Assembly: GCF_002176815.1 (NCBI RefSeq)
Contig: NZ_CP021648.1
Span: forward strand, 1 to 64,000
Length of the DNA stretch: 64,000 nt
Reading direction: 5' to 3'
DNA from: Acidovorax sp. T1
GTDB lineage: Bacteria > Pseudomonadota > Gammaproteobacteria > Burkholderiales > Burkholderiaceae_C
Both the position numbers and the translations under genes were made by a program. Under the pieces are notes generated by a model that saw nothing but the letters and a program-made list of their open reading frames with translations, was not told the origin of the DNA and ran no database searches. The first letter of the stretch is position 1. Each line of letters opens with the position of its first letter. Of the stretch, positions 1 to 64,000 are shown piece after piece.

Positions 1-19
1 AATAAGAATGCCCCCTGAA

Positions 20-1435
20 ATGACCGAGGAATCCCATCGCAGCCCCATGGGCCAGCCCGGCGCCGATGCCGGCCAGGGCCTCTGGCAGGCCTGCGTAGAG
101 CAGCTCGCCCAAGACCTGCCCGAGCAGCAATTCAACACCTGGATCAAGCCCCTGGTAGCGCAAGTGGCCGAAGACTTTTCCAAGGTCACGCTGCTGGTGG
201 GCAACCGCTTCAAGCTCGACTGGATTCGCGCCCAGTATGCGGGCCGCATCGCCGCCCTGCTGGAAGCCATCTATGGCCAGCCCGTCACGCTGGAGTTAGC
301 GCTTGCTCAGCGGGAAGCTGTTGCTCGCACTTACATCCGGCCTGCAGCCTCCCCAGCCGCTGCCCCTTCTGACGCGTCCACCCACAGCAGCGATGAAGCC
401 CCGGCGGGCGCCTTTCGCACCCGGCTCAATCCGGCCCTGACCTTCGAAACCCTGGTGGAAGGCACGGCCAACCGCATGGCGCGCTCGGCCGCCATGCATG
501 TGGCGGGCATGCCGGGGCATCTGTACAACCCGTTGTTCATCTACGGCGGTGTCGGCCTGGGCAAGACCCACCTGGTGCACGCCGTGGGCAACCGCCTGCT
601 GCAGGACAAGCCCGACGCCAAAGTTCTCTACATCCACGCCGAGCAGTTCGTGTCGGATGTGGTTAAGGCCTACCAGCGCCGCACCTTTGACGAGTTCAAG
701 GAGCGCTACCACTCGCTCGATCTGCTGCTGATCGACGATGTGCAGTTTTTTGCCAACAAGGACCGCACGCAGGAAGAGTTCTTCAACGCGTTCGAAGCCC
801 TGCTGGCCAAAAAGAGCCACATCGTGATGACCAGCGACACCTATCCCAAGGGACTGCCCAACATCCACGAGCGGCTGGTTTCGCGCTTTGATTCGGGCCT
901 GACGGTGGCCATCGAGCCGCCCGAGCTCGAAATGCGCGTGGCCATCCTGATCAACAAGGCCCGCGCCGAAAGCACCGAAATGCCCGAGGAAGTGGCCTTC
1001 TTCGTGGCCAAGAACGTGCGCTCCAACGTGCGCGAGCTCGAAGGCGCGCTGCGCAAGATCCTGGCCTATTCGCGCTTCAACCAGAAAGAAATCTCCATCC
1101 AGCTGGCCCGCGAGGCGCTGCGCGATCTGCTGTCCATCCAGAACCGGCAGATTTCTGTGGAAAACATCCAGAAAACGGTGGCCGACTATTACAAGATCAA
1201 GGTCGCCGACATGTACAGCAAGAAGCGCCCGGCCAGCATTGCCCGGCCGCGCCAGATTGCCATGTACCTGGCCAAGGAGCTGACGCAAAAGAGTCTTCCG
1301 GAAATCGGCGAATTGTTTGGCGGCCGCGACCACACCACGGTGCTGCATGCGGTGCGCAAGATTTCTGGCGAGCGCCAGCAACTCACCGAACTGAACCAGC
1401 AGCTGCATGTGCTGGAGCAAACGCTCAAGGGTTGA
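20..1435 (+). CDS. dnaA: Chromosomal replication initiator protein DnaA
   Basis: DnaA binds 9-bp DnaA boxes at the origin, melts the duplex and helps load the replicative helicase. The 471-residue product has domain I ([18 protein letters not shown] near the N-terminus), an Ala/Pro/Ser-rich linker at about 95-135, an AAA+ domain with Walker A GGVGLGKT at about 176 and Walker B LLLIDDVQ at about 235, and the domain IV DNA-binding signature [14 protein letters not shown] at about 434. An in-frame ATG at 8 would add four residues. I chose the ATG at 20 because MTEE fits betaproteobacterial DnaA N-termini, but neither start has a clear ribosome binding site in the few bases available. It is followed by dnaN and gyrB. 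The window begins too close to the gene to show its promoter or any upstream DnaA boxes. Confidence 0.98.
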
Positions 1436-1560
1436 TGCAGGTGGTGCAACCCCAGCGGGGGCGCCCCGGTTAACAGGCAAAATGGCGGTTTATGCGGCAG
1501 GGAGGAGGCACGATCTGTGCTGCTGTCCACACACCGTCCCCAAAACCACAAGAGGTTGAC

Positions 1561-2679
1561 ATGATCGTTTTGAAGGCAACACAAGACAAGGTTCTCGCGG
1601 TATTGCAATCGGTCTCCGGCATCGTGGAGCGCCGGCATACCCTGCCCATCCTGGCCAATGTGCTGATCCGCAAGACGGGCAACGCCCTGCAACTGACGAC
1701 CAGCGACCTCGAAATCCAGATCCGCACCACGGCCGAGCTGGGTGGCGACACCGGCGACTTCACCACCACCGTGGGCGCGCGCAAGCTCATCGACATCCTG
1801 CGCACCATGCCCGGCGACCAGACCGTGAGCCTGGAATCGGCCCAGTCCAAGCTCATCTTGAAGGGCGGCAAGAGCCGCTTCACGCTGCAGACGCTGCCCG
1901 CCGAAGACTTTCCGCTAGTGCAGGAATCGGCGGCGTTTGGCCCCGTGTTCAGCGTGCCGCAAAAGACGCTGAAGGACCTGCTCAGCCAGGTCTCGTTTGC
2001 CATGGCGGTGCAGGACATTCGCTATTACCTCAACGGCATTCTGTTCGTCGCCGAAGGCAAGCAACTGAGCTTGGTGGCCACCGACGGCCACCGCCTGGCC
2101 TTTGCCAGCGCCACGCTGGATGTGGAAGTGCCCAAACAAGAAGTGATTTTGCCGCGCAAGACGGTGATCGAGCTGCAGCGCCTGCTGTCGGATGCGGGCG
2201 GCGACAACCAGCCCCACATCGAAATGCAGTTTGCCAACAACCAGGCCAAGTTCACCTTTGGTGGCATGGAGTTCGTCACCAAGCTGGTCGAAGGCAAGTT
2301 CCCCGACTACAACCGCGTAATTCCGCGCAACCACACCAACAGCGTGACCCTGGGCCGCGCGCCGCTGCTGGCCAGCCTGCAGCGCACCGCCATCATGACC
2401 AGCGACAAGTTCAAGGGCGTGCGCCTGAACCTGGAGCCCGGCACCCTGCGCGTGGCCAGCAACAACGCCGAGCAGGAAGAGGCCGTGGACGAGCTCGACA
2501 TCGACTACGGCGGCGACTCCATCGAAATCGGCTTCAACGTCACCTACCTCATCGACGCCCTGGCCAACATGGACCAGGACATGGTGAAGGTGGAGCTGTC
2601 GGACGGCAACAGCTCGGCGCTGATGACCATCCCCGACAACGCCCACTTCAAGTACGTCGTCATGCCCATGCGCATCTGA
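1561..2679 (+). CDS. dnaN: DNA polymerase III beta subunit (sliding clamp)
   Basis: This is the ring-shaped processivity clamp of DNA polymerase III. The product is 372 residues, close to the usual 366-375. It begins [18 protein letters not shown] and ends YVVMPMRI, the conserved C-terminal strand of the clamp family, and has the [11 protein letters not shown] and [10 protein letters not shown] motifs of the third domain. The ATG at 1561 is preceded by an AGAGG-type ribosome binding site. Longer in-frame starts upstream have no family support. It lies 125 nt after dnaA in the conserved dnaA-dnaN-gyrB order. There is no recF between dnaN and gyrB, as is common in this lineage. Confidence 0.98.
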
Positions 2680-2698
2680 CGCACCATTACCACAAAAC

Positions 2699-5420
<2,722 letters not shown>

Positions 5421-5490
5421 TCTTGTTGTCAAACGATAGAGAACATGCAAACTTTGCCAAGTTAGTGCAAAAGTACTGCCAGAGAAAAGA

Positions 5491-5520
5491 AAAAGGCGCT
5501 CAAATTGAGCGCCTTTTTCT
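5491..5520 (+). terminator. Rho-independent terminator after gyrB
   Basis: A GGCGCTC/GAGCGCC stem (extendable to AGGCGCTCAA/TTGAGCGCCT) around an AAATT loop, followed by TTTTTCTTT. An A-run precedes it, so it may work on both strands. It separates the gyrB unit from the defence island. Confidence 0.85.
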
Positions 5521-5670
5521 TTGGATAAGTATGTGTGGGCCGGGTATCTTCGGGAACCTCAACAGATCAACCGCTGGTGTATCTCAGACAGGCGACGCAC
5601 CAGCTTACTTGAACGAATGGGTGGCTGGAAGGTTTTGTAAACCTTTCGTAGGTGAGTTTCTGCGGAGCCT

Positions 5671-5725
5671 TTGTTCATTTATTATTCACGTTCATTCGAA
5701 ATGAACACGATGTACAAATGAACAA
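5671..5725. promoter_or_regulatory. Nested inverted-repeat operator of the AbiE pair
   Basis: There are two concentric inverted repeats. The outer arms are TTGTTCATTT (5671-5680) and AAATGAACAA (5716-5725). The inner arms are GTTCATT (5690-5696) and AATGAAC (5700-5706). All four share the half-site TTCATT. The outer right arm contains the proposed start codon at 5718. AbiEi antitoxins are known to repress their own operon by binding promoter inverted repeats, so this is the natural operator. Assigning it to this protein is inference. Confidence 0.7.
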
Positions 5726-6740
5726 CAGCGGTATTCTCACTAAGGCGATTGAGGCCACCAGCCCCCCTTTGAACTGGGAGGTTCTTGAAGAAGAGGCTCC
5801 TTCATCACCGGGCGATGCGGATGCCATCCTTGCACTGCGCCTTAAGGAAGGCCCAGCTCACCGGTTCGCGGTGGAAGTAAAAACCGTTGTGCGTATTGAA
5901 ACCCTGAGAGCACAGGTAACCCGTAGTTCAGCAATCTCTCGTCACCCGAGTTGGCTTGTTGTTGTTCCCTACATGTCGAAGAAAAATTCCGCACTTTGCC
6001 GGGAGGCCGGGTTGAACTTCATAGACACCGCAGGAAACGCCTTCATCGACGTTCCCGGTTGCTACGTCTTCATCACTGGCAAGCAACGGCTTGAACAAGA
6101 GCCCGTTGGATCTGGCCATGAGGTCATGGGGTCTGCAAGCGCCTTACGGGTCATCTTCACTTTGCTGACTGAACCCGGCATGCCGGAAAGCCCGCTACGC
6201 GACATCGCCACAAAGGCGGGGGTCTCACTTGGCTCCGCAGCAAAGGCTATGGAAGGCCTTCGACGCCTGGGCCACTTGAGCCCCGGTGACACCCAAAGCC
6301 GCAGACTTCTCGCCGTTGACACCCTGCGAACGGAGTGGGCCCGCAATTACCCCATCGCACTGCGCAACAAGCTCAAGCCTCAGCGGTACGCACCGCAGAA
6401 TGGACGGTGGTGGAAGGACGCCAAGCTGCAGCCGGAAGAGGCGGCTTGGGGGGGCGAGGTGGGCGCCGCCCTCAAGACCTCCTATCTCCAGCCCGAGCTG
6501 GCCACCATCTATTGCTGGAAGGACCGAGGAGGGCTGTTGATGCAGCATCGCCTGCGGCCCGAACCCAACGGCACCGTTGAAATCCTCGATGCCTTCTGGA
6601 CGCCTCCCAGTTCTAGCGCTGAGCCCATCGCACCGTTGTTGCTGATCTACGCAGACCTCATGACCAGCCTGGATGGCCGCAATCGCGAGGTGGCAAGCCT
6701 GCTGAGAAAGGAGATCTTCGATGCTGAAACGGCTTCCTGA
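5718..6740 (+). CDS. AbiEi-family antitoxin (type IV toxin-antitoxin, COG4861-like)
   Basis: Antitoxin and likely autorepressor of the downstream nucleotidyltransferase toxin. The 340-residue product starts at ATG 5718 (MNNSGILTK); an earlier GTG at 5652 lies in the operator region and is less likely. Residues about 35-60 contain DAILALRLKEG and then FAVEVKTVV, which resembles a PD-(D/E)xK nuclease core. The stretch GLNFIDTAGNAFIDVPGCYV is typical of this AbiEi subgroup. A winged-helix segment SPLRDIATKAGVSLGSAAKA lies near 158-178. Its 3' end overlaps the toxin gene by 20 nt, so the two are translationally linked. The local sequence is less GC-rich than its neighbours, which suggests acquisition. 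Family assignment is by motif pattern only. Confidence 0.8.
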   Translation: MNNSGILTKAIEATSPPLNWEVLEEEAPSSPGDADAILALRLKEGPAHRFAVEVKTVVRIETLRAQVTRSSAISRHPSWLVVVPYMSKKNSALCREAGLNFIDTAGNAFIDVPGCYVFITGKQRLEQEPVGSGHEVMGSASALRVIFTLLTEPGMPESPLRDIATKAGVSLGSAAKAMEGLRRLGHLSPGDTQSRRLLAVDTLRTEWARNYPIALRNKLKPQRYAPQNGRWWKDAKLQPEEAAWGGEVGAALKTSYLQPELATIYCWKDRGGLLMQHRLRPEPNGTVEILDAFWTPPSSSAEPIAPLLLIYADLMTSLDGRNREVASLLRKEIFDAETAS

Positions 6741-7593
6741 CCGCGACATAGATCCTGCCCTGCGCGCGATCCTGGAAGAGGCGCGCACCGCCACCGAAGC
6801 TCTGGACATCCCGTTCTTTGTGGGCGGCGCCATGGCTCGGGACATTACCTTGACCCACGTCTTCGGGCAGGAGGTGAAACGCGCAACACGCGACGTGGAC
6901 CTCGGGCTCTACCTTGACAACTGGGACCGCTTTCAACACCTGAAGAATGCGCTGGTTGACACGGGCTTGTTCCACGCGGTGGATGGCAAGCCCCACCGGC
7001 TGCACTATGGATCTCCAAAAGGTATCCCTCTGGATCTGATCCCGTTTGGCCGTATAGAGCACCCTGCGGGCGAGATTGCGTGGCCTCCAGGCAATGACGT
7101 AGTGCTCAACGTGGCCGGGTTCGAGGACGCGTTTCGCAGTGCGCTGGTGGTAGACCTTGGCGCGGGGCTAGTCATCAAGACATGCGCCCTTCCATCCTTG
7201 GCTGTGCTCAAACTCATCGCATGGCATGACCGTCGGAAATATTCCAACAAGGACGCCACCGATCTGCTGTTCATCGCACAGAACTACGCCGCCGCCGACA
7301 ACATGGATCGGCTCTACGAAAGGGAGTCGAAACTGATGGAAGCCGCCGACTACAACCCTGAATTGGCAGGTGCCTACTTGCTTGGCAAGGATGCGGCTTT
7401 GCAGTCGGGAAACGACACAGCGGCTATCGCCAAAGCCATCCTTGAAAACAAGGTGCTGCAACAGGAGCTGATCGACCAAATCGTCCGCGCGAAAGCGGTA
7501 TCGCACAGCCGCGAAGACGAGCAGAGGTATACCCAGTATCTGAAAGGTTTCAGCACGAGCTTCCTCAAGCAACTGGGTGAGCTCGGTCAGTAA
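6721..7593 (+). CDS. AbiEii/AbiGii-family nucleotidyltransferase toxin
   Basis: Likely the toxin of the type IV pair; family members are nucleotidyltransferases that block growth, and AbiE systems abort phage infection. The 290-residue protein has FVGGAMARDI (about 32-41) followed by the acidic motif TRDVDLGLYLDNWD (about 57-70), the paired aspartates of a DNA polymerase beta-type active site. DLIPFG (about 105) and the conserved helix KLIAWHDRRKYSNKDATDLL (about 160-180) come next. The ATG at 6721 overlaps the antitoxin gene. The gene ends about 110 nt before the Wadjet operon, so the two systems form one defence island. Confidence 0.82.
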   Translation: MLKRLPDRDIDPALRAILEEARTATEALDIPFFVGGAMARDITLTHVFGQEVKRATRDVDLGLYLDNWDRFQHLKNALVDTGLFHAVDGKPHRLHYGSPKGIPLDLIPFGRIEHPAGEIAWPPGNDVVLNVAGFEDAFRSALVVDLGAGLVIKTCALPSLAVLKLIAWHDRRKYSNKDATDLLFIAQNYAAADNMDRLYERESKLMEAADYNPELAGAYLLGKDAALQSGNDTAAIAKAILENKVLQQELIDQIVRAKAVSHSREDEQRYTQYLKGFSTSFLKQLGELGQ

Positions 7594-7704
7594 CGGGTAC
7601 ACGCGAATCGGCATCGCTCGTGTGATTTGCCATCGTGTATGTCCTCCCGCTCTAAAAGTGATGAATACTTGGCGGAAGCCATTGGAATACCTCCGGCGTC
7701 GCCC

Positions 7705-9201
7705 ATGCCCACCCTCAACCAGCAGCGCACCCACAAATACATCGCAACCCGCCAGCAGCACCCGGCCTGGCTGCTGCTGGCGTCGCGGCGGGCGCCGCTG
7801 GTGCTGAGTTGCCTGGATGCGCTGTTTGAACACCAGCGCGATGGCGTGCCGTTTGATGCCGCCGTGCAGGCGCTGGCGGACATGCTGGCCGCTCATGCCA
7901 ACGAAGTGGACTTCGAAATCGACAGCACCGACACCCTGAGCCAGGCCCGGCGCGAGGTGCGCGAGTGGATACGGCGCGGGCTGGTGGTAGAGCGTGAGGG
8001 GCGTGTTTTTGAGACCGATGCGCTCAAGACCGCGCTGCGTTTCATCGCGCAACTCGATGGTCGGATGATGACTTCCACCGCGTCACGCTTGGCCGTGGTG
8101 CAGCGCGAAATCGACAACCTGGCGGCCGCGCTCAACCCCGACCCGCAAAGCCGCACCGAGCATCTGCAGCGCCGCATCGCGGACCTGCAGCAGCAGCTTG
8201 ATGACGTGCAGGCGGGCCGCATCGCCACGTTGACGGCGGAGCAGGCCGTGGAAGGCATTCGCGAGGTGTATGCGCTCTCGGTCAGCCTGCGGGCCGACTT
8301 TCGGCGGGTGGAGGATTCGTGGCGCGATGCCGACCGTGCGCTGCGCGAGGCCATCATCAGCGCCCGCCACCACCGGGGCGCCGTGATGGACCAGCTGCTG
8401 GACGGCCACGCCAACTTGCTGAACACGCAAGAGGGCCGCGTGTTCGACAGCTTCCACCAACAGCTGTCCAACCAAACCGAACTGACCGAGATGCGCCAAC
8501 GCATCCGCCAGATCCTGGCGCACCCGGCAACAGACCATGCGCTCGATGGCCTGCAGCGCAGCACGCTGCACCTGCTGGTGCAACAGCTCATCAAGGAAGC
8601 CAAGGTGGTGCAGGCCGTGCGCGCGCGCAGCGAGCGCGAGGTCAGCCAGTTCATGAAAACCGGCCAGGCGGCCGAGAACCAGCGCGTGGGCCAGTTGCTC
8701 AACGACGTGCTGGAGCAGGCCCTGCGCATCGACTGGCAACGCCAGGCCGTGCGCCGCCAAAGCGCGCCGCTGCCGCCGCTGGGCGTGACCCTGGGCAGCG
8801 TGCCGCTGGTGGAGCGGCTGCGCGCCAAATCGCTGGACGGCGGCGAGCAGGCCGCGCTGCTGCTGACCACCGAATACGCCGACCTGGGCCAGATGGACGT
8901 CGAGTTCTGGCAGGCGTTTGAAGGGCTGGACCGCGACGCGCTGGTGCAGCGCACCTTGCAAACGCTGGCAGACCGGGGCCAACCGATGACCTTGGCCGAA
9001 CTGGCCGCGGCACTGCCCCCGGGAGAGCACGACCTGGAGACCTTTGCGCTGTGGCTGGCCATGGCGCGCGAGGCGGGTATCGATCTGCAGCCGGGCGAGG
9101 AGCACATCGACACACAAGACGACAGCCAGCGCTGGCGCTTTACGGTGCCACGCGTGGCGCTGGATGGCGCGCAACTGGCGCACAGGGAGTGGGAGCTGTG
9201 A
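7705..9201 (+). CDS. jetA: Wadjet component JetA (DUF3375)
   Basis: The kleisin-like subunit (MksF type) of Wadjet, an SMC-family complex that recognises and cleaves small circular DNA such as plasmids. The product is 498 residues from ATG 7705. It begins MPTLNQQRTHKYIATRQQHPAW, matching the DUF3375 N-terminal region where HPAW...LLAS recurs. Earlier in-frame starts (7627, 7639) are possible, and no start has a strong ribosome binding site. Glu/Arg/Gln-rich helices near 130-190 suggest coiled coil. Its TGA stop overlaps the jetB ATG at 9201. The order DUF3375, DUF4194, SMC ATPase, DUF3322/DUF2220 is that of type I Wadjet. Confidence 0.85.
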   Translation: MPTLNQQRTHKYIATRQQHPAWLLLASRRAPLVLSCLDALFEHQRDGVPFDAAVQALADMLAAHANEVDFEIDSTDTLSQARREVREWIRRGLVVEREGRVFETDALKTALRFIAQLDGRMMTSTASRLAVVQREIDNLAAALNPDPQSRTEHLQRRIADLQQQLDDVQAGRIATLTAEQAVEGIREVYALSVSLRADFRRVEDSWRDADRALREAIISARHHRGAVMDQLLDGHANLLNTQEGRVFDSFHQQLSNQTELTEMRQRIRQILAHPATDHALDGLQRSTLHLLVQQLIKEAKVVQAVRARSEREVSQFMKTGQAAENQRVGQLLNDVLEQALRIDWQRQAVRRQSAPLPPLGVTLGSVPLVERLRAKSLDGGEQAALLLTTEYADLGQMDVEFWQAFEGLDRDALVQRTLQTLADRGQPMTLAELAAALPPGEHDLETFALWLAMAREAGIDLQPGEEHIDTQDDSQRWRFTVPRVALDGAQLAHREWEL

Positions 9202-9959
9202 TGGAGCAAGAGCCGGATATTTTTGACCGCATGGCCGCGCAGGCGGTGGACAAACAGGCTCCACAGCCACTATCAAAAGAAGAGCTGCCCGCGCTTTCTG
9301 AAAGCCCGCTAGCAGCACAAAACCCTTCAAAAACCCCGTCCAACGTGCGCCAGGCGCTACAGTTTTTGCTGGCCCATGGCTGGCTCGAATCTGCGGCCAA
9401 GCCCAAACTGTTCAGCGTGATTGCGGCGCAAACGACGCTGCTCGATGCGCTGCTGGAGCCCCTGGACTTGCGCGTGGTGGTGGACGACGTGCGCGGCCTG
9501 GCCTTCTTGGCCGTGGTGCCCGACTACGCGGGCGACGACACCGACGAAAGCGAGCAGGACGACTGGACGCACCCGCTGATGAAGCGCCAGCGGCTGACGC
9601 TGGAACAATCGCTGCTGCTGGCCATTTTGCGGCGCGAGTTTTTGCAGCGCGAGCAAGAAAGCGGCACCGGCGCGGTGGTGCGCGTTACCGTGGACAGCCT
9701 GCTGCCGCAGCTGGAAACCTACCTTGGCAGCACGGGCAGCGACATGCAAGAGCGCAAGCGCCTGGGCCAGTTGCTGGAGAACCTGCGCACGCACGGCATG
9801 GTGACGGAGGTGGATGCGCAAGACTGCATCACCATCCGCCCCATGATCGTGCGCCTGCTCAACCCCGAGAACCTGCAAACGCTGCTGCTGCGCCTGCGCG
9901 AGGTGGCCGAACAGGGCAGCGCCCATGGCAGCAAAGCCAACGCCGAGGGCACGCCATGA
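9201..9959 (+). CDS. jetB: Wadjet component JetB (DUF4194)
   Basis: The KITE-type winged-helix subunit (MksE type) that bridges the kleisin and ATPase in the Wadjet complex. It is 252 residues. Its conserved core runs from about residue 50 (NVRQALQFLLAHGWLES) through LTLEQSLLLAILRREFLQRE to RPMIVRLLNPENLQTLLLRL. Residues about 23-45 (PLSKEELPALSESPLAAQN) are encoded by a degenerate copy of the dispersed repeat and look like a disordered linker. It overlaps jetA at TGATG and jetC at ATGA, so the four genes are translationally coupled. Confidence 0.85.
   Translation: MEQEPDIFDRMAAQAVDKQAPQPLSKEELPALSESPLAAQNPSKTPSNVRQALQFLLAHGWLESAAKPKLFSVIAAQTTLLDALLEPLDLRVVVDDVRGLAFLAVVPDYAGDDTDESEQDDWTHPLMKRQRLTLEQSLLLAILRREFLQREQESGTGAVVRVTVDSLLPQLETYLGSTGSDMQERKRLGQLLENLRTHGMVTEVDAQDCITIRPMIVRLLNPENLQTLLLRLREVAEQGSAHGSKANAEGTP
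9268..9333 (+). repeat. Dispersed two-hairpin repeat, copy 2, inside jetB
   Basis: A degenerate copy read in frame by jetB: CACTATCAAAAGA, GAGCTGCCCGCGCTTT, GAAAGCCCGCTAGCAGC, then an A/C-rich tail. The blocks keep the family order and spacing. It encodes the N-terminal linker of JetB. Confidence 0.6.
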
Positions 9960-12900
9960 GCGCCGACGCCTCCTTCATCCTGCAAGAGCTGCACCTGTAC
10001 AACTGGGGCGCGTTTGCGGGCCGCCACCAGGTGGCCATCGACCCGGGCAACAGCGCCATCATCGGGCCCACGGGCAGCGGCAAGACCACGCTGGTGGATG
10101 CGCTGATGACGCTGCTGTGCGCCAGCCCGCGCTACAACCTGGCCTCCACCGGCGGGCACGAAAGCGACCGCGACTTGGTGAGCTATGTGCGCGGGGCCAG
10201 CGGCCAGGGCAACGACAGCGGTGACCACATTGCGCGGCCCGGCCGCTGCGCCACCGGCGTGGCAGCACGGCTGGTGCGCGAGGGCGCGGCGGGGCAGGAA
10301 TCCGTCTGGCTGGGCGCGCTGCTGTGGTTTGACGGCAGCAGCCAGTCGGCGGGCGACATGCAAAAGCGCTGGTTCTTTGCGCAGGGGCAGGGCCACAGCC
10401 TGGACCTGTGGCTGGAAGAGCAGCACAGCGGTGGTGCCAAGGCACTGACGCGGCTGGCCAAGGACAGCGACGGCTTGCAGATGTTCAGCAGCAAGGCGCC
10501 GTACCTGGCCAAGCTGCACAGTTTTTTTGAGGTCGGCCCCAACGCCTTCACGCTGCTCAACCGTGCGGCAGGCCTCAAGCAGCTCAACAGCATTGACGAG
10601 ATTTTTCGCGAGCTGGTGCTGGACGACCATTCGGCCTTTGACGATGCGCAGAAGGTGGTGGATGGGTTTGCCGAGCTGGCCTCCATCCATGCCGACCTGG
10701 AGCTGGCCAACGCGCAGTGGGTGTCGCTGCTGCCCTTGCGCGATTTGGCCGCACGCGAGCAGCAGCAGGCCCAGCACCTGGCGCACTTGCAGGCGCTGCA
10801 GCAGCAACTGCCGCACTGGTTTGCAGCGCAGGGCGTGCAATGGTGGGGCCAGCGCGCGGCGCAGTTGCAGGCACAGATCGCTGCCCGCAGTGGCGAGTTG
10901 CTGGAAGCGCAAGAGCGCGTCCACACGGCGCGCAAGCATGAGCAGGATCTGCACGGCCTGTACCTGCAAGCGGGCGGTGCCAATATCAATGTGCTGCGCG
11001 AGAACATCGACCACGCACGCAAGGCCTTGGCGCGTATCCAGCACCACCTCGTGCAGTACCAGGCGCTGGCACGCAACCTGGGGCTGGGGGATAACGCAGG
11101 GGCCGGCGACCTTGCCAGCCACCAAGCCCAGGCGCAGGCTGCGATGGAAGAGATCGACGCGCGCCAGACTGCACTGCAGGCCAGCGCCGAACACGCCATC
11201 GCCCAGGCCCACAACGCCCACACCCGCCTGACCGAGACCCAGGCCGAATACGACGCTGTGCGCCAGCGCCCCGGCTCCAACCTGCCGATGGAGTTCCAGC
11301 GCTTTCGCACCGATCTGGCCGACCATCTGGGCTTGCCAGAGAGCGACTTGCCCTTTGCCGCCGAGCTGCTCGAGGTGCGCCAAGCAGAGCAGGCGTGGCG
11401 CGGCGCCATCGAGCGTGCGCTGGGCAGCCACCGCCTGCGCATCCTGGTGCCCCAGGCGGCGATGCACGCCGCGCTGCAATGGGTGAACCAGCGGCACAAC
11501 AAGCTGCATGTCCGCCTGCTGGAAGTGCGCGATGCCACGCCTGCGGCGTTCCTTGCCGACGGCTTTGCACGCAAGCTCAACCTCAAGCCCGCCACACCCA
11601 CAGCGCACCTGAACACGCTGCGCCAATTGCTGTCTGGCCTGGACCGCCACTGCGTGCCCGACGTGCAAACCCTGGAGCGCACACCCCACGCCATGACGGC
11701 GCAGGGGCTGATGTCCAGCCACTCCGGCCACTTTGACAAGCAGGACCAAAAGCGGCTGGACCAGGACTGGATGACAGGCTTTGACAACCGCGACCGGCTC
11801 GCGCATTTGCTACAACAAAAGGAGCTGCTCGCGATTGACTATCAAGCGCTGGAGGCCGAAAAGACCCGAATCCTTGCCACCCAGCGCCGCGCGCAGGAGC
11901 AGCGCCAACTGTGGGCGGCACTGCAAGCGCTGCAGCACGACGACCTGGACACCACTGCCGCCGATGCGCAGTTGCAGCACAAAGAGCAGCAACTGCAGGC
12001 GCTGCTCCACCCCGACTCAGACACCGCCCAAGCCCAGCAGCGCTGGGAGGCCGCACAGGCCCAGACCCGCACCGCCGATGAACAGCTGCGCCACCTGCAA
12101 ACAGCGCAGACGCAAGACGAGACCTTGCAGGCTGCTGCACAGACGAAGCACAGCGCTTACCAGGCACGCAGCGCTGACGCGCCAGTGATCGCCGCCGACT
12201 TTGCTGCACAGCTGACCAGTACCGGCCACCGCCTGCCCCCGCTCGATGGCGACAACCTCGAAGCCCAGGAGCGCGACGCAGGCAATGCCGTGCAAGCCAA
12301 AACCACCGAGGCCAGCAAGAAGCTCAACACCCTGCACACCGACATCGTGCGCCAGATGGGCAAAGCCAAGGCCGAAGACCGGGGCGCGCTGGCCGACCAC
12401 GGGCAAGAGGTGGATGCGCTGCCCCACTACCTGCAGCGCCTGCAGGTGCTGGAGGAAGAAGCCCTGCCGCACAAGCGCCAGCGGTTTCAGGAATACCTCA
12501 ACAACACCTCGCAGCAGGGCGTGGACACCTTGCTCAATGGCATTGCCGCGCAGGTGGCAGACATTGAAGAGCGCATTGCCCAGCTCAACGCCACATTGCG
12601 GCGCGTGGATTTTCAGCCCGGCCGCTACCTGCAACTGGAGCCCCGCGCCGTCGTGCACCAGAGCCTGCAAGAGCTCAACCGCGCCCAGGCCCAGCTGCGC
12701 ACCGAAAGCCTGCGCGACGATGGCGGCCAAAGCCACTACCGCGCGCTGCGCGCCATCGTGGAGATGCTGCAAACCCACGCCACCAACCGCCGCAGCAAGG
12801 CCGCGCAGGCGCTGCTGGACGCCCGCTACCGCCTGCAGTTTGCCGTGCTGGTGCTGGAGCGGGGCAGCGGCCAGATGCTGGAGCGGCGCACCGGCTCGCA

Positions 12901-13300
12901 AGGCGGCAGTGGGGGCGAGAAAGAAATCATCGCCAGCTACGTGCTCACCGCATCACTGAGTTACGCGCTGTGCCCCGACGGCGCCAGCCGCCCCGTGTTC
13001 GGCACCATCGTGCTGGACGAAGCGTTCTCCAAAAGCTCGCAGGCCGTGGCCGCGCGCATCATCCAGGCGCTGCGTGAGTTTGGCTTGCACGCGCTGTTCG
13101 TCACGCCCAACAAGGAAGTGCGCCTGCTGCGCAACCACACGCGCAGCGCCGTGGTGGTGCACCGGCGGGGTGCGCAGGCCACGCTGGCATCGTTGCGCTG
13201 GGAGGAGATTGATGCATTCAGAAAAGCACCCCCTGAGTCGCCTGCGGCGCCCGTTTCAACGGTGACGGGCGATGCGCTGGACGATGCATCACCGGCATGA
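9956..13300 (+). CDS. jetC: Wadjet component JetC (SMC-like ATPase)
   Basis: The motor of Wadjet, an SMC/MukB-like ATPase thought to extrude DNA loops until the circular substrate is cleaved by JetD. The 1114-residue protein has Walker A GPTGSGKTTLVDAL at about 36-49. Long Gln/Ala/Leu-rich heptad stretches at about 255-400 and 600-880 fit antiparallel coiled-coil arms. The ABC signature region GGSGGEKEIIASY lies near 983 and Walker B TIVLDEAFSK near 1016. Residues about 620-640 (LLQQKELLAIDYQALEAEK) coincide with a degenerate dispersed repeat inside the coding sequence. It overlaps jetB and jetD by 4 nt each (ATGA). Confidence 0.9.
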   Translation: MSADASFILQELHLYNWGAFAGRHQVAIDPGNSAIIGPTGSGKTTLVDALMTLLCASPRYNLASTGGHESDRDLVSYVRGASGQGNDSGDHIARPGRCATGVAARLVREGAAGQESVWLGALLWFDGSSQSAGDMQKRWFFAQGQGHSLDLWLEEQHSGGAKALTRLAKDSDGLQMFSSKAPYLAKLHSFFEVGPNAFTLLNRAAGLKQLNSIDEIFRELVLDDHSAFDDAQKVVDGFAELASIHADLELANAQWVSLLPLRDLAAREQQQAQHLAHLQALQQQLPHWFAAQGVQWWGQRAAQLQAQIAARSGELLEAQERVHTARKHEQDLHGLYLQAGGANINVLRENIDHARKALARIQHHLVQYQALARNLGLGDNAGAGDLASHQAQAQAAMEEIDARQTALQASAEHAIAQAHNAHTRLTETQAEYDAVRQRPGSNLPMEFQRFRTDLADHLGLPESDLPFAAELLEVRQAEQAWRGAIERALGSHRLRILVPQAAMHAALQWVNQRHNKLHVRLLEVRDATPAAFLADGFARKLNLKPATPTAHLNTLRQLLSGLDRHCVPDVQTLERTPHAMTAQGLMSSHSGHFDKQDQKRLDQDWMTGFDNRDRLAHLLQQKELLAIDYQALEAEKTRILATQRRAQEQRQLWAALQALQHDDLDTTAADAQLQHKEQQLQALLHPDSDTAQAQQRWEAAQAQTRTADEQLRHLQTAQTQDETLQAAAQTKHSAYQARSADAPVIAADFAAQLTSTGHRLPPLDGDNLEAQERDAGNAVQAKTTEASKKLNTLHTDIVRQMGKAKAEDRGALADHGQEVDALPHYLQRLQVLEEEALPHKRQRFQEYLNNTSQQGVDTLLNGIAAQVADIEERIAQLNATLRRVDFQPGRYLQLEPRAVVHQSLQELNRAQAQLRTESLRDDGGQSHYRALRAIVEMLQTHATNRRSKAAQALLDARYRLQFAVLVLERGSGQMLERRTGSQGGSGGEKEIIASYVLTASLSYALCPDGASRPVFGTIVLDEAFSKSSQAVAARIIQALREFGLHALFVTPNKEVRLLRNHTRSAVVVHRRGAQATLASLRWEEIDAFRKAPPESPAAPVSTVTGDALDDASPA
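11808..11867 (+). repeat. Dispersed two-hairpin repeat, copy 3, inside jetC
   Basis: A degenerate copy in the coiled-coil coding region of jetC: TTGCTACAACAAAAGG, AGCTGCTCGCGATTG, TATCAAGCGCTGGAGGCC, AAAAG. The ATCAAGCGCTGGAGGCC block matches intergenic copies closely. Confidence 0.55.
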
Positions 13301-14487
13301 AATCACCCCAAACCCTGGCGGCCAAGCTGGCCCAGCAATGGCACAGCGCCGATTGGCGCGAGCGCCAGCTTCTGGGCGGTGGCGCCGCGTGGCCGCTGAC
13401 CCTTTCCATCGGCCAACCCGACTCCTCTGTCTTCATCGGTGACGCCGCCGCGCTGCGCAGCCATCTGCAACAGTGGCGCGCGGTGGAGCAGCACGGCCTG
13501 GGCAGCGTGGGCAACGTGCAGTGGCAAGAGCGTCGCTACCGTGGCAGCAGCGACGCCATCGCCGTGCCCACGCACTGGCAGCTGGCCAAGCCCTCGCAGT
13601 GCGTGGCGGCCATCGGCCACTTCAAGGTGCCGGGGCATGCACAGGTCCACAAGGACTATGCCCGGCTCAGCACGCTCATCGCGGCGGTGGAGCGCAGCGG
13701 CTTTCAGCGCCTGCTGGTGCGCCGCCTGGTGCAGTGGCGCGACACACCGACCGAAGCCGTCATCACCGCCGCACGCATGGCGCTGCAACTGGAGCCCGGC
13801 TGCGCCCAGGGCAAGCCCCTGCGTGCATTGGCCGTGCAGGGCAACGACAGCAAATTCTTCGAGCGCCACGCCAGCCTGCTCACCGCCTTGCTGGACGAGC
13901 GCTTTGACGGCGAGGCCAGCCGCCAAGGGCTGCTCGGCTTTTTGGGCGCGCTGCCGGAGGATGACCACTGGCTGCTCATCACCCCACTGGCCCCCGGCCT
14001 GCTGCCTTTTGCACGCCAGCGCGTGCGCGCCAGCGAGCTGCTGACCACACCGCTGCCCGCCCGCCGCATCCTGCTGGTAGAAAACGAACGCAGCCTGCAC
14101 CAACTGCCCCAGCCCCTGGCGGGCACCATCGCCGTGCTGGGCGCGGGGCTCAACCTGGGGTGGCTTGCAACGCCATGGCTGCAAGAGCGCCAAGTGGCCT
14201 ACTGGGGCGACCTGGACACCTGGGGCCTGCACATGCTCGCCATCGCGCGTGGCCATGTGCCGCACCTGCGGGCACTGCTGATGGACCGCGCCACCTTCAA
14301 CGCCCACCAGCCACTGGCCGTGGCCGAGCCGGTGCACGCGCCCGCATCCGCCTGCGGCCCGTTGGGGCCCGATGAAGCTGGGCTGGACGGACACCTGCGC
14401 GCGCAGGAAAAAGGGCGGCTGGAGCAGGAGTTCTTGCCCACAGACACCGTGCACCGCGCCGTGCGCGCCTGGGCGGCTGGAGATTAG
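13297..14487 (+). CDS. jetD: Wadjet component JetD (DUF3322/DUF2220, Toprim nuclease)
   Basis: The nuclease subunit of Wadjet, with an N-terminal arm (DUF3322) and a C-terminal Toprim-like domain (DUF2220) related to topoisomerase VI/Spo11. The 396-residue product shows the Toprim pattern: the acidic strand ILLVENERSL near 260, GAGLNLGWLA near 285, and the DxD-type motif YWGDLDTWG near 301-309. The catalytic acids therefore look intact and the system is probably functional. It overlaps jetC by 4 nt. The next gene begins 16 nt downstream but belongs to an unrelated housekeeping family, so the operon core ends here. Confidence 0.85.
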   Translation: MKSPQTLAAKLAQQWHSADWRERQLLGGGAAWPLTLSIGQPDSSVFIGDAAALRSHLQQWRAVEQHGLGSVGNVQWQERRYRGSSDAIAVPTHWQLAKPSQCVAAIGHFKVPGHAQVHKDYARLSTLIAAVERSGFQRLLVRRLVQWRDTPTEAVITAARMALQLEPGCAQGKPLRALAVQGNDSKFFERHASLLTALLDERFDGEASRQGLLGFLGALPEDDHWLLITPLAPGLLPFARQRVRASELLTTPLPARRILLVENERSLHQLPQPLAGTIAVLGAGLNLGWLATPWLQERQVAYWGDLDTWGLHMLAIARGHVPHLRALLMDRATFNAHQPLAVAEPVHAPASACGPLGPDEAGLDGHLRAQEKGRLEQEFLPTDTVHRAVRAWAAGD

Positions 14488-14503
14488 GCACAATCCCACC
14501 CCC

Positions 14504-14905
14504 ATGCGCTCTCCCATCTCCATCGTCAACGTCGACCGCCTCGACACCTGGTCCCGCTACCGCGCTGGCCTGTGCGACACCTGCGCCGCCAACTGCTGCA
14601 CCATGCCGCTGGAGGTGCAGTTGTCTGACCTGGTGCGGCTCGGCTTGGTGGATGCGTTCGAGGCCGAGCATGAGGAGCCCCGGCACATTGCCAAGCGCCT
14701 GCAGAAGGCGCGGCTGATTGACCACTTCAACCACAAGAACGTGGTCTTCACGATGGCGCGGCGGGCCAGTGGGGATTGCAACTTTTTGCACCCCACCACG
14801 CGGCTGTGCACGGTGTACGACCAGCGCCCCGACACCTGCCGCCTGCACCCGCAAAAGAAAAGCCCCAAGCCGGGGTTCTGTGCCTATGGCCGCCGCACGG
14901 CCTGA
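14504..14905 (+). CDS. YkgJ-family cysteine cluster protein
   Basis: A 133-residue protein with the cysteine pattern of the YkgJ (CxxCxxxxxC) family, presumed to bind zinc or an iron-sulfur cluster. Visible motifs are LCDTCAANCC near residue 24, CNFL near 91, and LCTVYDQRPDTCRLHP near 99, ending in GFCAYGRR. The exact role is unknown. The start at 14504 (MRSPISIVNVDRLDTW) lies just after jetD; upstream in-frame codons overlap jetD and have no family support. A second member of the same broad family is encoded at 37028-37285. Confidence 0.8.
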   Translation: MRSPISIVNVDRLDTWSRYRAGLCDTCAANCCTMPLEVQLSDLVRLGLVDAFEAEHEEPRHIAKRLQKARLIDHFNHKNVVFTMARRASGDCNFLHPTTRLCTVYDQRPDTCRLHPQKKSPKPGFCAYGRRTA

Positions 14906-14970
14906 CGGCATGGGTGGCTGCGGCGGCTGATTCTTCCAATGGCGCTGTCTGACCACGCAACGCCCGCACC

Positions 14971-15222
14971 ATGCCCGCCAAAGCCCTGCCCAGCATCGAC
15001 CCCGCCCGCTGCACCGGCTGCGGCTGGTGCGTGGCGGTGTGCCCGCCGCATGTGCTGTCGCTGCAGGTTGAAGGAGTTTCGGCATGGGGGCCCAAGCGGG
15101 CGCAATTGCATGATGCGGCGGGCTGCACGGGGTGCGCGCTGTGTGCACTGCGGTGCCCGTTTGATGCGATCCGCATGGTGCGCACAGTGGATGTGGCGCC
15201 GCGGCGAGGTGATGGGGTTTGA
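14971..15222 (+). CDS. 4Fe-4S dicluster ferredoxin
   Basis: A small 83-residue electron-transfer protein with two 4Fe-4S motifs, CTGCGWCVAVCPP (about 14-26) and CTGCALCALRCPF (about 52-64). Both have the full CxxCxxCxxxCP spacing, so two cubane clusters are expected. No signal peptide is seen, so it should be cytoplasmic. It lies 65 nt after the YkgJ-like gene. Its electron donor and acceptor cannot be told from the context. Confidence 0.88.
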   Translation: MPAKALPSIDPARCTGCGWCVAVCPPHVLSLQVEGVSAWGPKRAQLHDAAGCTGCALCALRCPFDAIRMVRTVDVAPRRGDGV

Positions 15223-15287
15223 AACTGCTGTGGAGCGGATATGGCCCTGAAGTCATCTGCTCCAGGTGATTTCGTTGTGCCCGTGCC

Positions 15288-16163
15288 TTACGACTTCCTG
15301 GGTGCCTTGATGGCTTTGGAGGGCTTGTCTTTCTTGTCGGCCTTGGGCGCAACAGGCGGCAGGTAGTTGGCCCCTGTCACCACCGACTTGCCGGTCTGGC
15401 TTTCCAGCTGGTTACGGGCCTGGCGCGCGATGCGGCCACCGGTTTGGGCGGCCGTCTTGTTTTCGGCCATGCCGGTGGCTTGCACGCTTTCGGCAATCTG
15501 GCGGGTCGATAGTTCGGCCAGGGCGGTGAAGATCAGCTCGGCCTCGCTCATGTGGTCACGCAGGTTGTGGCTGCTGAGGCCCTTCATGTCTTTGTGCTGT
15601 GCCACGCTCACGCCCGCCCACTCCTGGTGAATGATGTTGGTGAGGATGGCGAATTCACTGCCCGCCTTGATGTCGTGCTCACTCCAGTAGTCGGTGAGCT
15701 TGTTGCGGGTTTCCTGCCCGGTCATGCGCTGCTGGATCCATTGGTCGCTGCGGCCATGCTGCTGCCAGGTCTGGCGGGCTCGGTCGAGCGACAACGCCGG
15801 GTCGGCCATCTCCTGCATGCGCTCGTAACCCACCTTGGCCAGCCAGAGCTTGATCGGTTCGGCTTTGGGGCTGGGGATGGATTGCACGAGCCGCAGCAGG
15901 GTTTCGGCGGTGGCTACGTCGGTGAGATAGTTTTTGCCGTCGGCAGCAGGCAATTTCAGTCGGTGACAGCTTGTCACCGACTCGCTGCCCTCCTTGCTCA
16001 GGCGCTCTTTCAGCTTGTTCCAGTATTTGCGTGCCGTCTGGTAGTCCGGCTGCTGCGTCAGCACCTGCACGACATCGATCACAGAGAACCACCAGGTTTC
16101 CGTGCTTTCGTCGTACACGCGGCGAATGGATTGGCCGTCCAACTGGGTGGGCAGGATTTTCAT
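15288..16163 (-). CDS. Orphan Bro-N domain protein (phage antirepressor-like)
   Basis: A 291-residue protein whose N-terminal part has the Bro-N pattern (IRRVYDESTETWWFSVIDVV, then LTQQPDYQTARKYWNKLKER, then TDVATAETLLRLVQSIPSPK). Bro-N domains are typical of phage antirepressors and anti-restriction proteins. The middle part (WQQHGRSDQWIQQRMTG) and the Lys-rich C-terminus match chromosomal members of unknown function. No other phage gene is nearby. It is one of the few minus-strand genes left of 27 kb. A LexA-like box lies 110 nt upstream of its start. It could be a domesticated prophage remnant. Confidence 0.75.
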   Translation of the reverse strand: MKILPTQLDGQSIRRVYDESTETWWFSVIDVVQVLTQQPDYQTARKYWNKLKERLSKEGSESVTSCHRLKLPAADGKNYLTDVATAETLLRLVQSIPSPKAEPIKLWLAKVGYERMQEMADPALSLDRARQTWQQHGRSDQWIQQRMTGQETRNKLTDYWSEHDIKAGSEFAILTNIIHQEWAGVSVAQHKDMKGLSSHNLRDHMSEAELIFTALAELSTRQIAESVQATGMAENKTAAQTGGRIARQARNQLESQTGKSVVTGANYLPPVAPKADKKDKPSKAIKAPRKS

Positions 16164-16273
16164 ACCGAACGCCTTTCAAGAACCTGTTTCATCGGCCTCT
16201 GAAAGAGGCCAGAGACTAAGGGGCAAAACGCTGGGGCCATGGAAGTTGGCATGCCTTCCCAGGCCCAAAAATA

Positions 16274-16289
16274 CTGTATATATTATCAG
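16274..16289. promoter_or_regulatory. LexA-like SOS box
   Basis: CTGTATATATTATCAG matches the proteobacterial LexA consensus CTGT-N8-ACAG except for one base in the right half (TCAG). It is flanked by A/T. It lies 110 nt from the Bro-N start and about 200 nt from the dinG start. DinG is a classic SOS gene in E. coli, which makes the match more credible. Confidence 0.5.
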
Positions 16290-16385
16290 CCTATGCTCTT
16301 TCATCTAGCGCTGCCGCAGTCGTGTCAGGCCCTTGGTGCACACACGGTATCGACCTGGCGCCAAAGCGCCTTCACCCATCCTGAT

Positions 16386-16448
16386 TGCTATTGAATATAT
16401 AGCTAACAGCGCTTATCCATAAAGCGCCATACGCCATTTTTATCAGTG
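16386..16448 (+). repeat. Dispersed two-hairpin repeat, copy 4
   Basis: Contains TGCTATTGAATATATAGCT, ACAGCGCTTATCC, ATAAAGCGCC and CCATTTTTATC. The GCTAT/ATAGC and GCGCTT/AAGCGC stems are both present. It ends just before the dinG start. Confidence 0.8.
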
Positions 16449-16487
16449 ATTCTTTCCGCCCACACCCTGTGCCACACTCTCCCCCCT

Positions 16488-18662
16488 ATGTCTTCTACAG
16501 AGTGGGCCCAGGCGGCCCTGCAGTCGTTTGATGCGGTGGTGCAGGCCACGGCAGGGTTTCGCAGCCGCGCTGGCCAGCGGTTGATGGCCGAGCAGGTGGC
16601 GCGCACGTTCAGTACGGCCACGCTGGGCAAGGTGGATGAGGAGGGTGGCGAGGCCGCGCCCACGCGCGCCATTGCCGTCATCCAGGCGGGCACGGGCGTG
16701 GGCAAGTCGCTGGCGTATTGCGCGCCCGCCATTGCGCTGGCGCTGGCACGCGGCACGCGGGTGCTGATCTCGACTGCCACGGTGGCGCTGCAGGAGCAAT
16801 TGGTGAACAAGGACCTGCCCGCGCTGGCCGCGCGCATGCCCCAGCCGTTCAAGTTTGCGCTGGCCAAGGGGCGTGGGCGCTATGTGTGCAAGCTCAAGCT
16901 CGACCGGCTGGCGGGCACGGGCGAGGCGCATGGCGAGGACGATGACGACCTGTTCCCCGAAGAGGCCGCCAGCGCCCGCCACAAACGCTCGCACCAAGAG
17001 ACCGAGGCGCGCATGCAGTTTTATTCGACCATGGCGCAAACCCTGGCCAAGGGCGCGTGGGATGGCGACCGCGACAGCCTCGATAACCCGCCCGAGCCCG
17101 AGGTGTGGAGCCCCGTGGCGGCCGAGGGCGCGTCGTGCACGGGCAAGCACTGCCCGGCCTTCAGCCAGTGCACTTATTACGAAAAACGCAAGGAGCTGGT
17201 GGGCGCGCAGGTGATCGTGGCCAACCATGATCTGCTGCTGTCGTCGCTGGGCGCACGCGTGCTGCCCGAGCTGGACAACTGCCTCTTGGTGCTGGACGAA
17301 GCCCACCACCTGCCCGCCACGGCGCTCGACCAGTTCGCGTGCAGCATGGATTTGTCGCGCATCACCTGGATCGAGCGCCTCTCCAGCCGCGGCCTGCGCA
17401 TTGGCGCGCTGCTGGAGGTGGAAGAGATTGCCGACATCCCCAAACACGCGGCCCAGCTGCGGCAGACATTGCAGGACCTGGCGCGCATCGTGATGGATGT
17501 GTATGGCCCCGCGCTCAAGAGCCAGAAAGACACCTGGGGCCCGGCGCGCGTGCGGGCGCCGCGTGGCGAGCTGCCCGAGCAACTGATCGCCCCGCTGGGC
17601 CTGCTGGCCGCCAGTGCGGACGGCTTTCTGGAAGCGCTGCGCGCCATCAGCAAAGCGCTGCGCGCCGAGATGCGCGACAAGCCCGACGAGGCCAGGCGCC
17701 TGTCCACGCTGTATGCGCAGATCGGCATGCTGGCGCCGCGCCTGGAAGCGCTGCACGCCACCGCGCAACTGCTGCTGCAGGACGCGCCCGAGGGCGCAGA
17801 TCACACCTTTGTGCCCGCCGCCAAATGGTTCACGCTGGAGACGGACGGCGACTTCATCGTCGTCAAGGCGCACGCCAGCCCCATCCTGCCCGGCACCATG
17901 CTGCGCAACCACCTGTGGAGCGCGGTGCGCGGCGCGGTGCTGACCTCGGCCACGCTCACCAGCTGCGGGCACTTTGACTTCTTTTTGCGCGAGGCCGGCT
18001 TGCACAGCGACGAGGCCGCCACCACGCTCGAAGTGCCCAGCCCCTTCAACTACGCCGCGCAGGGCACGCTGATTGCCGCCGAGACCCGCGCCGACCCCAA
18101 GAACGCCGCGCAGTTCACCGCCGAAATGGTCGATGCGCTGCTGCACGACATTGCCCGCGTGGAATATGGCGCGCTGGTGCTGTTCACCTCGCGCGAGCAG
18201 ATGCGCCAGGCCGTCGATGCGCTGCCCACCGCCATGCGCAGCGTGGTGCTGGTGCAGAACGCACTGCCGCGCACGCAGCTGCTGCGCCGCCACCGCGAGC
18301 GGGTGGACAACGGTGAGCCCTCGGTCATCTTCGGCATGCAGTCGTTTGGCGAGGGGCTGGACCTGCCCGGGCGCCTGTGCGAGTCGGTCTTCATCACCAA
18401 GCTGCCCTTTGCCCCGCCCGACGACCCGGTGGGCGAGGCCCGCGCCGAATGGCTGCGTGCCGTGGGCCGCGACCCCTTCAGCGAACTGGTGGTGCCCGCC
18501 ACCGCCATCCGCCTGGCGCAATGGGTGGGCCGCGCGATCCGCACCGAAGAAGACATGGCGCATGTCTATTGCTACGACAAGCGCCTGACGCGCACCAGCT
18601 ACGGGCAGCGCCTGCTCAAAGGGCTGCCGCCGTTTGCGCTGGAGCAACGCGCGCCGCTGTAG
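16488..18662 (+). CDS. dinG: ATP-dependent DNA helicase, DinG family
   Basis: An XPD-like 5'-3' helicase that resolves R-loops and other structures during damage and replication-transcription conflict. The 724-residue protein has Walker [13 protein letters not shown] (about 67), a DEAH box VLDEAHHLP (about 268), [10 protein letters not shown] (about 487) and the motif VI-like [12 protein letters not shown] near the end. Four cysteines (YVCKL near 133 and [13 protein letters not shown] near 216-229) are placed as in the Fe-S domain of DinG. I used the ATG at 16488 ([11 protein letters not shown]); an ATG at 16446 would add 14 residues encoded within a dispersed repeat and is unlikely. A LexA-like box lies about 200 nt upstream. 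Confidence 0.88.
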
Positions 18663-18715
18663 CCGCTGTACAGTCGCCAGCCCTTGTCACCACCACTGCA
18701 ACCAGAAAGAACCCC

Positions 18716-19072
18716 ATGCCCCACACCGTGCCCGCCTGCCCCCAATGTGGCCTGGAGAACACCTACCCCGACGGCAGCAGCTACGTGTGCCCCGACTGCG
18801 CGTTTGAATGGCCGCAAGTGGCTGATACAGCAGACACCGACGCCGATGCAGGCGACGGCATCGTGCGCGACGCGAATGGCAACCCGCTGGCCGATGGCGA
18901 TGCGGTGATCCTGGTGAAAGACCTCAAGGTCAAGGGCTCGTCGTCCACGCTCAAGAAGGGCACCAAGATCAAAAGCATTCGCCTGGTCGATGGCGCCGAT
19001 GGCCACAACGTGGACTGCAAGACCGACCTGGGCAGCATGCTGCTGAAGTCGGAGTTTTTGAAGAAGGCTTGA
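18716..19072 (+). CDS. yjdM: Zinc-ribbon protein YjdM (PhnA family)
   Basis: A 118-residue protein of the YjdM/PhnA family, named for linkage to alkylphosphonate genes in E. coli but of unknown biochemical role. The N-terminus is a zinc ribbon ([15 protein letters not shown]...[10 protein letters not shown], CxxC twice). The C-terminal SH3-like part has the conserved [20 protein letters not shown] and ends [10 protein letters not shown]. The start at 18716 follows dinG by about 50 nt. A dispersed repeat follows the stop codon directly. Confidence 0.9.
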
Positions 19073-19075
19073 TGC

Positions 19076-19135
19076 TTTGTTATTGATAGCTGGTAGCGCT
19101 TGATACATAAGCGCTGCAGCCAAAAAATGTGTGGA
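19076..19135 (+). repeat. Dispersed two-hairpin repeat, copy 5
   Basis: Immediately downstream of yjdM: TTATTGATAGCTGG, TAGCGCTTGATAC, ATAAGCGCTGCAGCC, AAAAAATG. Same order and spacing as the other copies. Confidence 0.82.
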
Positions 19136-19165
19136 AATATGACATGCCCACCATTCAAGCAATCC

Positions 19166-19783
19166 ATGTCCCACCCCATCGCCGTCATCGACTTTGAAAC
19201 CACCGGCATCTCGCCCGGCCAGGGCGCGCGCGCCACCGAGGTGGCCATCGTGCTGCTGGAAAAAGGGCAGGTGGTGGACCGGTTCCAGAGCCTGATGAAA
19301 ACCGGCGCGTGGATTCCTTCCTTCATCACCCAGCTCACCGGCATCACCAATGCCATGGTGAACGCCGCGCCCGACGCGGCCACCGTGATGGCGCAAGCCG
19401 CGCGTTTTGTGGGCAACGCGCCCATGGTGGCGCACAACGCGTCGTTTGACAGCAAGTTCTGGCAGGCCGAGCTGGCCCTGGCCGGGCAGCCCGCGCCGCA
19501 GCCGTTTGCGTGCACCGTGCTGCTGTCGCGGCGCCTATACCCGCAAGCGCCCAGCCACAAACTTGGTGTGCTGGTTGATTACCACGGCCTGCCGCGTACC
19601 GGTCAGGCCCACCGGGCGCTGGCCGACGCCGAAATGGCAGCCGCCCTGCTGGCGCGCATGCAGCACGACCTGCGCACGCAATGGCGCGTGGCCCAGCCAG
19701 ACCATGCCCTGCTGATGGCGCTGCAGCGCTGCGCCAAGCCTGCGGTGGGCAAGCTGCTGGCGCAGCACGCTGCCAACGCGTGA
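19166..19783 (+). CDS. DnaQ-like 3'-5' exonuclease
   Basis: A DEDDh exonuclease related to the polymerase III epsilon subunit but shorter (205 residues). Motif I is AVIDFETTGISPGQ (about 6-19), motif II lies in VAHNASFDSKFWQ (about 90-102), and motif III HRALADAEM (about 150) supplies the histidine and aspartate. A role in DNA or RNA trimming or repair is likely; the real epsilon subunit would normally lie elsewhere beside rnhA. The start MSHPIAVIDFETTG at 19166 puts motif I at the N-terminus as usual. Dispersed repeats sit on both sides of the gene. Confidence 0.85.
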   Translation: MSHPIAVIDFETTGISPGQGARATEVAIVLLEKGQVVDRFQSLMKTGAWIPSFITQLTGITNAMVNAAPDAATVMAQAARFVGNAPMVAHNASFDSKFWQAELALAGQPAPQPFACTVLLSRRLYPQAPSHKLGVLVDYHGLPRTGQAHRALADAEMAAALLARMQHDLRTQWRVAQPDHALLMALQRCAKPAVGKLLAQHAANA

Positions 19784-19800
19784 AGCGCGCACGCAATTTT

Positions 19801-19865
19801 TACTCCTTTTTTTATAGCTTTAAGCGCTTATCCATCAAGCGCAACAGGCCTTTTTGGCTTGAAAA
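19801..19865 (+). repeat. Dispersed two-hairpin repeat, copy 6
   Basis: TTTTTTTATAGCTTT, AAGCGCTTATCC, ATCAAGCGCAACAGGCC, TTTTTGGCTTGAAAA. This copy shows the 3' tail (TTTTTGGCTTGAAAA) that recurs in several others. It lies just after the exonuclease gene. Confidence 0.82.
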
Positions 19866-20034
19866 CGTAACCAGTCATCGCGCTTGCCCATAATCGCGCC
19901 ACTGCCTCCACCGAAAGGCCGTCTATGTTGCGCTGTGGGCCCATGCCTGGCTGATCGGTGTGGCGCCACTGGGCCGCTGCCCCCACCCGCCGCCGCGCGG
20001 CGGTGGGGCTGAACCTGCATATTGCGGCGCTTCA

Positions 20035-20092
20035 TAAAAGATAGCTTCCCGCGCTGATGGGTTGTGCGCCAGCAACTGTTTTTGATGCAAAT
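20035..20092 (+). repeat. Degenerate dispersed repeat, copy 7
   Basis: AAAAGATAGCTTCCC, GCGCTGATGG, TGTGCGCCAGC, TGTTTTTGATGCAAA. The stem blocks are eroded but the order and spacing fit. Confidence 0.55.
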
Positions 20093-20150
20093 CCCTACGG
20101 CACCATCGGGCTATGGGCCGTGGCCCCGCCCTTGCATTACCCTTCGGCCC

Positions 20151-20654
20151 ATGCGCGCATTTCCCCCTCTGGCCTGCGTGGCCTGCGCTGTCGTCCTGCT
20201 GGGGCTGGGCGGCTGCAGCACGCCGCCGCCGTCTTCCCCGTCACCGCCCGCCCCGTGGCGCAGCGCGGCATCGCAACTGTCGGACGAGCAGGCGCACGAC
20301 ATCGCCATTCACGCACTGGGGCTGGTGGGCACGCCCTATCGCTATGGCGGCAACACGCCGGATTCGGGCTTTGACTGCAGCGGGCTGATCGGCTATGTCT
20401 ATCGCCACCGCGTGGGCACGGCGCCACCGCGCACGGTGGCGCAGCTCAGCGGCTGGGGGCAGCAGGTGGCCAATGGCGAACTGCGCAGCGGCGACATGGT
20501 GGTGTTTGGCACAGGGCGCGCACCCACCCATGCGGGCATCTACGTGGGCGAAGGGCGCTTTGTGCATGCGCCATCCTCGGGTGGAACAGTGCGACTGGAC
20601 CACCTGCAGTCGCGCTACTGGTCCCGCCAGAACGCATCGTTTCGCCGACTCTGA
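20151..20654 (+). CDS. NlpC/P60 (C40) family lipoprotein peptidase
   Basis: A likely murein endopeptidase anchored in the outer membrane. The 167-residue precursor starts MRAFPPLACVACAVVLLGLGGCS, a signal peptide with lipobox LGGC (Cys about 22), followed by a Pro/Ser linker. The NlpC/P60 domain has the catalytic cysteine in SGFDCSGLIGYVYRH (about 80), the histidine in THAGIYVGEGRFVHAPSSG (about 128), and the entry motif GTPYRYGGNTPDSG. The start at 20151 gives a perfect signal peptide. The next gene, DAHP synthase, begins 58 nt later. Confidence 0.9.
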   Translation: MRAFPPLACVACAVVLLGLGGCSTPPPSSPSPPAPWRSAASQLSDEQAHDIAIHALGLVGTPYRYGGNTPDSGFDCSGLIGYVYRHRVGTAPPRTVAQLSGWGQQVANGELRSGDMVVFGTGRAPTHAGIYVGEGRFVHAPSSGGTVRLDHLQSRYWSRQNASFRRL

Positions 20655-20712
20655 AGGGCCGGGCGGCCCTGTCACGGTGCGGTGGGCGTGCCGCGCGACA
20701 ATCGGTGCCACC

Positions 20713-21819
20713 ATGACCCACGCCCAACACTCTGCCCACCCCGTTTCCACCCACGACGCCACACGCATAGATGACACACGCATCAAGGCCGTGCGCCCGC
20801 TCATCACCCCTGCGCTGCTGCAGGAATGGCTGCCCGCGCCCGACGCCGCGCAGGCGCTGGTGGAAGCCAGCCGCACCGCCATCTCGCGCGTGCTGCACGG
20901 GCAGGACGACCGGCTGATCGTGGTGGTGGGGCCGTGCTCCATCCACGACCATGGCCAGGCGCTGGAATACGCGCACGCACTCAAGGCCCAGGCCGATGCG
21001 CTGGGCCAGGATCTGCTCATCGTGATGCGCGTCTATTTTGAAAAACCCCGCACCACCGTGGGCTGGAAGGGCTACATCAACGATCCACGCATGGACGGCA
21101 GTTTTGCCATCAACGAAGGGCTGGAGCTGGCCCGCCAGTTGCTGCTGGATGTGCTGGCCGTGGGCCTGCCGGTGGGCACCGAGTTCCTCGACCTGCTCAG
21201 CCCGCAGTTCATCAGCGACCTGGTGAGCTGGGGCGCCATTGGCGCACGCACCACCGAGAGCCAGAGCCACCGGCAGCTCGCATCGGGCCTGTCGTGCCCC
21301 GTGGGCTTCAAGAACGGCACCGATGGTGGCGTGAAGGTGGCCAGCGACGCCATCCAGGCCGCGCAGGCGCCGCACGCTTTCATGGGCATGACCAAGATGG
21401 GCCAGGCCGCCATTTTTGAAACGCGCGGCAACCACGACTGCCACGTCATCCTGCGCGGCGGCAAGCAGCCCAACTACCAAAAGGCCGATGTGGATGCCAC
21501 CTGCGCCGTGCTCCAGGCCGCCGGCCTGCGCGAGCAGGTGATGATCGACGTGAGCCACGCCAACAGCAGCAAGCAGCACCAGCGCCAGATCACCGTGGCC
21601 GCCGAGGTGGCCCAGCAGATTGCTGGCGGCGACGCCCGCATCACCGGCCTGATGATCGAAAGCCACCTGCAGGAAGGCCGCCAGGACATCGTGCCCGGCC
21701 AGCCGCTGCAGCACGGGGTTTCGGTGACCGACGCCTGCATCAGCCTGGCGCAGACGGTGCCGGTGCTCGAAGGCCTGGCCGCCGCGGTGCGGGCCCGGCG
21801 CCAGAGACAGACCGCCTAG
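20713..21819 (+). CDS. aroG: 3-deoxy-7-phosphoheptulonate synthase, class I
   Basis: The first enzyme of the shikimate pathway, condensing phosphoenolpyruvate and erythrose 4-phosphate to DAHP. The 368-residue protein is of E. coli AroG/F/H type. It has VVVGPCSIHDHGQALEYA (about 73-90), RVYFEKPRTTVGWKGYINDP (about 105-125), GARTTESQSHRQLASGLSCP (about 177-196), the metal histidine region DVSHANSSK (about 278), and MIESHLQEG (about 315). Which aromatic amino acid inhibits it cannot be read reliably. The ATG at 20713 gives a typical N-terminus (DDTRIKAVRPLITPALL). It is probably transcribed alone. Confidence 0.92.
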   Translation: MTHAQHSAHPVSTHDATRIDDTRIKAVRPLITPALLQEWLPAPDAAQALVEASRTAISRVLHGQDDRLIVVVGPCSIHDHGQALEYAHALKAQADALGQDLLIVMRVYFEKPRTTVGWKGYINDPRMDGSFAINEGLELARQLLLDVLAVGLPVGTEFLDLLSPQFISDLVSWGAIGARTTESQSHRQLASGLSCPVGFKNGTDGGVKVASDAIQAAQAPHAFMGMTKMGQAAIFETRGNHDCHVILRGGKQPNYQKADVDATCAVLQAAGLREQVMIDVSHANSSKQHQRQITVAAEVAQQIAGGDARITGLMIESHLQEGRQDIVPGQPLQHGVSVTDACISLAQTVPVLEGLAAAVRARRQRQTA

Positions 21820-22055
21820 TGGATGCCCGGGCAGGGTGCCTGAACAGGGCACTGCGGTGTAGCATTAACATCCCATTGCAGAAACACCCCTTTGGGCATG
21901 CCGCACCAGCGCCTGGTGCCCGGCCGTAAAGCGAGCCTCTGCCCACCTCCCTGGCCTTTCATCGTTCAACCTGTTTCCCGTTCTTTGCGTTCTGGTCACT
22001 CCATGCAGGCAATGCCGATTTCGCTGTCCGCCTCACCGTGCCGCCTTGGTGGCCC

Positions 22056-25000
22056 ATGGGGCTAGTGGGCATGCCGCCTGCGCAAAACGCCCCCCGGGAA
22101 GCCGCGCGCCTGCGTGCGTTGCAGTCATACGCCATCCTGGACACGCCCGCCGAAGAAGCGTTTGACCAGCTGGCTGTTCTGGCCGCACGCATCTGCAACA
22201 CGCCGATGGCGGTGGTGAATTTTCTGGACAGCGAGCGCCAGTGGTTCAAGGCGGCTGTAGGCGTGCCCTTCAGGCAGACCGACCGGGCCATTGCGTTTTG
22301 CAACCATGCACTGAGCGGTAGCCGTGAACCCCTGGTGGTGGCCGATGCGCGCCAGCACCCGCTGTTTGCCAACAACCCGCTGGTGCTGGGCGAGCCGCAT
22401 ATCCGGCTGTATGCCTGCTTCCCGCTGGTCACCCCTGAAGGCGCGGCGCTGGGCACGCTGGCGGTGCTGGACACGGTGCCCCGCCCGTTGGCCGATGAGC
22501 AGCTGGAGGGCCTGAAGATTTTGGCCGGCCAGGCCATGGTGCTGCTTGCGCTGCGCCGCCAGCAACGCCAGTTGTCGCAACTGGTGCAGGAACGCGACCA
22601 GATACATGCCAATCTGGTGGAAAAGAGCGAAACCCTGGGCGAGGCCGCCCGCACTGCACGCATCAACGAAGAACGCTTTCACCTGGTGGCGCGTGCCACG
22701 GCCGACACCATCTGGGACTGGAACCTGGTCACCGATGCGATGTGGTGGAACGAGGGCATGCAGCACCTTTTCGGCGTTCCACCCGGCGAGTTGCCGCCCG
22801 ACAGCCGCTCGTGGACCGAGCGCCTGCATCCCGATGAAAGCGCCGACCTGCTGCACAGCATCCATGCTGCCATCGATGGCAACGCCAGCCACTGGTCGGC
22901 CGAATACCGCTTTCGCCGCCAGGACGACAGCTATGCCTGGGTGCTGGACCGCGGTTTCCTGATCCGCGATGGCGATGGCCGGGCGGTGCGCATGGTTGGC
23001 GGCATGACCGACATCAGCGCCCACAAGCTCGCCGAGATGGAAACGCGGCGCGATGCGCACAACCACGCCCAACTGCTGCAACTGCAGCAGCGCATGTCGT
23101 CCATGGACCTGCCGTTGCCCGAGGTGCTGGCCCTGGTGGCCCAAACGGTGCTGGAGCAGACCGGCGCGCGCGGTGCCATGGTGGATCTGCTCGAGGGCAG
23201 TCACCTGGTAACCCATGCATCCGCTGGCGACATGGTGCGCCCCCAGGGCTTGCGGCTGCCGGTGGAGCAAAGCCTGCTGTGGCCCGCGCTCTGCCAGGGG
23301 CGCACCGTGGCCTGCCATGACACCGAGCTCGAAGGCTGGGACCTGGCGTCCAAACCCCACTGGCGCGGCCTGCGCTCGGTGGCTGCAGCGCCCTTGCGGG
23401 CGGGCGATGCCGTGGTCGGATTGCTCATGCTCACCTCCGACCGGCCCCACGCCTTTTCGGCGCGCGACGTGGCCCACCTGGAGATCCTGACCGAGTCCCT
23501 GGGCACCATGGTGCAGCTGCGCCACGTGGCCAGCCAGCTGCACGCCTCCGAACTGCAATACCGCTTGCTGTTTGACGAGCACCCACACCCCATGTGGGTG
23601 TATGCACAGGACAGTTTGCGCCTGCTGGCGGTCAACCAGGCCATGGTGGCGCACTATGGCTACACCGAGGCCGAGCTGCTGCAGCTGGAGCTGCCGGCGC
23701 TGTGCGCCCCCGAAGACCGCCCCGGACTCAAAGAGCGGCTGCAGGCCGTTTTTCAGTTGCCACGCGACAAGTTTGTGGTGCGCCGCCATGTCCGCAAGGA
23801 CGGCAGGCTGATGCAGATGGAGATTTCCGCGGGCAACATCAGTTTCAACGGGGTGGCCGCCCGCCAGGTGCTGGCCATTGATGTCACCGAGCGGCTGCGC
23901 ACCGAAGACGAGCTGCGCCGCATGGGCCGGGCGCAACGCCTGCTCAGCGCCTGCAATGAGGCGCTGGTGCGCGCCACGTCCGAGGCCTCACTGCTAAAGG
24001 AAATCTGCCAGATCGCCGTGGACATTGGCGGCTACCGCTTGGGCTGGGTGGGCTTTGCGCTGAACGACGAAGCCAGGACCATCCAATCCGTGGCGCATGC
24101 GGGCTACAACGACCGGTATCTCGAAGAACTGCAACTGAGCTGGTCCGAAGACAGCCCCTACGGCCACGGGCCCGCCGGGGTGGCGGTGCGCAGCGGCGCA
24201 CCCGTGATCGTGCAGGACATCCGCACCGACGGCAGCTTTGCCGACTTGACCGAGCGCATGCTGGAGCACGGCTTTCATGGCGTGATCTGCCTGCCCCTGC
24301 GCGAACGCGAGCACAGCTTTGGTCTGCTGTACCTGTATGCCCCCGAGATCCTGCACATCAGCGCCGAAGAGGCCACGCTACTGCAGCAACTGGCCAACGA
24401 CCTGGCCTTCGGCATCATGAGCCTGCGCGCCCGGATGGAACAACAGCGCCTGCAGGCCGCGGTGCTCAAGATGGCGGCCGCCGTGTCGGCCAGCACGGGC
24501 ACAGAGTTCTTTGTGCAGCTGGCCAAGAACATGGCCGAGGCCCTGGGTGCACAGGTGGGCTGCGTGGGCCGCCTGCTGCCACCGCAGCAAGGGCAGGCGC
24601 CGCGCGCGGTGGCACTGGCGGCGGTGCTGGATGGCGAGAAACTGCCCACCAGCGAATACGCGCTGGCCGGCACACCCAGCCTGCTGCTGCTCAGCCAGCA
24701 ACAGGTGGTGGTGCAGGACAACGTGGCGCAGCAGTATCCCGAAGCGCCCATATTGCGCCAGATCGCGGCGCAAGGCTATGCCGGGCAACAGCTGTGCAAC
24801 GCCGATGGCGAAGTGGTGGGCATGATCTTCGTGGTGTTCCGCGAGCCGCTCACCAACACCGACTTCGTCACCTCGACCCTGCGCATCTTTGCCAGCCGCG
24901 CCTCGGCCGAGATCGACCGGCAGATGTCGGACAAGCGTATACGCCACCAGGCCTCGCTGCTCGACAAGGCCCAGGACGCCATCATCGTGCGCGATCTCGA

Positions 25001-26612
25001 GCACCGCATCATCTACTGGAACAAGAGTGCCGAGCGGCTGTATGGCTGGTCGCAACTGCAGGCGCTGGGCCAGTCCATCGAGACCCTGCTGTACGACGAC
25101 CCCACGCAGTTTCGCCGCGCCACCCGGGCCACCCTGGAACATGGCGAGTGGACCGGCGAAATCGTGCAGCGGCACCGCGACGGCAGCCCCATCGATGTGG
25201 AAGGGCGCTGGACACTGGTGAAAGACGATGCCGGCGAGGGCCATTCGGTGCTGGCCATCAACACCGACATCCGTGCGCGCAAGGCCACCGAGCGCGAGAT
25301 CCAGCGCCTGGCGTTCTACGACGCGCTCACCGGCCTGCCCAACCGCATGCTGCTGATGGACCGCATGGGCCAGGCGCTGGCCAGCGCCCAACGGCGCCAG
25401 CAGGGCGGAGCGCTGCTGTTCATCGACCTGGACAACTTCAAGACCCTCAACGACACCCTGGGCCACGACCAGGGCGATCTGTTGCTGCAGCTGGTGGCGC
25501 AGCGCCTGAACAGCTGCGTGCGCAGCGTGGACACCGTGGCGCGCCTGGGTGGCGACGAGTTCGTGGTGATGCTCGAAGAGCTCAGCCAAAACCCCCAAGA
25601 ACTGGCCCGGGATGCCATGGGTGTGGGCGAAAAAATCCTGGCCATGCTGGCCGTGCCCTATGCGCTCAAGGGCTACCAGTACCGCAGCACCCCCAGCATC
25701 GGCATCGCGCCGTTTGAGGGCGACCAGACCAGCGTGGGCGAGCTGCTCAAACAGGCCGACCTGGCCATGTACCAGGCCAAGACCGCCGGGCGCAACACCC
25801 TGCGCTTCTTCAGCCCCGAAATGCAGGCCGTGGTGACCGCCCGCGCCGCACTCGAGGAAGACCTGCGCTCGGCCCTGGTGCAGGACGAATTCCTGCTGCA
25901 CTACCAGCCGCAGGTCAACCAGACGGGCCAGTGCGTGGGGGTGGAGGCGCTGGTGCGCTGGGCCCACCCGCAGCGCGGCATGGTGTCGCCCGCACAGTTC
26001 ATTCCCCTGGCCGAAGAAACCGGGCTGATATTGCCACTGGGCCGCTGGGTGCTGCACCACGCGTGCACATTGCTGGCGCGCTGGCAGGACGAGCCGCAGC
26101 TGGCGCACCTGACCATGGCCGTCAACGTGAGCTCGCGCCAGTTTCGCCATGCCAGTTTTGTGGACGATGTGGCCCGGGTACTGGCCATCACCGGCGCACC
26201 GTCGGGGAAACTCAAGCTGGAGCTGACCGAAAGCCTGCTGGTGGAAGACATGGAAACCACCATCGCCACCATGGCAGCATTGCGCTCGTATGGCGTGGGC
26301 TTTTCGCTGGACGACTTCGGCACCGGATACTCGAGCCTGAGCTACCTCAAACGCATGCCGCTCGATCAGCTCAAGATCGACCAGAGCTTTGTGCGCGACC
26401 TGCTCACCGACCCCAACGACGCCGCGATTGTGGACACCATCATTGCCCTGTCGCGCAGCCTGGGCCTGGAAGTCATCGCCGAGGGCGTCGAAACCCCCGA
26501 GCAACGCGATCTGCTGGCCCGCGCGGGCTGCCACCTCTACCAGGGCTACCTGTTCAGCCGCCCCCTGCCCACGGACCTCCTGGAGGCCTTCCTGCGCCCC
26601 GATATGCCCTGA
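22056..26612 (+). CDS. Multi-sensor diguanylate cyclase/phosphodiesterase (GAF-PAS-GGDEF-EAL)
   Basis: A large predicted cytoplasmic c-di-GMP enzyme of 1518 residues. An N-terminal GAF domain (about 25-170, with ILDTPAEEAFDQLAVLAARI) is followed by a PAS domain around WDWNLVTDAMWWNEGMQHLFG, further GAF and PAS modules, and a final PAS (IIYWNKSAERLYGW near 985). The GGDEF domain has RLGGDEFVVML near 1162 preceded by a complete RxxD inhibitory site (RSVD). The EAL domain has GVEALVRW near 1294 and DDFGTGYSSLSYLKRMPLDQ near 1417. Both catalytic signatures are intact, so it may make or degrade c-di-GMP. No transmembrane segment is seen. GTG 22038 and ATG 22071 are alternative starts. A terminator lies 30 nt downstream. 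Confidence 0.88.
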   Translation: MGLVGMPPAQNAPREAARLRALQSYAILDTPAEEAFDQLAVLAARICNTPMAVVNFLDSERQWFKAAVGVPFRQTDRAIAFCNHALSGSREPLVVADARQHPLFANNPLVLGEPHIRLYACFPLVTPEGAALGTLAVLDTVPRPLADEQLEGLKILAGQAMVLLALRRQQRQLSQLVQERDQIHANLVEKSETLGEAARTARINEERFHLVARATADTIWDWNLVTDAMWWNEGMQHLFGVPPGELPPDSRSWTERLHPDESADLLHSIHAAIDGNASHWSAEYRFRRQDDSYAWVLDRGFLIRDGDGRAVRMVGGMTDISAHKLAEMETRRDAHNHAQLLQLQQRMSSMDLPLPEVLALVAQTVLEQTGARGAMVDLLEGSHLVTHASAGDMVRPQGLRLPVEQSLLWPALCQGRTVACHDTELEGWDLASKPHWRGLRSVAAAPLRAGDAVVGLLMLTSDRPHAFSARDVAHLEILTESLGTMVQLRHVASQLHASELQYRLLFDEHPHPMWVYAQDSLRLLAVNQAMVAHYGYTEAELLQLELPALCAPEDRPGLKERLQAVFQLPRDKFVVRRHVRKDGRLMQMEISAGNISFNGVAARQVLAIDVTERLRTEDELRRMGRAQRLLSACNEALVRATSEASLLKEICQIAVDIGGYRLGWVGFALNDEARTIQSVAHAGYNDRYLEELQLSWSEDSPYGHGPAGVAVRSGAPVIVQDIRTDGSFADLTERMLEHGFHGVICLPLREREHSFGLLYLYAPEILHISAEEATLLQQLANDLAFGIMSLRARMEQQRLQAAVLKMAAAVSASTGTEFFVQLAKNMAEALGAQVGCVGRLLPPQQGQAPRAVALAAVLDGEKLPTSEYALAGTPSLLLLSQQQVVVQDNVAQQYPEAPILRQIAAQGYAGQQLCNADGEVVGMIFVVFREPLTNTDFVTSTLRIFASRASAEIDRQMSDKRIRHQASLLDKAQDAIIVRDLEHRIIYWNKSAERLYGWSQLQALGQSIETLLYDDPTQFRRATRATLEHGEWTGEIVQRHRDGSPIDVEGRWTLVKDDAGEGHSVLAINTDIRARKATEREIQRLAFYDALTGLPNRMLLMDRMGQALASAQRRQQGGALLFIDLDNFKTLNDTLGHDQGDLLLQLVAQRLNSCVRSVDTVARLGGDEFVVMLEELSQNPQELARDAMGVGEKILAMLAVPYALKGYQYRSTPSIGIAPFEGDQTSVGELLKQADLAMYQAKTAGRNTLRFFSPEMQAVVTARAALEEDLRSALVQDEFLLHYQPQVNQTGQCVGVEALVRWAHPQRGMVSPAQFIPLAEETGLILPLGRWVLHHACTLLARWQDEPQLAHLTMAVNVSSRQFRHASFVDDVARVLAITGAPSGKLKLELTESLLVEDMETTIATMAALRSYGVGFSLDDFGTGYSSLSYLKRMPLDQLKIDQSFVRDLLTDPNDAAIVDTIIALSRSLGLEVIAEGVETPEQRDLLARAGCHLYQGYLFSRPLPTDLLEAFLRPDMP

Positions 26613-26643
26613 GGCAGATTCACTCCCCGGTTTTTCCCACCCA

Positions 26644-26669
26644 CCGCAGCCTGGCCTGCGGTTTTTTTT
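26644..26669 (+). terminator. Rho-independent terminator after the GGDEF/EAL gene
   Basis: Stem CCGCAG/CTGCGG with loop CCTGGC, followed by eight T residues. It isolates the downstream origin-like region from transcription coming from the left. Confidence 0.85.
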
Positions 26670-26744
26670 GCCCTTTTTTTTCCGCCCAGCGTTTTGCCAT
26701 GACACCGGGACATGGGCTGAAAACGGCGACGGGTTGTTCTGCTG

Positions 26745-26970
26745 TTATTGATTAAAGGTTTCTATAAATACATAGTCGTAGTAGTAGAGGGCGGCTTTCT
26801 CTGTGGACAACTGCCTTTTGCCTTGCCACGACAGCCACTTGCGCTGCGCCCAACCCTGTGGACGCAGCCCGGCTGCCGCTGTCTGCCACCCGGGGATAAA
26901 ACCGGACCAGCGCCCACTTCTGTGGATAACTGCCCGGTTGTGCCAGATCTATCCCCCGTTTTGTGCACAT
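26745..26970. other. Origin-like module A (DnaA-trio tract, GC block, DnaA boxes)
   Basis: Read on the minus strand this has the order DnaA box, GC block, CTA trinucleotides, AT-rich DNA, which is the basal unwinding system known from Bacillus subtilis. On the plus strand there is AT-rich ATTGATTAAAGG and TCTATAAATACA, then a TAG tract at 26773-26787 (TAG, TCG, TAG, TAG, TAG), AGGGCGGC, and a DnaA box TGTGGACAA (26802-26810) 14 nt after the last TAG. More boxes follow: a weak one at 26857-26865, a perfect TGTGGATAA at 26921-26929, and TTGTGCACA at 26961-26969. No promoter or gene is supported here. Confidence 0.7.
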
Positions 26971-26994
26971 GGACGGGGGTTCGGGCAGGTTTGG

Positions 26995-27053
26995 ATAGAA
27001 ATCAGGTGGTAGCGCCTGTGTAGTAAGCGCCATGAGCTATTTATTCAATAGCA
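26995..27053 (-). repeat. Dispersed two-hairpin repeat, copy 8
   Basis: On the minus strand: TGCTATTGAATAAATAGCT, ATGGCGCTTACT, CAGGCGCTACCACC, then GATTTCTA. It lies between origin-like module A and the 3' end of the DUF1232 gene. Confidence 0.75.
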
Positions 27054-27080
27054 AACAGGACCAGGGATCCCCAGCAGGCG

Positions 27081-27482
27081 CTATGCAGCCAGCCAGGGCC
27101 TGACCCACCAGTGCCACAGCGCCAGGCCGGCGCCGATCCAGCAGGCCACGATCAGCACGACGCCGATGCGGCTGACGGGCTTGCCGCCCTCGGTCTTGAT
27201 CCACTGGTCGGCCTGTTCGCGGCATTCCTGCAGCACGGGCGCCGGAATCAGCCGGATCACCAGCCAGATCAGCCCTGGCAGCAGCAACACGTCGTCCAGG
27301 TAGCCCAGCACGGGGATGAAGTCCGGAATCAGGTCGATGGGACTGAGGGCGTAAGCCACGACAAAAACACCCAGCGCCTTGGCATACCAGGGCGCCTGTG
27401 GGTGCCGCGCGGCGAACCACAGCGTGACGCCGTCCCGCTTGACAGTTCTGGCCCAGGTTTTCAGGTGGTTCGCAAGGTGCAC
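27081..27482 (-). CDS. DUF1232 (YkvA-family) small membrane protein
   Basis: A 133-residue protein of unknown function with the DUF1232 signature LGVFVVAYALSPIDLIPDFI (about 37-56) followed by PVLGYLDDVLLLPGLIWLVI. Two or three hydrophobic segments (about 37-53, 62-82 and 106-125) suggest an inner-membrane protein. It sits between the two origin-like modules and is transcribed leftward toward module A. Members of the family are common, and no link to replication is established. A repeat copy lies at its 3' end. Confidence 0.85.
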   Translation of the reverse strand: MHLANHLKTWARTVKRDGVTLWFAARHPQAPWYAKALGVFVVAYALSPIDLIPDFIPVLGYLDDVLLLPGLIWLVIRLIPAPVLQECREQADQWIKTEGGKPVSRIGVVLIVACWIGAGLALWHWWVRPWLAA

Positions 27483-27574
27483 AGGTTTTTCCGGTGGGGG
27501 TACGGGGCAGGCCGCGCGCCATTTTTAGAGCATTCAGGGCGGCCTCAGGGGCGCAAAGAAGGTTTTGGTTGTTC

Positions 27575-27795
27575 TTCTATGGTTCTATATATAAATAGTA
27601 GTAGTAGTAGAGGGCGCCATTTTTTGTGGACAAGGTCTTTTTCCCCAATGCTGGCGCGCAGTTGCGTTGCCTGAAAGTATGTGTGGCGAGGCCCTTGAAC
27701 TTTGCGGCCGGCAGATAACAACTTTCGGGTTTCTGCTTTGTCTGTGGATAACTGCCCGGTTGTGCCAGTAATGCCCCCAGCGTTATCCACAAGCG
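27575..27795. other. Origin-like module B (DnaA-trio tract, GC block, DnaA boxes)
   Basis: A second copy of the architecture, in the same orientation as module A. AT-rich TTCTATATATAAA is followed by five perfect TAG triplets (27596-27610), AGGGCGCC, and a DnaA box TGTGGACAA (27625-27633) 14 nt after the last TAG. Then come a perfect TGTGGATAA (27743-27751) and a perfect TTATCCACA in the other orientation (27783-27791). A 28-bp stretch beginning at 27741 is identical to one beginning at 26919 in module A. The distance from the first box to this block is 118-119 nt in both. Confidence 0.75.
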
Positions 27796-27798
27796 CAA

Positions 27799-27830
27799 AA
27801 AAACCCGGCACCTTGGTAGGTGCCGGGCTT
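27799..27830 (-). terminator. Rho-independent terminator for the Spy-like gene
   Basis: A 9-bp stem CCCGGCACC/GGTGCCGGG with loop TTGGTA. On the minus strand it is followed by a T-run (TTTTTTT). It lies 50 nt after the Spy-like gene, directly beside the last DnaA box of module B. Confidence 0.85.
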
Positions 27831-27876
27831 GGGGGGTGAGAAAGCAGGTCAGGGCATGGCGCCCCTGCCTGGGGCT

Positions 27877-28449
27877 TTAACGGGCGGGGCCACCCATGCC
27901 GCCCATGGGCATGTCGCCACCGCGCATGCCGCCGTGGTGGCCATGTTCGCCATGGCCATGGCCCCAGTCACCGCGGTGACCGCCCTTGCCGCGCATTGGC
28001 TGGGCCTGGGCGTCGAAGGTCTTTTGCTGCTCTGGTGTCAGGGCGGCGTAGAAGGTCTTGGTGGCTTCACCGCGGCGGTCGGCTTCGGCTGCGTGCTGGG
28101 CGCGCTGGGCGCGCATGCGGTCGATGCGTTCCGGGGTGGTGAGCTTTTCCATTTCGCTGCGGTCCATCGTGCGGTCCAGGCGGGCGGGGCGCTCGCCGGG
28201 TTGCATGGCGGCGGTGAACGCGGTCCAGGCGGGCTCCTGCGCCGGCGTCAGTTTCAGTTGCGCCTTGAGGGCGTCGATGCGTTGGGCCATGTGGGCCTGG
28301 CGGCGCTCCTGCCGGTCGCCCGGCTTGCGGGCCTGCTCGGCCGAGGCGCCTGCGGCGGGCGGCGCAGAAGGGGCTGGCTGGGCCAGCACGGGCAGAGCGA
28401 AGGCGGCCATCATGGCGGCGGCGGCGATACGGCGTTGGAAGAAAGACAT
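27877..28449 (-). CDS. Spy/CpxP-like periplasmic LTxxQ protein
   Basis: A 190-residue exported protein related to the periplasmic chaperone Spy. The start MSFFQRRIAAAAMMAAFALPVLAQ at 28449 gives a clear signal peptide. The mature part has two LTxxQ-type motifs, LTPAQEPAWTAF (about 65) and LTPEQQKTFDA (about 135). It ends in a His/Gly/Met-rich tail (HGHGEHGHHGGMRGGDMPMGG) that could bind copper or another metal, fitting the copper genes 2 kb away. Upstream in-frame codons to 28617 lie before the signal peptide and were rejected. Confidence 0.78.
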   Translation of the reverse strand: MSFFQRRIAAAAMMAAFALPVLAQPAPSAPPAAGASAEQARKPGDRQERRQAHMAQRIDALKAQLKLTPAQEPAWTAFTAAMQPGERPARLDRTMDRSEMEKLTTPERIDRMRAQRAQHAAEADRRGEATKTFYAALTPEQQKTFDAQAQPMRGKGGHRGDWGHGHGEHGHHGGMRGGDMPMGGMGGPAR

Positions 28450-28761
28450 GGTGTGGGTCCTTTTCAAGGGGTTGGTCCGCTGGTACGACCGTTCCAGCGG
28501 TTGAGGGTCAGTGTGCGCGGCCCGTGTAACCCGCCCGTGTGGGATTGATGCGCCTGTGTAAAGTTGCAACAAGAAGTCCGGTGCCTGGTCGGAATGCATT
28601 CCGCATAAAAATGGCATGAAGCGCTTTTAGGTAAAGTGCTAACAGCTATCAAAAACAGAGTGAAAGCGGGCGTTGGACCCGCAAGGGGGCCAGCCGACCC
28701 CCGACAATGTCGGCTGTACTCCGCAATGGCTGGAAATGGCCAGAAGAAACAAAGGTTGTCC
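28450..28761. other. Divergent intergenic region between the Spy-like gene and rdgC
   Basis: 312 nt. It contains one dispersed repeat on the minus strand (28603-28660). An inverted repeat GGAATGCATTCC occurs near 28591-28602 (a perfect 12-bp palindrome), which might be an operator. No gene is supported. Confidence 0.55.
28603..28660 (-). repeat. Dispersed two-hairpin repeat, copy 9
   Basis: On the minus strand: GTTTTTGATAGCTGT, TAGCACTTTACC, AAAAGCGCTTCATGCC, ATTTTTATG. It lies in the Spy-rdgC gap next to a 12-bp palindrome. Confidence 0.78.
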
Positions 28762-29844
28762 GTGTTCAAGAACATGATCGTGTACCGCATTGCGCCGCAA
28801 TGGCAGGTGGAATTGACGCAGGTGGAAGAGGCCCTGGCCAAGGCGCCCTTCCTGGAATGTGGTGCCACGCAGGAAAAGTCGCTCGGCTGGGTGCCGCCGC
28901 GCGGTGATGCGCATGGCCCGCTGGCCGAGTCGGTGGGCGGGCAGTGGATCCTGCGCTTCATGGTCGAATCCAAGGTGCTGCCCGGCAGCGTGCTGGCCCG
29001 CCGCGTCAAGGAAAAAGCCGAACGCATCGAGCAGGAAACCGGCCGCAAGCCTGGCAAGAAGGAAAGCCGGGAGCTGAAAGACGAGGCCAAGCTGGACTTG
29101 CTGCCCATGGCCTTCACCAAGCAGGGCTCGATGTGGGTGTGGATTGACACCGCATCGCGCCTGCTGGTGCTCGACACCTCAGCCCAAGGCCGCGCCGACG
29201 AGGTGGTGACGCTGCTGGTCGAATCACTGCCGGGTTTGTCGGTCTCGCTCATCAACACCCAGACCAGCCCGCAGGCCGCGATGTCGCACTGGCTGAGCAC
29301 GCAAGAGCCGCCCGTGGGCTTCACCGTGGACCGCGAATGCGAGCTCAAAAGCGCCGACGAAGCCAAGGCCGTGGTGCGCTACGCCCGCCACCCGCTCGAC
29401 ATCGAGGAAGTGCAGGCCCACATCGCCGCCGGCAAGCTGCCCACCAAGCTGGCCATGACCTGGGACGACCGCGTCTCGTTCATGCTGACCGAGGGCCTGC
29501 AGATCAAGAAGGTGGCGTTTCTGGACACGGTGTTTGAAGGCACCAAGGCCGACGACGGCGGCTTTGATACCGACGTGGCGATTGCCACGGGCGAGCTGGT
29601 CAAGCTGATTCCCGACCTGATCGAGGCGCTGGGCGGCGAGGCCGAGAGTGGCGTGGCCGAGAGCGGCGTGGCCAGTGCAGCGCAGGCAATGGGCGCTGGC
29701 GCCGCGCCCGCAGCCGCACCAGTGCCACAGTCTGCGCCATCGTCCGCGCCGTCCGCACCCGCGCGCAAAAGTGCGGGCGGTGGCGTGGTGACCGGGCCGG
29801 TGACGCCCCCGGAAGACACCGACCCCGAATCAGCGCCGTTCTGA
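28762..29844 (+). CDS. rdgC: Recombination-associated protein RdgC
   Basis: A ring-shaped DNA-binding protein that modulates RecA and replication restart. The 360-residue product starts at GTG 28762, giving VFKNMIVYRIAPQW, which matches the usual MFKN(V/M)IVYRI start. AAAGG lies about 6 nt upstream. In-frame starts further up (28636, 28726) have no family support. Conserved stretches are CGATQEKSLGWVPPR (about 33), SVGGQWILRF (about 60) and GLQIKKVAFLD (about 245). The C-terminal 60 residues are Ala/Pro/Ser-rich low complexity not usual in E. coli RdgC. Confidence 0.9.
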   Translation: MFKNMIVYRIAPQWQVELTQVEEALAKAPFLECGATQEKSLGWVPPRGDAHGPLAESVGGQWILRFMVESKVLPGSVLARRVKEKAERIEQETGRKPGKKESRELKDEAKLDLLPMAFTKQGSMWVWIDTASRLLVLDTSAQGRADEVVTLLVESLPGLSVSLINTQTSPQAAMSHWLSTQEPPVGFTVDRECELKSADEAKAVVRYARHPLDIEEVQAHIAAGKLPTKLAMTWDDRVSFMLTEGLQIKKVAFLDTVFEGTKADDGGFDTDVAIATGELVKLIPDLIEALGGEAESGVAESGVASAAQAMGAGAAPAAAPVPQSAPSSAPSAPARKSAGGGVVTGPVTPPEDTDPESAPF

Positions 29845-29872
29845 GATCGGGAGCCTGTTCTCAGGCATGTCA

Positions 29873-29934
29873 TCCAGCAAGAATGGCCCCAATCGCTTAC
29901 TGGGTCAGCGCAAGCAGCTATGAATGCAATAGCA
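29873..29934 (-). repeat. Dispersed two-hairpin repeat, copy 10, forming the cueR 3' end
   Basis: On the minus strand: TGCTATTGCATTCATAGCT, GCTTGCGCTGACC, AGTAAGCGATTGGGGCC, ATTCTTGCTGGA. Its first bases encode the last residues and the TAG stop of the MerR-family gene. Confidence 0.75.
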
Positions 29935-30382
29935 TTTTGGGCGCTGTGGCAGGGTTGCCATGGGCGGTGGCCAGGTCGTCCAGGATGGGGCAATCGGGCC
30001 GGTCGTTACCCTGGCAGCAGGACACCAAGGTTTGCAGTGTGCGCTGCATGGCCTGCATGGCGGCGATGCGTGCGCCCAGGTCGTCGATGTGCGCCTGGGC
30101 GATGCGTTTGACATGGCCGCTGGCGCGGCTCTTGTCTTGCCACAGGCCCAGCAATTCGCGGATTTCTTCCATCGAAAAACCCAGCGTGCGCGCGCGGCCG
30201 ATGAAGCGCAGCGCGTGCACGTCGGCCTCGGTGTACTGGCGGTAGCCGCTGTCGGTGCGGCCCACGGGGGGCAGCAGGCTCAGCGATTCGTAGTGGCGCA
30301 CCATGCGCGCCGACACCCCGGCGCGCCGGGCGGCCTCGCCGATGGGCACGGGCCAGCCCTGTGCCGGCGTGCGCGTGCTCAT
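29918..30382 (-). CDS. cueR: MerR-family copper regulator (CueR)
   Basis: A copper(I)-responsive MerR activator. The 154-residue protein has the winged-helix start PIGEAARRAGVSARMVRHYE (about 13-32), a dimerisation helix, and the C-x7-C metal loop CCQGNDRPDCPILDDL near 122-137, which is the CueR pattern. The last residues (KMLLHS) and the stop codon come from a dispersed repeat. Its start overlaps the copZ stop by 4 nt, so copZ and cueR form an operon divergent from copA. A promoter with the 19-bp spacing of MerR regulation lies upstream of copZ. Confidence 0.88.
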   Translation of the reverse strand: MSTRTPAQGWPVPIGEAARRAGVSARMVRHYESLSLLPPVGRTDSGYRQYTEADVHALRFIGRARTLGFSMEEIRELLGLWQDKSRASGHVKRIAQAHIDDLGARIAAMQAMQRTLQTLVSCCQGNDRPDCPILDDLATAHGNPATAPKMLLHS

Positions 30383-30576
30383 GCGGCGACCTGGTAGCCC
30401 TCTTCGGCAATGGCGGCGGCCAGGGCCTCGCGGGGCTGGGTGCTGTCGATATCGACACGGTTGTGCGCGCGGTCGATGCGCACGGTGGCAGCGGGGTCGA
30501 TCTGCTGCACGGCCTGGGTGACGGCGCGCTCGCAGTGGCCGCAGGTCATGCCCTGGACTTGAAGGGTGTATTGCAT
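30379..30576 (-). CDS. copZ: Copper chaperone (heavy-metal-associated domain)
   Basis: A 65-residue HMA-domain protein that carries Cu(I) to the exporter. The metal-binding loop GMTCGHCERAV lies at residues 9-19, and the fold runs through VRIDRAHNRVDID to EEGYQVAA. The start at 30576 (MQYTLQVQGMTCGHC) is unambiguous; longer in-frame starts lie in the promoter region. It is the first gene of the copZ-cueR operon and is divergent from copA. Confidence 0.92.
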   Translation of the reverse strand: MQYTLQVQGMTCGHCERAVTQAVQQIDPAATVRIDRAHNRVDIDSTQPREALAAAIAEEGYQVAA

Positions 30577-30610
30577 GCGATTTCTCCGGTGAAAAAGTGA
30601 TGACACAGGA

Positions 30611-30642
30611 ATAATGAACCTTGACATGGTGGCATAGTCAAG
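30611..30642 (-). promoter_or_regulatory. MerR-type promoter of copZ-cueR
   Basis: On the minus strand TTGACT (30641-30636) and CATTAT (30616-30611) are separated by 19 bp, the long spacer used by MerR-family activators. A dyad CTTGAC/GTCAAG (30620-30642) covers the spacer. It predicts transcription starting about 28 nt before the copZ start codon. Confidence 0.65.
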
Positions 30643-30689
30643 CGCCCGCAAAGGCACTGGCGTCTGCAAGGTTGATGGGGCATCCGTTC

Positions 30690-30720
30690 TTGACCTTGCC
30701 ATCATGGCAAGGATTACCGT
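30690..30720 (+). promoter_or_regulatory. CueR operator/promoter of copA
   Basis: TTGACC (30690-30695) overlaps a near-perfect 19-bp palindrome CCTTGCCATCATGGCAAGG (30694-30712). Nineteen bp after TTGACC is TACCGT (30715-30720), a weak -10. This is the layout of CueR-controlled promoters. The predicted transcript start would fall at or within a few bases of the proposed copA ATG at 30728. Confidence 0.7.
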
Positions 30721-30727
30721 ACCCACC

Positions 30728-33055
30728 ATGAACACTTCTGCCACCCCCCCCGAATCCCTGGAATCCCCGGAAACCATCGACCTTGGCATTGGCGGCATGA
30801 CCTGCGCCAGCTGCGTGGGCCGTGTGGAGCGGGCGCTGCGCAAAGTGCCCGGCGTGCAGGCTGCCACCGTGAACCTGGCCACCGAGTCGGCGCGCATCGC
30901 CTATGTGCAGCCGCCGGGTGCGCAAGGCCCGGCCATGGACGCCGTGCTGCGCCGCGCGGTGCGCAATGCCGGTTACGAGCCGCGCGCGGCAGGGCAGGAC
31001 GATGCGCCCGGGAACCTGTCGCCCTGGGCCGGTTTTTTGCCGGTGGGCGTGGGCCTGCTGCTGTCGGCCCCGCTGGTGCTGCCCATGCTGGGCGATCTGC
31101 TGGGCTACCACTGGATGCTGCCCGCCTGGGTGCAGTTTGCGCTGGCCACGCCGGTGCAGTTCATTCTGGGGGCGCGCTTTTACAAGGCGGGCTGGCATGC
31201 GCTCAAGGCCCTGACGGGCAACATGGATTTGCTGGTGGCCATTGGCACATCGGCGGGCTGGGGGTTGTCGGTGTGGCTGTGGCTGACGGCGCCAGAGGGG
31301 CATGCGCCGCACCTGTATTTCGAGGCCTCGGCGGTGGTGGTGACGCTGGTGTTGCTGGGCAAGTGGCTGGAGGCGCGCGCCAAGCGCCAGACCACGGCGG
31401 CCATCCGCGCACTGCATGCGCTGCGCCCCGATGTGGCCCACATGCTCGGGCGTGATGGCGAGGTGGATGTGCCGGTGGCCGAGGTGATGGCGGGCGACCG
31501 GCTGGTGGTGCGCCCCGGCGAGCGCATTCCGGTGGACGGCAGCGTTCTGGAGGGCCACACCCAGGTGGACGAGTCCATGCTCACCGGCGAGCCCTTGCCT
31601 GTGACGCGCGAGGTGGGCGCGCCCCTGACCGGCGGCTCCATCAATGGCGATGGCCGCGTGGTGATGCAGGTGTCGGCCGTGGGCGCCGAGACGGTGCTGG
31701 CGCGCATCATCCGCCTGGTCGAGGACGCGCAGGCCGCCAAGGCGCCCATTCAGCGCCTGGTCGATCAGGTGTCGGCGGTTTTCGTGCCGGTGGTGCTGCT
31801 GGTGGCGCTGGCCACGCTGCTGGCCTGGCTGTGGACGGGCGCGGGCTTCGAGGTGGCGGTGATCCACGCCGTGGCGGTGCTGGTGATTGCCTGCCCTTGC
31901 GCGCTGGGGCTGGCCACACCGGCGGCCATCATGGCGGGCACCGGCGTGGCGGCCAAGCACGGCATCCTGATCAAGGACGCGCAGGCGCTGGAGCTGGCCC
32001 ACCAGGTGGATGTGGTGGCGTTCGACAAGACCGGCACGTTGACGGTGGGCCGGCCCCGGCTGACCGCCTTCGAGGTGGTGCCGGGCCAGGACGAGGCGGC
32101 CGTGCTGGCGGCCGTGGCCAGCGTGCAAAGCGGCAGCGAACACCCGCTGGCGCGTGCCGTGGTGGCGGCTGCGCAAGAGCGCGGCCTGCAGACCGTGGCG
32201 CCCGACGGCGTGCGCGCCGTGCCGGGGCGCGGCACCGAGGGCGAGGTGCAGGCCCGCAGCTACCTGGTGGGCAGCCTGCGCTGGATGGACGAGCTGGGCG
32301 TGAAAGAACTGAAGGAGGGCGCGCTGGCCGCGCGGGCGACCGCCTTGCAAAGCGATGGCGCCACGGTGTCGGCCGTGGCCGAGCGCACCACCGACGGCCT
32401 GGCCTTGCGCGCCATCCTGGCCTTTGGCGACGAGCCCAAGGCCGGCGCGCGCGAGGCGCTGGCGGCGCTGCGGGCGCTGGGCGTGCGCACGGTGATGATC
32501 TCGGGCGACAACCGGGGCGCCGCCGAGGCCATGGCCCGGCGCCTGGGGCTGGACCCCGATGCCGGCGAGGTGATGGCCGAGGTGCTGCCCGGCGAGAAGG
32601 CGGCGCGCGTGCAGGCGCTGCAGGCGGGGAGCGATGAGCACCGCCGGGCCGCCCCAGGGCGCGAAGGACCCCTCGGGGGGCAGCGAAGCACACGCAGTGG
32701 CAAGCGTGGGGGCCATGTGGTGGCCATGGTGGGCGATGGCGTCAACGACGCCCCCGCGCTGGCGGCCGCCGATGTCGGCATGGCCATGGGCAACGGCACC
32801 GATGTGGCCATGCATGCCGCCGGCATCACGCTGATGCGCGGCGACCCGAAGCTGGTGGCCGCGGCGCTGGATATCTCGCGGCGCACCGTGGCGAAAATCC
32901 GGCAGAACCTGTTCTGGGCCTTTTTCTACAACGTGGCCGGCATTCCGCTGGCGGCGCTGGGGTATCTGAGCCCGGTGGTCGCTGGCGCAGCCATGGCCTT
33001 GAGTTCGGTGAGCGTGATGGCCAATGCGCTGTTGCTCAAACGCTGGCGCATGTGA
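30728..33055 (+). CDS. copA: Copper-exporting P1B-type ATPase
   Basis: Pumps Cu(I) from the cytoplasm. The 775-residue protein has one N-terminal HMA domain ([16 protein letters not shown], about 17-32), the actuator motif DESMLTGE, and the transmembrane metal site [11 protein letters not shown] (about 390). The phosphorylation motif DKTGTLT (about 433), SEHPLARA (about 475) and [10 protein letters not shown] (about 672) follow. Between VQALQAG and [13 protein letters not shown] the P domain carries about 26 extra, basic residues (nt 32626-32712), an in-frame insertion not usual in the family. ATG 30704 lies inside the CueR operator, so ATG 30728 is preferred. That leaves almost no 5' leader. 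Confidence 0.93.
32626..32712 (+). repeat. In-frame GC-rich insertion within copA
   Basis: About 80 nt of very GC-rich sequence with a GGGCCGCCCC block and CCCCTCGGGGGG palindromic core. It encodes [18 protein letters not shown] and following basic residues between two conserved P-domain motifs. It looks like a mobile or dispersed palindromic element absorbed into the gene. No second copy was seen in this window. Confidence 0.5.
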
Positions 33056-33165
33056 CAAATACCTAGAGCGCTGTCGCCAATGTCTGGCAAACTGCAACGT
33101 TTTGTTGCATATCCGTGGCTGCGACCGGCGGCCGGGGTGCGTTCAGACTTGGAGGAAGACACATC

Positions 33166-34824
33166 ATGAATCTCTTATCGCTCATGCGGCTGTTCACCAT
33201 CCGCTTTCGGATGTTGGGCGCCATTGCCGTGGTGCTGGTGCTGTTGGGCATGTTGGGGGGCGCCGGCATGCTGGGCATGTTCCGCATCCACGACATGAGC
33301 GAGGACTTTGTGGCGCGTTCGTTCTCCGAGGTGAGCCACATGGCCGAGTTGCGCGGTGAGATGGGCGCGATCCGCCAGCACGAAAAGGACATGATCATCT
33401 CGTATGAGAAGCCCGAGGACGTGAAGGCGGCGCACACCCGTTGGCTGGCCAGCGTGGAGCAGTCCAAAAAAGTCGCAGCCCGCTTTTTGGAAGGCCCGCA
33501 GGACAGCGACAACGCCATCGCGCAGGCCATCGCCAAGCGCCTGGACAGCTACCGCGACCAGTTCGCGCATGTGGCGCGCCAGCTCGAAGCGGGTGGCTAC
33601 GACACGGCCACCATTGCCAACCGCATGAGCAGCAAGGCCGTGGCCGAGTTCGACGAGGCCGACAAGCTGCTCAAGGAGCTCGACGGCGTGCTGCGTGCCG
33701 AGGTGACGGCGGCCGTTGCCGACCAGAAAAATGTGGCCAACCAGACCCTGTGGCTGTTTGCCCTGGCGGTGCTGATCACCGTGTTGGTGGTGGTGCCCAC
33801 CACGCTGATGAACATGCTGTCCATCTGCCGCCCGCTGGCCGAGGCCCGCCGTATGGCGCTGGCGATTGCCGGCGGCGACCTGTCGCAGCGCATCGTTGCC
33901 GATGGCAAGGACGAAGTGGCCGACCTGCAGCGCGCGCTGGCCGACATGCAGCAGGGCCTGGGGGCGCTGGTGGCGCAGGTGCGCGATGCCAGCGGCAGCA
34001 TTGCCACGGCCAGCCAGGAGATTGCCACGGGCAACCAGGACCTGTCCGCGCGCACCGAGCAGACGGCCAGCAATGCCCAGGAAGCGGTGGCCTCGCTGTC
34101 GCAAATCACATCCAATGTGCAGCAGACTGCTTCGTCGTCGCAGCTGGCCAACCAGCTGGCCAGCTCGGCCTCCAGCACGGCCCAGCGCGGTGGTTCGGTG
34201 GTCGAGCAGGCCGTGGCCAGCATGCACGAGATTTCGGCATCGAGCCGCAAGATCGGCGACATCATCGGCCTGATCGATTCGATTGCCTTTCAGACCAACA
34301 TCCTGGCGCTGAACGCCGCTGTGGAAGCCGCCCGCGCGGGTGAGCAGGGCCGGGGCTTTGCCGTGGTGGCCAGCGAAGTGCGCAGCCTGGCGCAGCGCTC
34401 GGCGGCGGCGGCCAGCGACATCAAGGGCCTGATCAGCAACAGCGTGACCGCCGTGGACGGTGGCGTGCGCCATGTGGAAGAAGCCGGCGCCGCGATGCAG
34501 GAAATCGTGGCCAGCGTGCAGCGTGTGGGCGACATCATTGGCGAGATCACCGCCGCTGCCTCCGAGCAGTCGGCCGGCATTGGCCAGGTGAACCAGTCGG
34601 TGGGCGATATTGACCGCATGACGCAACAGAATGCGGCGCTGGTGGAAGAATCGGCCGCCGCCGCCGAATCGCTGCGCGAGCAGGCTGCGCGCTTGTCGCA
34701 GGTGGTGCAGCAGTTTCATCTGGCCGATGAAGGCCGTGGCATGGCGGCCCTGTCCCACGCCGCCGCCGCCGGGCCGGAGCGCCGCGCATTGGTTGGCCGC
34801 GCCACGCCCCAGCTGGCGGGCTGA
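33166..34824 (+). CDS. Methyl-accepting chemotaxis protein
   Basis: A 552-residue inner-membrane chemoreceptor. The first TM helix lies at about 14-36 ([20 protein letters not shown]), then a periplasmic four-helix ligand domain with the [12 protein letters not shown] motif of the 4HB_MCP_1 type. TM2 is at about 198-220, followed by HAMP, then a signalling domain with the conserved tip [20 protein letters not shown] (about 369-388) and [19 protein letters not shown]. The start at 33166 has a strong GGAGGA site 10 nt upstream. A dispersed repeat follows 34 nt after the stop. The ligand is unknown. No Che genes are nearby. Confidence 0.92.
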
Positions 34825-34857
34825 AGCGGGCATTCGTGCATCGCCTGGTGTGGAGAT

Positions 34858-34921
34858 GCTATTAATTAAATAGCTGCCAGCGCTTTGTACAAAAGGGCTG
34901 GAGCCACTTTTGGCTTAAAAC
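34858..34921 (+). repeat. Dispersed two-hairpin repeat, copy 11
   Basis: GCTATTAATTAAATAGCT, GCCAGCGCTTTGT, CAAAAGGGCTGGAGCC, ACTTTTGGCTTAAAA. It lies between the converging chemoreceptor and flavin oxidoreductase genes. Confidence 0.8.
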
Positions 34922-34929
34922 GCCCGCCC

Positions 34930-36030
34930 TCAGAACAAGGTGGGGTAGTCTGTGTAGCCTTTGGCCCCGCCGCCATAAAAGGTGGCGCGGTCGGGCTCGT
35001 TCAGGGGCGCGTTCTTTTCCAGCCGGGTGACCAGATCGGGGTTGGCAATGAAGGGCCGGCCAAAGGCCACGATGTCGGCGCCCGCTGCCACGGCGGCTTC
35101 GGCCAGGGGGCGGTCGTAGGCGTTGTTCACCATCCAGGCACCCTTGCCGCCGGCCTTGCGGTACACGGCCTTGAGGGCGGCGTAGTCGAAAGGTCGGTCG
35201 GCCAACTCCCGGGGGCCGCCGGTGGCGCCTTCGATGATGTGCACATAGGCCAGCCCCAGCGGGGCGAGCTGGGCCACCAGGTAGTCAAAGAGCTGCTGAG
35301 GGTTCTCGTCCACGATGTCGTTGGCGGGCGTCACGGGCGACAGGCGGATGCCGGTGCGGCCGCCACCGACTTCATCGACGATGGCGCGCACCACTTCGAG
35401 CGTGAGCCGGGTGCGGTTCTTGATGCTGCCGCCGTAGTCGTCGGTGCGCTGGTTGGCGCCGGTTTTCAGGAACTGGTCGAGCAGGTAGCCGTTGGCGCCG
35501 TGGATCTCTACGCCGTCAAACCCGCAGGCGATGGCGTTGCGCGCGGCGTGGCGGTAGTCCTGCACGATGCCGGGCAGCTCGTCCAGTTCAAGTGCGCGCG
35601 GCATGGAGGTGTCGGTGAAGGTGGGCACGCCGTCCTTGATCAGCACCGTCTTGGTCTTGGCGCGAATGGCCGAGGGCGCCACGGGCGCGGCGTTGCCTGG
35701 CTGCAGGTCGGTGTGCGAGATACGGCCCACATGCCACAGCTGCACGACGATCTTGCCGCCTTCGGCGTGCACGGCGCGGGTCACGCGCTTCCAGCCGTCA
35801 AGCTGCTCGGTGCCATACAGCCCGGGCACGTCGGCATAGCCCTGGCCCTGGGGGCTGATGGCCGTGGCCTCGGTGATCAGCAGGCCGGCGCTGGCGCGCT
35901 GCTGGTAGTAGGTGGCCATGAGCGGCGTGGGGATGGCGTCGGGCGCGCGGTTGCGCGTGAGCGGCGCCATGGCGATGCGGTTGGCCAGGTGCAGGTCACC
36001 GGCCTGGACGGGTTCGAACAAAGAGGGCAT
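34930..36030 (-). CDS. Old yellow enzyme family NADH:flavin oxidoreductase (NemA-like)
   Basis: An FMN-dependent ene-reductase of 366 residues. It begins MPSLFEPVQAGDLHLANRIAMAPLTRNRA, a typical OYE start. VQLWHVGRISHTDLQPG (about 97), the FMN and substrate motif GFDGVEIHGANGYLLDQF (about 175-192) and DDYGGSIKNRTRL (about 200) follow. AFGRPFIANPDL (about 320) is the phosphate-binding region. Likely substrates are activated alkenes, N-ethylmaleimide or nitro-esters. An in-frame start at 36108 would add 26 residues without family support. A GST gene lies upstream on the same strand, separated by a repeat. Confidence 0.9.
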   Translation of the reverse strand: MPSLFEPVQAGDLHLANRIAMAPLTRNRAPDAIPTPLMATYYQQRASAGLLITEATAISPQGQGYADVPGLYGTEQLDGWKRVTRAVHAEGGKIVVQLWHVGRISHTDLQPGNAAPVAPSAIRAKTKTVLIKDGVPTFTDTSMPRALELDELPGIVQDYRHAARNAIACGFDGVEIHGANGYLLDQFLKTGANQRTDDYGGSIKNRTRLTLEVVRAIVDEVGGGRTGIRLSPVTPANDIVDENPQQLFDYLVAQLAPLGLAYVHIIEGATGGPRELADRPFDYAALKAVYRKAGGKGAWMVNNAYDRPLAEAAVAAGADIVAFGRPFIANPDLVTRLEKNAPLNEPDRATFYGGGAKGYTDYPTLF

Positions 36031-36178
36031 GAAGGGCTTTCGTCGCAAGGGGGAAGAGGGGATATGCCCGAGGGCAGATTTTCCCCCAAGTGTACTGCAG
36101 TGCGGCACTGGCTGCAGTATGCAGCGGGCAGCACGGTCAAGCCATTGTGTGCTAGTTGCGCTATCGCAGAAGAAACTG

Positions 36179-36240
36179 GCTTAATTAAAACAATAGCAGT
36201 CAGCGCTGATGGGGCAAAGGCTGCGCGCTGTTTTATTTCC
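36179..36240 (+). repeat. Dispersed two-hairpin repeat, copy 12 (degenerate)
   Basis: TTAATTAAAACAATAGCAG, TCAGCGCTGATGG, CAAAGGCTGCGCGC, TGTTTTATTTCC. The second stem is altered but block order holds. Confidence 0.6.
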
Positions 36241-36286
36241 GTGCGCCGGTGCGGGCGGACCGCAGCGGCGCACGCGGGCGTGGCGC

Positions 36287-36895
36287 TTATTTGAGCAGGC
36301 CTTCGGCCTTCATCGCTGCTTGCACGGCGGGGCGGGCACCCACGCGTTCGCGGTAGGCTGCCAGATGGGCCAGGCCTGAGAGGTCGAGTCCGACGAAGCC
36401 CGCCCAGTTGGTCACGGTGAACAGATAGCCATCGGCCACGGTGAACTGATCGCCCATGAGGTATTGCTTGCTGGCGAGCTGGCTGTCCACCCACTGCAGG
36501 CGCTTGAGCAACTGTTCGCGCGCGGTGGCCTTGTATTCCTCGGGCGTGGCGGGGTTGAACAGGGGGCCGAAGCCCTTGTGCACCTCGGTGCCGATGAAGG
36601 TCAGCCACTCTTGCTGGCGGTAGCGCTCCATGGTGCCGTTGGCCGGGGCCAGTTGCTTGTCGGGGACCTGGTCGGCGATGTATTGCACGATGGCCGGGCC
36701 TTCGCGCAGGCGTTCGCCGTTGTCCAGCTCCAGCAGGGGCACATAGCCCAGCGGGTTGATGCCGTAGTAGTCGGTGCCGTCCTGCAGCTTGTGGCTCTTG
36801 GTGCTGGCCAGCACGGGCGTGAACGCCAGGCCGGCTTCGTGCAGGGCAATGTGGGGCGACAGGGAGCAGGCGCCGGGCGAGTAGTAGAGCTTCAT
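36287..36895 (-). CDS. Glutathione S-transferase (GstA-like)
   Basis: A 202-residue cytosolic GST conjugating or reducing electrophiles with glutathione. The N-terminal thioredoxin fold begins MKLYYSPGACSLSPHIALHEAG, with the Cys/Ser region of bacterial beta-class GSTs (SPGACSLSPHI). NPLGYVPLLELDNGERLREG (about 47-66) is the cis-Pro and glutathione-binding segment, followed by the all-helical C-terminal domain. It lies beside an old yellow enzyme and an FMN reductase, suggesting a small detoxification cluster, though each may be transcribed separately. Confidence 0.9.
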   Translation of the reverse strand: MKLYYSPGACSLSPHIALHEAGLAFTPVLASTKSHKLQDGTDYYGINPLGYVPLLELDNGERLREGPAIVQYIADQVPDKQLAPANGTMERYRQQEWLTFIGTEVHKGFGPLFNPATPEEYKATAREQLLKRLQWVDSQLASKQYLMGDQFTVADGYLFTVTNWAGFVGLDLSGLAHLAAYRERVGARPAVQAAMKAEGLLK

Positions 36896-37027
36896 GAAAA
36901 AAATCCTCTTGAGCGATGGAAAGGGAGAAGCCGGATGCTATGCGCTGCAGGTGTTTTTTGCTGGCGCCGGGGCACTTGCGCTGGCAGCGGTAGCGGGCAT
37001 GTTGCAGGCGTCTTCGGGGGGCGATTT

Positions 37028-37285
37028 TTACGCGGGGCGGGTTTGCTCTTCCAGCTGCACCAGGTACAGCATGGCGTGCTCCCGGTCGGTGCCGCACATG
37101 TCGGCCGATGGCATCAGCCCGGCGCACACGGCCGGGCGCCCGGGCTGCCCAAATACCAGGCAGCGGGCGTCGTCGCCCAGCTGAACGCAGCGCACGCCGG
37201 CAGGCTTGCCCCGTGGCATGCCGGGGATGGGCGAGCTGATGGAAGGGGCGGTGCAGCAGGCGCCGCAGCCCGGCCGGCAGTTCAT
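37028..37285 (-). CDS. Small YkgJ-type cysteine cluster protein
   Basis: An 85-residue protein with cysteine-rich motifs [15 protein letters not shown] (residues 1-15), [16 protein letters not shown] (about 31-46), a further Cys at about 54, and [13 protein letters not shown] (about 63). The pattern resembles YkgJ-family zinc or iron-sulfur clusters. The start at 37285 places the first Cys motif at the N-terminus as in homologues; upstream codons run through a dispersed repeat. Function unknown. Confidence 0.78.
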
Positions 37286-37292
37286 GGAAGAG

Positions 37293-37353
37293 GTGATTTT
37301 GATAGCTGTCTGCGCTTGCCCATTGGGCGCTGCAGGCCGTTTTTGCTTGAAAT
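37293..37353 (+). repeat. Dispersed two-hairpin repeat, copy 13
   Basis: GTGATTTTGATAGCTGT, CTGCGCTTGCCC, ATTGGGCGCTGCAGGCC, GTTTTTGCTTGAAATA. It lies between the FMN reductase and the small cysteine protein, antisense to both. Confidence 0.8.
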
Positions 37354-37355
37354 AC

Positions 37356-37949
37356 TCAGCCCGCTGCCGGATGCAGCCGCCCGGCCGCCCACAGCACCTG
37401 ATCGACCACGGCGCGCACGCGATCGCGGTGCGCCGGGTGGACCAGGGCGCCGTGGTCGTCGAAGGCGCTGTCTGCATGGCCCAGCGCAAAGGCTTGGGGT
37501 GCCAGCCAGCATTTCAGATTGATCAGCAAGGGCGCCAGGTGGCTTTGCGAGCGCAGGCCGCCCAAAGCGCCCGGCGAGGCGCTGAGCATGCCCACGACCT
37601 TGTCGCGAAAGGACCGGGTGCCGTCTTGCCAGTCGGGGTGGTTTTTGACGGGGCTGGAGGCCCAGTCGATGGTGTTCTTGAGCAGGGCGGTGTAGCTGCC
37701 GTTGTATTCGGGGGCGCAGATGATCCAGGCCGGGTGTTCCCACAGGATCTGCTTGAGCCGCAACACATCGGCGGGCGTGCCTTGGGCTTCCAGATCGGCG
37801 CTGTACATCGGGATGTCGAACTCGGACAGTTCCAGCAGCGTGACCTGGGCACCGGCTTCGCGGGCCATGGCGGCAGTGGCCTGGGCGAGGCGCCGGTTGA
37901 ACGATTGCTGGCGGGTGCTGCCGGCAAAGACGAGGAGTGGGTGGTGCAT
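37356..37949 (-). CDS. NADPH-dependent FMN reductase (flavodoxin-like)
   Basis: A 197-residue flavodoxin-fold reductase of the SsuE/ChrR type, probably reducing FMN, quinones or azo compounds. It shows the FMN phosphate loop [13 protein letters not shown] (about 9-21) and [17 protein letters not shown] (about 80-96), the conserved flavin and dimer-interface motif. The start is [13 protein letters not shown] at 37949; an ATG at 37958 adds MPG. The gene is divergent from mnmG, and a perfect parS site lies in the gap at 38040. Confidence 0.9.
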
Positions 37950-38039
37950 GCCCGGCATTGGAGCACAGACCCGGGGCAGGATTCCTGCGGGTGCGGCCCT
38001 TGGATGAGCGTGCGACGCAGGCCTTGGTGCAGAAGGCCC

Positions 38040-38055
38040 TGTTTCACGTGAAACA
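38040..38055. other. parS site 1 (perfect)
   Basis: TGTTTCACGTGAAACA is a perfect 16-bp palindrome identical to the chromosomal parS consensus bound by ParB. It is intergenic, between the FMN reductase and mnmG, about 4.5 kb upstream of parB. Confidence 0.93.
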
Positions 38056-38243
38056 AGGCCGGGCAGGCTGGAGCGCACATGCGCCGCAAGGGTGTCGGCA
38101 TGGCCCTTGGGCGTGCGCCAGCCAAAGGTGGGAAAATTGCAGGCTTTCCGCTGCACGGCCCACAAGGCCGGCGCGGGGTGGGCGCAGGAGCGTCGGTGTT
38201 TGGTGCGTGTGTGGTTATGGGCCGGTGGCCCTGGAGTTGTCCC

Positions 38244-40274
38244 ATGTTGTATCCCCAGGAATTTGATGTGATCGTGGTCGGCGGTGGCCATGCAGGCACC
38301 GAGGCCGCGCTGGCCGCTGCGCGCATGGGGCAACGCACGCTGCTGCTCACCCACAACATCGAGACGCTGGGGCAGATGAGCTGCAACCCCAGCATCGGCG
38401 GCATCGGCAAGGGCCACCTGGTCAAAGAGGTGGACGCGCTGGGTGGCGCCATGGCGCTGGCGACCGACGAGGGCGGTATCCAGTTCCGCATCCTCAACAG
38501 CAGCAAGGGCCCGGCCGTGCGCGCCACGCGGGCGCAGGCCGACCGCATTCTGTACAAGGCCGCCATCCGCCGCATGTTGGAGAACCAGCCCAATCTGTGG
38601 CTGTTCCAGCAGGCGGTGGACGACCTGATGGTGGAATCCACCGGTTCTGGCGACCGCGTGGTGGGCGCCGTCACGCAGGTGGGCATCCGCTTTCGCAGCC
38701 GCACCGTGGTGCTGACGGCGGGCACTTTCCTGGACGGCAAGATCCATGTGGGCCTGAACAATTACGCCGCCGGCCGGGCAGGGGACCCGCCCGCCGTGTC
38801 GCTGTCGGCACGCCTCAAGGAGCTGAAGTTGCCCCAGGGCCGCCTGAAGACCGGCACGCCGCCGCGCATTGACGGGCGCAGCATCGACTTTTCGAAGTGC
38901 ACCGAGCAGCCCGGCGACGGCATGCCCGGCGGCGTGAACGAGGGCACGGTGCCCGTGTTCAGTTTCATGGGCAATTCGCAGATGCATCCGAAGCAGGTGC
39001 CTTGCTGGGTGACCCACACCAACGAGCGCACGCACGACATCATCCGCAGCGGCTTTGACCGCAGCCCCATGTTCACCGGCAAGATCGAGGGCGTGGGCCC
39101 GCGCTATTGCCCCAGCGTGGAAGACAAGATCAACCGCTTTGCCGACAAGGACAGCCACCAGATCTTTCTGGAGCCCGAGGGGCTGACCACGCACGAGTTC
39201 TACCCCAATGGCATCAGCACCAGCCTGCCGTTCGACATCCAGTACGACCTGGTGCGCAGCATGCCCGGGCTGGAGAATGCGCACATCCTGCGCCCCGGCT
39301 ACGCCATCGAATACGACTACTTCGACCCGCGCTCGCTCAAGAGCAGCTTCGAGACGCGCCAGATCCAGGGCCTGTTCTTTGCCGGCCAGATCAACGGCAC
39401 CACAGGCTATGAAGAGGCGGCGGCCCAGGGCTTGTTCGCCGGCATCAACGCCGCGCTGCAGTGCCGGGAGATCAAGGGCGAACCCAATGCGTTCGGCGGC
39501 GCCTGGCTGCCCGGCCGCGACGAGGCCTACCTGGGTGTGCTGGCGGACGACCTGATCACCAAGGGCGTGACTGAGCCCTATCGCATGTTCACCAGCCGGG
39601 CCGAGTTTCGCCTGCAGCTGCGCGAGGACAACGCCGACATGCGCCTGACCGAAGCGGGGCGCCGCATGGGGCTGGTGGACGATGCGCGTTGGGACGCCTT
39701 CAGCCGCAAACGCGATGCGGTTTCACGTGAAACAGAGCGCCTCAAGGCCACCTGGGTGAACCCGCGCAACCTGCCAGCGGCGGAATCCGAGCGCGTGCTG
39801 GGCAAGCGCATCGAGCATGAATACAACCTGTTCGAGTTGCTGCGCCGCCCCGATGTGAACTATGCCAACCTGGTGTCGATGGATGGCGGCAAGTACGCGA
39901 CCAAGGACGTTTCACGTGAAACGCTGGGTGACCTGAGCGAGCCGGTGGTGGAGCAGGTGGAAATCGCCGCCAAGTATGCGGGTTACATCGACCGCCAGAA
40001 GGGCGAGGTGGAGCGCGCCGCGCATTTCGAGAAACTGCGCCTGCCGGCCGAGCTGGACTACATGCAGGTCACGGCGCTGAGCATCGAGGCGCGCCAGGTG
40101 CTCAGCCGACACCGCCCCGAAACCCTGGGCCATGCCTCCCGCATCACGGGCATCACGCCGGCGGCGATCTCGCTGCTGATGGTGCATTTGAAGAAAGGTG
40201 GGTTCAAGGAGTTTGCGGTGGCCCCAGTTGTCCCGGACACCCCTGCGAAGGCAGAAGGGGAAATAGCGGCATGA
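38244..40274 (+). CDS. mnmG: tRNA uridine-5-carboxymethylaminomethyl modification enzyme MnmG (GidA)
   Basis: With MnmE it modifies the wobble uridine (cmnm5U) of several tRNAs using FAD and methylene-tetrahydrofolate. The 676-residue protein has the FAD site [20 protein letters not shown] (about 8-27), [12 protein letters not shown] (about 47) and [11 protein letters not shown] (about 290). The methionine/FAD region [14 protein letters not shown] (about 383) and C-terminal helical domain follow. Two parS palindromes lie within the gene, each read as VSRET. It is the first gene of the conserved mnmG-rsmG-parA-parB origin-proximal cluster and overlaps rsmG by ATGA. The start [15 protein letters not shown] at 38244 fits the family. 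Confidence 0.96.
39720..39733. other. parS site 2, inside mnmG
   Basis: A perfect 14-bp core GTTTCACGTGAAAC, flanked by G and A. It is read in frame as Val-Ser-Arg-Glu-Thr of MnmG. Confidence 0.88.
39909..39922. other. parS site 3, inside mnmG
   Basis: A second perfect 14-bp core GTTTCACGTGAAAC, 189 nt from site 2 and in the same codon phase, again read as VSRET. Confidence 0.88.
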
Positions 40275-40972
40275 CGATGGCAGTGCACAACGATGCCTTG
40301 CGCCAGCAACTGCAGGCGGGCGCGGACGCGCTGGGCTTGGGCCTGGCCGAGGCGCAAATCACCCAGCTGCTCGACTTTCTGGCCCTGCTGCAAAAGTGGA
40401 ACAAGGTCTACAACCTGACGGCCGTGCGCGACCCGCAGGAGATGCTGACGCACCATTTGCTCGACAGCCTGGCGGCGGTGGCGCCGCTGCGCCGCCAGGT
40501 GGCGGCATTGCGGCAGGGCGGCGTGCCCACACCTGCTCCCGTGCGCTTGCTCGACGTGGGCTCGGGTGGCGGCCTGCCCGGCGTGGTGTTTTCCATCTGC
40601 TGCCCGGATGTGGATGTGAGCTGTGTGGATACCGTGGGCAAGAAAGCTGCGTTCATCCAGCAGGCGGCGGTGGCGCTGAAGCTGCGCAACCTGCACGGCC
40701 TGCACGCTCGGGTCGAGACCTTGACCACACCGTTCGACATCATCAGCTGCCGCGCCTTTGCTTCGCTGCCCGACTTCGTGGGCTGGTCGCGGGCTGCGCT
40801 GATGGCGCCGCACGGTGTCTGGCTGGCCATGAAGGGCAAGCACCCTTCGGATGAAATCGCCGCCTTGCCCGCCGCCGTGCAGGTGTTTCACGTGGAACAG
40901 CTTACCGTGCCGGGGCTGGATGCCGAGCGCTGCATCGTCTGGATGCAACCGGCCACAGCGCCCGTGGCTTAA
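40271..40972 (+). CDS. rsmG: 16S rRNA (guanine(527)-N7)-methyltransferase RsmG
   Basis: Methylates G527 of 16S rRNA using S-adenosylmethionine. The 233-residue protein has the family motif [20 protein letters not shown] (about 43-62), the SAM-binding loop [17 protein letters not shown] (about 94-110) and [12 protein letters not shown] (about 156). It overlaps mnmG by 4 nt, the usual arrangement. A parS site lies near its 3' end, read as VFHVEQ. Confidence 0.95.
40884..40899. other. parS site 4, inside rsmG
   Basis: TGTTTCACGTGGAACA. Its reverse complement TGTTCCACGTGAAACA fits the degenerate consensus TGTTNCACGTGAAACA perfectly. It lies 210 nt upstream of parA. Confidence 0.85.
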
Positions 40973-41109
40973 ACTCGCCGCATCGTTCTCCGGGAGGCGC
41001 CGCCGCCGCAGCCATTGCACTGAGGCTGGAATGTGGCAAGCGCCTTGCGCGCCGGCTTGGGCTTCGAACGGGCCATTTCCACATCAACCCCCACCACCAC
41101 AGCATCCAC

Positions 41110-41922
41110 ATGGCCAAGATTTTTTGCGTTGCCAACCAGAAGGGTGGCGTTGGCAAGACCACCACCACCGTCAACCTCGCCGCCGGCTTGGCCAAGATCG
41201 GCCAGCGCGTGCTGATGGTGGACCTGGACCCCCAGGGCAATGCCACCATGGGTTCGGGCGTGGACAAGCGCAGCCTGGAGCTTTCGGTGTACGACGTGCT
41301 GCTCGAATCCGCCTCGGTCAAAGAGGCGGCGGTGCTGGCGGAAAAATGCGGTTACTGGGTGCTGGGCGCCAACCGCGAGCTGGCCGGCGCCGAGGTGGAG
41401 CTGGTGGCGCTGGAGCACCGCGAAAAGCGCCTCAAGGCCGCGCTGGCCGAGGTGGATGCCGACTACGACTTCGTGCTCATCGACTGCCCGCCGTCTCTGT
41501 CGATGCTCACCCTCAACGGCCTGTGCAGCGCGCATGGCGTGGTCGTGCCCATGCAGTGCGAATACTTCGCGCTCGAAGGCCTGACCGATCTGGTCAACAC
41601 CATCAAGCAGGTGCACGCCAACCTCAACACCGATCTGCAGATCATCGGCCTGCTGCGCGTGATGTTCGACCCGCGCATCACGCTGCAGCAGCAGGTCAGC
41701 GAGCAGCTCAAGGGCCACTTTGGCGACAAGGTGTTCAACAGCGTGATCCCGCGCAACGTGCGCCTGGCCGAGGCGCCCAGCTACGGCCTGCCGGGCGTGG
41801 TGTTTGACCCGGCGGCCAAGGGCAGCCAGGCGTTTGTCGAATTTGCGCAAGAGATGGTCGAGCGTGCGCGGACCATGCCTGCTGCGACAACTTCCATAGC
41901 CAAAACGACGCCTAGAGCTTGA
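41110..41922 (+). CDS. parA: Chromosome partitioning ATPase ParA (Soj)
   Basis: The Walker-type ATPase that moves ParB-parS complexes during chromosome segregation. The 270-residue product has the deviant Walker A KGGVGKTTTTVNLAAGLA (about 11-28), Walker A' DLDPQGNATMG (about 39-49), Walker B DFVLIDCPPSLSMLTLN (about 120) and IPRNVRLAEAPSYGLPG (about 216). It has no N-terminal DNA-binding extension, as is usual for chromosomal ParA. The last dozen residues (TTSIAKTTPRA) and the stop codon are encoded by a dispersed repeat. A small hydrolase gene separates it from parB. Confidence 0.96.
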   Translation: MAKIFCVANQKGGVGKTTTTVNLAAGLAKIGQRVLMVDLDPQGNATMGSGVDKRSLELSVYDVLLESASVKEAAVLAEKCGYWVLGANRELAGAEVELVALEHREKRLKAALAEVDADYDFVLIDCPPSLSMLTLNGLCSAHGVVVPMQCEYFALEGLTDLVNTIKQVHANLNTDLQIIGLLRVMFDPRITLQQQVSEQLKGHFGDKVFNSVIPRNVRLAEAPSYGLPGVVFDPAAKGSQAFVEFAQEMVERARTMPAATTSIAKTTPRA

Positions 41923-41955
41923 TGGATAAGCGCTAGAAGCTATCAAATCAATAGT
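41894..41955 (-). repeat. Dispersed two-hairpin repeat, copy 14, forming the parA 3' end
   Basis: On the minus strand: ACTATTGATTTGATAGCTT, CTAGCGCTTATCC, ATCAAGCTCTAGGCGTC, GTTTTGGCTATGG. It begins inside parA and ends just before the downstream hydrolase start. Confidence 0.8.
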
Positions 41956-41956
41956 A

Positions 41957-42496
41957 ATGAAGTCCTCCAACATCCTGCTGCTGCCCGGCTGGCAGAACTC
42001 CGGCCCCGACCATTGGCAAAGCCTGTGGGAGGCCTGCCACGGCTACCACCGCGTGGAGCAGCACGACTGGATGCGCCCGCTGCGTGGCGACTGGTCGGCG
42101 CGGCTCGAAGAAACCGTGGTCGATGCTGACGGCCCCGTGGTGCTGGTGGCGCACAGCCTGGGCTGCATTCTCACCGCCTGGTGGGCGGCGCATTCGCCCA
42201 ACGCCCACCGCGTGCAGGGCGCGCTGCTGGTGGCCCCTGGCGATGTGGAGCGGCCCGACCTGGCCGCGCAAATCCACGGCTGGTCGCCCATCGCGCGCCA
42301 GGCGCTGCCGTTCCCCACCGTGCTGGTCGGCAGCCGCAACGACCCGTATTGCAGCTTTGAGCGCGCGCAAGGCCTGGCACAGGCCTGGGGCGCGCGCTTT
42401 GTCGATTGCGGCGAGCGGGGCCACCTCAACGCCGAATCCGGCCTGGGCGACTGGCCCGAGGGCCACCACCTGCTGCGCACCCTTTTGAAAGATTGA
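41957..42496 (+). CDS. RBBP9/YdeN-family alpha/beta hydrolase
   Basis: A 179-residue serine hydrolase of the RBBP9/YdeN family. The N-terminus ILLLPGWQNSGPDHWQSLWE is diagnostic. The nucleophile elbow is VLVAHSLGCILTAWWAA (Ser about 67), the acid is probably in GSRNDPYCSFERA (about 128), and the catalytic histidine lies in GERGHLNAESGLGDWPEG (about 155-160). Substrate unknown. It sits between parA and parB, an unusual position; parB starts 5 nt after its stop, so it is probably co-transcribed with both. Confidence 0.88.
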   Translation: MKSSNILLLPGWQNSGPDHWQSLWEACHGYHRVEQHDWMRPLRGDWSARLEETVVDADGPVVLVAHSLGCILTAWWAAHSPNAHRVQGALLVAPGDVERPDLAAQIHGWSPIARQALPFPTVLVGSRNDPYCSFERAQGLAQAWGARFVDCGERGHLNAESGLGDWPEGHHLLRTLLKD

Positions 42497-42501
42497 CGAA
42501 C

Positions 42502-43494
42502 ATGGTCACCAAAAAACCCAAGGGCCTCGGCCGCGGACTCGAAGCCCTGCTGGGCCCCAAGGTTGCCGAAGTGGTTGAAAAGGCCCAGGCGGCCGATGCC
42601 GGCCTGCCCAGCAGCCTGCCCCTGAGCGCGCTGGTGCCCGGCGCCTACCAGCCGCGCACGCGCATGGACGAGGGTGCGTTGTACGAGCTGGCCGAAAGCA
42701 TCAAGGCGCAGGGCATCATGCAGCCCATTTTGGTTCGGCGCCTGAGCGACGAACAAGCCCTGCTGCGCCGCCAGGAGCGGGCAGCGCAGGGGCCATCGCC
42801 GGCGCTGGGCGCCCTCAGCCCAGACGGGCCGTTGTACGAAATCATCGCGGGCGAGCGGCGTTTTCGGGCGTCGCGGCTGGCGGGCCTCGATGCCGTTCCG
42901 GTGCTGGTGCGCGACGTGCCCGACGAGTCGGCCGCCGCCATGGCGCTCATCGAGAACATCCAGCGCGAAGACCTCAACCCGCTCGAAGAAGCCCAGGGCC
43001 TGCAGCGCCTGGTGCGCGAGTTCGGCCTCACCCACGAGCAGGCCGCGCAGGCCGTGGGCCGCTCGCGCAGCGCCGCCAGCAACCTGCTGCGCCTCTTGAA
43101 CCTGGCCGATCCCGTGCAGACCATGCTGATGGCCGGCGATATCGACATGGGCCACGCCCGCGCGCTGCTGGCGCTGGACCGCGCCGCGCAGATCACGGCG
43201 GGCAACCAGATTGCGGCGAAAAAACTCTCGGTGCGCGAGGCCGAGGCCCTGGTCAAAAAGATCGGCGCCGAGTTCAACCTGGTTGCCACGCGGCCCAAGC
43301 AGGAAAAATCGCGCGACCTCAAGCGGGTGGAAGAGGAGCTGTCCGACCTGCTCATGGCCGAGGTCGAGGTGCGCGTGAAAAAACGCGTGAAACGCAATGG
43401 CCGCATGGAAGACATGGGCGAGCTGTCCATCCAGTTCGGCTCGCTGGAGGCCCTGAACGGCCTCATCGACCGGCTGCGCGGCAACAACGCCTGA
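42502..43494 (+). CDS. parB: Chromosome partitioning protein ParB (Spo0J)
   Basis: Binds parS and spreads as a CTP-dependent clamp. The 330-residue protein starts MVTKKPKGLGRGLEALLG, the N-terminal ParA-activating motif. It carries the CTP-binding motifs YQPRTRMDEGALYELAESIK and GERRFRASRLAG, then ENIQREDLNPLEEAQGLQRL, the HTH LTHEQAAQAVGRSRSAASNL (about 176-195) and a C-terminal dimer domain. Between ILVRRL and YEIIAGERR there are about 25 extra residues (QALLRRQERAAQGPSPALGA) compared with typical ParB. Four parS sites lie 1.6-4.5 kb upstream. Confidence 0.95.
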   Translation: MVTKKPKGLGRGLEALLGPKVAEVVEKAQAADAGLPSSLPLSALVPGAYQPRTRMDEGALYELAESIKAQGIMQPILVRRLSDEQALLRRQERAAQGPSPALGALSPDGPLYEIIAGERRFRASRLAGLDAVPVLVRDVPDESAAAMALIENIQREDLNPLEEAQGLQRLVREFGLTHEQAAQAVGRSRSAASNLLRLLNLADPVQTMLMAGDIDMGHARALLALDRAAQITAGNQIAAKKLSVREAEALVKKIGAEFNLVATRPKQEKSRDLKRVEEELSDLLMAEVEVRVKKRVKRNGRMEDMGELSIQFGSLEALNGLIDRLRGNNA

Positions 43495-43522
43495 CCGGCC
43501 CGGCGCAGGGCCCGTGCCTCCG

Positions 43523-44299
43523 ATGGCTCGCCGGTTTTTCCCCTGGCCCTTGCCCGCACTGGCGGCCTGGGCGGCGGCGTGGCTGCTGTTTGGGGCCTTG
43601 CAGCGCGCGCACCTGCCTGCGGCATGGGCGCTGGTGCTGGCCTGCGGCCTGGGCACGGCGGCCAGCCTGCTGGGCGACACCTGGTGGCGGCGGGGGTTGA
43701 TTGCGGCGGGGTTTCCGCTGTCGCTGGCCCTCACGGGGGCGGCGGGCCTGCCCGCCTGGGCCTGGCTGGTGCCGCTGACCCTGCTGCTGCTGGTTTATCC
43801 CCTGAATGCCTGGCGCGACGCCCCGCTGTTCCCCACCCCGCCCGACGCGCTCAATGACCTGCCCGACAGTGCCCCGCTGGCGCCTGGCGCGCGCGTGCTC
43901 GACGCGGGCTGCGGCCTGGGCGATGGCCTGATTGCGCTGCGCCAGGCCTACCCCCTGGCCCGACTGGAGGGGCTGGAGTGGAGCCGCCCGCTGCGCTGGC
44001 TGTGCGCCCGCCGCTGCCCCTGGGCGCGGGTAGCGCAGGGCGATATCTGGCGGGCCGACTGGAGCGGCTACCAGCTGGTTTACCTGTTCCAGCGCCCCGA
44101 GAGCATGGCCCGCGCCGCCGCCAAGGCCCAGGCCGAGATGGCACCCGGCGCATGGCTGGTGAGCCTGGAATTCGCCGTGCCCGGCGTGCTGCCCCATGCG
44201 CAAATGCACGCACCGGATGGCCGGCCGGTGTGGGTGTACCGCATGCCTGCGGCCCCCGCCGGGGCGGGGCAGCCGCTCAGCGCGGCCGGTACATCTTGA
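43523..44299 (+). CDS. Membrane-associated class I SAM-dependent methyltransferase
   Basis: A 258-residue protein of unknown substrate. The N-terminal 100 residues are strongly hydrophobic (PLPALAAWAAAWLLFGAL, AWALVLACGLGTAASLLG, LVPLTLLLLVYPLNAW), suggesting three or four TM helices. A compact Rossmann methyltransferase domain follows, with the SAM loop RVLDAGCGLGDGLIALRQ (about 130-147) and LEGLEWSRPL. The ATG at 43523 is preferred; GTG 43514 is possible. Its last codons overlap the convergent flavin reductase gene by about 20 nt. Confidence 0.78.
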   Translation: MARRFFPWPLPALAAWAAAWLLFGALQRAHLPAAWALVLACGLGTAASLLGDTWWRRGLIAAGFPLSLALTGAAGLPAWAWLVPLTLLLLVYPLNAWRDAPLFPTPPDALNDLPDSAPLAPGARVLDAGCGLGDGLIALRQAYPLARLEGLEWSRPLRWLCARRCPWARVAQGDIWRADWSGYQLVYLFQRPESMARAAAKAQAEMAPGAWLVSLEFAVPGVLPHAQMHAPDGRPVWVYRMPAAPAGAGQPLSAAGTS

Positions 44300-44897
44300 A
44301 CAACTGCTCCGGCCCCACCGCGAAATAGTCCGCCAGTCCGCCGCCGCGCAGGATATGCCCGGCGCCCGCCGTGTCGTACACGCCGTCTTTCAGCAGCGCC
44401 CGGGCGATGTGCACGGCCACCACCTCGCCCAGCACCAGCCAGGTGGGCACCTTTTCGCCGTCGATGCCCTGCAGCTGCAGGATCTGCGTGCTGCGGCATT
44501 CAAAGGTGACCGGGCTTTCGGCCACGCGCGGCGGGCGTACTTTGTCGGAGGGCAGGGGCGTGAGCCCCGCCAGCGCGAACTCGCTCACCTCGGGCGGCAC
44601 GGCGGCGCAGCTCTGGTTCATGGCTTCGGCCAGGTCGCGCGTGGCCAGGTTCCACACAAACTCGCCCGTGGCCTCGATGTTGCGCAGCGTGTCTTTGTAG
44701 CCGATGCTGGCAAAGCCCACGATGGGCGGCACGTAGTTGAAGGCGTTGAAGAAGCTGTAGGGCGCCAGGTTCAGCGCGCCGGTGGCATCTTGCGTGGAGA
44801 TCCAGCCAATGGGGCGCGGGCCGACGATGGCATTGAACGGATCGTGCGGCAGGCCGTGGCCCAAGCGGGGGTCGTAGGTGTGGATTTCAGCGGTCAT
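44277..44897 (-). CDS. Flavin reductase family protein (FMN-binding)
   Basis: A 206-residue split-barrel FMN-binding protein of the flavin reductase-like family. The conserved region RPIGWISTQDATGALNLAPYSFFNAFNY (about 28-55) binds FMN, and NLATRDLAEAMNQSCA (about 83) and GEVVAVHI (about 157) follow. It likely reduces flavin for a partner oxygenase, which is not evident here. Its 3' end overlaps the convergent methyltransferase gene. A dispersed repeat lies about 85 nt upstream. Confidence 0.87.
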   Translation of the reverse strand: MTAEIHTYDPRLGHGLPHDPFNAIVGPRPIGWISTQDATGALNLAPYSFFNAFNYVPPIVGFASIGYKDTLRNIEATGEFVWNLATRDLAEAMNQSCAAVPPEVSEFALAGLTPLPSDKVRPPRVAESPVTFECRSTQILQLQGIDGEKVPTWLVLGEVVAVHIARALLKDGVYDTAGAGHILRGGGLADYFAVGPEQLFKMYRPR

Positions 44898-44982
44898 GGG
44901 CCAGAGGCGTTGGTTGGGGGCAGGGGGTGACGATACCCGGGCGCCGGAAACTCTGCAGCAGCGCCGGATGCGGAGAATGGTT

Positions 44983-45043
44983 TGCTATTAATTAGATAGC
45001 TGTTGGCGCTTTATTCATAAGCGCTAAAGGGCAAAAAGCACCG
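44983..45043 (+). repeat. Dispersed two-hairpin repeat, copy 15
   Basis: TGCTATTAATTAGATAGCT, GTTGGCGCTTTATTC, ATAAGCGCTAAAGGGC, AAAAAGC. It lies between the AraC-type regulator's 3' end and the flavin reductase start. Confidence 0.82.
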
Positions 45044-45094
45044 AATTGCCTGCGCAGCATGGCCGGGTGATGCCGGCCAGCTGCGCCATACGCA

Positions 45095-45979
45095 TCAGCG
45101 CGCCGCCCCCAGAAATCGCCCTGGCGGCTGGCCCACTGATTTGCGCACCATGGCGCTGAAGGCGCTCGCGCTGTAGCCCAGCTCGGCGGCGATTTGCCCC
45201 ATGGGCATGCGGCCGGCGGCCAGCGACACGGCCTTGGCCAATATCACCTGCTGGCGCCACTGCGTGAAGGTGCTCGAGAGCTCGGTGCGAAACAGGCGCG
45301 CCACGGTGCGCGGGCTGGCGCCGGTGTCTTGCGCCCACGCGCTCAAGGTGGCGTGGCGCGTGGGGTCGGCCAGCACCGCCTCGCACAGGTGGCGCAGGCG
45401 CTTGTCGTGGGGCAGGTCCACGCCCAGCTTCACGGCGGCGGCGCGGCGCAACTCGCCCAGCACCAGGGCGTTGAGGTGGCGTTCGCGCGTGCGTTCGTCG
45501 GCGCTGGGGGCGGGGCCATCGTCGGGCGTGGTGGGCAGTTCGCGCACCAGGGCGCGCAGCAGGTCGGACACCTCCAGCACGCGGCACTGGCGCCAGGCGG
45601 CCTCTTCGTGGCGCGGCACGTCCGGCCCGCAGCGGCCGCGCGGCTGGTGGAAATACAGCGTGCGCAGATCGGCGTCTTCCACCATGGTCACGGCATGTTC
45701 CACGCCGGGCGGAATCCACAGCGCGCGCGAGGGCGGAACGATGTAGGTGCCGCGGTCCACCGTGAGCCGGATCACGCCCGTGGTCGAGATGGCCACCTGC
45801 GCCCACGGGTGGCTGTGCGGCATCACCTGCGTGTCGGCCGCCAGCTGGCGCACCTTGGCGCGCACCGGGCGCTCGGCGCTGGGCACAAACAGGTGCGGCG
45901 TGAGCGAATCCACATACGACAGCGCCCGCCGGGGGCGCGATGGCGGTGCGGTGTCTGCGGGCGGGGCTGCTTTTGGCAT
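45095..45979 (-). CDS. AraC-family transcriptional regulator
   Basis: A 294-residue regulator with an N-terminal cupin sensor (VMPHSHPWAQVAISTTGVIRLTV, about 52-74, and PPSRALWIPPGVEH) and a C-terminal double HTH (LSAWAQDTGASPRTVARLFR, about 217-236, and MGQIAAELGYSASAFSAMVR). It is divergent from the MFS transporter at 46045 with a 65-nt gap, so it probably regulates that gene and itself. The inducer is not evident. Confidence 0.9.
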   Translation of the reverse strand: MPKAAPPADTAPPSRPRRALSYVDSLTPHLFVPSAERPVRAKVRQLAADTQVMPHSHPWAQVAISTTGVIRLTVDRGTYIVPPSRALWIPPGVEHAVTMVEDADLRTLYFHQPRGRCGPDVPRHEEAAWRQCRVLEVSDLLRALVRELPTTPDDGPAPSADERTRERHLNALVLGELRRAAAVKLGVDLPHDKRLRHLCEAVLADPTRHATLSAWAQDTGASPRTVARLFRTELSSTFTQWRQQVILAKAVSLAAGRMPMGQIAAELGYSASAFSAMVRKSVGQPPGRFLGAAR

Positions 45980-46044
45980 GTTGGCGATAGAAGTTGGCAG
46001 GCTATCGTAAACCTGCCGTGGCCGGCTTGCCTAAGATCACAGCC

Positions 46045-47307
46045 ATGACCCAAGCATCCCCTGGCGCACCCAGCGCCGTTCCCCTGCGGCAGGACGCCCG
46101 CACCATCGGCCTGATTGGCCTGGCGCATGGCAGTTCGCATTTTTTTCACATGCTGCTGCCGCCGCTGTTTCCGTGGCTGATTGGCGAGTTTGGCTACAGC
46201 TATTCCGAGCTGGGCCTGCTGGTGTCGGTGTTTTTTGTGATCTCGGGCGTGGGCCAGGCGCTGTCGGGCTTTCTGGTGGACCGCGTGGGCGCGCGCCCGG
46301 TGCTGTTTTTTGCGCTGTCGAGCTTTGCCGCCGCCGGCCTGGCGGCGGGCACGGCGCAGGGCTATGCGGGGCTGCTGCTGGCGGCGGCGCTGGCGGGGCT
46401 GGGCAATGCGCCGTTCCACCCGGTGGACTTCACCATCCTCAACAAGCGCGTGTCGCCGCAGCGCCTGGGCCATGGTTTTTCGGTGCACGGCATCAGCGGC
46501 AACCTGGGCTGGGCCACGGCGCCGGTGTTCATGGCCGGCATTGCCACGGCCACGGGCTCGTGGCGGGCGGCCTGCCTGTGCGGCGCGCTGCTGGCGCTGG
46601 TGGTGCTGGCCGTCATGGTGTGGCAGCGCGACGCGCTGGACGACCGCCAGGGCAGCTGGGCGCACCAGGCCCCCGGCGCCAAGGCCGTGGCCGACGAGCA
46701 TCCGATGGCCTTCCTCAAGCTGCCCTCGGTGTGGCTGTGCTTTTCGTTCTTTTTCTGGAGCACCTGCGCGCTGAGCGCCATCCAGAGCTTTGCCAGCCCC
46801 GCGCTGCAGAGCATGTATGGCCTGCCGCTGAGCGTGACGGCCCTGGTGGTCACCGGCTACATGCTGTGCGGCGCGGCGGGCATGGTGGTGGGCGGCTTTC
46901 TGGTGGGCCGCGTGCAGCGGCTGGAGAAGGTGATCTCGGTGTGCCTGCTGGCCTCGGCCGCCCTGCTGGTGCTGGTGGGCACGGGCTGGCTGCCCGGCAT
47001 GGCGGCGGTGGTGGTGGCGGCGCTGGCCGGCGTCGGCACCGGCCTGGCAAGCCCGTCGCGCGACATGCTCATCAAGCGCGCCGCCCCGCCGGGCGCCACC
47101 GGCCGCGTGTATGGCACGGTGTATTCGGGGCTGGACCTGGGCTTTTGCCTGGCCGCGCCGGTGTTTGGCGCCCTGCTCGACCGGGGCATGACCTCGGGCA
47201 TCTTTTACGGCTCGGCCATCACGCTGGCGCTGAGCGTGGTGTCTGCCGCGCTGGTGGGCGTGGGCGTGGCGGCACGGCTGCGGCGCTCTGCCGCAGTGGC
47301 GGCCTGA
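46045..47307 (+). CDS. MFS transporter, Fsr-like
   Basis: A 420-residue inner-membrane transporter with 12 predicted TM helices. It resembles the fosmidomycin-resistance (Fsr) type: the first helix LIGLAHGSSHFFHMLLPPLFPWL and then EFGYSYSELGLLVSVFFVISGVGQ. A conserved loop GFLVDRVGARPVL (about 72-84) fits the MFS A motif, and GNAPFHPVDFTILNKRV follows helix 4. An efflux role is inferred, not shown. The start MTQASPG at 46045 is chosen because the longer upstream frame overlaps the regulator's promoter region. Confidence 0.87.
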   Translation: MTQASPGAPSAVPLRQDARTIGLIGLAHGSSHFFHMLLPPLFPWLIGEFGYSYSELGLLVSVFFVISGVGQALSGFLVDRVGARPVLFFALSSFAAAGLAAGTAQGYAGLLLAAALAGLGNAPFHPVDFTILNKRVSPQRLGHGFSVHGISGNLGWATAPVFMAGIATATGSWRAACLCGALLALVVLAVMVWQRDALDDRQGSWAHQAPGAKAVADEHPMAFLKLPSVWLCFSFFFWSTCALSAIQSFASPALQSMYGLPLSVTALVVTGYMLCGAAGMVVGGFLVGRVQRLEKVISVCLLASAALLVLVGTGWLPGMAAVVVAALAGVGTGLASPSRDMLIKRAAPPGATGRVYGTVYSGLDLGFCLAAPVFGALLDRGMTSGIFYGSAITLALSVVSAALVGVGVAARLRRSAAVAA

Positions 47308-47430
47308 TGCGGTAGGGCCTTCAAACGTCTAAAGTCGTTGGGTCGCCTTGCCGTGCTGCACGTACGACAGCACTGTCTGCGGCGCCCCGCCTGGTTATCC
47401 GATTGAACGCAAACCGTACCGGCAGGGATT

Positions 47431-47491
47431 TGAATGAAAAGTGGCTCTGGCGCACGCCCATCAAGCGCAACAAGCTATTAAAATAATAGCA
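47431..47491 (-). repeat. Dispersed two-hairpin repeat, copy 16
   Basis: On the minus strand: TGCTATTATTTTAATAGCT, TGTTGCGCTTGATG, GGCGTGCGCCAGAGCC, ACTTTTCATTCAAAT. It lies just after the 3' end of the ABC permease gene. Confidence 0.78.
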
Positions 47492-47499
47492 AATTTGTG

Positions 47500-48312
47500 T
47501 CAGATAGCCAGCCAGCGCCGGCTGGCAAAGCTCAGTGCATCCACCAGCGCCACCAGCGCCAGCATGGCGACCAGCACGCTGCTGGTTTCACCCATCTGGA
47601 ACAGCCCCATGTGGAACGCCAGCATCTGCCCCAGCCCGCCGGCCCCCACCACGCCCAGCACGGCGGCGGCGCGGATGTTGTTTTCCCAGCGGTACAGCGT
47701 GTAACTCAGCAACTGCGGCAGCACCTGGGGCAGGGTGGCGTACAGGAACACGCGGCTGCTGGCCACCCCGCGCACGCGCAGGGCAAAGCCCGGGCCCGGC
47801 GGGGCGTTTTCGATGGCTTCGGCAAACAGGCGGCCCAGCACGCCCGAGGTGTGCAGCGCCAGCGCCAGTGTGCCGGCAAACGGCCCCAGCCCGGCCGCGA
47901 TCAGCAGCAATGTGGCCCACACCAGTTCGGGAATGCTGCGCAGGGCGTTGAGCACGAGCCGCGTGGGGCCGCGCCAGCGTGCCGGGTCACCCTCAAACGT
48001 CTTGCTGGCGGGCAGGGCCAGCCCCAGGCCCAGCAGCACCGCCAGCAAGGTGCCCAGCGCCGACATGGCCAGCGTCTCCAGCGTGGCCCACAGCAGTTTT
48101 TGCAGAAACACCGGGCTGGTTTCGGGCTGAAGCAGCTCGGCCAGAAACCGGCCCATCTTGGCCAGCGCCGGGGCGGATACAAACTGCGCCCACTGCAGAT
48201 CGAGTGACCAAAAACTCAGGCCCACCAGCGCCAGCGCCGCGGCGGCCACGCACCAGCAGGCCAGGCAGCGGTTGGCGAAGGGCCGGGGCGCTGGAGCGCG
48301 GTGCGTGTTCAT
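47500..48312 (-). CDS. phnE: PhnE-type ABC transporter permease (second subunit)
   Basis: A 270-residue inner-membrane permease of the phosphonate/phosphite/selenate-type importer. It has about six TM helices, including FLQKLLWATLETLAMSALGT and LVLNALRSIPELVWATLLLI. The EAA-like coupling loop lies in RGVASSRVFLYATLPQVLPQ (about 172-191), with AAAVLGVVGAGGLGQ near 210. The start MNTHRAPAPRP at 48312 overlaps the stop of the first permease gene by 4 nt. Last gene of the four-gene operon. Confidence 0.88.
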   Translation of the reverse strand: MNTHRAPAPRPFANRCLACWCVAAAALALVGLSFWSLDLQWAQFVSAPALAKMGRFLAELLQPETSPVFLQKLLWATLETLAMSALGTLLAVLLGLGLALPASKTFEGDPARWRGPTRLVLNALRSIPELVWATLLLIAAGLGPFAGTLALALHTSGVLGRLFAEAIENAPPGPGFALRVRGVASSRVFLYATLPQVLPQLLSYTLYRWENNIRAAAVLGVVGAGGLGQMLAFHMGLFQMGETSSVLVAMLALVALVDALSFASRRWLAI

Positions 48313-49163
48313 GCCAGCCTTTGCCGCAACCAGGCGCTGATGCGGTCTGCCAGCCAGACCAGCGCCATGAACACCAGCAGCATGGTGGCCACCTCGGCGC
48401 CCTCGAACATCTTCATCGAGGCATCCATCTGCTGGCCCAGCCCGCCCGCGCCCACAAAGCCCAGCACGGCCGACGAGCGGATCGCGCATTCCCAGCGGTA
48501 CACCGTGTAGCTGGTCAGCTCGGCGGCGTTTTGCGGCAGCAGTGCATACAAAAAGGCCTGCAGCCGGCCGCTGCCATTGCGCAGCAGGCTGGCGGCGGCA
48601 TGGGGCTCGGCACTGTCCAGAATTTCGGCATACACCTTGCCCAGCATGCCGGCAAAGGTGAGCGCAATGGCCAGCACGCCAGCCGTGGGGCCCAGCCCCA
48701 CCACGCGCACAAACACCAGGGCCCAGATCAGCTCGGGCACGCTGCGCAGCACCACCAGCAGCCAGCGCACCAACAGCCGCACCAGCGCCGGCAGCGGCGC
48801 CATGGGGCCGGTCAGCGCCGAGAGGGACAGCACCCGAACCGACAGCAGCGCCAGCGGCACGGCCAGCACCAGCGCCAGCGTGAGGCCTGCGGTGGCAATG
48901 GCCACGGTGCGCCAGGTCTCGCGCGCCACCAGGGCCAGAAACTCGGCGTCCCACCGGGGCGGCACGAAATCGGCCAGAAAGCGCAACGAGGGTTTCAGCG
49001 CATCCGGCGCCAGCAGCAGCCAGGGCTTGAACTCGGTGAGCACCAGCATCGGCCACAGCAGCACCAGCGCCACCACGGCCCCGGCCACGCGGCCGCGCCA
49101 GGCCGGGTCACGCCGTTCGGGCGGGCGGCTTGTGCCGTGGGGTGCAGGCAGATCAGACGACAT
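48309..49163 (-). CDS. phnE: PhnE-type ABC transporter permease (first subunit)
   Basis: The 284-residue partner permease, homologous to the following gene: RVAGAVVALVLLWPMLVL as first TM, LVRLLVRWLLVVLRSVPELI, coupling loop GRLQAFLYALLPQNAAELTS (about 196-215), and SSAVLGFVGAGGLGQ. The two PhnE subunits probably pair as a heterodimer with PhnC. The start MSSDLPAPHG at 49163 is 22 nt after the phnC stop. Confidence 0.88.
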   Translation of the reverse strand: MSSDLPAPHGTSRPPERRDPAWRGRVAGAVVALVLLWPMLVLTEFKPWLLLAPDALKPSLRFLADFVPPRWDAEFLALVARETWRTVAIATAGLTLALVLAVPLALLSVRVLSLSALTGPMAPLPALVRLLVRWLLVVLRSVPELIWALVFVRVVGLGPTAGVLAIALTFAGMLGKVYAEILDSAEPHAAASLLRNGSGRLQAFLYALLPQNAAELTSYTVYRWECAIRSSAVLGFVGAGGLGQQMDASMKMFEGAEVATMLLVFMALVWLADRISAWLRQRLA

Positions 49164-49185
49164 GGCAGACGAAATGCACCATGCG

Positions 49186-50016
49186 CTAGCGGCACTGCAT
49201 GGGCACGGGTGCCGCAGGCACGGGCGCATCCGGGGCGGGCGGCGCCGTTGCTGCCAGCTCGTCCAGGTGCTGCGCATACAGCTGGTGCAGGTGCGCGGGC
49301 GTCACCTGCGCTGCAGGCAGGTCAAAGGCCAGCGCGCCGTCGCGCAGCCCGATCACGCGCGGGAAATGCGCCAAGGCCATGTCCACATGGTGCAGCGTGG
49401 CGACCAGCGTGGCCCCGCGCTCATGGGCCGCCTGCGTGAGCGAGGCCAGCGCCTGCTGCGCGCGCGCCGGGTCGAGCGCGGACAGGGGCTCGTCCACCAG
49501 CAACAGGCTGGCCTGCGAGGCCAGCGCCCGGGCCAGGCCCACCCGCTGGCGCTCGCCGCCCGAGAGCCGGTCCACCCGGTCGAACAGCTTGTCGGCCACG
49601 TCAAAATGCGCCAGCGCAGCCTCGGCCAGCGCGATGCCGGTGGGATAGACCAGGCTGCGCACACTGGCCCACAGGCTCTCATGCGGCAGGCGCCCCGCCA
49701 GCACCGCCGTGACGACGCGCTGCCGGGGTGGCAGCGGCGGCACCTGGGGCGCGAGAAACAGGCGGCCGCGCAGGCGCTGCAATGCGCGGCGCGGCAATGC
49801 CCAGGGGTCGATCCCATCGAGCTGCAAGCTGCCCTGATCGGGCCGCTGTGCGCAGGCCAGCAGCTGCAGCAGCGTGGTCTTGCCCGCGCCCGAAGGGCCG
49901 ATCACGGCCAGTTGCTCGCCCTGCGCCACCACCAGATCCAGGCCGCGCAGCGCTGCTGGTGCACCGGCGCGTGCGGCCGGGTGGCGCACGGTGGAGTTGT
50001 GCAGCACCAGTTTCAT
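49186..50016 (-). CDS. phnC: PhnC-type ABC transporter ATP-binding protein
   Basis: A 276-residue ATPase of the importer. Walker A is GPSGAGKTTLLQLL (about 42-55), the ABC signature LSGGERQRVGLARAL (about 148-162), Walker B LLLVDEPLSALDPARA (about 168-183) and the H-loop TLHHVDMAL (about 200). The Pro/Ala-rich tail after about 255 is unusual. ATG 50016 is used; a TTG two codons earlier is possible. A dispersed repeat separates it from phnD. Confidence 0.9.
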   Translation of the reverse strand: MKLVLHNSTVRHPAARAGAPAALRGLDLVVAQGEQLAVIGPSGAGKTTLLQLLACAQRPDQGSLQLDGIDPWALPRRALQRLRGRLFLAPQVPPLPPRQRVVTAVLAGRLPHESLWASVRSLVYPTGIALAEAALAHFDVADKLFDRVDRLSGGERQRVGLARALASQASLLLVDEPLSALDPARAQQALASLTQAAHERGATLVATLHHVDMALAHFPRVIGLRDGALAFDLPAAQVTPAHLHQLYAQHLDELAATAPPAPDAPVPAAPVPMQCR

Positions 50017-50074
50017 AGTCAAATCAGGCTGTAGCGCTTGATTGATAAGCGCTAGTAGCTATCAAAAGCAGAGC
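50014..50074 (-). repeat. Dispersed two-hairpin repeat, copy 17, between phnD and phnC
   Basis: On the minus strand: CTGCTTTTGATAGCT, ACTAGCGCTTATC, ATCAAGCGCTACAGCC, TGATTTGACTATG. It fills the 66-nt gap between the binding-protein gene and the ATPase gene and even covers the phnC start codon. Confidence 0.85.
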
Positions 50075-50082
50075 AATCACCT

Positions 50083-50955
50083 TCACTTGATCAGGCCCGC
50101 GCTGCGCGCTGCGGTTTCGATGCCCTTGTAGTTGCTGGCCTGGGTGGGAATGAAGCGCGTGGCGCGCTGCAGGTCCAGAATGTCCTTGCCTTCGGGGGTG
50201 TTGCGGTTCAGGTCCAGAAACGCCTTGGTGAGCTTTTCGCGCTGAGCCGCGGGCATGTCGCTGTGCACGGTCCAGTTGTAGTCAAAGTAGGCCGGGGTGG
50301 TGAAGATCACCTTCACCTTGCCGGTGTCCACCTTCTTGTCGGCCACGAACTTTTCCCACACCGAGATGTTGAGCGCCCCCGCGTCCACCTTGCCCGAGGC
50401 GACGGCGGCAATGGTGGCGTCGTGCGCGCCCGAGTAGGCCACGCGCCGGAAGTCCTTGTCGGCGTCGATCTGGGCCTGCAGCAGATAGCTGCGCGGCATC
50501 AGGTGGCCCGAGGTGCTGGACTGCGAGCCAAAGCTCACGGTCTTGCCCTTCAGGTCGGCCAGCGACTGGATGGCCGGGTCGCTGGTGATGAAGACCGAAC
50601 GGAATTTTTCATCCTCTTCGCGCTGCACCAGCGGCACCACCTTGCCGCCCGAGCGGATGCTGGCCTGCACAAAGGTGAAGCCACCGTACCAGGCCATGTC
50701 CACCTGTTTGTTGGCCAGCGCCTCCACGGCGGCGGCGTAGTCGGACACCGGGGTGAACTCCACCTTGGTGCCCAGTTTCTGCTCCAGGTATTTCACCAGC
50801 GGCGCGGCCTTGCGCGCCAGCTCGGTGGGCGATTCGTCGGGAATCGCCGTGATCTTGAACACCGCCTGGGCCTGCGCCAGGCCGGCCAGGGCCATGGCGG
50901 CGCCGGCCAGCACTGCTTTGATGAAGGTGCGGGTCGAAGGAGAAGAACAGGTCAT
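50083..50955 (-). CDS. phnD: PhnD-type periplasmic substrate-binding protein
   Basis: The 290-residue binding protein of the importer. The signal peptide runs MTCSSPSTRTFIKAVLAGAAMALAGLAQAQA. The mature part has FKITAIPDESPTELARKAAP, ALANKQVDMAWYGGFTFVQA (about 87-106), LKGKTVSFGSQSSTSGHLMP (about 145) and the ligand-loop VAYSGAHDATIAAVASGKVD. This group includes proteins annotated as phosphonate, phosphite or putative selenate binders; no C-P lyase, phosphonatase or phosphite dehydrogenase gene is nearby to decide. First gene of phnD-phnC-phnE-phnE. Confidence 0.85.
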   Translation of the reverse strand: MTCSSPSTRTFIKAVLAGAAMALAGLAQAQAVFKITAIPDESPTELARKAAPLVKYLEQKLGTKVEFTPVSDYAAAVEALANKQVDMAWYGGFTFVQASIRSGGKVVPLVQREEDEKFRSVFITSDPAIQSLADLKGKTVSFGSQSSTSGHLMPRSYLLQAQIDADKDFRRVAYSGAHDATIAAVASGKVDAGALNISVWEKFVADKKVDTGKVKVIFTTPAYFDYNWTVHSDMPAAQREKLTKAFLDLNRNTPEGKDILDLQRATRFIPTQASNYKGIETAARSAGLIK

Positions 50956-51042
50956 GGGGGTTTCCAGAATGTGGGGCCGATGGGCCGGTGATTGTCGCGG
51001 GTTTGGCCGCCGTGGCGCCACCCCACAGATGGCCCTCGATGT

Positions 51043-51375
51043 TCAGGCGCCTCGGGGGGCGAACATGATGACCCCCATGCCCGCAAGCGCCAGTGCCGCG
51101 CCGGCAATGTCCCATGGCGTGGGGCGAACTCCGTCCACCACCCACAGCCAGACAATGGCCACGAAGACATAGACGCCGCCATAGGCTGCATACACCCGCC
51201 CGGACGCCGTGGGGTGCAGCGACAAAAGCCAGGCGAAGGCCGCCAGGCTCAACGCGCCAGGCACGAGCAACCATGCGCTTTTGCCGTGGCTGAGCCAAAG
51301 GCCGGGCAGATAGCAGCCCACAATTTCTGCCAGCGCAGTCACAAGAAAGAGCAGAACGGTTTTTGTTTCTGGCAT
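51043..51375 (-). CDS. ynfA: YnfA/UPF0060 family small membrane protein
   Basis: A 110-residue membrane protein with four predicted TM helices. It shows the UPF0060 landmarks [16 protein letters not shown] (about 13-28), [20 protein letters not shown] (about 53-72) and [20 protein letters not shown] at the end. Some family members act as small multidrug-type exporters. It lies upstream of the phnD operon on the same strand with an 87-nt gap. Confidence 0.92.
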
Positions 51376-51460
51376 GGTTTTGACTGCGTTGGGCGCTGCA
51401 AACGGGGGCCAGCATGGCGCAAGGACCGCAGGGCCATCGTGCGCCTTGGTAATGCCTGAT

Positions 51461-51524
51461 TTTAAGTGCCAAAAGTGACTGAAACGCTTGTGTATAAAGC
51501 GCTAATAGCTATCAAAAGATGAGT
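51461..51524 (-). repeat. Dispersed two-hairpin repeat, copy 18
   Basis: On the minus strand: CATCTTTTGATAGCTA, TTAGCGCTTTATAC, ACAAGCGTTTCAGTC, ACTTTTGGCACTTAAAA. It lies between ynfA and the FAD-linked oxidase 3' end. Confidence 0.82.
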
Positions 51525-51549
51525 AACCGGCGGATGCTTTGGCTTGCGC

Positions 51550-52974
51550 TCACAGCGCAAAAATCTTGCCCGGATTCAGGATGTTCTTCGGGTCCAGCGC
51601 GCGTTTGATGGCGCGCATCATGTCCACCGCGCCGGCGCCGGTTTCGTCGAGCAGAAAGCCCATTTTGTGCAGGCCCACGCCGTGCTCGCCGGTGCAGGTG
51701 CCGCCCATGCTGAGCGCGCGCGCCACCAGCTGGTGGTTCAGGGCCTCGGCGGTGACGCGCTCTTGTGGGATGTTGGGGTCGAGCAGGTAGCCGAAGTGGA
51801 AGTTGCCGTCGCCCACATGGCCGACGAGAAAGTAGGGGATGCCGCTGGCCTCGGCTTCTGCCACCGAGTCGAGCAGGCAGTCGGCCAGGCGGCTGATGGG
51901 CACGCAGGTGTCGGTGCTGAGGGCCTTGCAGCCGGGCCGGCTTTGCAGGGCGGCAAACAGCGCGTTGTGCCGCGCGGTCCACAGGCGCGTGCGCTCTTCG
52001 GGCGTGCTGGCCCATTCAAAGGCATTGCCACCCCATTCCGCGGCGATCTCCTGCACGGTTTCGGCCTGTTCTTTCACGCTGGCGGGCGAGCCGTGGAACT
52101 CCATCAGCAGCATGGGCTCTTCGCGCAGGCTGAGCTTGCTGTGCGCGTTGACCATGCGCACGCTGTGGCGGTCGATAAGCTCCACGCGCGCAATCGGCAC
52201 ACCGAGCTGGATGGTCTGGATGGTGGTGCGCACGGCGGCCTCGATGCTCGGGAACGAGCAGATCGCGGCGCTGACGGCCTCGGGCAGCGGGTACAGGCGC
52301 ACCGTCACTTCGGTGATCACGCCCAGCGTGCCTTCGCTGCCCACCATCAGGCGCGTGAGGTCGTAGCCGGCGGCGCTTTTCTTGGCGCGCGTGCCGGTGC
52401 GGATGACTTCGCCGCTGGCGGTGACCACTTCGAGCGCCAGCACGTTTTCGCGCATGGTGCCGTAGCGCACGGCGTTGGTGCCGCTGGCGCGCGTGGCGCA
52501 CATGCCGCCAATGCTGGCGTCGGCGCCGGGGTCGATGGGGAAGAACAGGCCGGTGTCCTTGATGGCCTCGTTCAATGCTTTGCGCGTGATGCCAGGCTGC
52601 ACCGTCACGGTAAGGTCGTCGGCGTTGACGCTGAGCACCCGGTTCATGCGGCCCAGGTCGATGCTGATGCCGCCCTGCACGGCCAGCAGGTGGCCTTCGA
52701 GCGACGAGCCCGCGCCGTAGGGAATCACCGGCACTTCGTACTGGCTGGCCAGCGCCACGGCGTCCTGCACGTCGCGCGTGCTTTCGGCAAACACCACGGC
52801 CGAGGGCGGTGGGGCCTGCAGCGAGCCTTCGTCGCGCCCATGCTGCTCGCGCACGGCCTGGGCCAGCGAGCACTGCGCGCCAAAGCGGCTTTGCAGCGCG
52901 TCAATCAGCGCTTGCGGCACGTCGCGCAGATGGATGGTGGGCAGCAGGTGCGAGGCGGCGGTGGGGGCGTTCAT
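51550..52974 (-). CDS. FAD-linked oxidase, D-lactate/glycolate dehydrogenase type
   Basis: A 474-residue flavoenzyme of the GlcD/Dld family, probably oxidising D-lactate or a related 2-hydroxy acid. The FAD-binding PCMH domain is marked by VIPYGAGSSLEGHLLAVQGG (about 84-103) and GADASIGGMCATRASGTNAV (about 146-165). KSAAGYDLTRLMVGSEGTLG (about 196-215) follows. The C-terminal cap has HVGDGNFHFGYLLD and GGTCTGEHGVGLHKMGFL (about 422-439). The electron acceptor is unknown; no GlcE/GlcF partners are adjacent. The start MNAPTAASHLLPT at 52974 is preferred over a GTG-type start at 53052. Confidence 0.9.
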   Translation of the reverse strand: MNAPTAASHLLPTIHLRDVPQALIDALQSRFGAQCSLAQAVREQHGRDEGSLQAPPPSAVVFAESTRDVQDAVALASQYEVPVIPYGAGSSLEGHLLAVQGGISIDLGRMNRVLSVNADDLTVTVQPGITRKALNEAIKDTGLFFPIDPGADASIGGMCATRASGTNAVRYGTMRENVLALEVVTASGEVIRTGTRAKKSAAGYDLTRLMVGSEGTLGVITEVTVRLYPLPEAVSAAICSFPSIEAAVRTTIQTIQLGVPIARVELIDRHSVRMVNAHSKLSLREEPMLLMEFHGSPASVKEQAETVQEIAAEWGGNAFEWASTPEERTRLWTARHNALFAALQSRPGCKALSTDTCVPISRLADCLLDSVAEAEASGIPYFLVGHVGDGNFHFGYLLDPNIPQERVTAEALNHQLVARALSMGGTCTGEHGVGLHKMGFLLDETGAGAVDMMRAIKRALDPKNILNPGKIFAL

Positions 52975-53124
52975 GGGCGATCTCCGGGTAACGCAAAAGA
53001 ATACCACCGGGCACCCGTCCGGGCGCCGTGATGGGGCAGGAAGCCTCACCACGGCGCTACGCTTTCACGCTATCGAAGGGAGTGGCGGCGATCGCGCCGC
53101 CGGCGTTTCTCGGGCCGTTATCCG

Positions 53125-53481
53125 TTACCTGGCGCCCTTGTCGAACTCGGTGCGCGACAGGCTGCCGTCACGGTCGGTGTCGAGCTGCTCGAAGCGGTTG
53201 CCAATGGCCGGCAGCATGGCGGCTTCATCGGCGCTGAGTTTGCCGTCGCGATTGGCGTCGGCGCGGTCAAAGGCTGCGGCGGCGGCAGAGCCCGTGGCGG
53301 TGGGCGTGCCGGGGTTGAGGGAAGACGTGGCGGGTCCGTAGGAGGGCCCCCCTTGTGCCTTGGGCGCTGCGGCCGGTGCGGTCTGGGCCTGCAGGGCAGC
53401 GGCGCCGCCCAGCGTGAGTGCTGTGAACAGCATGACGCTGCGGGCTTCAAAGGCAAAGGTGCGGCGTTGAATGGCTTTCAT
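53125..53481 (-). CDS. Secreted EF-hand calcium-binding protein
   Basis: A 118-residue exported protein. The N-terminus KAIQRRTFAFEARSVMLFTALTLGGAAALQAQ is a signal peptide, followed by an Ala/Pro/Gly-rich region. Two EF-hand loops are visible: DANRDGKLSADE (about 78-89) and DTDRDGSLSRTE (about 103-114). Function is unknown beyond likely calcium binding. It is divergent from the cobalamin adenosyltransferase gene. Confidence 0.83.
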   Translation of the reverse strand: MKAIQRRTFAFEARSVMLFTALTLGGAAALQAQTAPAAAPKAQGGPSYGPATSSLNPGTPTATGSAAAAAFDRADANRDGKLSADEAAMLPAIGNRFEQLDTDRDGSLSRTEFDKGAR

Positions 53482-53647
53482 GGGATGTAGAACTCCGTCA
53501 AAGTTGAACAGGGTTTCATTGCACCGCAGCACGCCGGGCGTGGCCAGCAGTTTTGCCTGCTGTTGCCCCAGCCAACATTTGCCAGCCTGGTGTAAGAGCG
53601 TAAACAGGCTCTCATGGACAATGCGCGCTGGAGAACAAGGAGCACCT

Positions 53648-54214
53648 ATGGGCAACCGACTTACACAGATCGCCACGCGCACCGGCGACGACGGCTCGAC
53701 GGGCCTGGGCGACAACACGCGCGTGTCCAAAGACAGCCCACGTCCGCATGCCATGGGGGATGTGGACGAACTCAACTCGCACCTGGGCCTGCTGCTGTGC
53801 GAGCCGATGCCGCAGGATGTGCGCGAGCTGCTGATCGATGTGCAGCACCAGCTGTTCAACCTCGGGGGCGAGCTGTCGATTCCGGGCTTCGAGCTGCTCA
53901 AGGACGAGGCCGTGCTGCAGCTCGATGAGGCGCTGGCGCACTACAACGCCGCGTTGCCGCGCCTGCAGGAATTCATCCTGCCTGCCGGCACGCGCGCCGC
54001 CGCCCAGGCCCATGTGTGCCGCACCGTGGCACGCCGCGCCGAGCGCGCCGTGGTGGCGCTGGGCAAGCAGGAGGCCGTGCGCGAAACCCCGCGCCACTAC
54101 CTCAACCGGCTGTCCGATTTGCTGTTCGTGCTGTCGCGCGTGCTCAACCGCATGGATGGTGGCGACGACGTGTACTGGAAGAGCGAGCGCCTCGCGCGCG
54201 CTGCCACTGAATAG
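53648..54214 (+). CDS. Cob(I)yrinic acid a,c-diamide adenosyltransferase (PduO type)
   Basis: A 188-residue enzyme that adenosylates cob(I)alamin to coenzyme B12. Conserved motifs are TRTGDDGSTGLGDNTRVSKD (about 10-29, the ATP-binding P-loop-like segment), GDVDELNSHLGLLL (about 37-50) and the C-terminal RRAERAVVALG and YLNRLSDLLFVLSRVLN (about 152-168). It is transcribed alone and no cobalamin riboswitch was recognised in the 166-nt leader. It would support B12-dependent enzymes encoded elsewhere. Confidence 0.93.
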   Translation: MGNRLTQIATRTGDDGSTGLGDNTRVSKDSPRPHAMGDVDELNSHLGLLLCEPMPQDVRELLIDVQHQLFNLGGELSIPGFELLKDEAVLQLDEALAHYNAALPRLQEFILPAGTRAAAQAHVCRTVARRAERAVVALGKQEAVRETPRHYLNRLSDLLFVLSRVLNRMDGGDDVYWKSERLARAATE

Positions 54215-54248
54215 GGTTAACGCGGCAGCGCGCCAGTCAGTCCGCCGC

Positions 54249-54671
54249 TCAGCGTGGCGCCAGGATGGCCATGGTGATGCGGGACACGCAGGTCAGCTCA
54301 CCCGCGTCGTTGACCATGTCGATCTGCCACACCTGCGTGGTGCGGCCAATGTGCACGGCACGCGCTGTGCCGGTGACCCAGCCGCTGCTGGCTGCGCGGA
54401 TATGGTTGGCATTGATGTCCAGCCCCACGCCGCGGTGGCCTTCGGGGCAGGCATAAAAGGCGCCAATCGACCCCAGCGTTTCCGCCAGCACCACGCTCAC
54501 GCCGCCGTGCAGGATGCCAAAGGGCTGGCGCGTGCGCTCGTCCACCGGCACGCGGCCGCACAGGTAATCGTCGCCCACCGCGGTGATTTCGATGCCCGGG
54601 TGCGTGGCGGCGGTGTTGGCGTTGGTCTCGTTGAGCAGAGACAGCGAAATGGGTTTTTTCCAGATGGACAT
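54249..54671 (-). CDS. Hotdog-fold thioesterase (YdiI/MenI-like)
   Basis: A 140-residue acyl-CoA thioesterase of the PaaI/YdiI group. The signature QPFGILHGGVSVVLAETLGS (about 49-68) contains the HGG motif and catalytic glutamate. GLDINANHIRAASSGWVTG (about 83-101) and the final strand SRITMAILAPR follow. The natural substrate may be an aryl- or hydroxyacyl-CoA. The start MSIWKKPISLSLL at 54671 is standard for this family. Confidence 0.9.
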   Translation of the reverse strand: MSIWKKPISLSLLNETNANTAATHPGIEITAVGDDYLCGRVPVDERTRQPFGILHGGVSVVLAETLGSIGAFYACPEGHRGVGLDINANHIRAASSGWVTGTARAVHIGRTTQVWQIDMVNDAGELTCVSRITMAILAPR

Positions 54672-54763
54672 GGGGCTCCTTGATGCGGGGGTGGCGCGGG
54701 TGTGATTCCGTAGAGCGAGCGTAAACAAGTTCCAGGGGTCTGGCGCCGCCTGCCGCCCCAGGG

Positions 54764-56281
54764 TCAGGCCGGGTGCATGCTACCGGTTTGGACGAAGCGT
54801 TCATGCCACGACAGTGCCTCGCTGAGGATGTGCGGCGTGTGCTGCGGCCCCTGGGCGCGTGCGCGGTCGAAGTAGTCCTGCAGCTGCGCGCGGAAATCGG
54901 GGTGCGCGCAGCGGTCGATGATGACCTTTGCGCGCTGGCGCGGCGACAGGCCGCGCAGGTCGGCCAGGCCTTGTTCGGTGACGATGATCTGTGTGTCGTG
55001 CTCGGTGTGGTCCACATGCGAGACCATGGGCACGATGCAGCTGATGGCACCGTCCTTGGCCACCGAGGGCGTCACAAAGAACGACAGGTAGCCGTTGCGC
55101 GCAAAGTCGCCCGAGCCGCCAATGCCGTTCATCATGCCCGTGCCCATCAGGTGGGTGGAGTTGATGTTGCCGTAGATGTCTGCCTCGATCATCGAGTTCA
55201 TGGCGATGATGCCCAGGCGGCGCACCAGCTCGGGGTGGTTGCTGATTTCTTGCGGGCGCAGGATGATGCGCTCGCGGTAAAAATCGATGTTCTTCTCGAA
55301 GTCCTCATAGGCGCCTTTGGACAGCGAGATCGCGGTGGCCGATGCCTTGCTCATCTTGCCGGCGCGCAGCAGGTCTAGCATGCCGTCCTGCAGCACCTCG
55401 GTAAAGCCCAGCAGGTTCTCGAACGGCCCATGCAGCAGGCCGGCCAGCACGGCGTTGGCCACGTTGCCCACGCCCGACTGGATGGGCAGCATTTCCTTCG
55501 GTAAGCGGCCCATCTTCATCTCGTGCGCGAGAAAGTCGATGATGTAGCTGGCAATCTTGTTGGAGCTCTCGTCCGGCGTGGCAAACACGTTGTCGCGGTC
55601 GCCCTTGTGGGTTTCCACCACGGCAATCACCTTGGCCGGGTCCACGCGCAGGTAGGGCTGGCCGATGCGGTCGTCCGCATGGGTCATGTTGATGGGCACG
55701 CGGCGCGGCGGAATGGCCGTGCCGTAGTAGATGTCGTGCATGCCTTCCATCTTGGCCGAGGGCTTGGTGTTGACTTCGAGGATCACCTGGTCGGCAATCT
55801 CCAGCCAGGTCTTGTTGTTGCCCACGGCCGCTGCGGGGATCAGCAGGCCGTCGGCCGTCACGCCCAGCACCTCGATCACCGCAATGTGCAGTGGGCCGAG
55901 AAAGCCAAACCATGCATGCTGGGCAACATGTGACAGGTGCATGTCGATGAAGTCGATCTCACCCGCGTTGATGGCCTTGCGCGCGATGGGGTCGGTGTTG
56001 AAAGGCAGGCGCTGGCCGATGGCCTGAGACTCGGCCAGGGCTCCGTCGAGCTCGGGGGCGGTCGAGGCGCCCGTCCAGACGTTGATCTTGTAGGGCTTTC
56101 CGGCCGCGTGCTCGGCCTTGGCACGGGTCGCAATGGCCTGGGGCACTGCCTTGGGGTAGCCGGCGCCGGTGAAGCCGCTCATGCCGACGTTGGCACCCGT
56201 GGGAATCAGCGCCGCCGCCTCTTCGGCCGACATGACACGTTGAAGAAAGGCAGGGTGGCGTACCCGATCGGCCAGGGACAT
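54764..56281 (-). CDS. Acetyl-CoA hydrolase / succinyl-CoA:acetate CoA-transferase family
   Basis: A 505-residue class I CoA-transferase of the Ach1/AarC/Cat1 family, interconverting acetyl-CoA and succinyl-CoA or detoxifying acetate. It shows GANVGMSGFTGAGYPKAVPQ (about 29-48), VGNNKTWLEIADQVILEVN (about 152), IQSGVGNVANAVLAGLLHGP (about 266, which includes the CoA-proximal loop), GIGGSGDFARNGYLS (about 390) and TEQGLADLRGLSPRQRAKVI. The family cannot be split into hydrolase or transferase from sequence alone. It sits near acetoacetyl-CoA synthetase, suggesting short-chain acyl-CoA metabolism. Confidence 0.88.
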   Translation of the reverse strand: MSLADRVRHPAFLQRVMSAEEAAALIPTGANVGMSGFTGAGYPKAVPQAIATRAKAEHAAGKPYKINVWTGASTAPELDGALAESQAIGQRLPFNTDPIARKAINAGEIDFIDMHLSHVAQHAWFGFLGPLHIAVIEVLGVTADGLLIPAAAVGNNKTWLEIADQVILEVNTKPSAKMEGMHDIYYGTAIPPRRVPINMTHADDRIGQPYLRVDPAKVIAVVETHKGDRDNVFATPDESSNKIASYIIDFLAHEMKMGRLPKEMLPIQSGVGNVANAVLAGLLHGPFENLLGFTEVLQDGMLDLLRAGKMSKASATAISLSKGAYEDFEKNIDFYRERIILRPQEISNHPELVRRLGIIAMNSMIEADIYGNINSTHLMGTGMMNGIGGSGDFARNGYLSFFVTPSVAKDGAISCIVPMVSHVDHTEHDTQIIVTEQGLADLRGLSPRQRAKVIIDRCAHPDFRAQLQDYFDRARAQGPQHTPHILSEALSWHERFVQTGSMHPA

Positions 56282-56401
56282 GGGGGAAACTCCGCAACGG
56301 TGAATGGGCGCCGGCGCGCACGGCGCGCCAGGTAAACCCGCTGATTTTAGCCGGGCCGTCTCGGATTATCAGGGTTTACCCGTGGTGCCGGCCTTGTGCC
56401 A

Positions 56402-57688
56402 TCAGCCCTTGCGGTTGAGCAGCGCGTACAGCAGGATGGCGCCAAACGTGGCGGTGCCGATGCCGCCCAGCGCGAACTGGCCGAACTTCAGCGTGAAGTC
56501 GCCCGTGCCCAGGATGAGCGTGATCGCGGCCACGATCAGGTTCTTGTTCTGCGAAAAATCGACCTTGTTGTCCACCCAGATCTTGGCGCCGGCCACGGCA
56601 ATCAGGCCGAACACCACGATGGAGACGCCGCCCATCACTGGTAACGGAATGGCCTGGATCACGGCACCGAACTTGGGGCTGAAACCCAGCACGATGGCGA
56701 TCAGCGCCGCCACCAGGAACACGGCGGTGGAATAGATCTTGGTGGCCGCCATCACGCCGATGTTCTCGGCATAGGTGGTCACCCCGGTGCCGCCGGCGCT
56801 GCCGCTGACCATGGTGGCAATGCCGTCGCCAATGAAGGCGCGGCCCATGTACTGGTCCAGGTTCTTGCCGGTCATGGCCGTGACGGCCTTGATGTGGCCC
56901 AGGTTCTCGGCCACCAGAATGATGACCACCGGAGCGATCAGCAGCATGGCCGGCGCGCTGAACACCGGCGCCGAAAAGCCGGGCATGCCCACCCAGGGCG
57001 CGGCCAGCACGGCTGAGAGGTCGAGCGGCTTGCCCAGGCCCATGCCGTTGGTCAGCACGGCATAGATCACGCTGGCCACGATCAGGCCCACCAGAATTAA
57101 AAGGCGCTGCACCATGCCGCGCGTGAGCACGGCCACCAGGCCCACGCTGACGAAGGTGACCACCTGCATCCAGCTGTCAAAGTTGCTGGCCGCCATGTTC
57201 TTGATGGGGATGCCCGCCAGGTTCAGGCCGATCACCGCCACCACCGAGCCGGTGACCACGGGAGGCATGAAGCGCTCGATCCAGCCCGTGCCCACCACCT
57301 GCACGATGAAGCCCACCAGCGTGTACAACGCGCCGCAGGCGATGATGCCGCCCAGCGCCAGCCCGATGTTGGCGTTGGGCCCCTTGCCGGCATAGGACGT
57401 GGCCGCAATCACCACGCCGATGAAGGCAAAGCTCGAACCCAGGTAGCTGGGCACCTTGCCGCCGGTGATGAGAAAGAAGATCAGCGTGCCGATGCCGCTC
57501 ATCAAAATGGCCAGATTGGGGTCGAACCCCATCAGGATGGGCGCCAGCACCGTGGCGCCAAACATCGCAATCACGTGCTGCACGCCCATCACGGCCGTTT
57601 GCGGCCAAGGCAGGCGTTCGTCGGGCGCGATCACGCCGCCCTGCTGCAGCGCGTCGGCGCTTTTCTCCCTCCAGGTCATGAAGCCCAT
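56402..57688 (-). CDS. uraA: Uracil permease (UraA, nucleobase:cation symporter-2)
   Basis: A 428-residue inner-membrane uracil:proton symporter with about 14 TM helices. The N-terminal motif QTAVMGVQHVIAMFGATVLA (about 29-48), GSSFAFIGVV (about 80), VVTGSVVAVIGLNLA (about 143) and the NCS2 signature ILVAENLGHIKAV (about 246) with GDGIATMVSGSAGGTGVTTY (about 278-297) are clear. A GGAGA site lies about 9 nt before ATG 57688. It is divergent from the acetoacetyl-CoA synthetase gene. Confidence 0.92.
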   Translation of the reverse strand: MGFMTWREKSADALQQGGVIAPDERLPWPQTAVMGVQHVIAMFGATVLAPILMGFDPNLAILMSGIGTLIFFLITGGKVPSYLGSSFAFIGVVIAATSYAGKGPNANIGLALGGIIACGALYTLVGFIVQVVGTGWIERFMPPVVTGSVVAVIGLNLAGIPIKNMAASNFDSWMQVVTFVSVGLVAVLTRGMVQRLLILVGLIVASVIYAVLTNGMGLGKPLDLSAVLAAPWVGMPGFSAPVFSAPAMLLIAPVVIILVAENLGHIKAVTAMTGKNLDQYMGRAFIGDGIATMVSGSAGGTGVTTYAENIGVMAATKIYSTAVFLVAALIAIVLGFSPKFGAVIQAIPLPVMGGVSIVVFGLIAVAGAKIWVDNKVDFSQNKNLIVAAITLILGTGDFTLKFGQFALGGIGTATFGAILLYALLNRKG

Positions 57689-57844
57689 GGATATTTCTCC
57701 GTTGTGAATTGAGGTCGTGCATGGTAGGGGATTTGCGCGCCTGGCCGGCGTTGCCGGCGCGGCAGTTGGGCTGTCACGCCAGCGACTGGGCACGCGGTAA
57801 AACCCCGTGGCGCCAAGCGAGCAGGGCGTTCTACGCTTGCCGGC

Positions 57845-59965
57845 ATGACTATTCCCTACGTTCCCCAGATTCGCCTCTACCAAAACTGGCTGCGCGAGCA
57901 GCGCGGCCTGCAATTTGCCGACTATGACGCCCTGTGGCGCTGGTCCGTGACCGACCTCGATGCCTTCTGGCAAAGCATGTGGGACTATTTCGACCTGCAG
58001 TCGCCCACGCCGCACAGCGCCGTGCTGGCCAAAAACACCATGCCCGGTGCGCAGTGGTTTCCTGGCGCACAGGTCAACTACGCGCGGCAGGTGCTGCGCC
58101 ATGCCGATGCGGCCGACGCGGCCGGCCTGCCGGCCATCGTCAGCGGCAACGAAAAGCACCAGCACCGCGAGTTGAGCTGGCCCGAACTGCGCCGCCAGGT
58201 GGCATCGCTGGCGCTGCACCTCAAGGCCCAGGGCGTGCAGCCCGGCGACCGTGTGGCCGCCTATTTGCCCAACGTGCCCGAGGCCGTGGTGGCCTTTCTG
58301 GCCACCGTCAGCATTGGCGGCGTGTGGAGCATCTGCGCCCCCGACATGGGCACGCATGCCGTGCTCGACCGCTTCCGCCAGATCGAGCCCAAGGTGCTGA
58401 TCGCCGTGGACGGCGTGACCTACGGCGGCCGCGACCACGACCGCCTGGCCGTGCTGGCCGAGCTGCGCGCGGCCCTGCCCAGCGTGCAGCACACGCTGCT
58501 GCTGGGTAATCTGGATGCTACTGTTTCAGTAGCTGATTGCGCTTGCTGGACAAGCGCTACAGCCCAAAATGATGCAGAAACCGCGGCTTTCGAACCGCTG
58601 TGGCTGCCGTTCGACCACCCGCTCTGGGTGGTCTATTCGAGTGGCACCACGGGGCTGCCCAAGCCCATCGTGCACGGCCACGGCGGCATGGTGCTGGTGC
58701 AGATGCAACTGGGCGCGCTGCACAACGACATTGGCTGCAGCTACGCGCCCAACAGCCTGGGCGAGCGCTACCACTGGTACAGCTCCACCGGCTGGGTGAT
58801 GTGGAACGCCCAGGTCGGCGGGCTACTGGCGGGCTCCACCTGCGTGATCTTCGACGGCAACCCCGGCGGCAGCAAGGAACACCCCGACTGGGGCGTGCTC
58901 TGGCGCTTTGCCTGTGAGACCGGTGTGACCTACTTCGGCGCCGGCGCGGCCTTTTATGCCAACTGCATGAAGGCCGGGCTGGTGCTGACAGATTGCGGCG
59001 ACCTCTCGCGCATCCGTGCGCTGGGCACCACCGGCTCGCCGCTCTCGCCCGAAGTCCAGGCCTGGGGCACGGCGCAGTTCAGGTTGATTCGTGGCGTGGC
59101 AGGCAACACGCCCGCCACCGCCGGGCTGTCCGCGCCGGCGCAGGCAGGCGCAGAGCCGCACCCCGACATTTGGTGGAACAACATCTCCGGGGGCACCGAT
59201 TTTTGCGGCGCCTTCCTCGGCGGCCACCGCGAGCTGCCGCAGGTGCCCGGTGAGATGCAATGCCGCATGCTGGGCGCCGCCGTGGAATCGTGGGACGCCG
59301 AGGGCCAGCCGGTGATGAACGCGGTGGGCGAGCTGGTGTGCACGCAGCCGATCCCGTCGATGCCGCTCTACCTGTGGGGCGACCAGGACGGCAGCCGCTA
59401 CCTGTCGAGCTACTTCGACATGTACCCCGCAGGCCACGGTCGCCAGCCCGGCGGTGGCGACGGCCCCGCGAGCATGGGCGCGGTGTGGCGGCATGGCGAC
59501 TGGCTCAAGATCGGCGCCAACGGCGGCTGCGTGATCTACGGCCGCTCTGATGCCACCATCAACCGCCACGGCCTGCGCATGGGCACGAGCGAGATCTACA
59601 GCGCGGTGGAGGCGCTGCCCGAAGTGATCGACAGCCTGGTGGTGGACCTGGAATACCTGGGCCGCGAGAGCTACATGCCGCTGTTCGTGGTGCTGCGCCC
59701 CGGCCACGCGCTCCATGATGCCCTGCGCGAGCGCATCAACGCGGCCATCCGCACCGCACTGAGCCCGCGTTTTGTGCCCGACGACATCTTTGCCGTGGCC
59801 GAGGTGCCGCGCACCCTGAGCGGCAAAAAGCAGGAGCTGCCCATCAAGAAACTGCTGCTGGGCCAGCCTATCGAGAAGGTGGTGAACAAGGACGCGATGG
59901 CCAACCCTCAGTGCCTCGATTGGTATGTGGCGTTCGCGGCGGAGCGCAAGGGCCGGGCGGTGTGA
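57845..59965 (+). CDS. Acetoacetyl-CoA synthetase
   Basis: Activates acetoacetate to acetoacetyl-CoA with ATP (AMP-forming), used for ketone-body or polyhydroxybutyrate recycling. The 706-residue protein has the AMP-binding motif VVYSSGTTGLPKPIVHGHGG (about 261-280). GTTGSPLSPEVQAWG (about 395), WWNNISGGTDFCGAFLGG (about 440), GRSDATINRHGLRMGTSEIY (about 567-586) and the catalytic lysine region RTLSGKKQELPIKKLL (about 658) follow. Residues about 222-245 (NLDATVSVADCACWTSATAQ) are encoded by a dispersed repeat inserted in frame just before the first conserved motif. The enzyme looks otherwise intact. Confidence 0.92.
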   Translation: MTIPYVPQIRLYQNWLREQRGLQFADYDALWRWSVTDLDAFWQSMWDYFDLQSPTPHSAVLAKNTMPGAQWFPGAQVNYARQVLRHADAADAAGLPAIVSGNEKHQHRELSWPELRRQVASLALHLKAQGVQPGDRVAAYLPNVPEAVVAFLATVSIGGVWSICAPDMGTHAVLDRFRQIEPKVLIAVDGVTYGGRDHDRLAVLAELRAALPSVQHTLLLGNLDATVSVADCACWTSATAQNDAETAAFEPLWLPFDHPLWVVYSSGTTGLPKPIVHGHGGMVLVQMQLGALHNDIGCSYAPNSLGERYHWYSSTGWVMWNAQVGGLLAGSTCVIFDGNPGGSKEHPDWGVLWRFACETGVTYFGAGAAFYANCMKAGLVLTDCGDLSRIRALGTTGSPLSPEVQAWGTAQFRLIRGVAGNTPATAGLSAPAQAGAEPHPDIWWNNISGGTDFCGAFLGGHRELPQVPGEMQCRMLGAAVESWDAEGQPVMNAVGELVCTQPIPSMPLYLWGDQDGSRYLSSYFDMYPAGHGRQPGGGDGPASMGAVWRHGDWLKIGANGGCVIYGRSDATINRHGLRMGTSEIYSAVEALPEVIDSLVVDLEYLGRESYMPLFVVLRPGHALHDALRERINAAIRTALSPRFVPDDIFAVAEVPRTLSGKKQELPIKKLLLGQPIEKVVNKDAMANPQCLDWYVAFAAERKGRAV
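58515..58580 (+). repeat. Dispersed two-hairpin repeat, copy 19, inside acetoacetyl-CoA synthetase
   Basis: TGCTACTGTTTCAGTAGCTG, ATTGCGCTTGCTGG, ACAAGCGCTACAGCCC, AAAATGATGCAGAAA. Both stems are complete (GCTACT/AGTAGC and GCGCTT/AAGCGC). It is read in frame without a stop codon. Confidence 0.8.
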
Positions 59966-60078
59966 TCCCAAGAGGCGGCCATGTCTTATACACAAGGGGC
60001 CCCGGGAGGGGCACACTGTGAGGTGCTACGCCCCAAGCGCGCCGCCATAATGCGCGACCCCGCAGGAGAGATTTGCCC

Positions 60079-60705
60079 ATGACCACCCCTTCCCACCCCA
60101 AGCGCTTTTCGATGATTCGCGAGTTCCACCTCGCCGACTGGTTCACGCTGGGTAACGCAATCTGCGGCGTGGGGGCCTTGTTTTCGGTGATGTCGTACCT
60201 GGAGACCAGCGATGTGGTGCACATCTACTTTGCCTGCGCCCTGGTGCTGGCCGCGCTGATCTTTGACGTGTTCGATGGCCGCATCGCGCGCTGGCGTCAG
60301 AAAAGCTCGGCCATGGGCCGCGAGCTCGACTCGCTGGCCGACGTGATTTCGTTCGGCGTGGCCCCGGCCATCATTGCCTATGGCTGCGGCATGCAGGGGC
60401 TTTACGACCGCATCGTGCTGGCCTACTTTGTGGCCTGTGGTGTGTCGCGCCTGGCGCGCTACAACGTCACGGCCGAGTCGCTGGCGGGCGACGACGGCAA
60501 GGTCAAATACTTCGAAGGCACGCCCATCCCCACCTCTATCGTGCTGGTGGGGCTGCTGGCGCTGGCGGGCTACCTGGGCGCGGTGCGCGAACACCTGTGG
60601 TTCGGCAAGCTGCTGATCGGCGGCTTCACGCTGCACCCGCTGGTGCTGCTGTTTGCGCTGTCGGGCTCGCTGATGATCAGCCGGATTCGCATTCCGAAGC
60701 TCTGA
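60079..60705 (+). CDS. pssA: CDP-diacylglycerol--serine O-phosphatidyltransferase
   Basis: Makes phosphatidylserine, the precursor of phosphatidylethanolamine. The 208-residue integral membrane protein belongs to the CDP-alcohol phosphatidyltransferase family (the type also found in Bacillus). The signature DGRIARWRQKSSAMGRELDS (about 57-76), followed by LADVISFGVAPA, gives D-G-x2-A-R-x8-G-x3-D-x3-D. Several hydrophobic helices follow. ATG 60079 is preceded by AGGAG; a TTG two codons earlier is less likely. A dispersed repeat lies downstream. Confidence 0.92.
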   Translation: MTTPSHPKRFSMIREFHLADWFTLGNAICGVGALFSVMSYLETSDVVHIYFACALVLAALIFDVFDGRIARWRQKSSAMGRELDSLADVISFGVAPAIIAYGCGMQGLYDRIVLAYFVACGVSRLARYNVTAESLAGDDGKVKYFEGTPIPTSIVLVGLLALAGYLGAVREHLWFGKLLIGGFTLHPLVLLFALSGSLMISRIRIPKL

Positions 60706-60772
60706 GGCCAGATTCAAAGCCACCTGCGGCACATTGGGCTTGCTATGGCTGGTGGCAGCGTGCGTATGTGGC

Positions 60773-60831
60773 GGCTATCAAAAAATAAGCGCTAGGTGCT
60801 GATGCAGAAAGCGCTGCAGTTGATTTTGAAT
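60773..60831 (+). repeat. Dispersed two-hairpin repeat, copy 20
   Basis: GGCTATCAAAAAATAAGCGC, TAGGTGCTGATGC, AGAAAGCGCTGCAG, TTGATTTTGAATG. The GCTAT/ATAGC stem is altered. It lies between pssA and the convergent GGDEF/EAL gene. Confidence 0.65.
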
Positions 60832-60841
60832 GTGCCAATCG

Positions 60842-62560
60842 CTAGGCAAAGTAGCGCTGTTCCAACGCGGTCATGCGGCTGGTGCCACCGAGCATGCGAG
60901 AGATGTCGACCGCAGGCAGTGCCTTGGCGAAGTGCCAGCCCTGGTAGCTTTCGCATCCGTTGCTGTGCAGGAACGCCAATTGCGCGGCGTCTTCCACGCC
61001 TTCCGCCACGACGGGCAGGCCCAGGGTGTGGGCCATAGCGATCACGGCGCGCACCAGCACGGCATCGTGGTCTTTGTGCAGGACCTGGCGGATGAACTCG
61101 CGGTCGATCTTCAGGCGCGACACCGGCAGCAGGCGCAGGTAAGACAGCGATGAGTAGCCGGTGCCAAAATCGTCCAGCGCAATGCTGAAGCCCAAAGCGC
61201 AAAGCCTGGTGAATACCTGGTGCGCCGTATCGGGGTCGGCCATGGCTTCGGTCTCGGTGATCTCCAGTTCGATCAACTCGGCGCGCGTGCCGTATTGGGC
61301 GAGCAATTGCTGCAGCCGCGTCGGCAACTGCGTCTGGCGAAATTGCTGCGCCGACAGGTTGATCGAAACGCGCACCGGTGTTCCGTTGTCTGCCCATTCG
61401 GCCGCCTGGCGGCAAGCGGTCTCCAGCACCCAGTCGCCCAGCGGGTGAATCAGGCCGGTGGACACGGCGACCGGAATGAAGCGATCCGGCGGCACGTTCC
61501 CCAGCTCGGCATCGTGCCAGCGCAGCAGCGCCTCTACGCCCACAATGCTTCCCGTGCTCACATCCACCTGGGGCTGGTAGTGCAGTTCGAGGGCCTGTGT
61601 TTCGACGGCGCGTTTGAGCCGCTCGTGCATCTGGCTGCGTTGGCTCAGTGCTTCGCTCATTTCGTGCCGGTACACGGCGTGCGTGCCTCGCCCTTGGGCC
61701 TTGGCCGCATACATGGCCATGTCGGCAAAGCGCATCAGCGTGCCCGAGTCGTGCGCATCGTCAGGGAACGCGGCAATGCCGATGCTGGCACTCAGGCTGA
61801 CTTCACCCATCTTGAGCTGGCAGCGCGCCGACAGGCTGCGCTGCAGCTTCTGTGCGACCTGGAGCGCATGGTCCATCGATGGCACATCGGGCAGCAGCAC
61901 TGTGAACTCGTCACCACCCAGCCGGGCAATCACATCGCCCGTGCGCAAACTACTGCGCAGCCTGCGCGCCACCTCGATCAGCACCTGGTCGCCCGCCGCA
62001 TGACCGTGGGAATCGTTGACGTCCTTGAATTCGTCGAGGTCGAGCAGCAAGAGTGCCATCATCCGACCACTGCGCCGTGCGCGCTGGATGGCCTGTTCGA
62101 AATGCTGCATGAACATCCACCGGTTCGACAGTCCCGTGAGCCCGTCGTGCGTGGCCTGGTAGTGCATGTCTTCCTGCAGGCGTTTCATCTCGGTCATGTC
62201 GCGCATGTACACCACCGCCGCCGAGCGGTCGTCCATGGTGCAGTGCCCCAGGGAGATGTCGACGGGCACCGACTGGCCGTCCTTGCGCAGCAGTTGCAGC
62301 TGGCTGACCATGCCCATGGGCCGCGAAACCGGGTGCAAAAAAAAGCTCTTGACCAGATGGTTGTGCTTGCTGCGCATGTGCTGGGGCAGGAACACGCTGA
62401 TCGATTGGCCTGTCAGCTCCTCGGGGCTGTAGCCGGTCAGCAGCTCGGTGGCCGGGTTGACCTTGAGAATGGTGCCGGTGTCATCCACGATGAGGATGCC
62501 ATCCGGCGCGGCGTCCAGCGCAGCCATGGCAAGGGCTTCTTCGTTGGATGTCTGTTCCAT
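60842..62560 (-). CDS. PAS-GGDEF-EAL c-di-GMP signalling protein
   Basis: A 572-residue cytoplasmic protein. The PAS domain (about 10-125; DAAPDGILIVDDTGTILKVN) is followed by a GGDEF domain (HDGLTGLSNR near 140; ARLGGDEFTVLL near 218) and an EAL domain (GVEALLRW near 340; DDFGTGYSSLSYLRLLPVSR near 465; VVAEGVED near 525). The residues RTGD five positions before GGDEF fit an RxxD inhibitory site. Both active-site motifs are complete. Its ATG at 62560 is 1 nt from the stop of the upstream Aer-like receptor gene, so the two are co-transcribed and may act in one energy-taxis or motility pathway. Confidence 0.9.
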   Translation of the reverse strand: MEQTSNEEALAMAALDAAPDGILIVDDTGTILKVNPATELLTGYSPEELTGQSISVFLPQHMRSKHNHLVKSFFLHPVSRPMGMVSQLQLLRKDGQSVPVDISLGHCTMDDRSAAVVYMRDMTEMKRLQEDMHYQATHDGLTGLSNRWMFMQHFEQAIQRARRSGRMMALLLLDLDEFKDVNDSHGHAAGDQVLIEVARRLRSSLRTGDVIARLGGDEFTVLLPDVPSMDHALQVAQKLQRSLSARCQLKMGEVSLSASIGIAAFPDDAHDSGTLMRFADMAMYAAKAQGRGTHAVYRHEMSEALSQRSQMHERLKRAVETQALELHYQPQVDVSTGSIVGVEALLRWHDAELGNVPPDRFIPVAVSTGLIHPLGDWVLETACRQAAEWADNGTPVRVSINLSAQQFRQTQLPTRLQQLLAQYGTRAELIELEITETEAMADPDTAHQVFTRLCALGFSIALDDFGTGYSSLSYLRLLPVSRLKIDREFIRQVLHKDHDAVLVRAVIAMAHTLGLPVVAEGVEDAAQLAFLHSNGCESYQGWHFAKALPAVDISRMLGGTSRMTALEQRYFA

Positions 62561-62561
62561 C

Positions 62562-64000
62562 TCACGCCCCTTGCCGGAACACCGACGCGGCCTCGTCAAG
62601 GCGCTGCGCCTGCTCGCCCAGCACCTGGTTCAGTTCGGTGTTGTGCTGCACCTGCACCGCATTGAGCTGGGTCATCTGTTCCAGTTGCGCAAGCGCCTGG
62701 TTGATCTGGGCCACGCCATGTGCCTGCTCCTGGCTGGCCAGGCGAATGTCTTCCATCATGGTGGCCACGCGCTCAACGACCTGAACGGCTTCGGTCAGCG
62801 TTTTGCCGGCCGAGGCCACGGTGCGGTTGCCCGCATCCACCTGCGCGGTCGATGCGTCGATGAGGTGCTTGATCTCCTTGGCGGCGTTCGCGCTCTTGAT
62901 CGACAGTGCGCGCACTTCCGAGGCCACTACCGCAAAGCCCTTGCCGTGCTCGCCCGCGCGGGCCGCCTCGACCGCAGCGTTGAGCGCGAGGATGTTGGTC
63001 TGGAACGCAATGGAGTCGATCACGCTGGTGATGTCGGCCACCTTCTGGCTTGATGCCGAGACGCCGCGCATGTTCTCCTGGGCCTGCGCCACCATGGCTG
63101 CGCTTTGCGACGCCACCCGCACCGCCTGCGCAGCCATCTGCGCGGCCTGTGCGGCGGTCTCGCTGTTGCTGCCGATGGTGGTGGCCAGCTGTTCGTTGGC
63201 GGCGGCGGTTTCTTCGACACTGGCGGCGGCCTCGTGGGTGCGCTGGGCCAGTTTTTCATTGCCTTGCTGCAGGTCGTATGCACTGCTGCGCACACGCTCC
63301 ACCTTGCCCTGGATGTCACCCACCAGCGAGACCAAGTTGAGCGATGCCTGCTCGATGCCGCGCATCAATATGCCGATCTCGTCGCAGCGGTTCAGGAACA
63401 AGGGCGCGGCGCGCTGGCCGCTGGCCACCGCCTGCGCTTGCACCATGAGCTGTTGCAGCGGCCCGTGCACCGCTGTGCGCAGCCACCAGCCGCTGAGCAG
63501 CATGGCCAGCGTCCAGCTGGCCAGCGCAGGCCATTGCGATGTCTGCGGGCCACCCGCCGACCCCATGCCGGCAGCGCCCGCCAGCCACAAGGCCACCAGC
63601 CCCAGGCGCATGCGCGTGGCCAGCGACACGAAGCGCCAGCGCGAATACCAGCCCATCAGGCTCTTGCGCACCACCTGCCCGCGCAGCAGGCCGAGCTTTT
63701 GGCTGCCTGTGCGGATTTCGCGGTAGACCTCTTCGTGCGCGGCCACGCTGTTGCTTTCGGGCCGGATGCGCACCGACAGGTAGCCTGTCACTTCACCCTG
63801 TTGGCGGATGGGTGCGGCGTTGGCGCGCACCCAGTAGTGGTCGCCATCCTTGCGGCGGTTTTTGACCAATGCCGTCCAGGTGCGACCGCTCTGGATGGTG
63901 CACCACATGTCATCGAACGCTGCGGGCGGCATGTCGGGGTGCCGCACCAGGTTGTGGGCCTTGCCATACAACTCGTCGCGCTCAAAGCCGCTGCAGGCGA
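62562..64000 (-). CDS. Aer-like PAS-containing chemotaxis receptor (5' end beyond window)
   Basis: The C-terminal about 479 residues of an Aer-type energy-taxis receptor; the N-terminus lies beyond the window edge, and the frame stays open there (CSGFERDEL then [18 protein letters not shown]). The PAS motif [18 protein letters not shown] and [20 protein letters not shown] are diagnostic of FAD-binding Aer PAS domains. Two adjacent hydrophobic segments follow (about residues 120-165 of the visible part), then HAMP-like sequence and the signalling tip [20 protein letters not shown]. Probably senses redox state or oxygen through FAD. Confidence 0.9.

Follow-up and report, generated by a model that had tools for sequence, protein, structure and literature searches.

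The window analysed here, with a GC content of 66%, is the first 64 kb (64,000 nucleotides) of the 4,098,001-bp contig NZ_CP021648.1 of Acidovorax sp. T1; the contig was taken as the closed chromosome, and three further contigs (183, 79, and 56 kb) were taken as plasmids. The window contains two tandem modules (26734-26957 and 27563-27791) at a distance of 823 bp, flanked by a GGDEF/EAL gene and a Spy-like (LTXXQ) gene that both point toward them. The order within each module is AT-rich DNA, TAG triplets (a DnaA-trio), a 14-nt spacer, a DnaA box designated box A (TGTGGACAA), and a second designated box B (TGTGGATAA). Box B is 119 bp from box A in module 1 and 118 bp from it in module 2, which alone adds a perfect inverted box C (TTATCCACA at 27783). 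The two modules align with each other over about 230 bp. The features of the locus and its surroundings are as follows.

8-1435, 1492-2679, and 2805-5420, plus strand: dnaA, dnaN, and gyrB, at the left end of the window, 27 kb from the modules
22038-26612: GGDEF/EAL gene, pointing toward the locus from the left
26643-26662, plus strand: terminator of the GGDEF/EAL gene, from the terminator scan (fold z -1.9)
26734-26778, plus strand: module 1, AT-rich putative unwinding stretch with TAG TCG triplets at its right end
26779-26787, plus strand: module 1, DnaA-trio run, three TAG (8/9 columns invariant in 30 Acidovorax loci)
26788-26801, plus strand: module 1, 14-nt spacer with the GC block AGGGCGGC
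26802-26810, minus strand: module 1, DnaA box A, TTGTCCACA (8/9 columns invariant)
26921-26929, minus strand: module 1, DnaA box B, TTATCCACA, +119 from box A
26949-26957, plus strand: module 1, degenerate inverted box, +147, with 3 mismatches in this genome
27081-27482, minus strand: DUF1232/YkvA-family gene between the modules (PF06803, E 8e-14)
27563-27595, plus strand: module 2, AT-rich putative unwinding stretch
27596-27610, plus strand: module 2, DnaA-trio run, five TAG (8/9 columns invariant in the three box-proximal triplets)
27611-27624, plus strand: module 2, 14-nt spacer (2/14 columns invariant)
27625-27633, minus strand: module 2, DnaA box A, TTGTCCACA
27743-27751, minus strand: module 2, DnaA box B, TTATCCACA, +118 from box A
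27783-27791, plus strand: module 2, inverted DnaA box C, TTATCCACA, +158
27797-27827, minus strand: terminator of the Spy-like gene, a stem at 27804-27827 and then seven T
27877-28617, minus strand: Spy-like (LTXXQ) gene, pointing toward the locus from the right
38040-40899: parS-like cluster, with sites at 38040 (0 mismatches), 39719 (1), 39908 (2), and 40884 (1)
38079-40274, 40271-40972, 41110-41922, and 42406-43494, plus strand: mnmG, rsmG, parA, and parB

Compared with the E. coli consensus, box A of either module has a single mismatch, and its orientation relative to the triplets is that of the B. subtilis unit. By eye, the spacer contains no second, weaker DnaA box beside the trio-proximal one; the published BUS program accepts a single box. 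The right terminator is plain in the sequence (fold -23.9 kcal/mol, z -5.0) and absent from the list of the terminator scan, which gave 4 terminator-like sites versus 2.1 ± 1.5 in shuffles; the left terminator by itself proves little. No promoter-like site was scored at the locus, versus 0.3 expected, which makes this a weak test.

An earlier note on this DNA had described two non-coding segments with AT-rich DNA, a TAG trio, a GC block, and a DnaA box in that order, and all of these elements were present in both copies. The three perfect boxes that it listed, at 26921 (-), 27743 (-), and 27783 (+), were confirmed, and the two TTGTCCACA boxes at 26802 (-) and 27625 (-) were added to them. Its description of a duplication far from dnaA, with a gene between the copies and a terminator on either side, also held: the modules are 27 kb from dnaA, the gene is the DUF1232/YkvA gene, and the terminators are those on the left (z -1.9) and right (z -5.0) listed above.

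The stretch between gyrB and the modules contains a type I Wadjet system (7627-14487, with matches to the JetA, JetB, JetC, and JetD models), accompanied by an AbiEi-type antitoxin-like ORF at 5652-6740. This Wadjet stretch between gyrB and the putative origin is about 9 kb long here versus about 3 kb in the sister genome G131.

Sites matching TTRTCCACA numbered 50 in the genome, 47 of them on the chromosome, compared with 18 for a reversed-pattern control. Five of the 50 fall within this 1 kb, the highest count for any 1 kb of the genome, and the density of DnaA boxes, which the earlier note had named as a check, thus came out in favor of the locus. Two further pairs of perfect DnaA boxes, at 486419/486754 (335 bp apart) and 2683477/2683612 (135 bp apart), lie elsewhere on the chromosome and are possible sites of DnaA titration or reactivation.

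The combination of triplets and box was rarer still. A generic trio-box search (three TAN triplets, a spacer of 0 to 16, and a box with at most one mismatch) returned these two elements only in 1.58 Mb of sampled chromosome (window included, pieces partly overlapping) and had 0 matches in 5 Mb of order-1 simulated sequence. The published BUS rule, at least three triplets, each with A in the middle, no more than 16 bp from a DnaA box that has two mismatches at most, as given in the available text of PMC8287927, picked out two places in the window and, with at most one mismatch, nowhere else in the sampled chromosome. The two AT-rich stretches are the sole 40-bp stretches of ≤25% GC within the 64-kb window. 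A module sequence model of 64 columns, built from 37 examples with both T1 modules among them, gave E values near 1e-17 for both modules; any other match in 1.46 Mb of the same chromosome, the dnaA region included, was no better than E 0.15. Against the whole genome it gave 2 matches at E ≤0.01, both at the locus, and 3 at E ≤1.

The modules are conserved throughout Acidovorax. The 261-bp module 2 query matched 46 of 47 genomes of the genus, its own included. With the trio-14-box pattern, 42 of the 47 had two modules, 4 had one, and 1 (G100) had none, and the reversed control had 0 matches; both modules were on one strand in all 42 two-module genomes. Among the genomes with a single module by pattern, the 261-bp DNA query showed a second module in G119 and a second box-B part in G107. 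G100 was the sole genome of the genus without a match by either DNA or pattern, although it is rated 100% complete, and may use a diverged origin. Wherever both were mapped (12 of 12 Acidovorax chromosomes, T1 included), the pair was about 22 to 87 kb downstream of dnaA on the same strand.

Thirty Acidovorax loci, the best 30 of the 46 matching genomes (T1 included), were compared and none was dropped; because the query held module 2 with boxes B and C, this choice favors module 2, and module 1 lay outside the query. Box B was at +119 in all 30 first modules and, in second modules, at +118 in 29 and +119 in 1. The inverted box C of module 2 was at +158 in 28 of 30 loci and +159 in 1, and the module 1 inverted box at +147 had at most two mismatches in 25 of 30. 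When spacer lengths of 10 to 17 were allowed, the length was 14 in all 30 loci, and yet the spacer sequence varied (0/14 columns invariant in module 1 and 2/14 in module 2, versus 8/9 for the triplets and for box A in both modules). Columns -38 to -24 before box A of module 1 were also well kept (12/15 invariant). The distance between modules ranged from 465 to 1003 bp, and in 17 of 30 loci the box A sites were 465 to 534 bp apart, with little room for a DUF1232 gene. Between boxes A and B, no IHF consensus (≤2 mismatches) was common to at least 10 of the 30 loci, and no consistent Fis site was found between boxes. Matches in the AT stretches were IHF-like in module 1 at -39 (29/30) and Fis-like in module 2 at -43 (24/30).

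The same spacing was found outside the genus. Among 85 distinct modules from loci not labelled Acidovorax, which were picked by the triplet and box A motif and not by box B or C, box B was at +118 in 30 and +119 in 47 (77/85), related modules among the 85 not being independent of one another. The inverted box was at +146 to +148 in 39 of these modules and at +158/+159 in 10. The 14-nt spacer was a condition of selection, and its length is therefore no independent result for this set.

Model matches at E ≤1 were detected in 136 of 150 genomes of the family, and the pattern search matched 17 of 150, with 0 for the control. Same-strand pairs within 12 kb, 268 to 9,519 bp apart, were present in 22 of the 74 family genomes with matches down to E 9.8e-7, including two Acidovorax, and opposite-strand pairs in none of the 74. 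Weaker matches added further same-strand pairs, for example in G007, G034, G201, G216, G220, and G233; in G044 and G202 they gave pairs on opposite strands, separated by about 4 kb. The pair of G007, which belongs to another genus of the family, is on the strand opposite to dnaA. In each of G004, G205, and G003, three of the model matches listed share a contig and a strand; these are possible three-module origins.

Two modules were also present in 22 of 54 named stretches, on the same strand in 19 and on opposite strands in 3, all Aquabacterium; these counts are minima because many stretches end near a module. The titles of the 54 stretches name genera of the Comamonadaceae and their relatives, or Burkholderiales, and in one case only Pseudomonadota. 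In the three Aquabacterium stretches (L244, L259, and L260), the modules are inverted with their boxes facing each other, 438 to 448 bp apart.

Pairs were also found in two genomes outside the family. The two modules of G419 bear triplets, are separated by 301 bp, and have spacings of +119 and +118; in G151, the model matched twice on one strand, at a distance of 391 bp. An order-wide search with the model matched 10 of 150 genomes, and the module model is therefore lineage-specific. The spacing pattern was found in 17 of 300 genomes order-wide (control, 0), and most of the matches outside the family were without TAG-type triplets beside box A. In L285-L288, from family f45 of the order, +118/+119 box spacing is preceded by GAT/TGA-type triplets instead of TAG, possibly a variant trio.

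A tree of about 213 bp was built from 60 Acidovorax modules and 30 others, the latter from 17 loci chosen for having pairs (L230, L250, L263, and L270 contributed one module each). Acidovorax modules 1 grouped with the upstream modules of two other genera (G223 and G088; support, 0.956), and Acidovorax modules 2 grouped with the downstream modules of the same two (support, 0.939); these genera fall close to or inside Acidovorax. The separate module 1 and module 2 lineages indicate that the duplication is at least as old as the group formed by Acidovorax, G223, and G088. Both modules of two Hydrogenophaga-type stretches (L224 and L225) fell on the module 1 side, and thus pairs elsewhere may have arisen or been homogenized separately. 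The earlier note therefore understated the find: the modules are conserved genus-wide, have a fixed box-to-box spacing, and recur in the family.

The surroundings of the locus also resemble those of an origin. Only four places in the genome match the parS consensus with at most two mismatches (reversed-pattern control, 2 places), and all four are 10 to 13 kb from the modules, within and beside mnmG-rsmG-parA-parB. In the relatives G131 and G132, no parS-like site was found in the sampled pieces, which contain none (G131) or only part (G132) of the mnmG-parAB stretch. Across the window, cumulative GC skew declines as far as 27-28 kb and rises from there on. The chromosome-wide sampled skew maximum is at about 2.06 Mb (100-kb steps), compared with the 2.08 Mb expected opposite the locus on a 4.098-Mb circle. 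A dif search with a gammaproteobacterial consensus gave 0 matches, so the terminus is placed by the sampled skew only.

This locus is very probably the chromosomal origin. The fuller reading, that it is the single chromosomal origin (oriC) of this Acidovorax species and has two modules of the same orientation, each a complete DnaA-dependent unwinding unit, is one that we hold with good confidence. DnaA-ATP would bind box A, with high affinity like E. coli R1, and box B, and the fixed distance of 118/119 bp between them, which corresponds to about 11.3 turns at 10.5 bp per turn, would allow DnaA at B and at A to meet via a DNA loop. From box A, a DnaA polymer would grow over the spacer and along one strand of the TAG triplets, and it may then open the AT-rich stretch on the left, permitting helicase loading. 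The parABS system 10 to 13 kb away would segregate the new origins.

As judged from the sequences, the two modules might both open and share the work, one might be a spare, or one might only load DnaA. The strict retention of triplets in both modules disfavors the last option, and the variable distance (0.3 to 9.5 kb), together with the inverted cases, favors loose coupling over one rigid complex. Because both modules are conserved, we infer from this conservation that both can open and may cooperate, or serve as alternates within one orisome. The strongest competing view concerns this step only and leaves the origin claim intact: only one module would open, probably module 2 with its additional TAG triplets and box C, and the other would load DnaA, titrate it, or stand by as a spare. 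We regard this as a serious possibility but lean against it. It agrees with the degenerate third box and fewer TAG triplets of module 1, with the single DUE reported for the bipartite origins of B. subtilis and H. pylori in the available text of PMC8235120, and with the two elements of P. aeruginosa, only one of which is described as essential under usual conditions (Gao 2015, PMC4403523). Yet an element that merely docks DnaA needs no triplets, and the triplets, 14-nt spacing, and box A are equally strict in module 1; the module 1 and module 2 lineages of Acidovorax and two further genera also separate in the tree.

A bolder extension of the two-module reading is a dual-bubble origin in the Comamonadaceae, in which each module would open its own stretch and load one replicative helicase. 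We consider this rather unlikely. If true, one round would launch its two forks from different modules, 0.3 to 9.5 kb from each other and linked through bridging by DnaA, and bidirectional loading would be solved in another way than by the DnaD-element route proposed for Bacillus.

Cumulative GC skew over the whole chromosome is the main evidence for placing the origin elsewhere. The earlier note had named a cumulative minimum elsewhere as an outcome that would speak against its candidate origin, and the T1 chromosome as a whole does have its minimum at 3.882 Mb, which is 243 kb to the left of the locus; when only the stretch from -100 to +150 kb of dnaA is considered, skew is lowest at 3.998 Mb and not at 27 kb. 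The candidate is thus backed by its motifs, by parS, and by the skew turn within the window, but not by the global skew. Nevertheless, it is very unlikely that the true origin is near 3.88 Mb. There is no TTRTCCACA site between 3.704 and 3.989 Mb, no module in the sampled chromosome pieces, and no parS-like site there, and the sampled maximum at 2.06 Mb would give replichores of 2.28 and 1.82 Mb.

Comparison with relatives offers an explanation for the displaced minimum. Relative to the closed genome G132, the left flank of the locus contains inverted and moved blocks, whereas the right flank is colinear. We propose that rearrangement of the left flank displaced the T1 skew minimum from the locus, although either T1 or G132 may have changed. 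Genes keep their side of the locus in the T1-G132 comparison except for 6 matches at 67 to 76% identity, which may be paralogues. In G132 itself, the lowest sampled cumulative GC and TA skew (600 kb, two thirds sampled) is at 1,746,500, on the border of an unsampled 10-kb gap; its module pair (1,755,772 and 1,756,501), 44 kb from dnaA, lies in that gap. G131, the nearest relative, has a skew plateau left of the locus. The T1 chromosome also has 20 kb at 46.5% GC (3810001-3830000) versus 58 to 69% in other sampled pieces; this stretch, about 50 kb from the skew minimum, is possibly a foreign island.

It is slightly less credible still that the locus, rather than being an origin, titrates or reactivates DnaA (datA/DARS-like) or is a promoter region under DnaA control. 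DnaA boxes in an intergenic region would fit such a role, but a site of that kind would not need to retain triplets and AT-rich DNA, there is a terminator on either side of the locus, and the count of promoter-like sites, weak as it is, does not point that way. Moreover, no other trio-box element was found in the 1.58 Mb sampled, nor by the model genome-wide at E ≤0.01.

Least credible is an origin immediately in front of dnaA, its place in many bacteria, an outcome that the earlier note had named as speaking against the locus: dnaA is at position 1 of the record and its promoter has two DnaA-box-like sites, but neither the model nor the generic search found a trio-box element in the dnaA region, cumulative GC skew is still falling from 0 to 27 kb, and the parS cluster is on the far side of the modules. 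A plasmid-type origin inserted in the chromosome was rejected, as 81 plasmid records match but none covers 80% of the query; the 20 listed of these 81 all match the DUF1232 gene part.

The two-module reading bears on how replication starts. In models of bacterial origins, a single unwinding element has to load two helicases, and the way in which both are loaded is described as unclear for B. subtilis (PMC10201434, available text). Two separately conserved modules, tandem in most pairs and inverted in some, make the helicase-loading question testable, and the fixed 118/119-bp spacing across genera is a measurable constraint on DnaA loop geometry. There is also a warning for origin-prediction tools, which, according to the parts of these papers considered, rank one best unwinding candidate (PMC8287927) and use the dnaA neighborhood and skew minima (PMC10225481). 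The published genome survey of BUS was filtered to the best-scoring candidate, leaving one in >99% of genomes (PMC8287927), and a second module would therefore have been dropped.

Relative to the cases found, what appears new from the sequences is the presence of two complete unwinding units in one origin; a displaced origin is not itself new. Among the listed titles and openings of abstracts, no study of a Comamonadaceae origin and no two-BUS origin was found, and prior listing, for example in DoriC, is possible. In the available accounts, the origin of A. citrulli M6 was marked with OriFinder (PMC6595937), and displaced origins are known from E. coli (PMC8287927) and from the Ori-Finder text (PMC10225481). 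The origin of Burkholderia cenocepacia chromosome 1, also in the Burkholderiales, is likewise described with AT-rich DNA and more than one DnaA-box cluster; its exact position is reported as unclear, and the part of the paper considered (PMC4948915) gave no description of triplets or modules.

More than one origin-like element per chromosome is a trait shared with the putative double origins of DoriC (Gao 2015) and with a single-chromosome Vibrio cholerae strain mentioned as having two origins (PMC10225481, available text). The pair listed for Ralstonia pickettii 12D, at hemE and dnaA, is 291 kb apart (PMC4403523, available text), in contrast to the 823 bp between the T1 modules. The bipartite origins of B. 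subtilis and H. pylori are more similar in having two DnaA-box clusters with a gene between them. That gene is dnaA, and one cluster has the DUE, according to the available text of PMC8235120; at the T1 locus a DUF1232 gene lies in between, and each cluster has its own unwinding element. The arrangement that defines the bipartite type, dnaA in between and a single DUE, was thus not found at this locus.

The E. coli oriC is located between mnmG and mioC, about 44 kb from dnaA. The Acidovorax locus is similar in being near mnmG and in being separate from dnaA, as the E. coli origin is in the available text of PMC8287927. The distance from R1 to the DUE in E. coli is given as 13 bp (PMC8235120, available text), versus 14 in Acidovorax, and the IHF site between R1 and the next boxes has no counterpart common to 10 or more of the 30 Acidovorax loci between boxes A and B. 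The closest likeness is to the B. subtilis incC BUS and its homologues (Richardson, Pelliciari, Murray), which, in the accounts available, share a DnaA box, a spacer, at least three TAG triplets on one strand, AT-rich DNA, and a distal box able to loop. The distal DnaA box of B. subtilis acts through a loop with helical phasing and is active at 132, 297, and 462 bp (PMC6669920, available text). The commonest spacer length in published BUS is 13 (PMC8287927, available text), compared with 14 in Acidovorax. Unlike published BUS, the Acidovorax locus has two complete units, 27 kb from dnaA, with the distal box at a fixed 118/119 bp.
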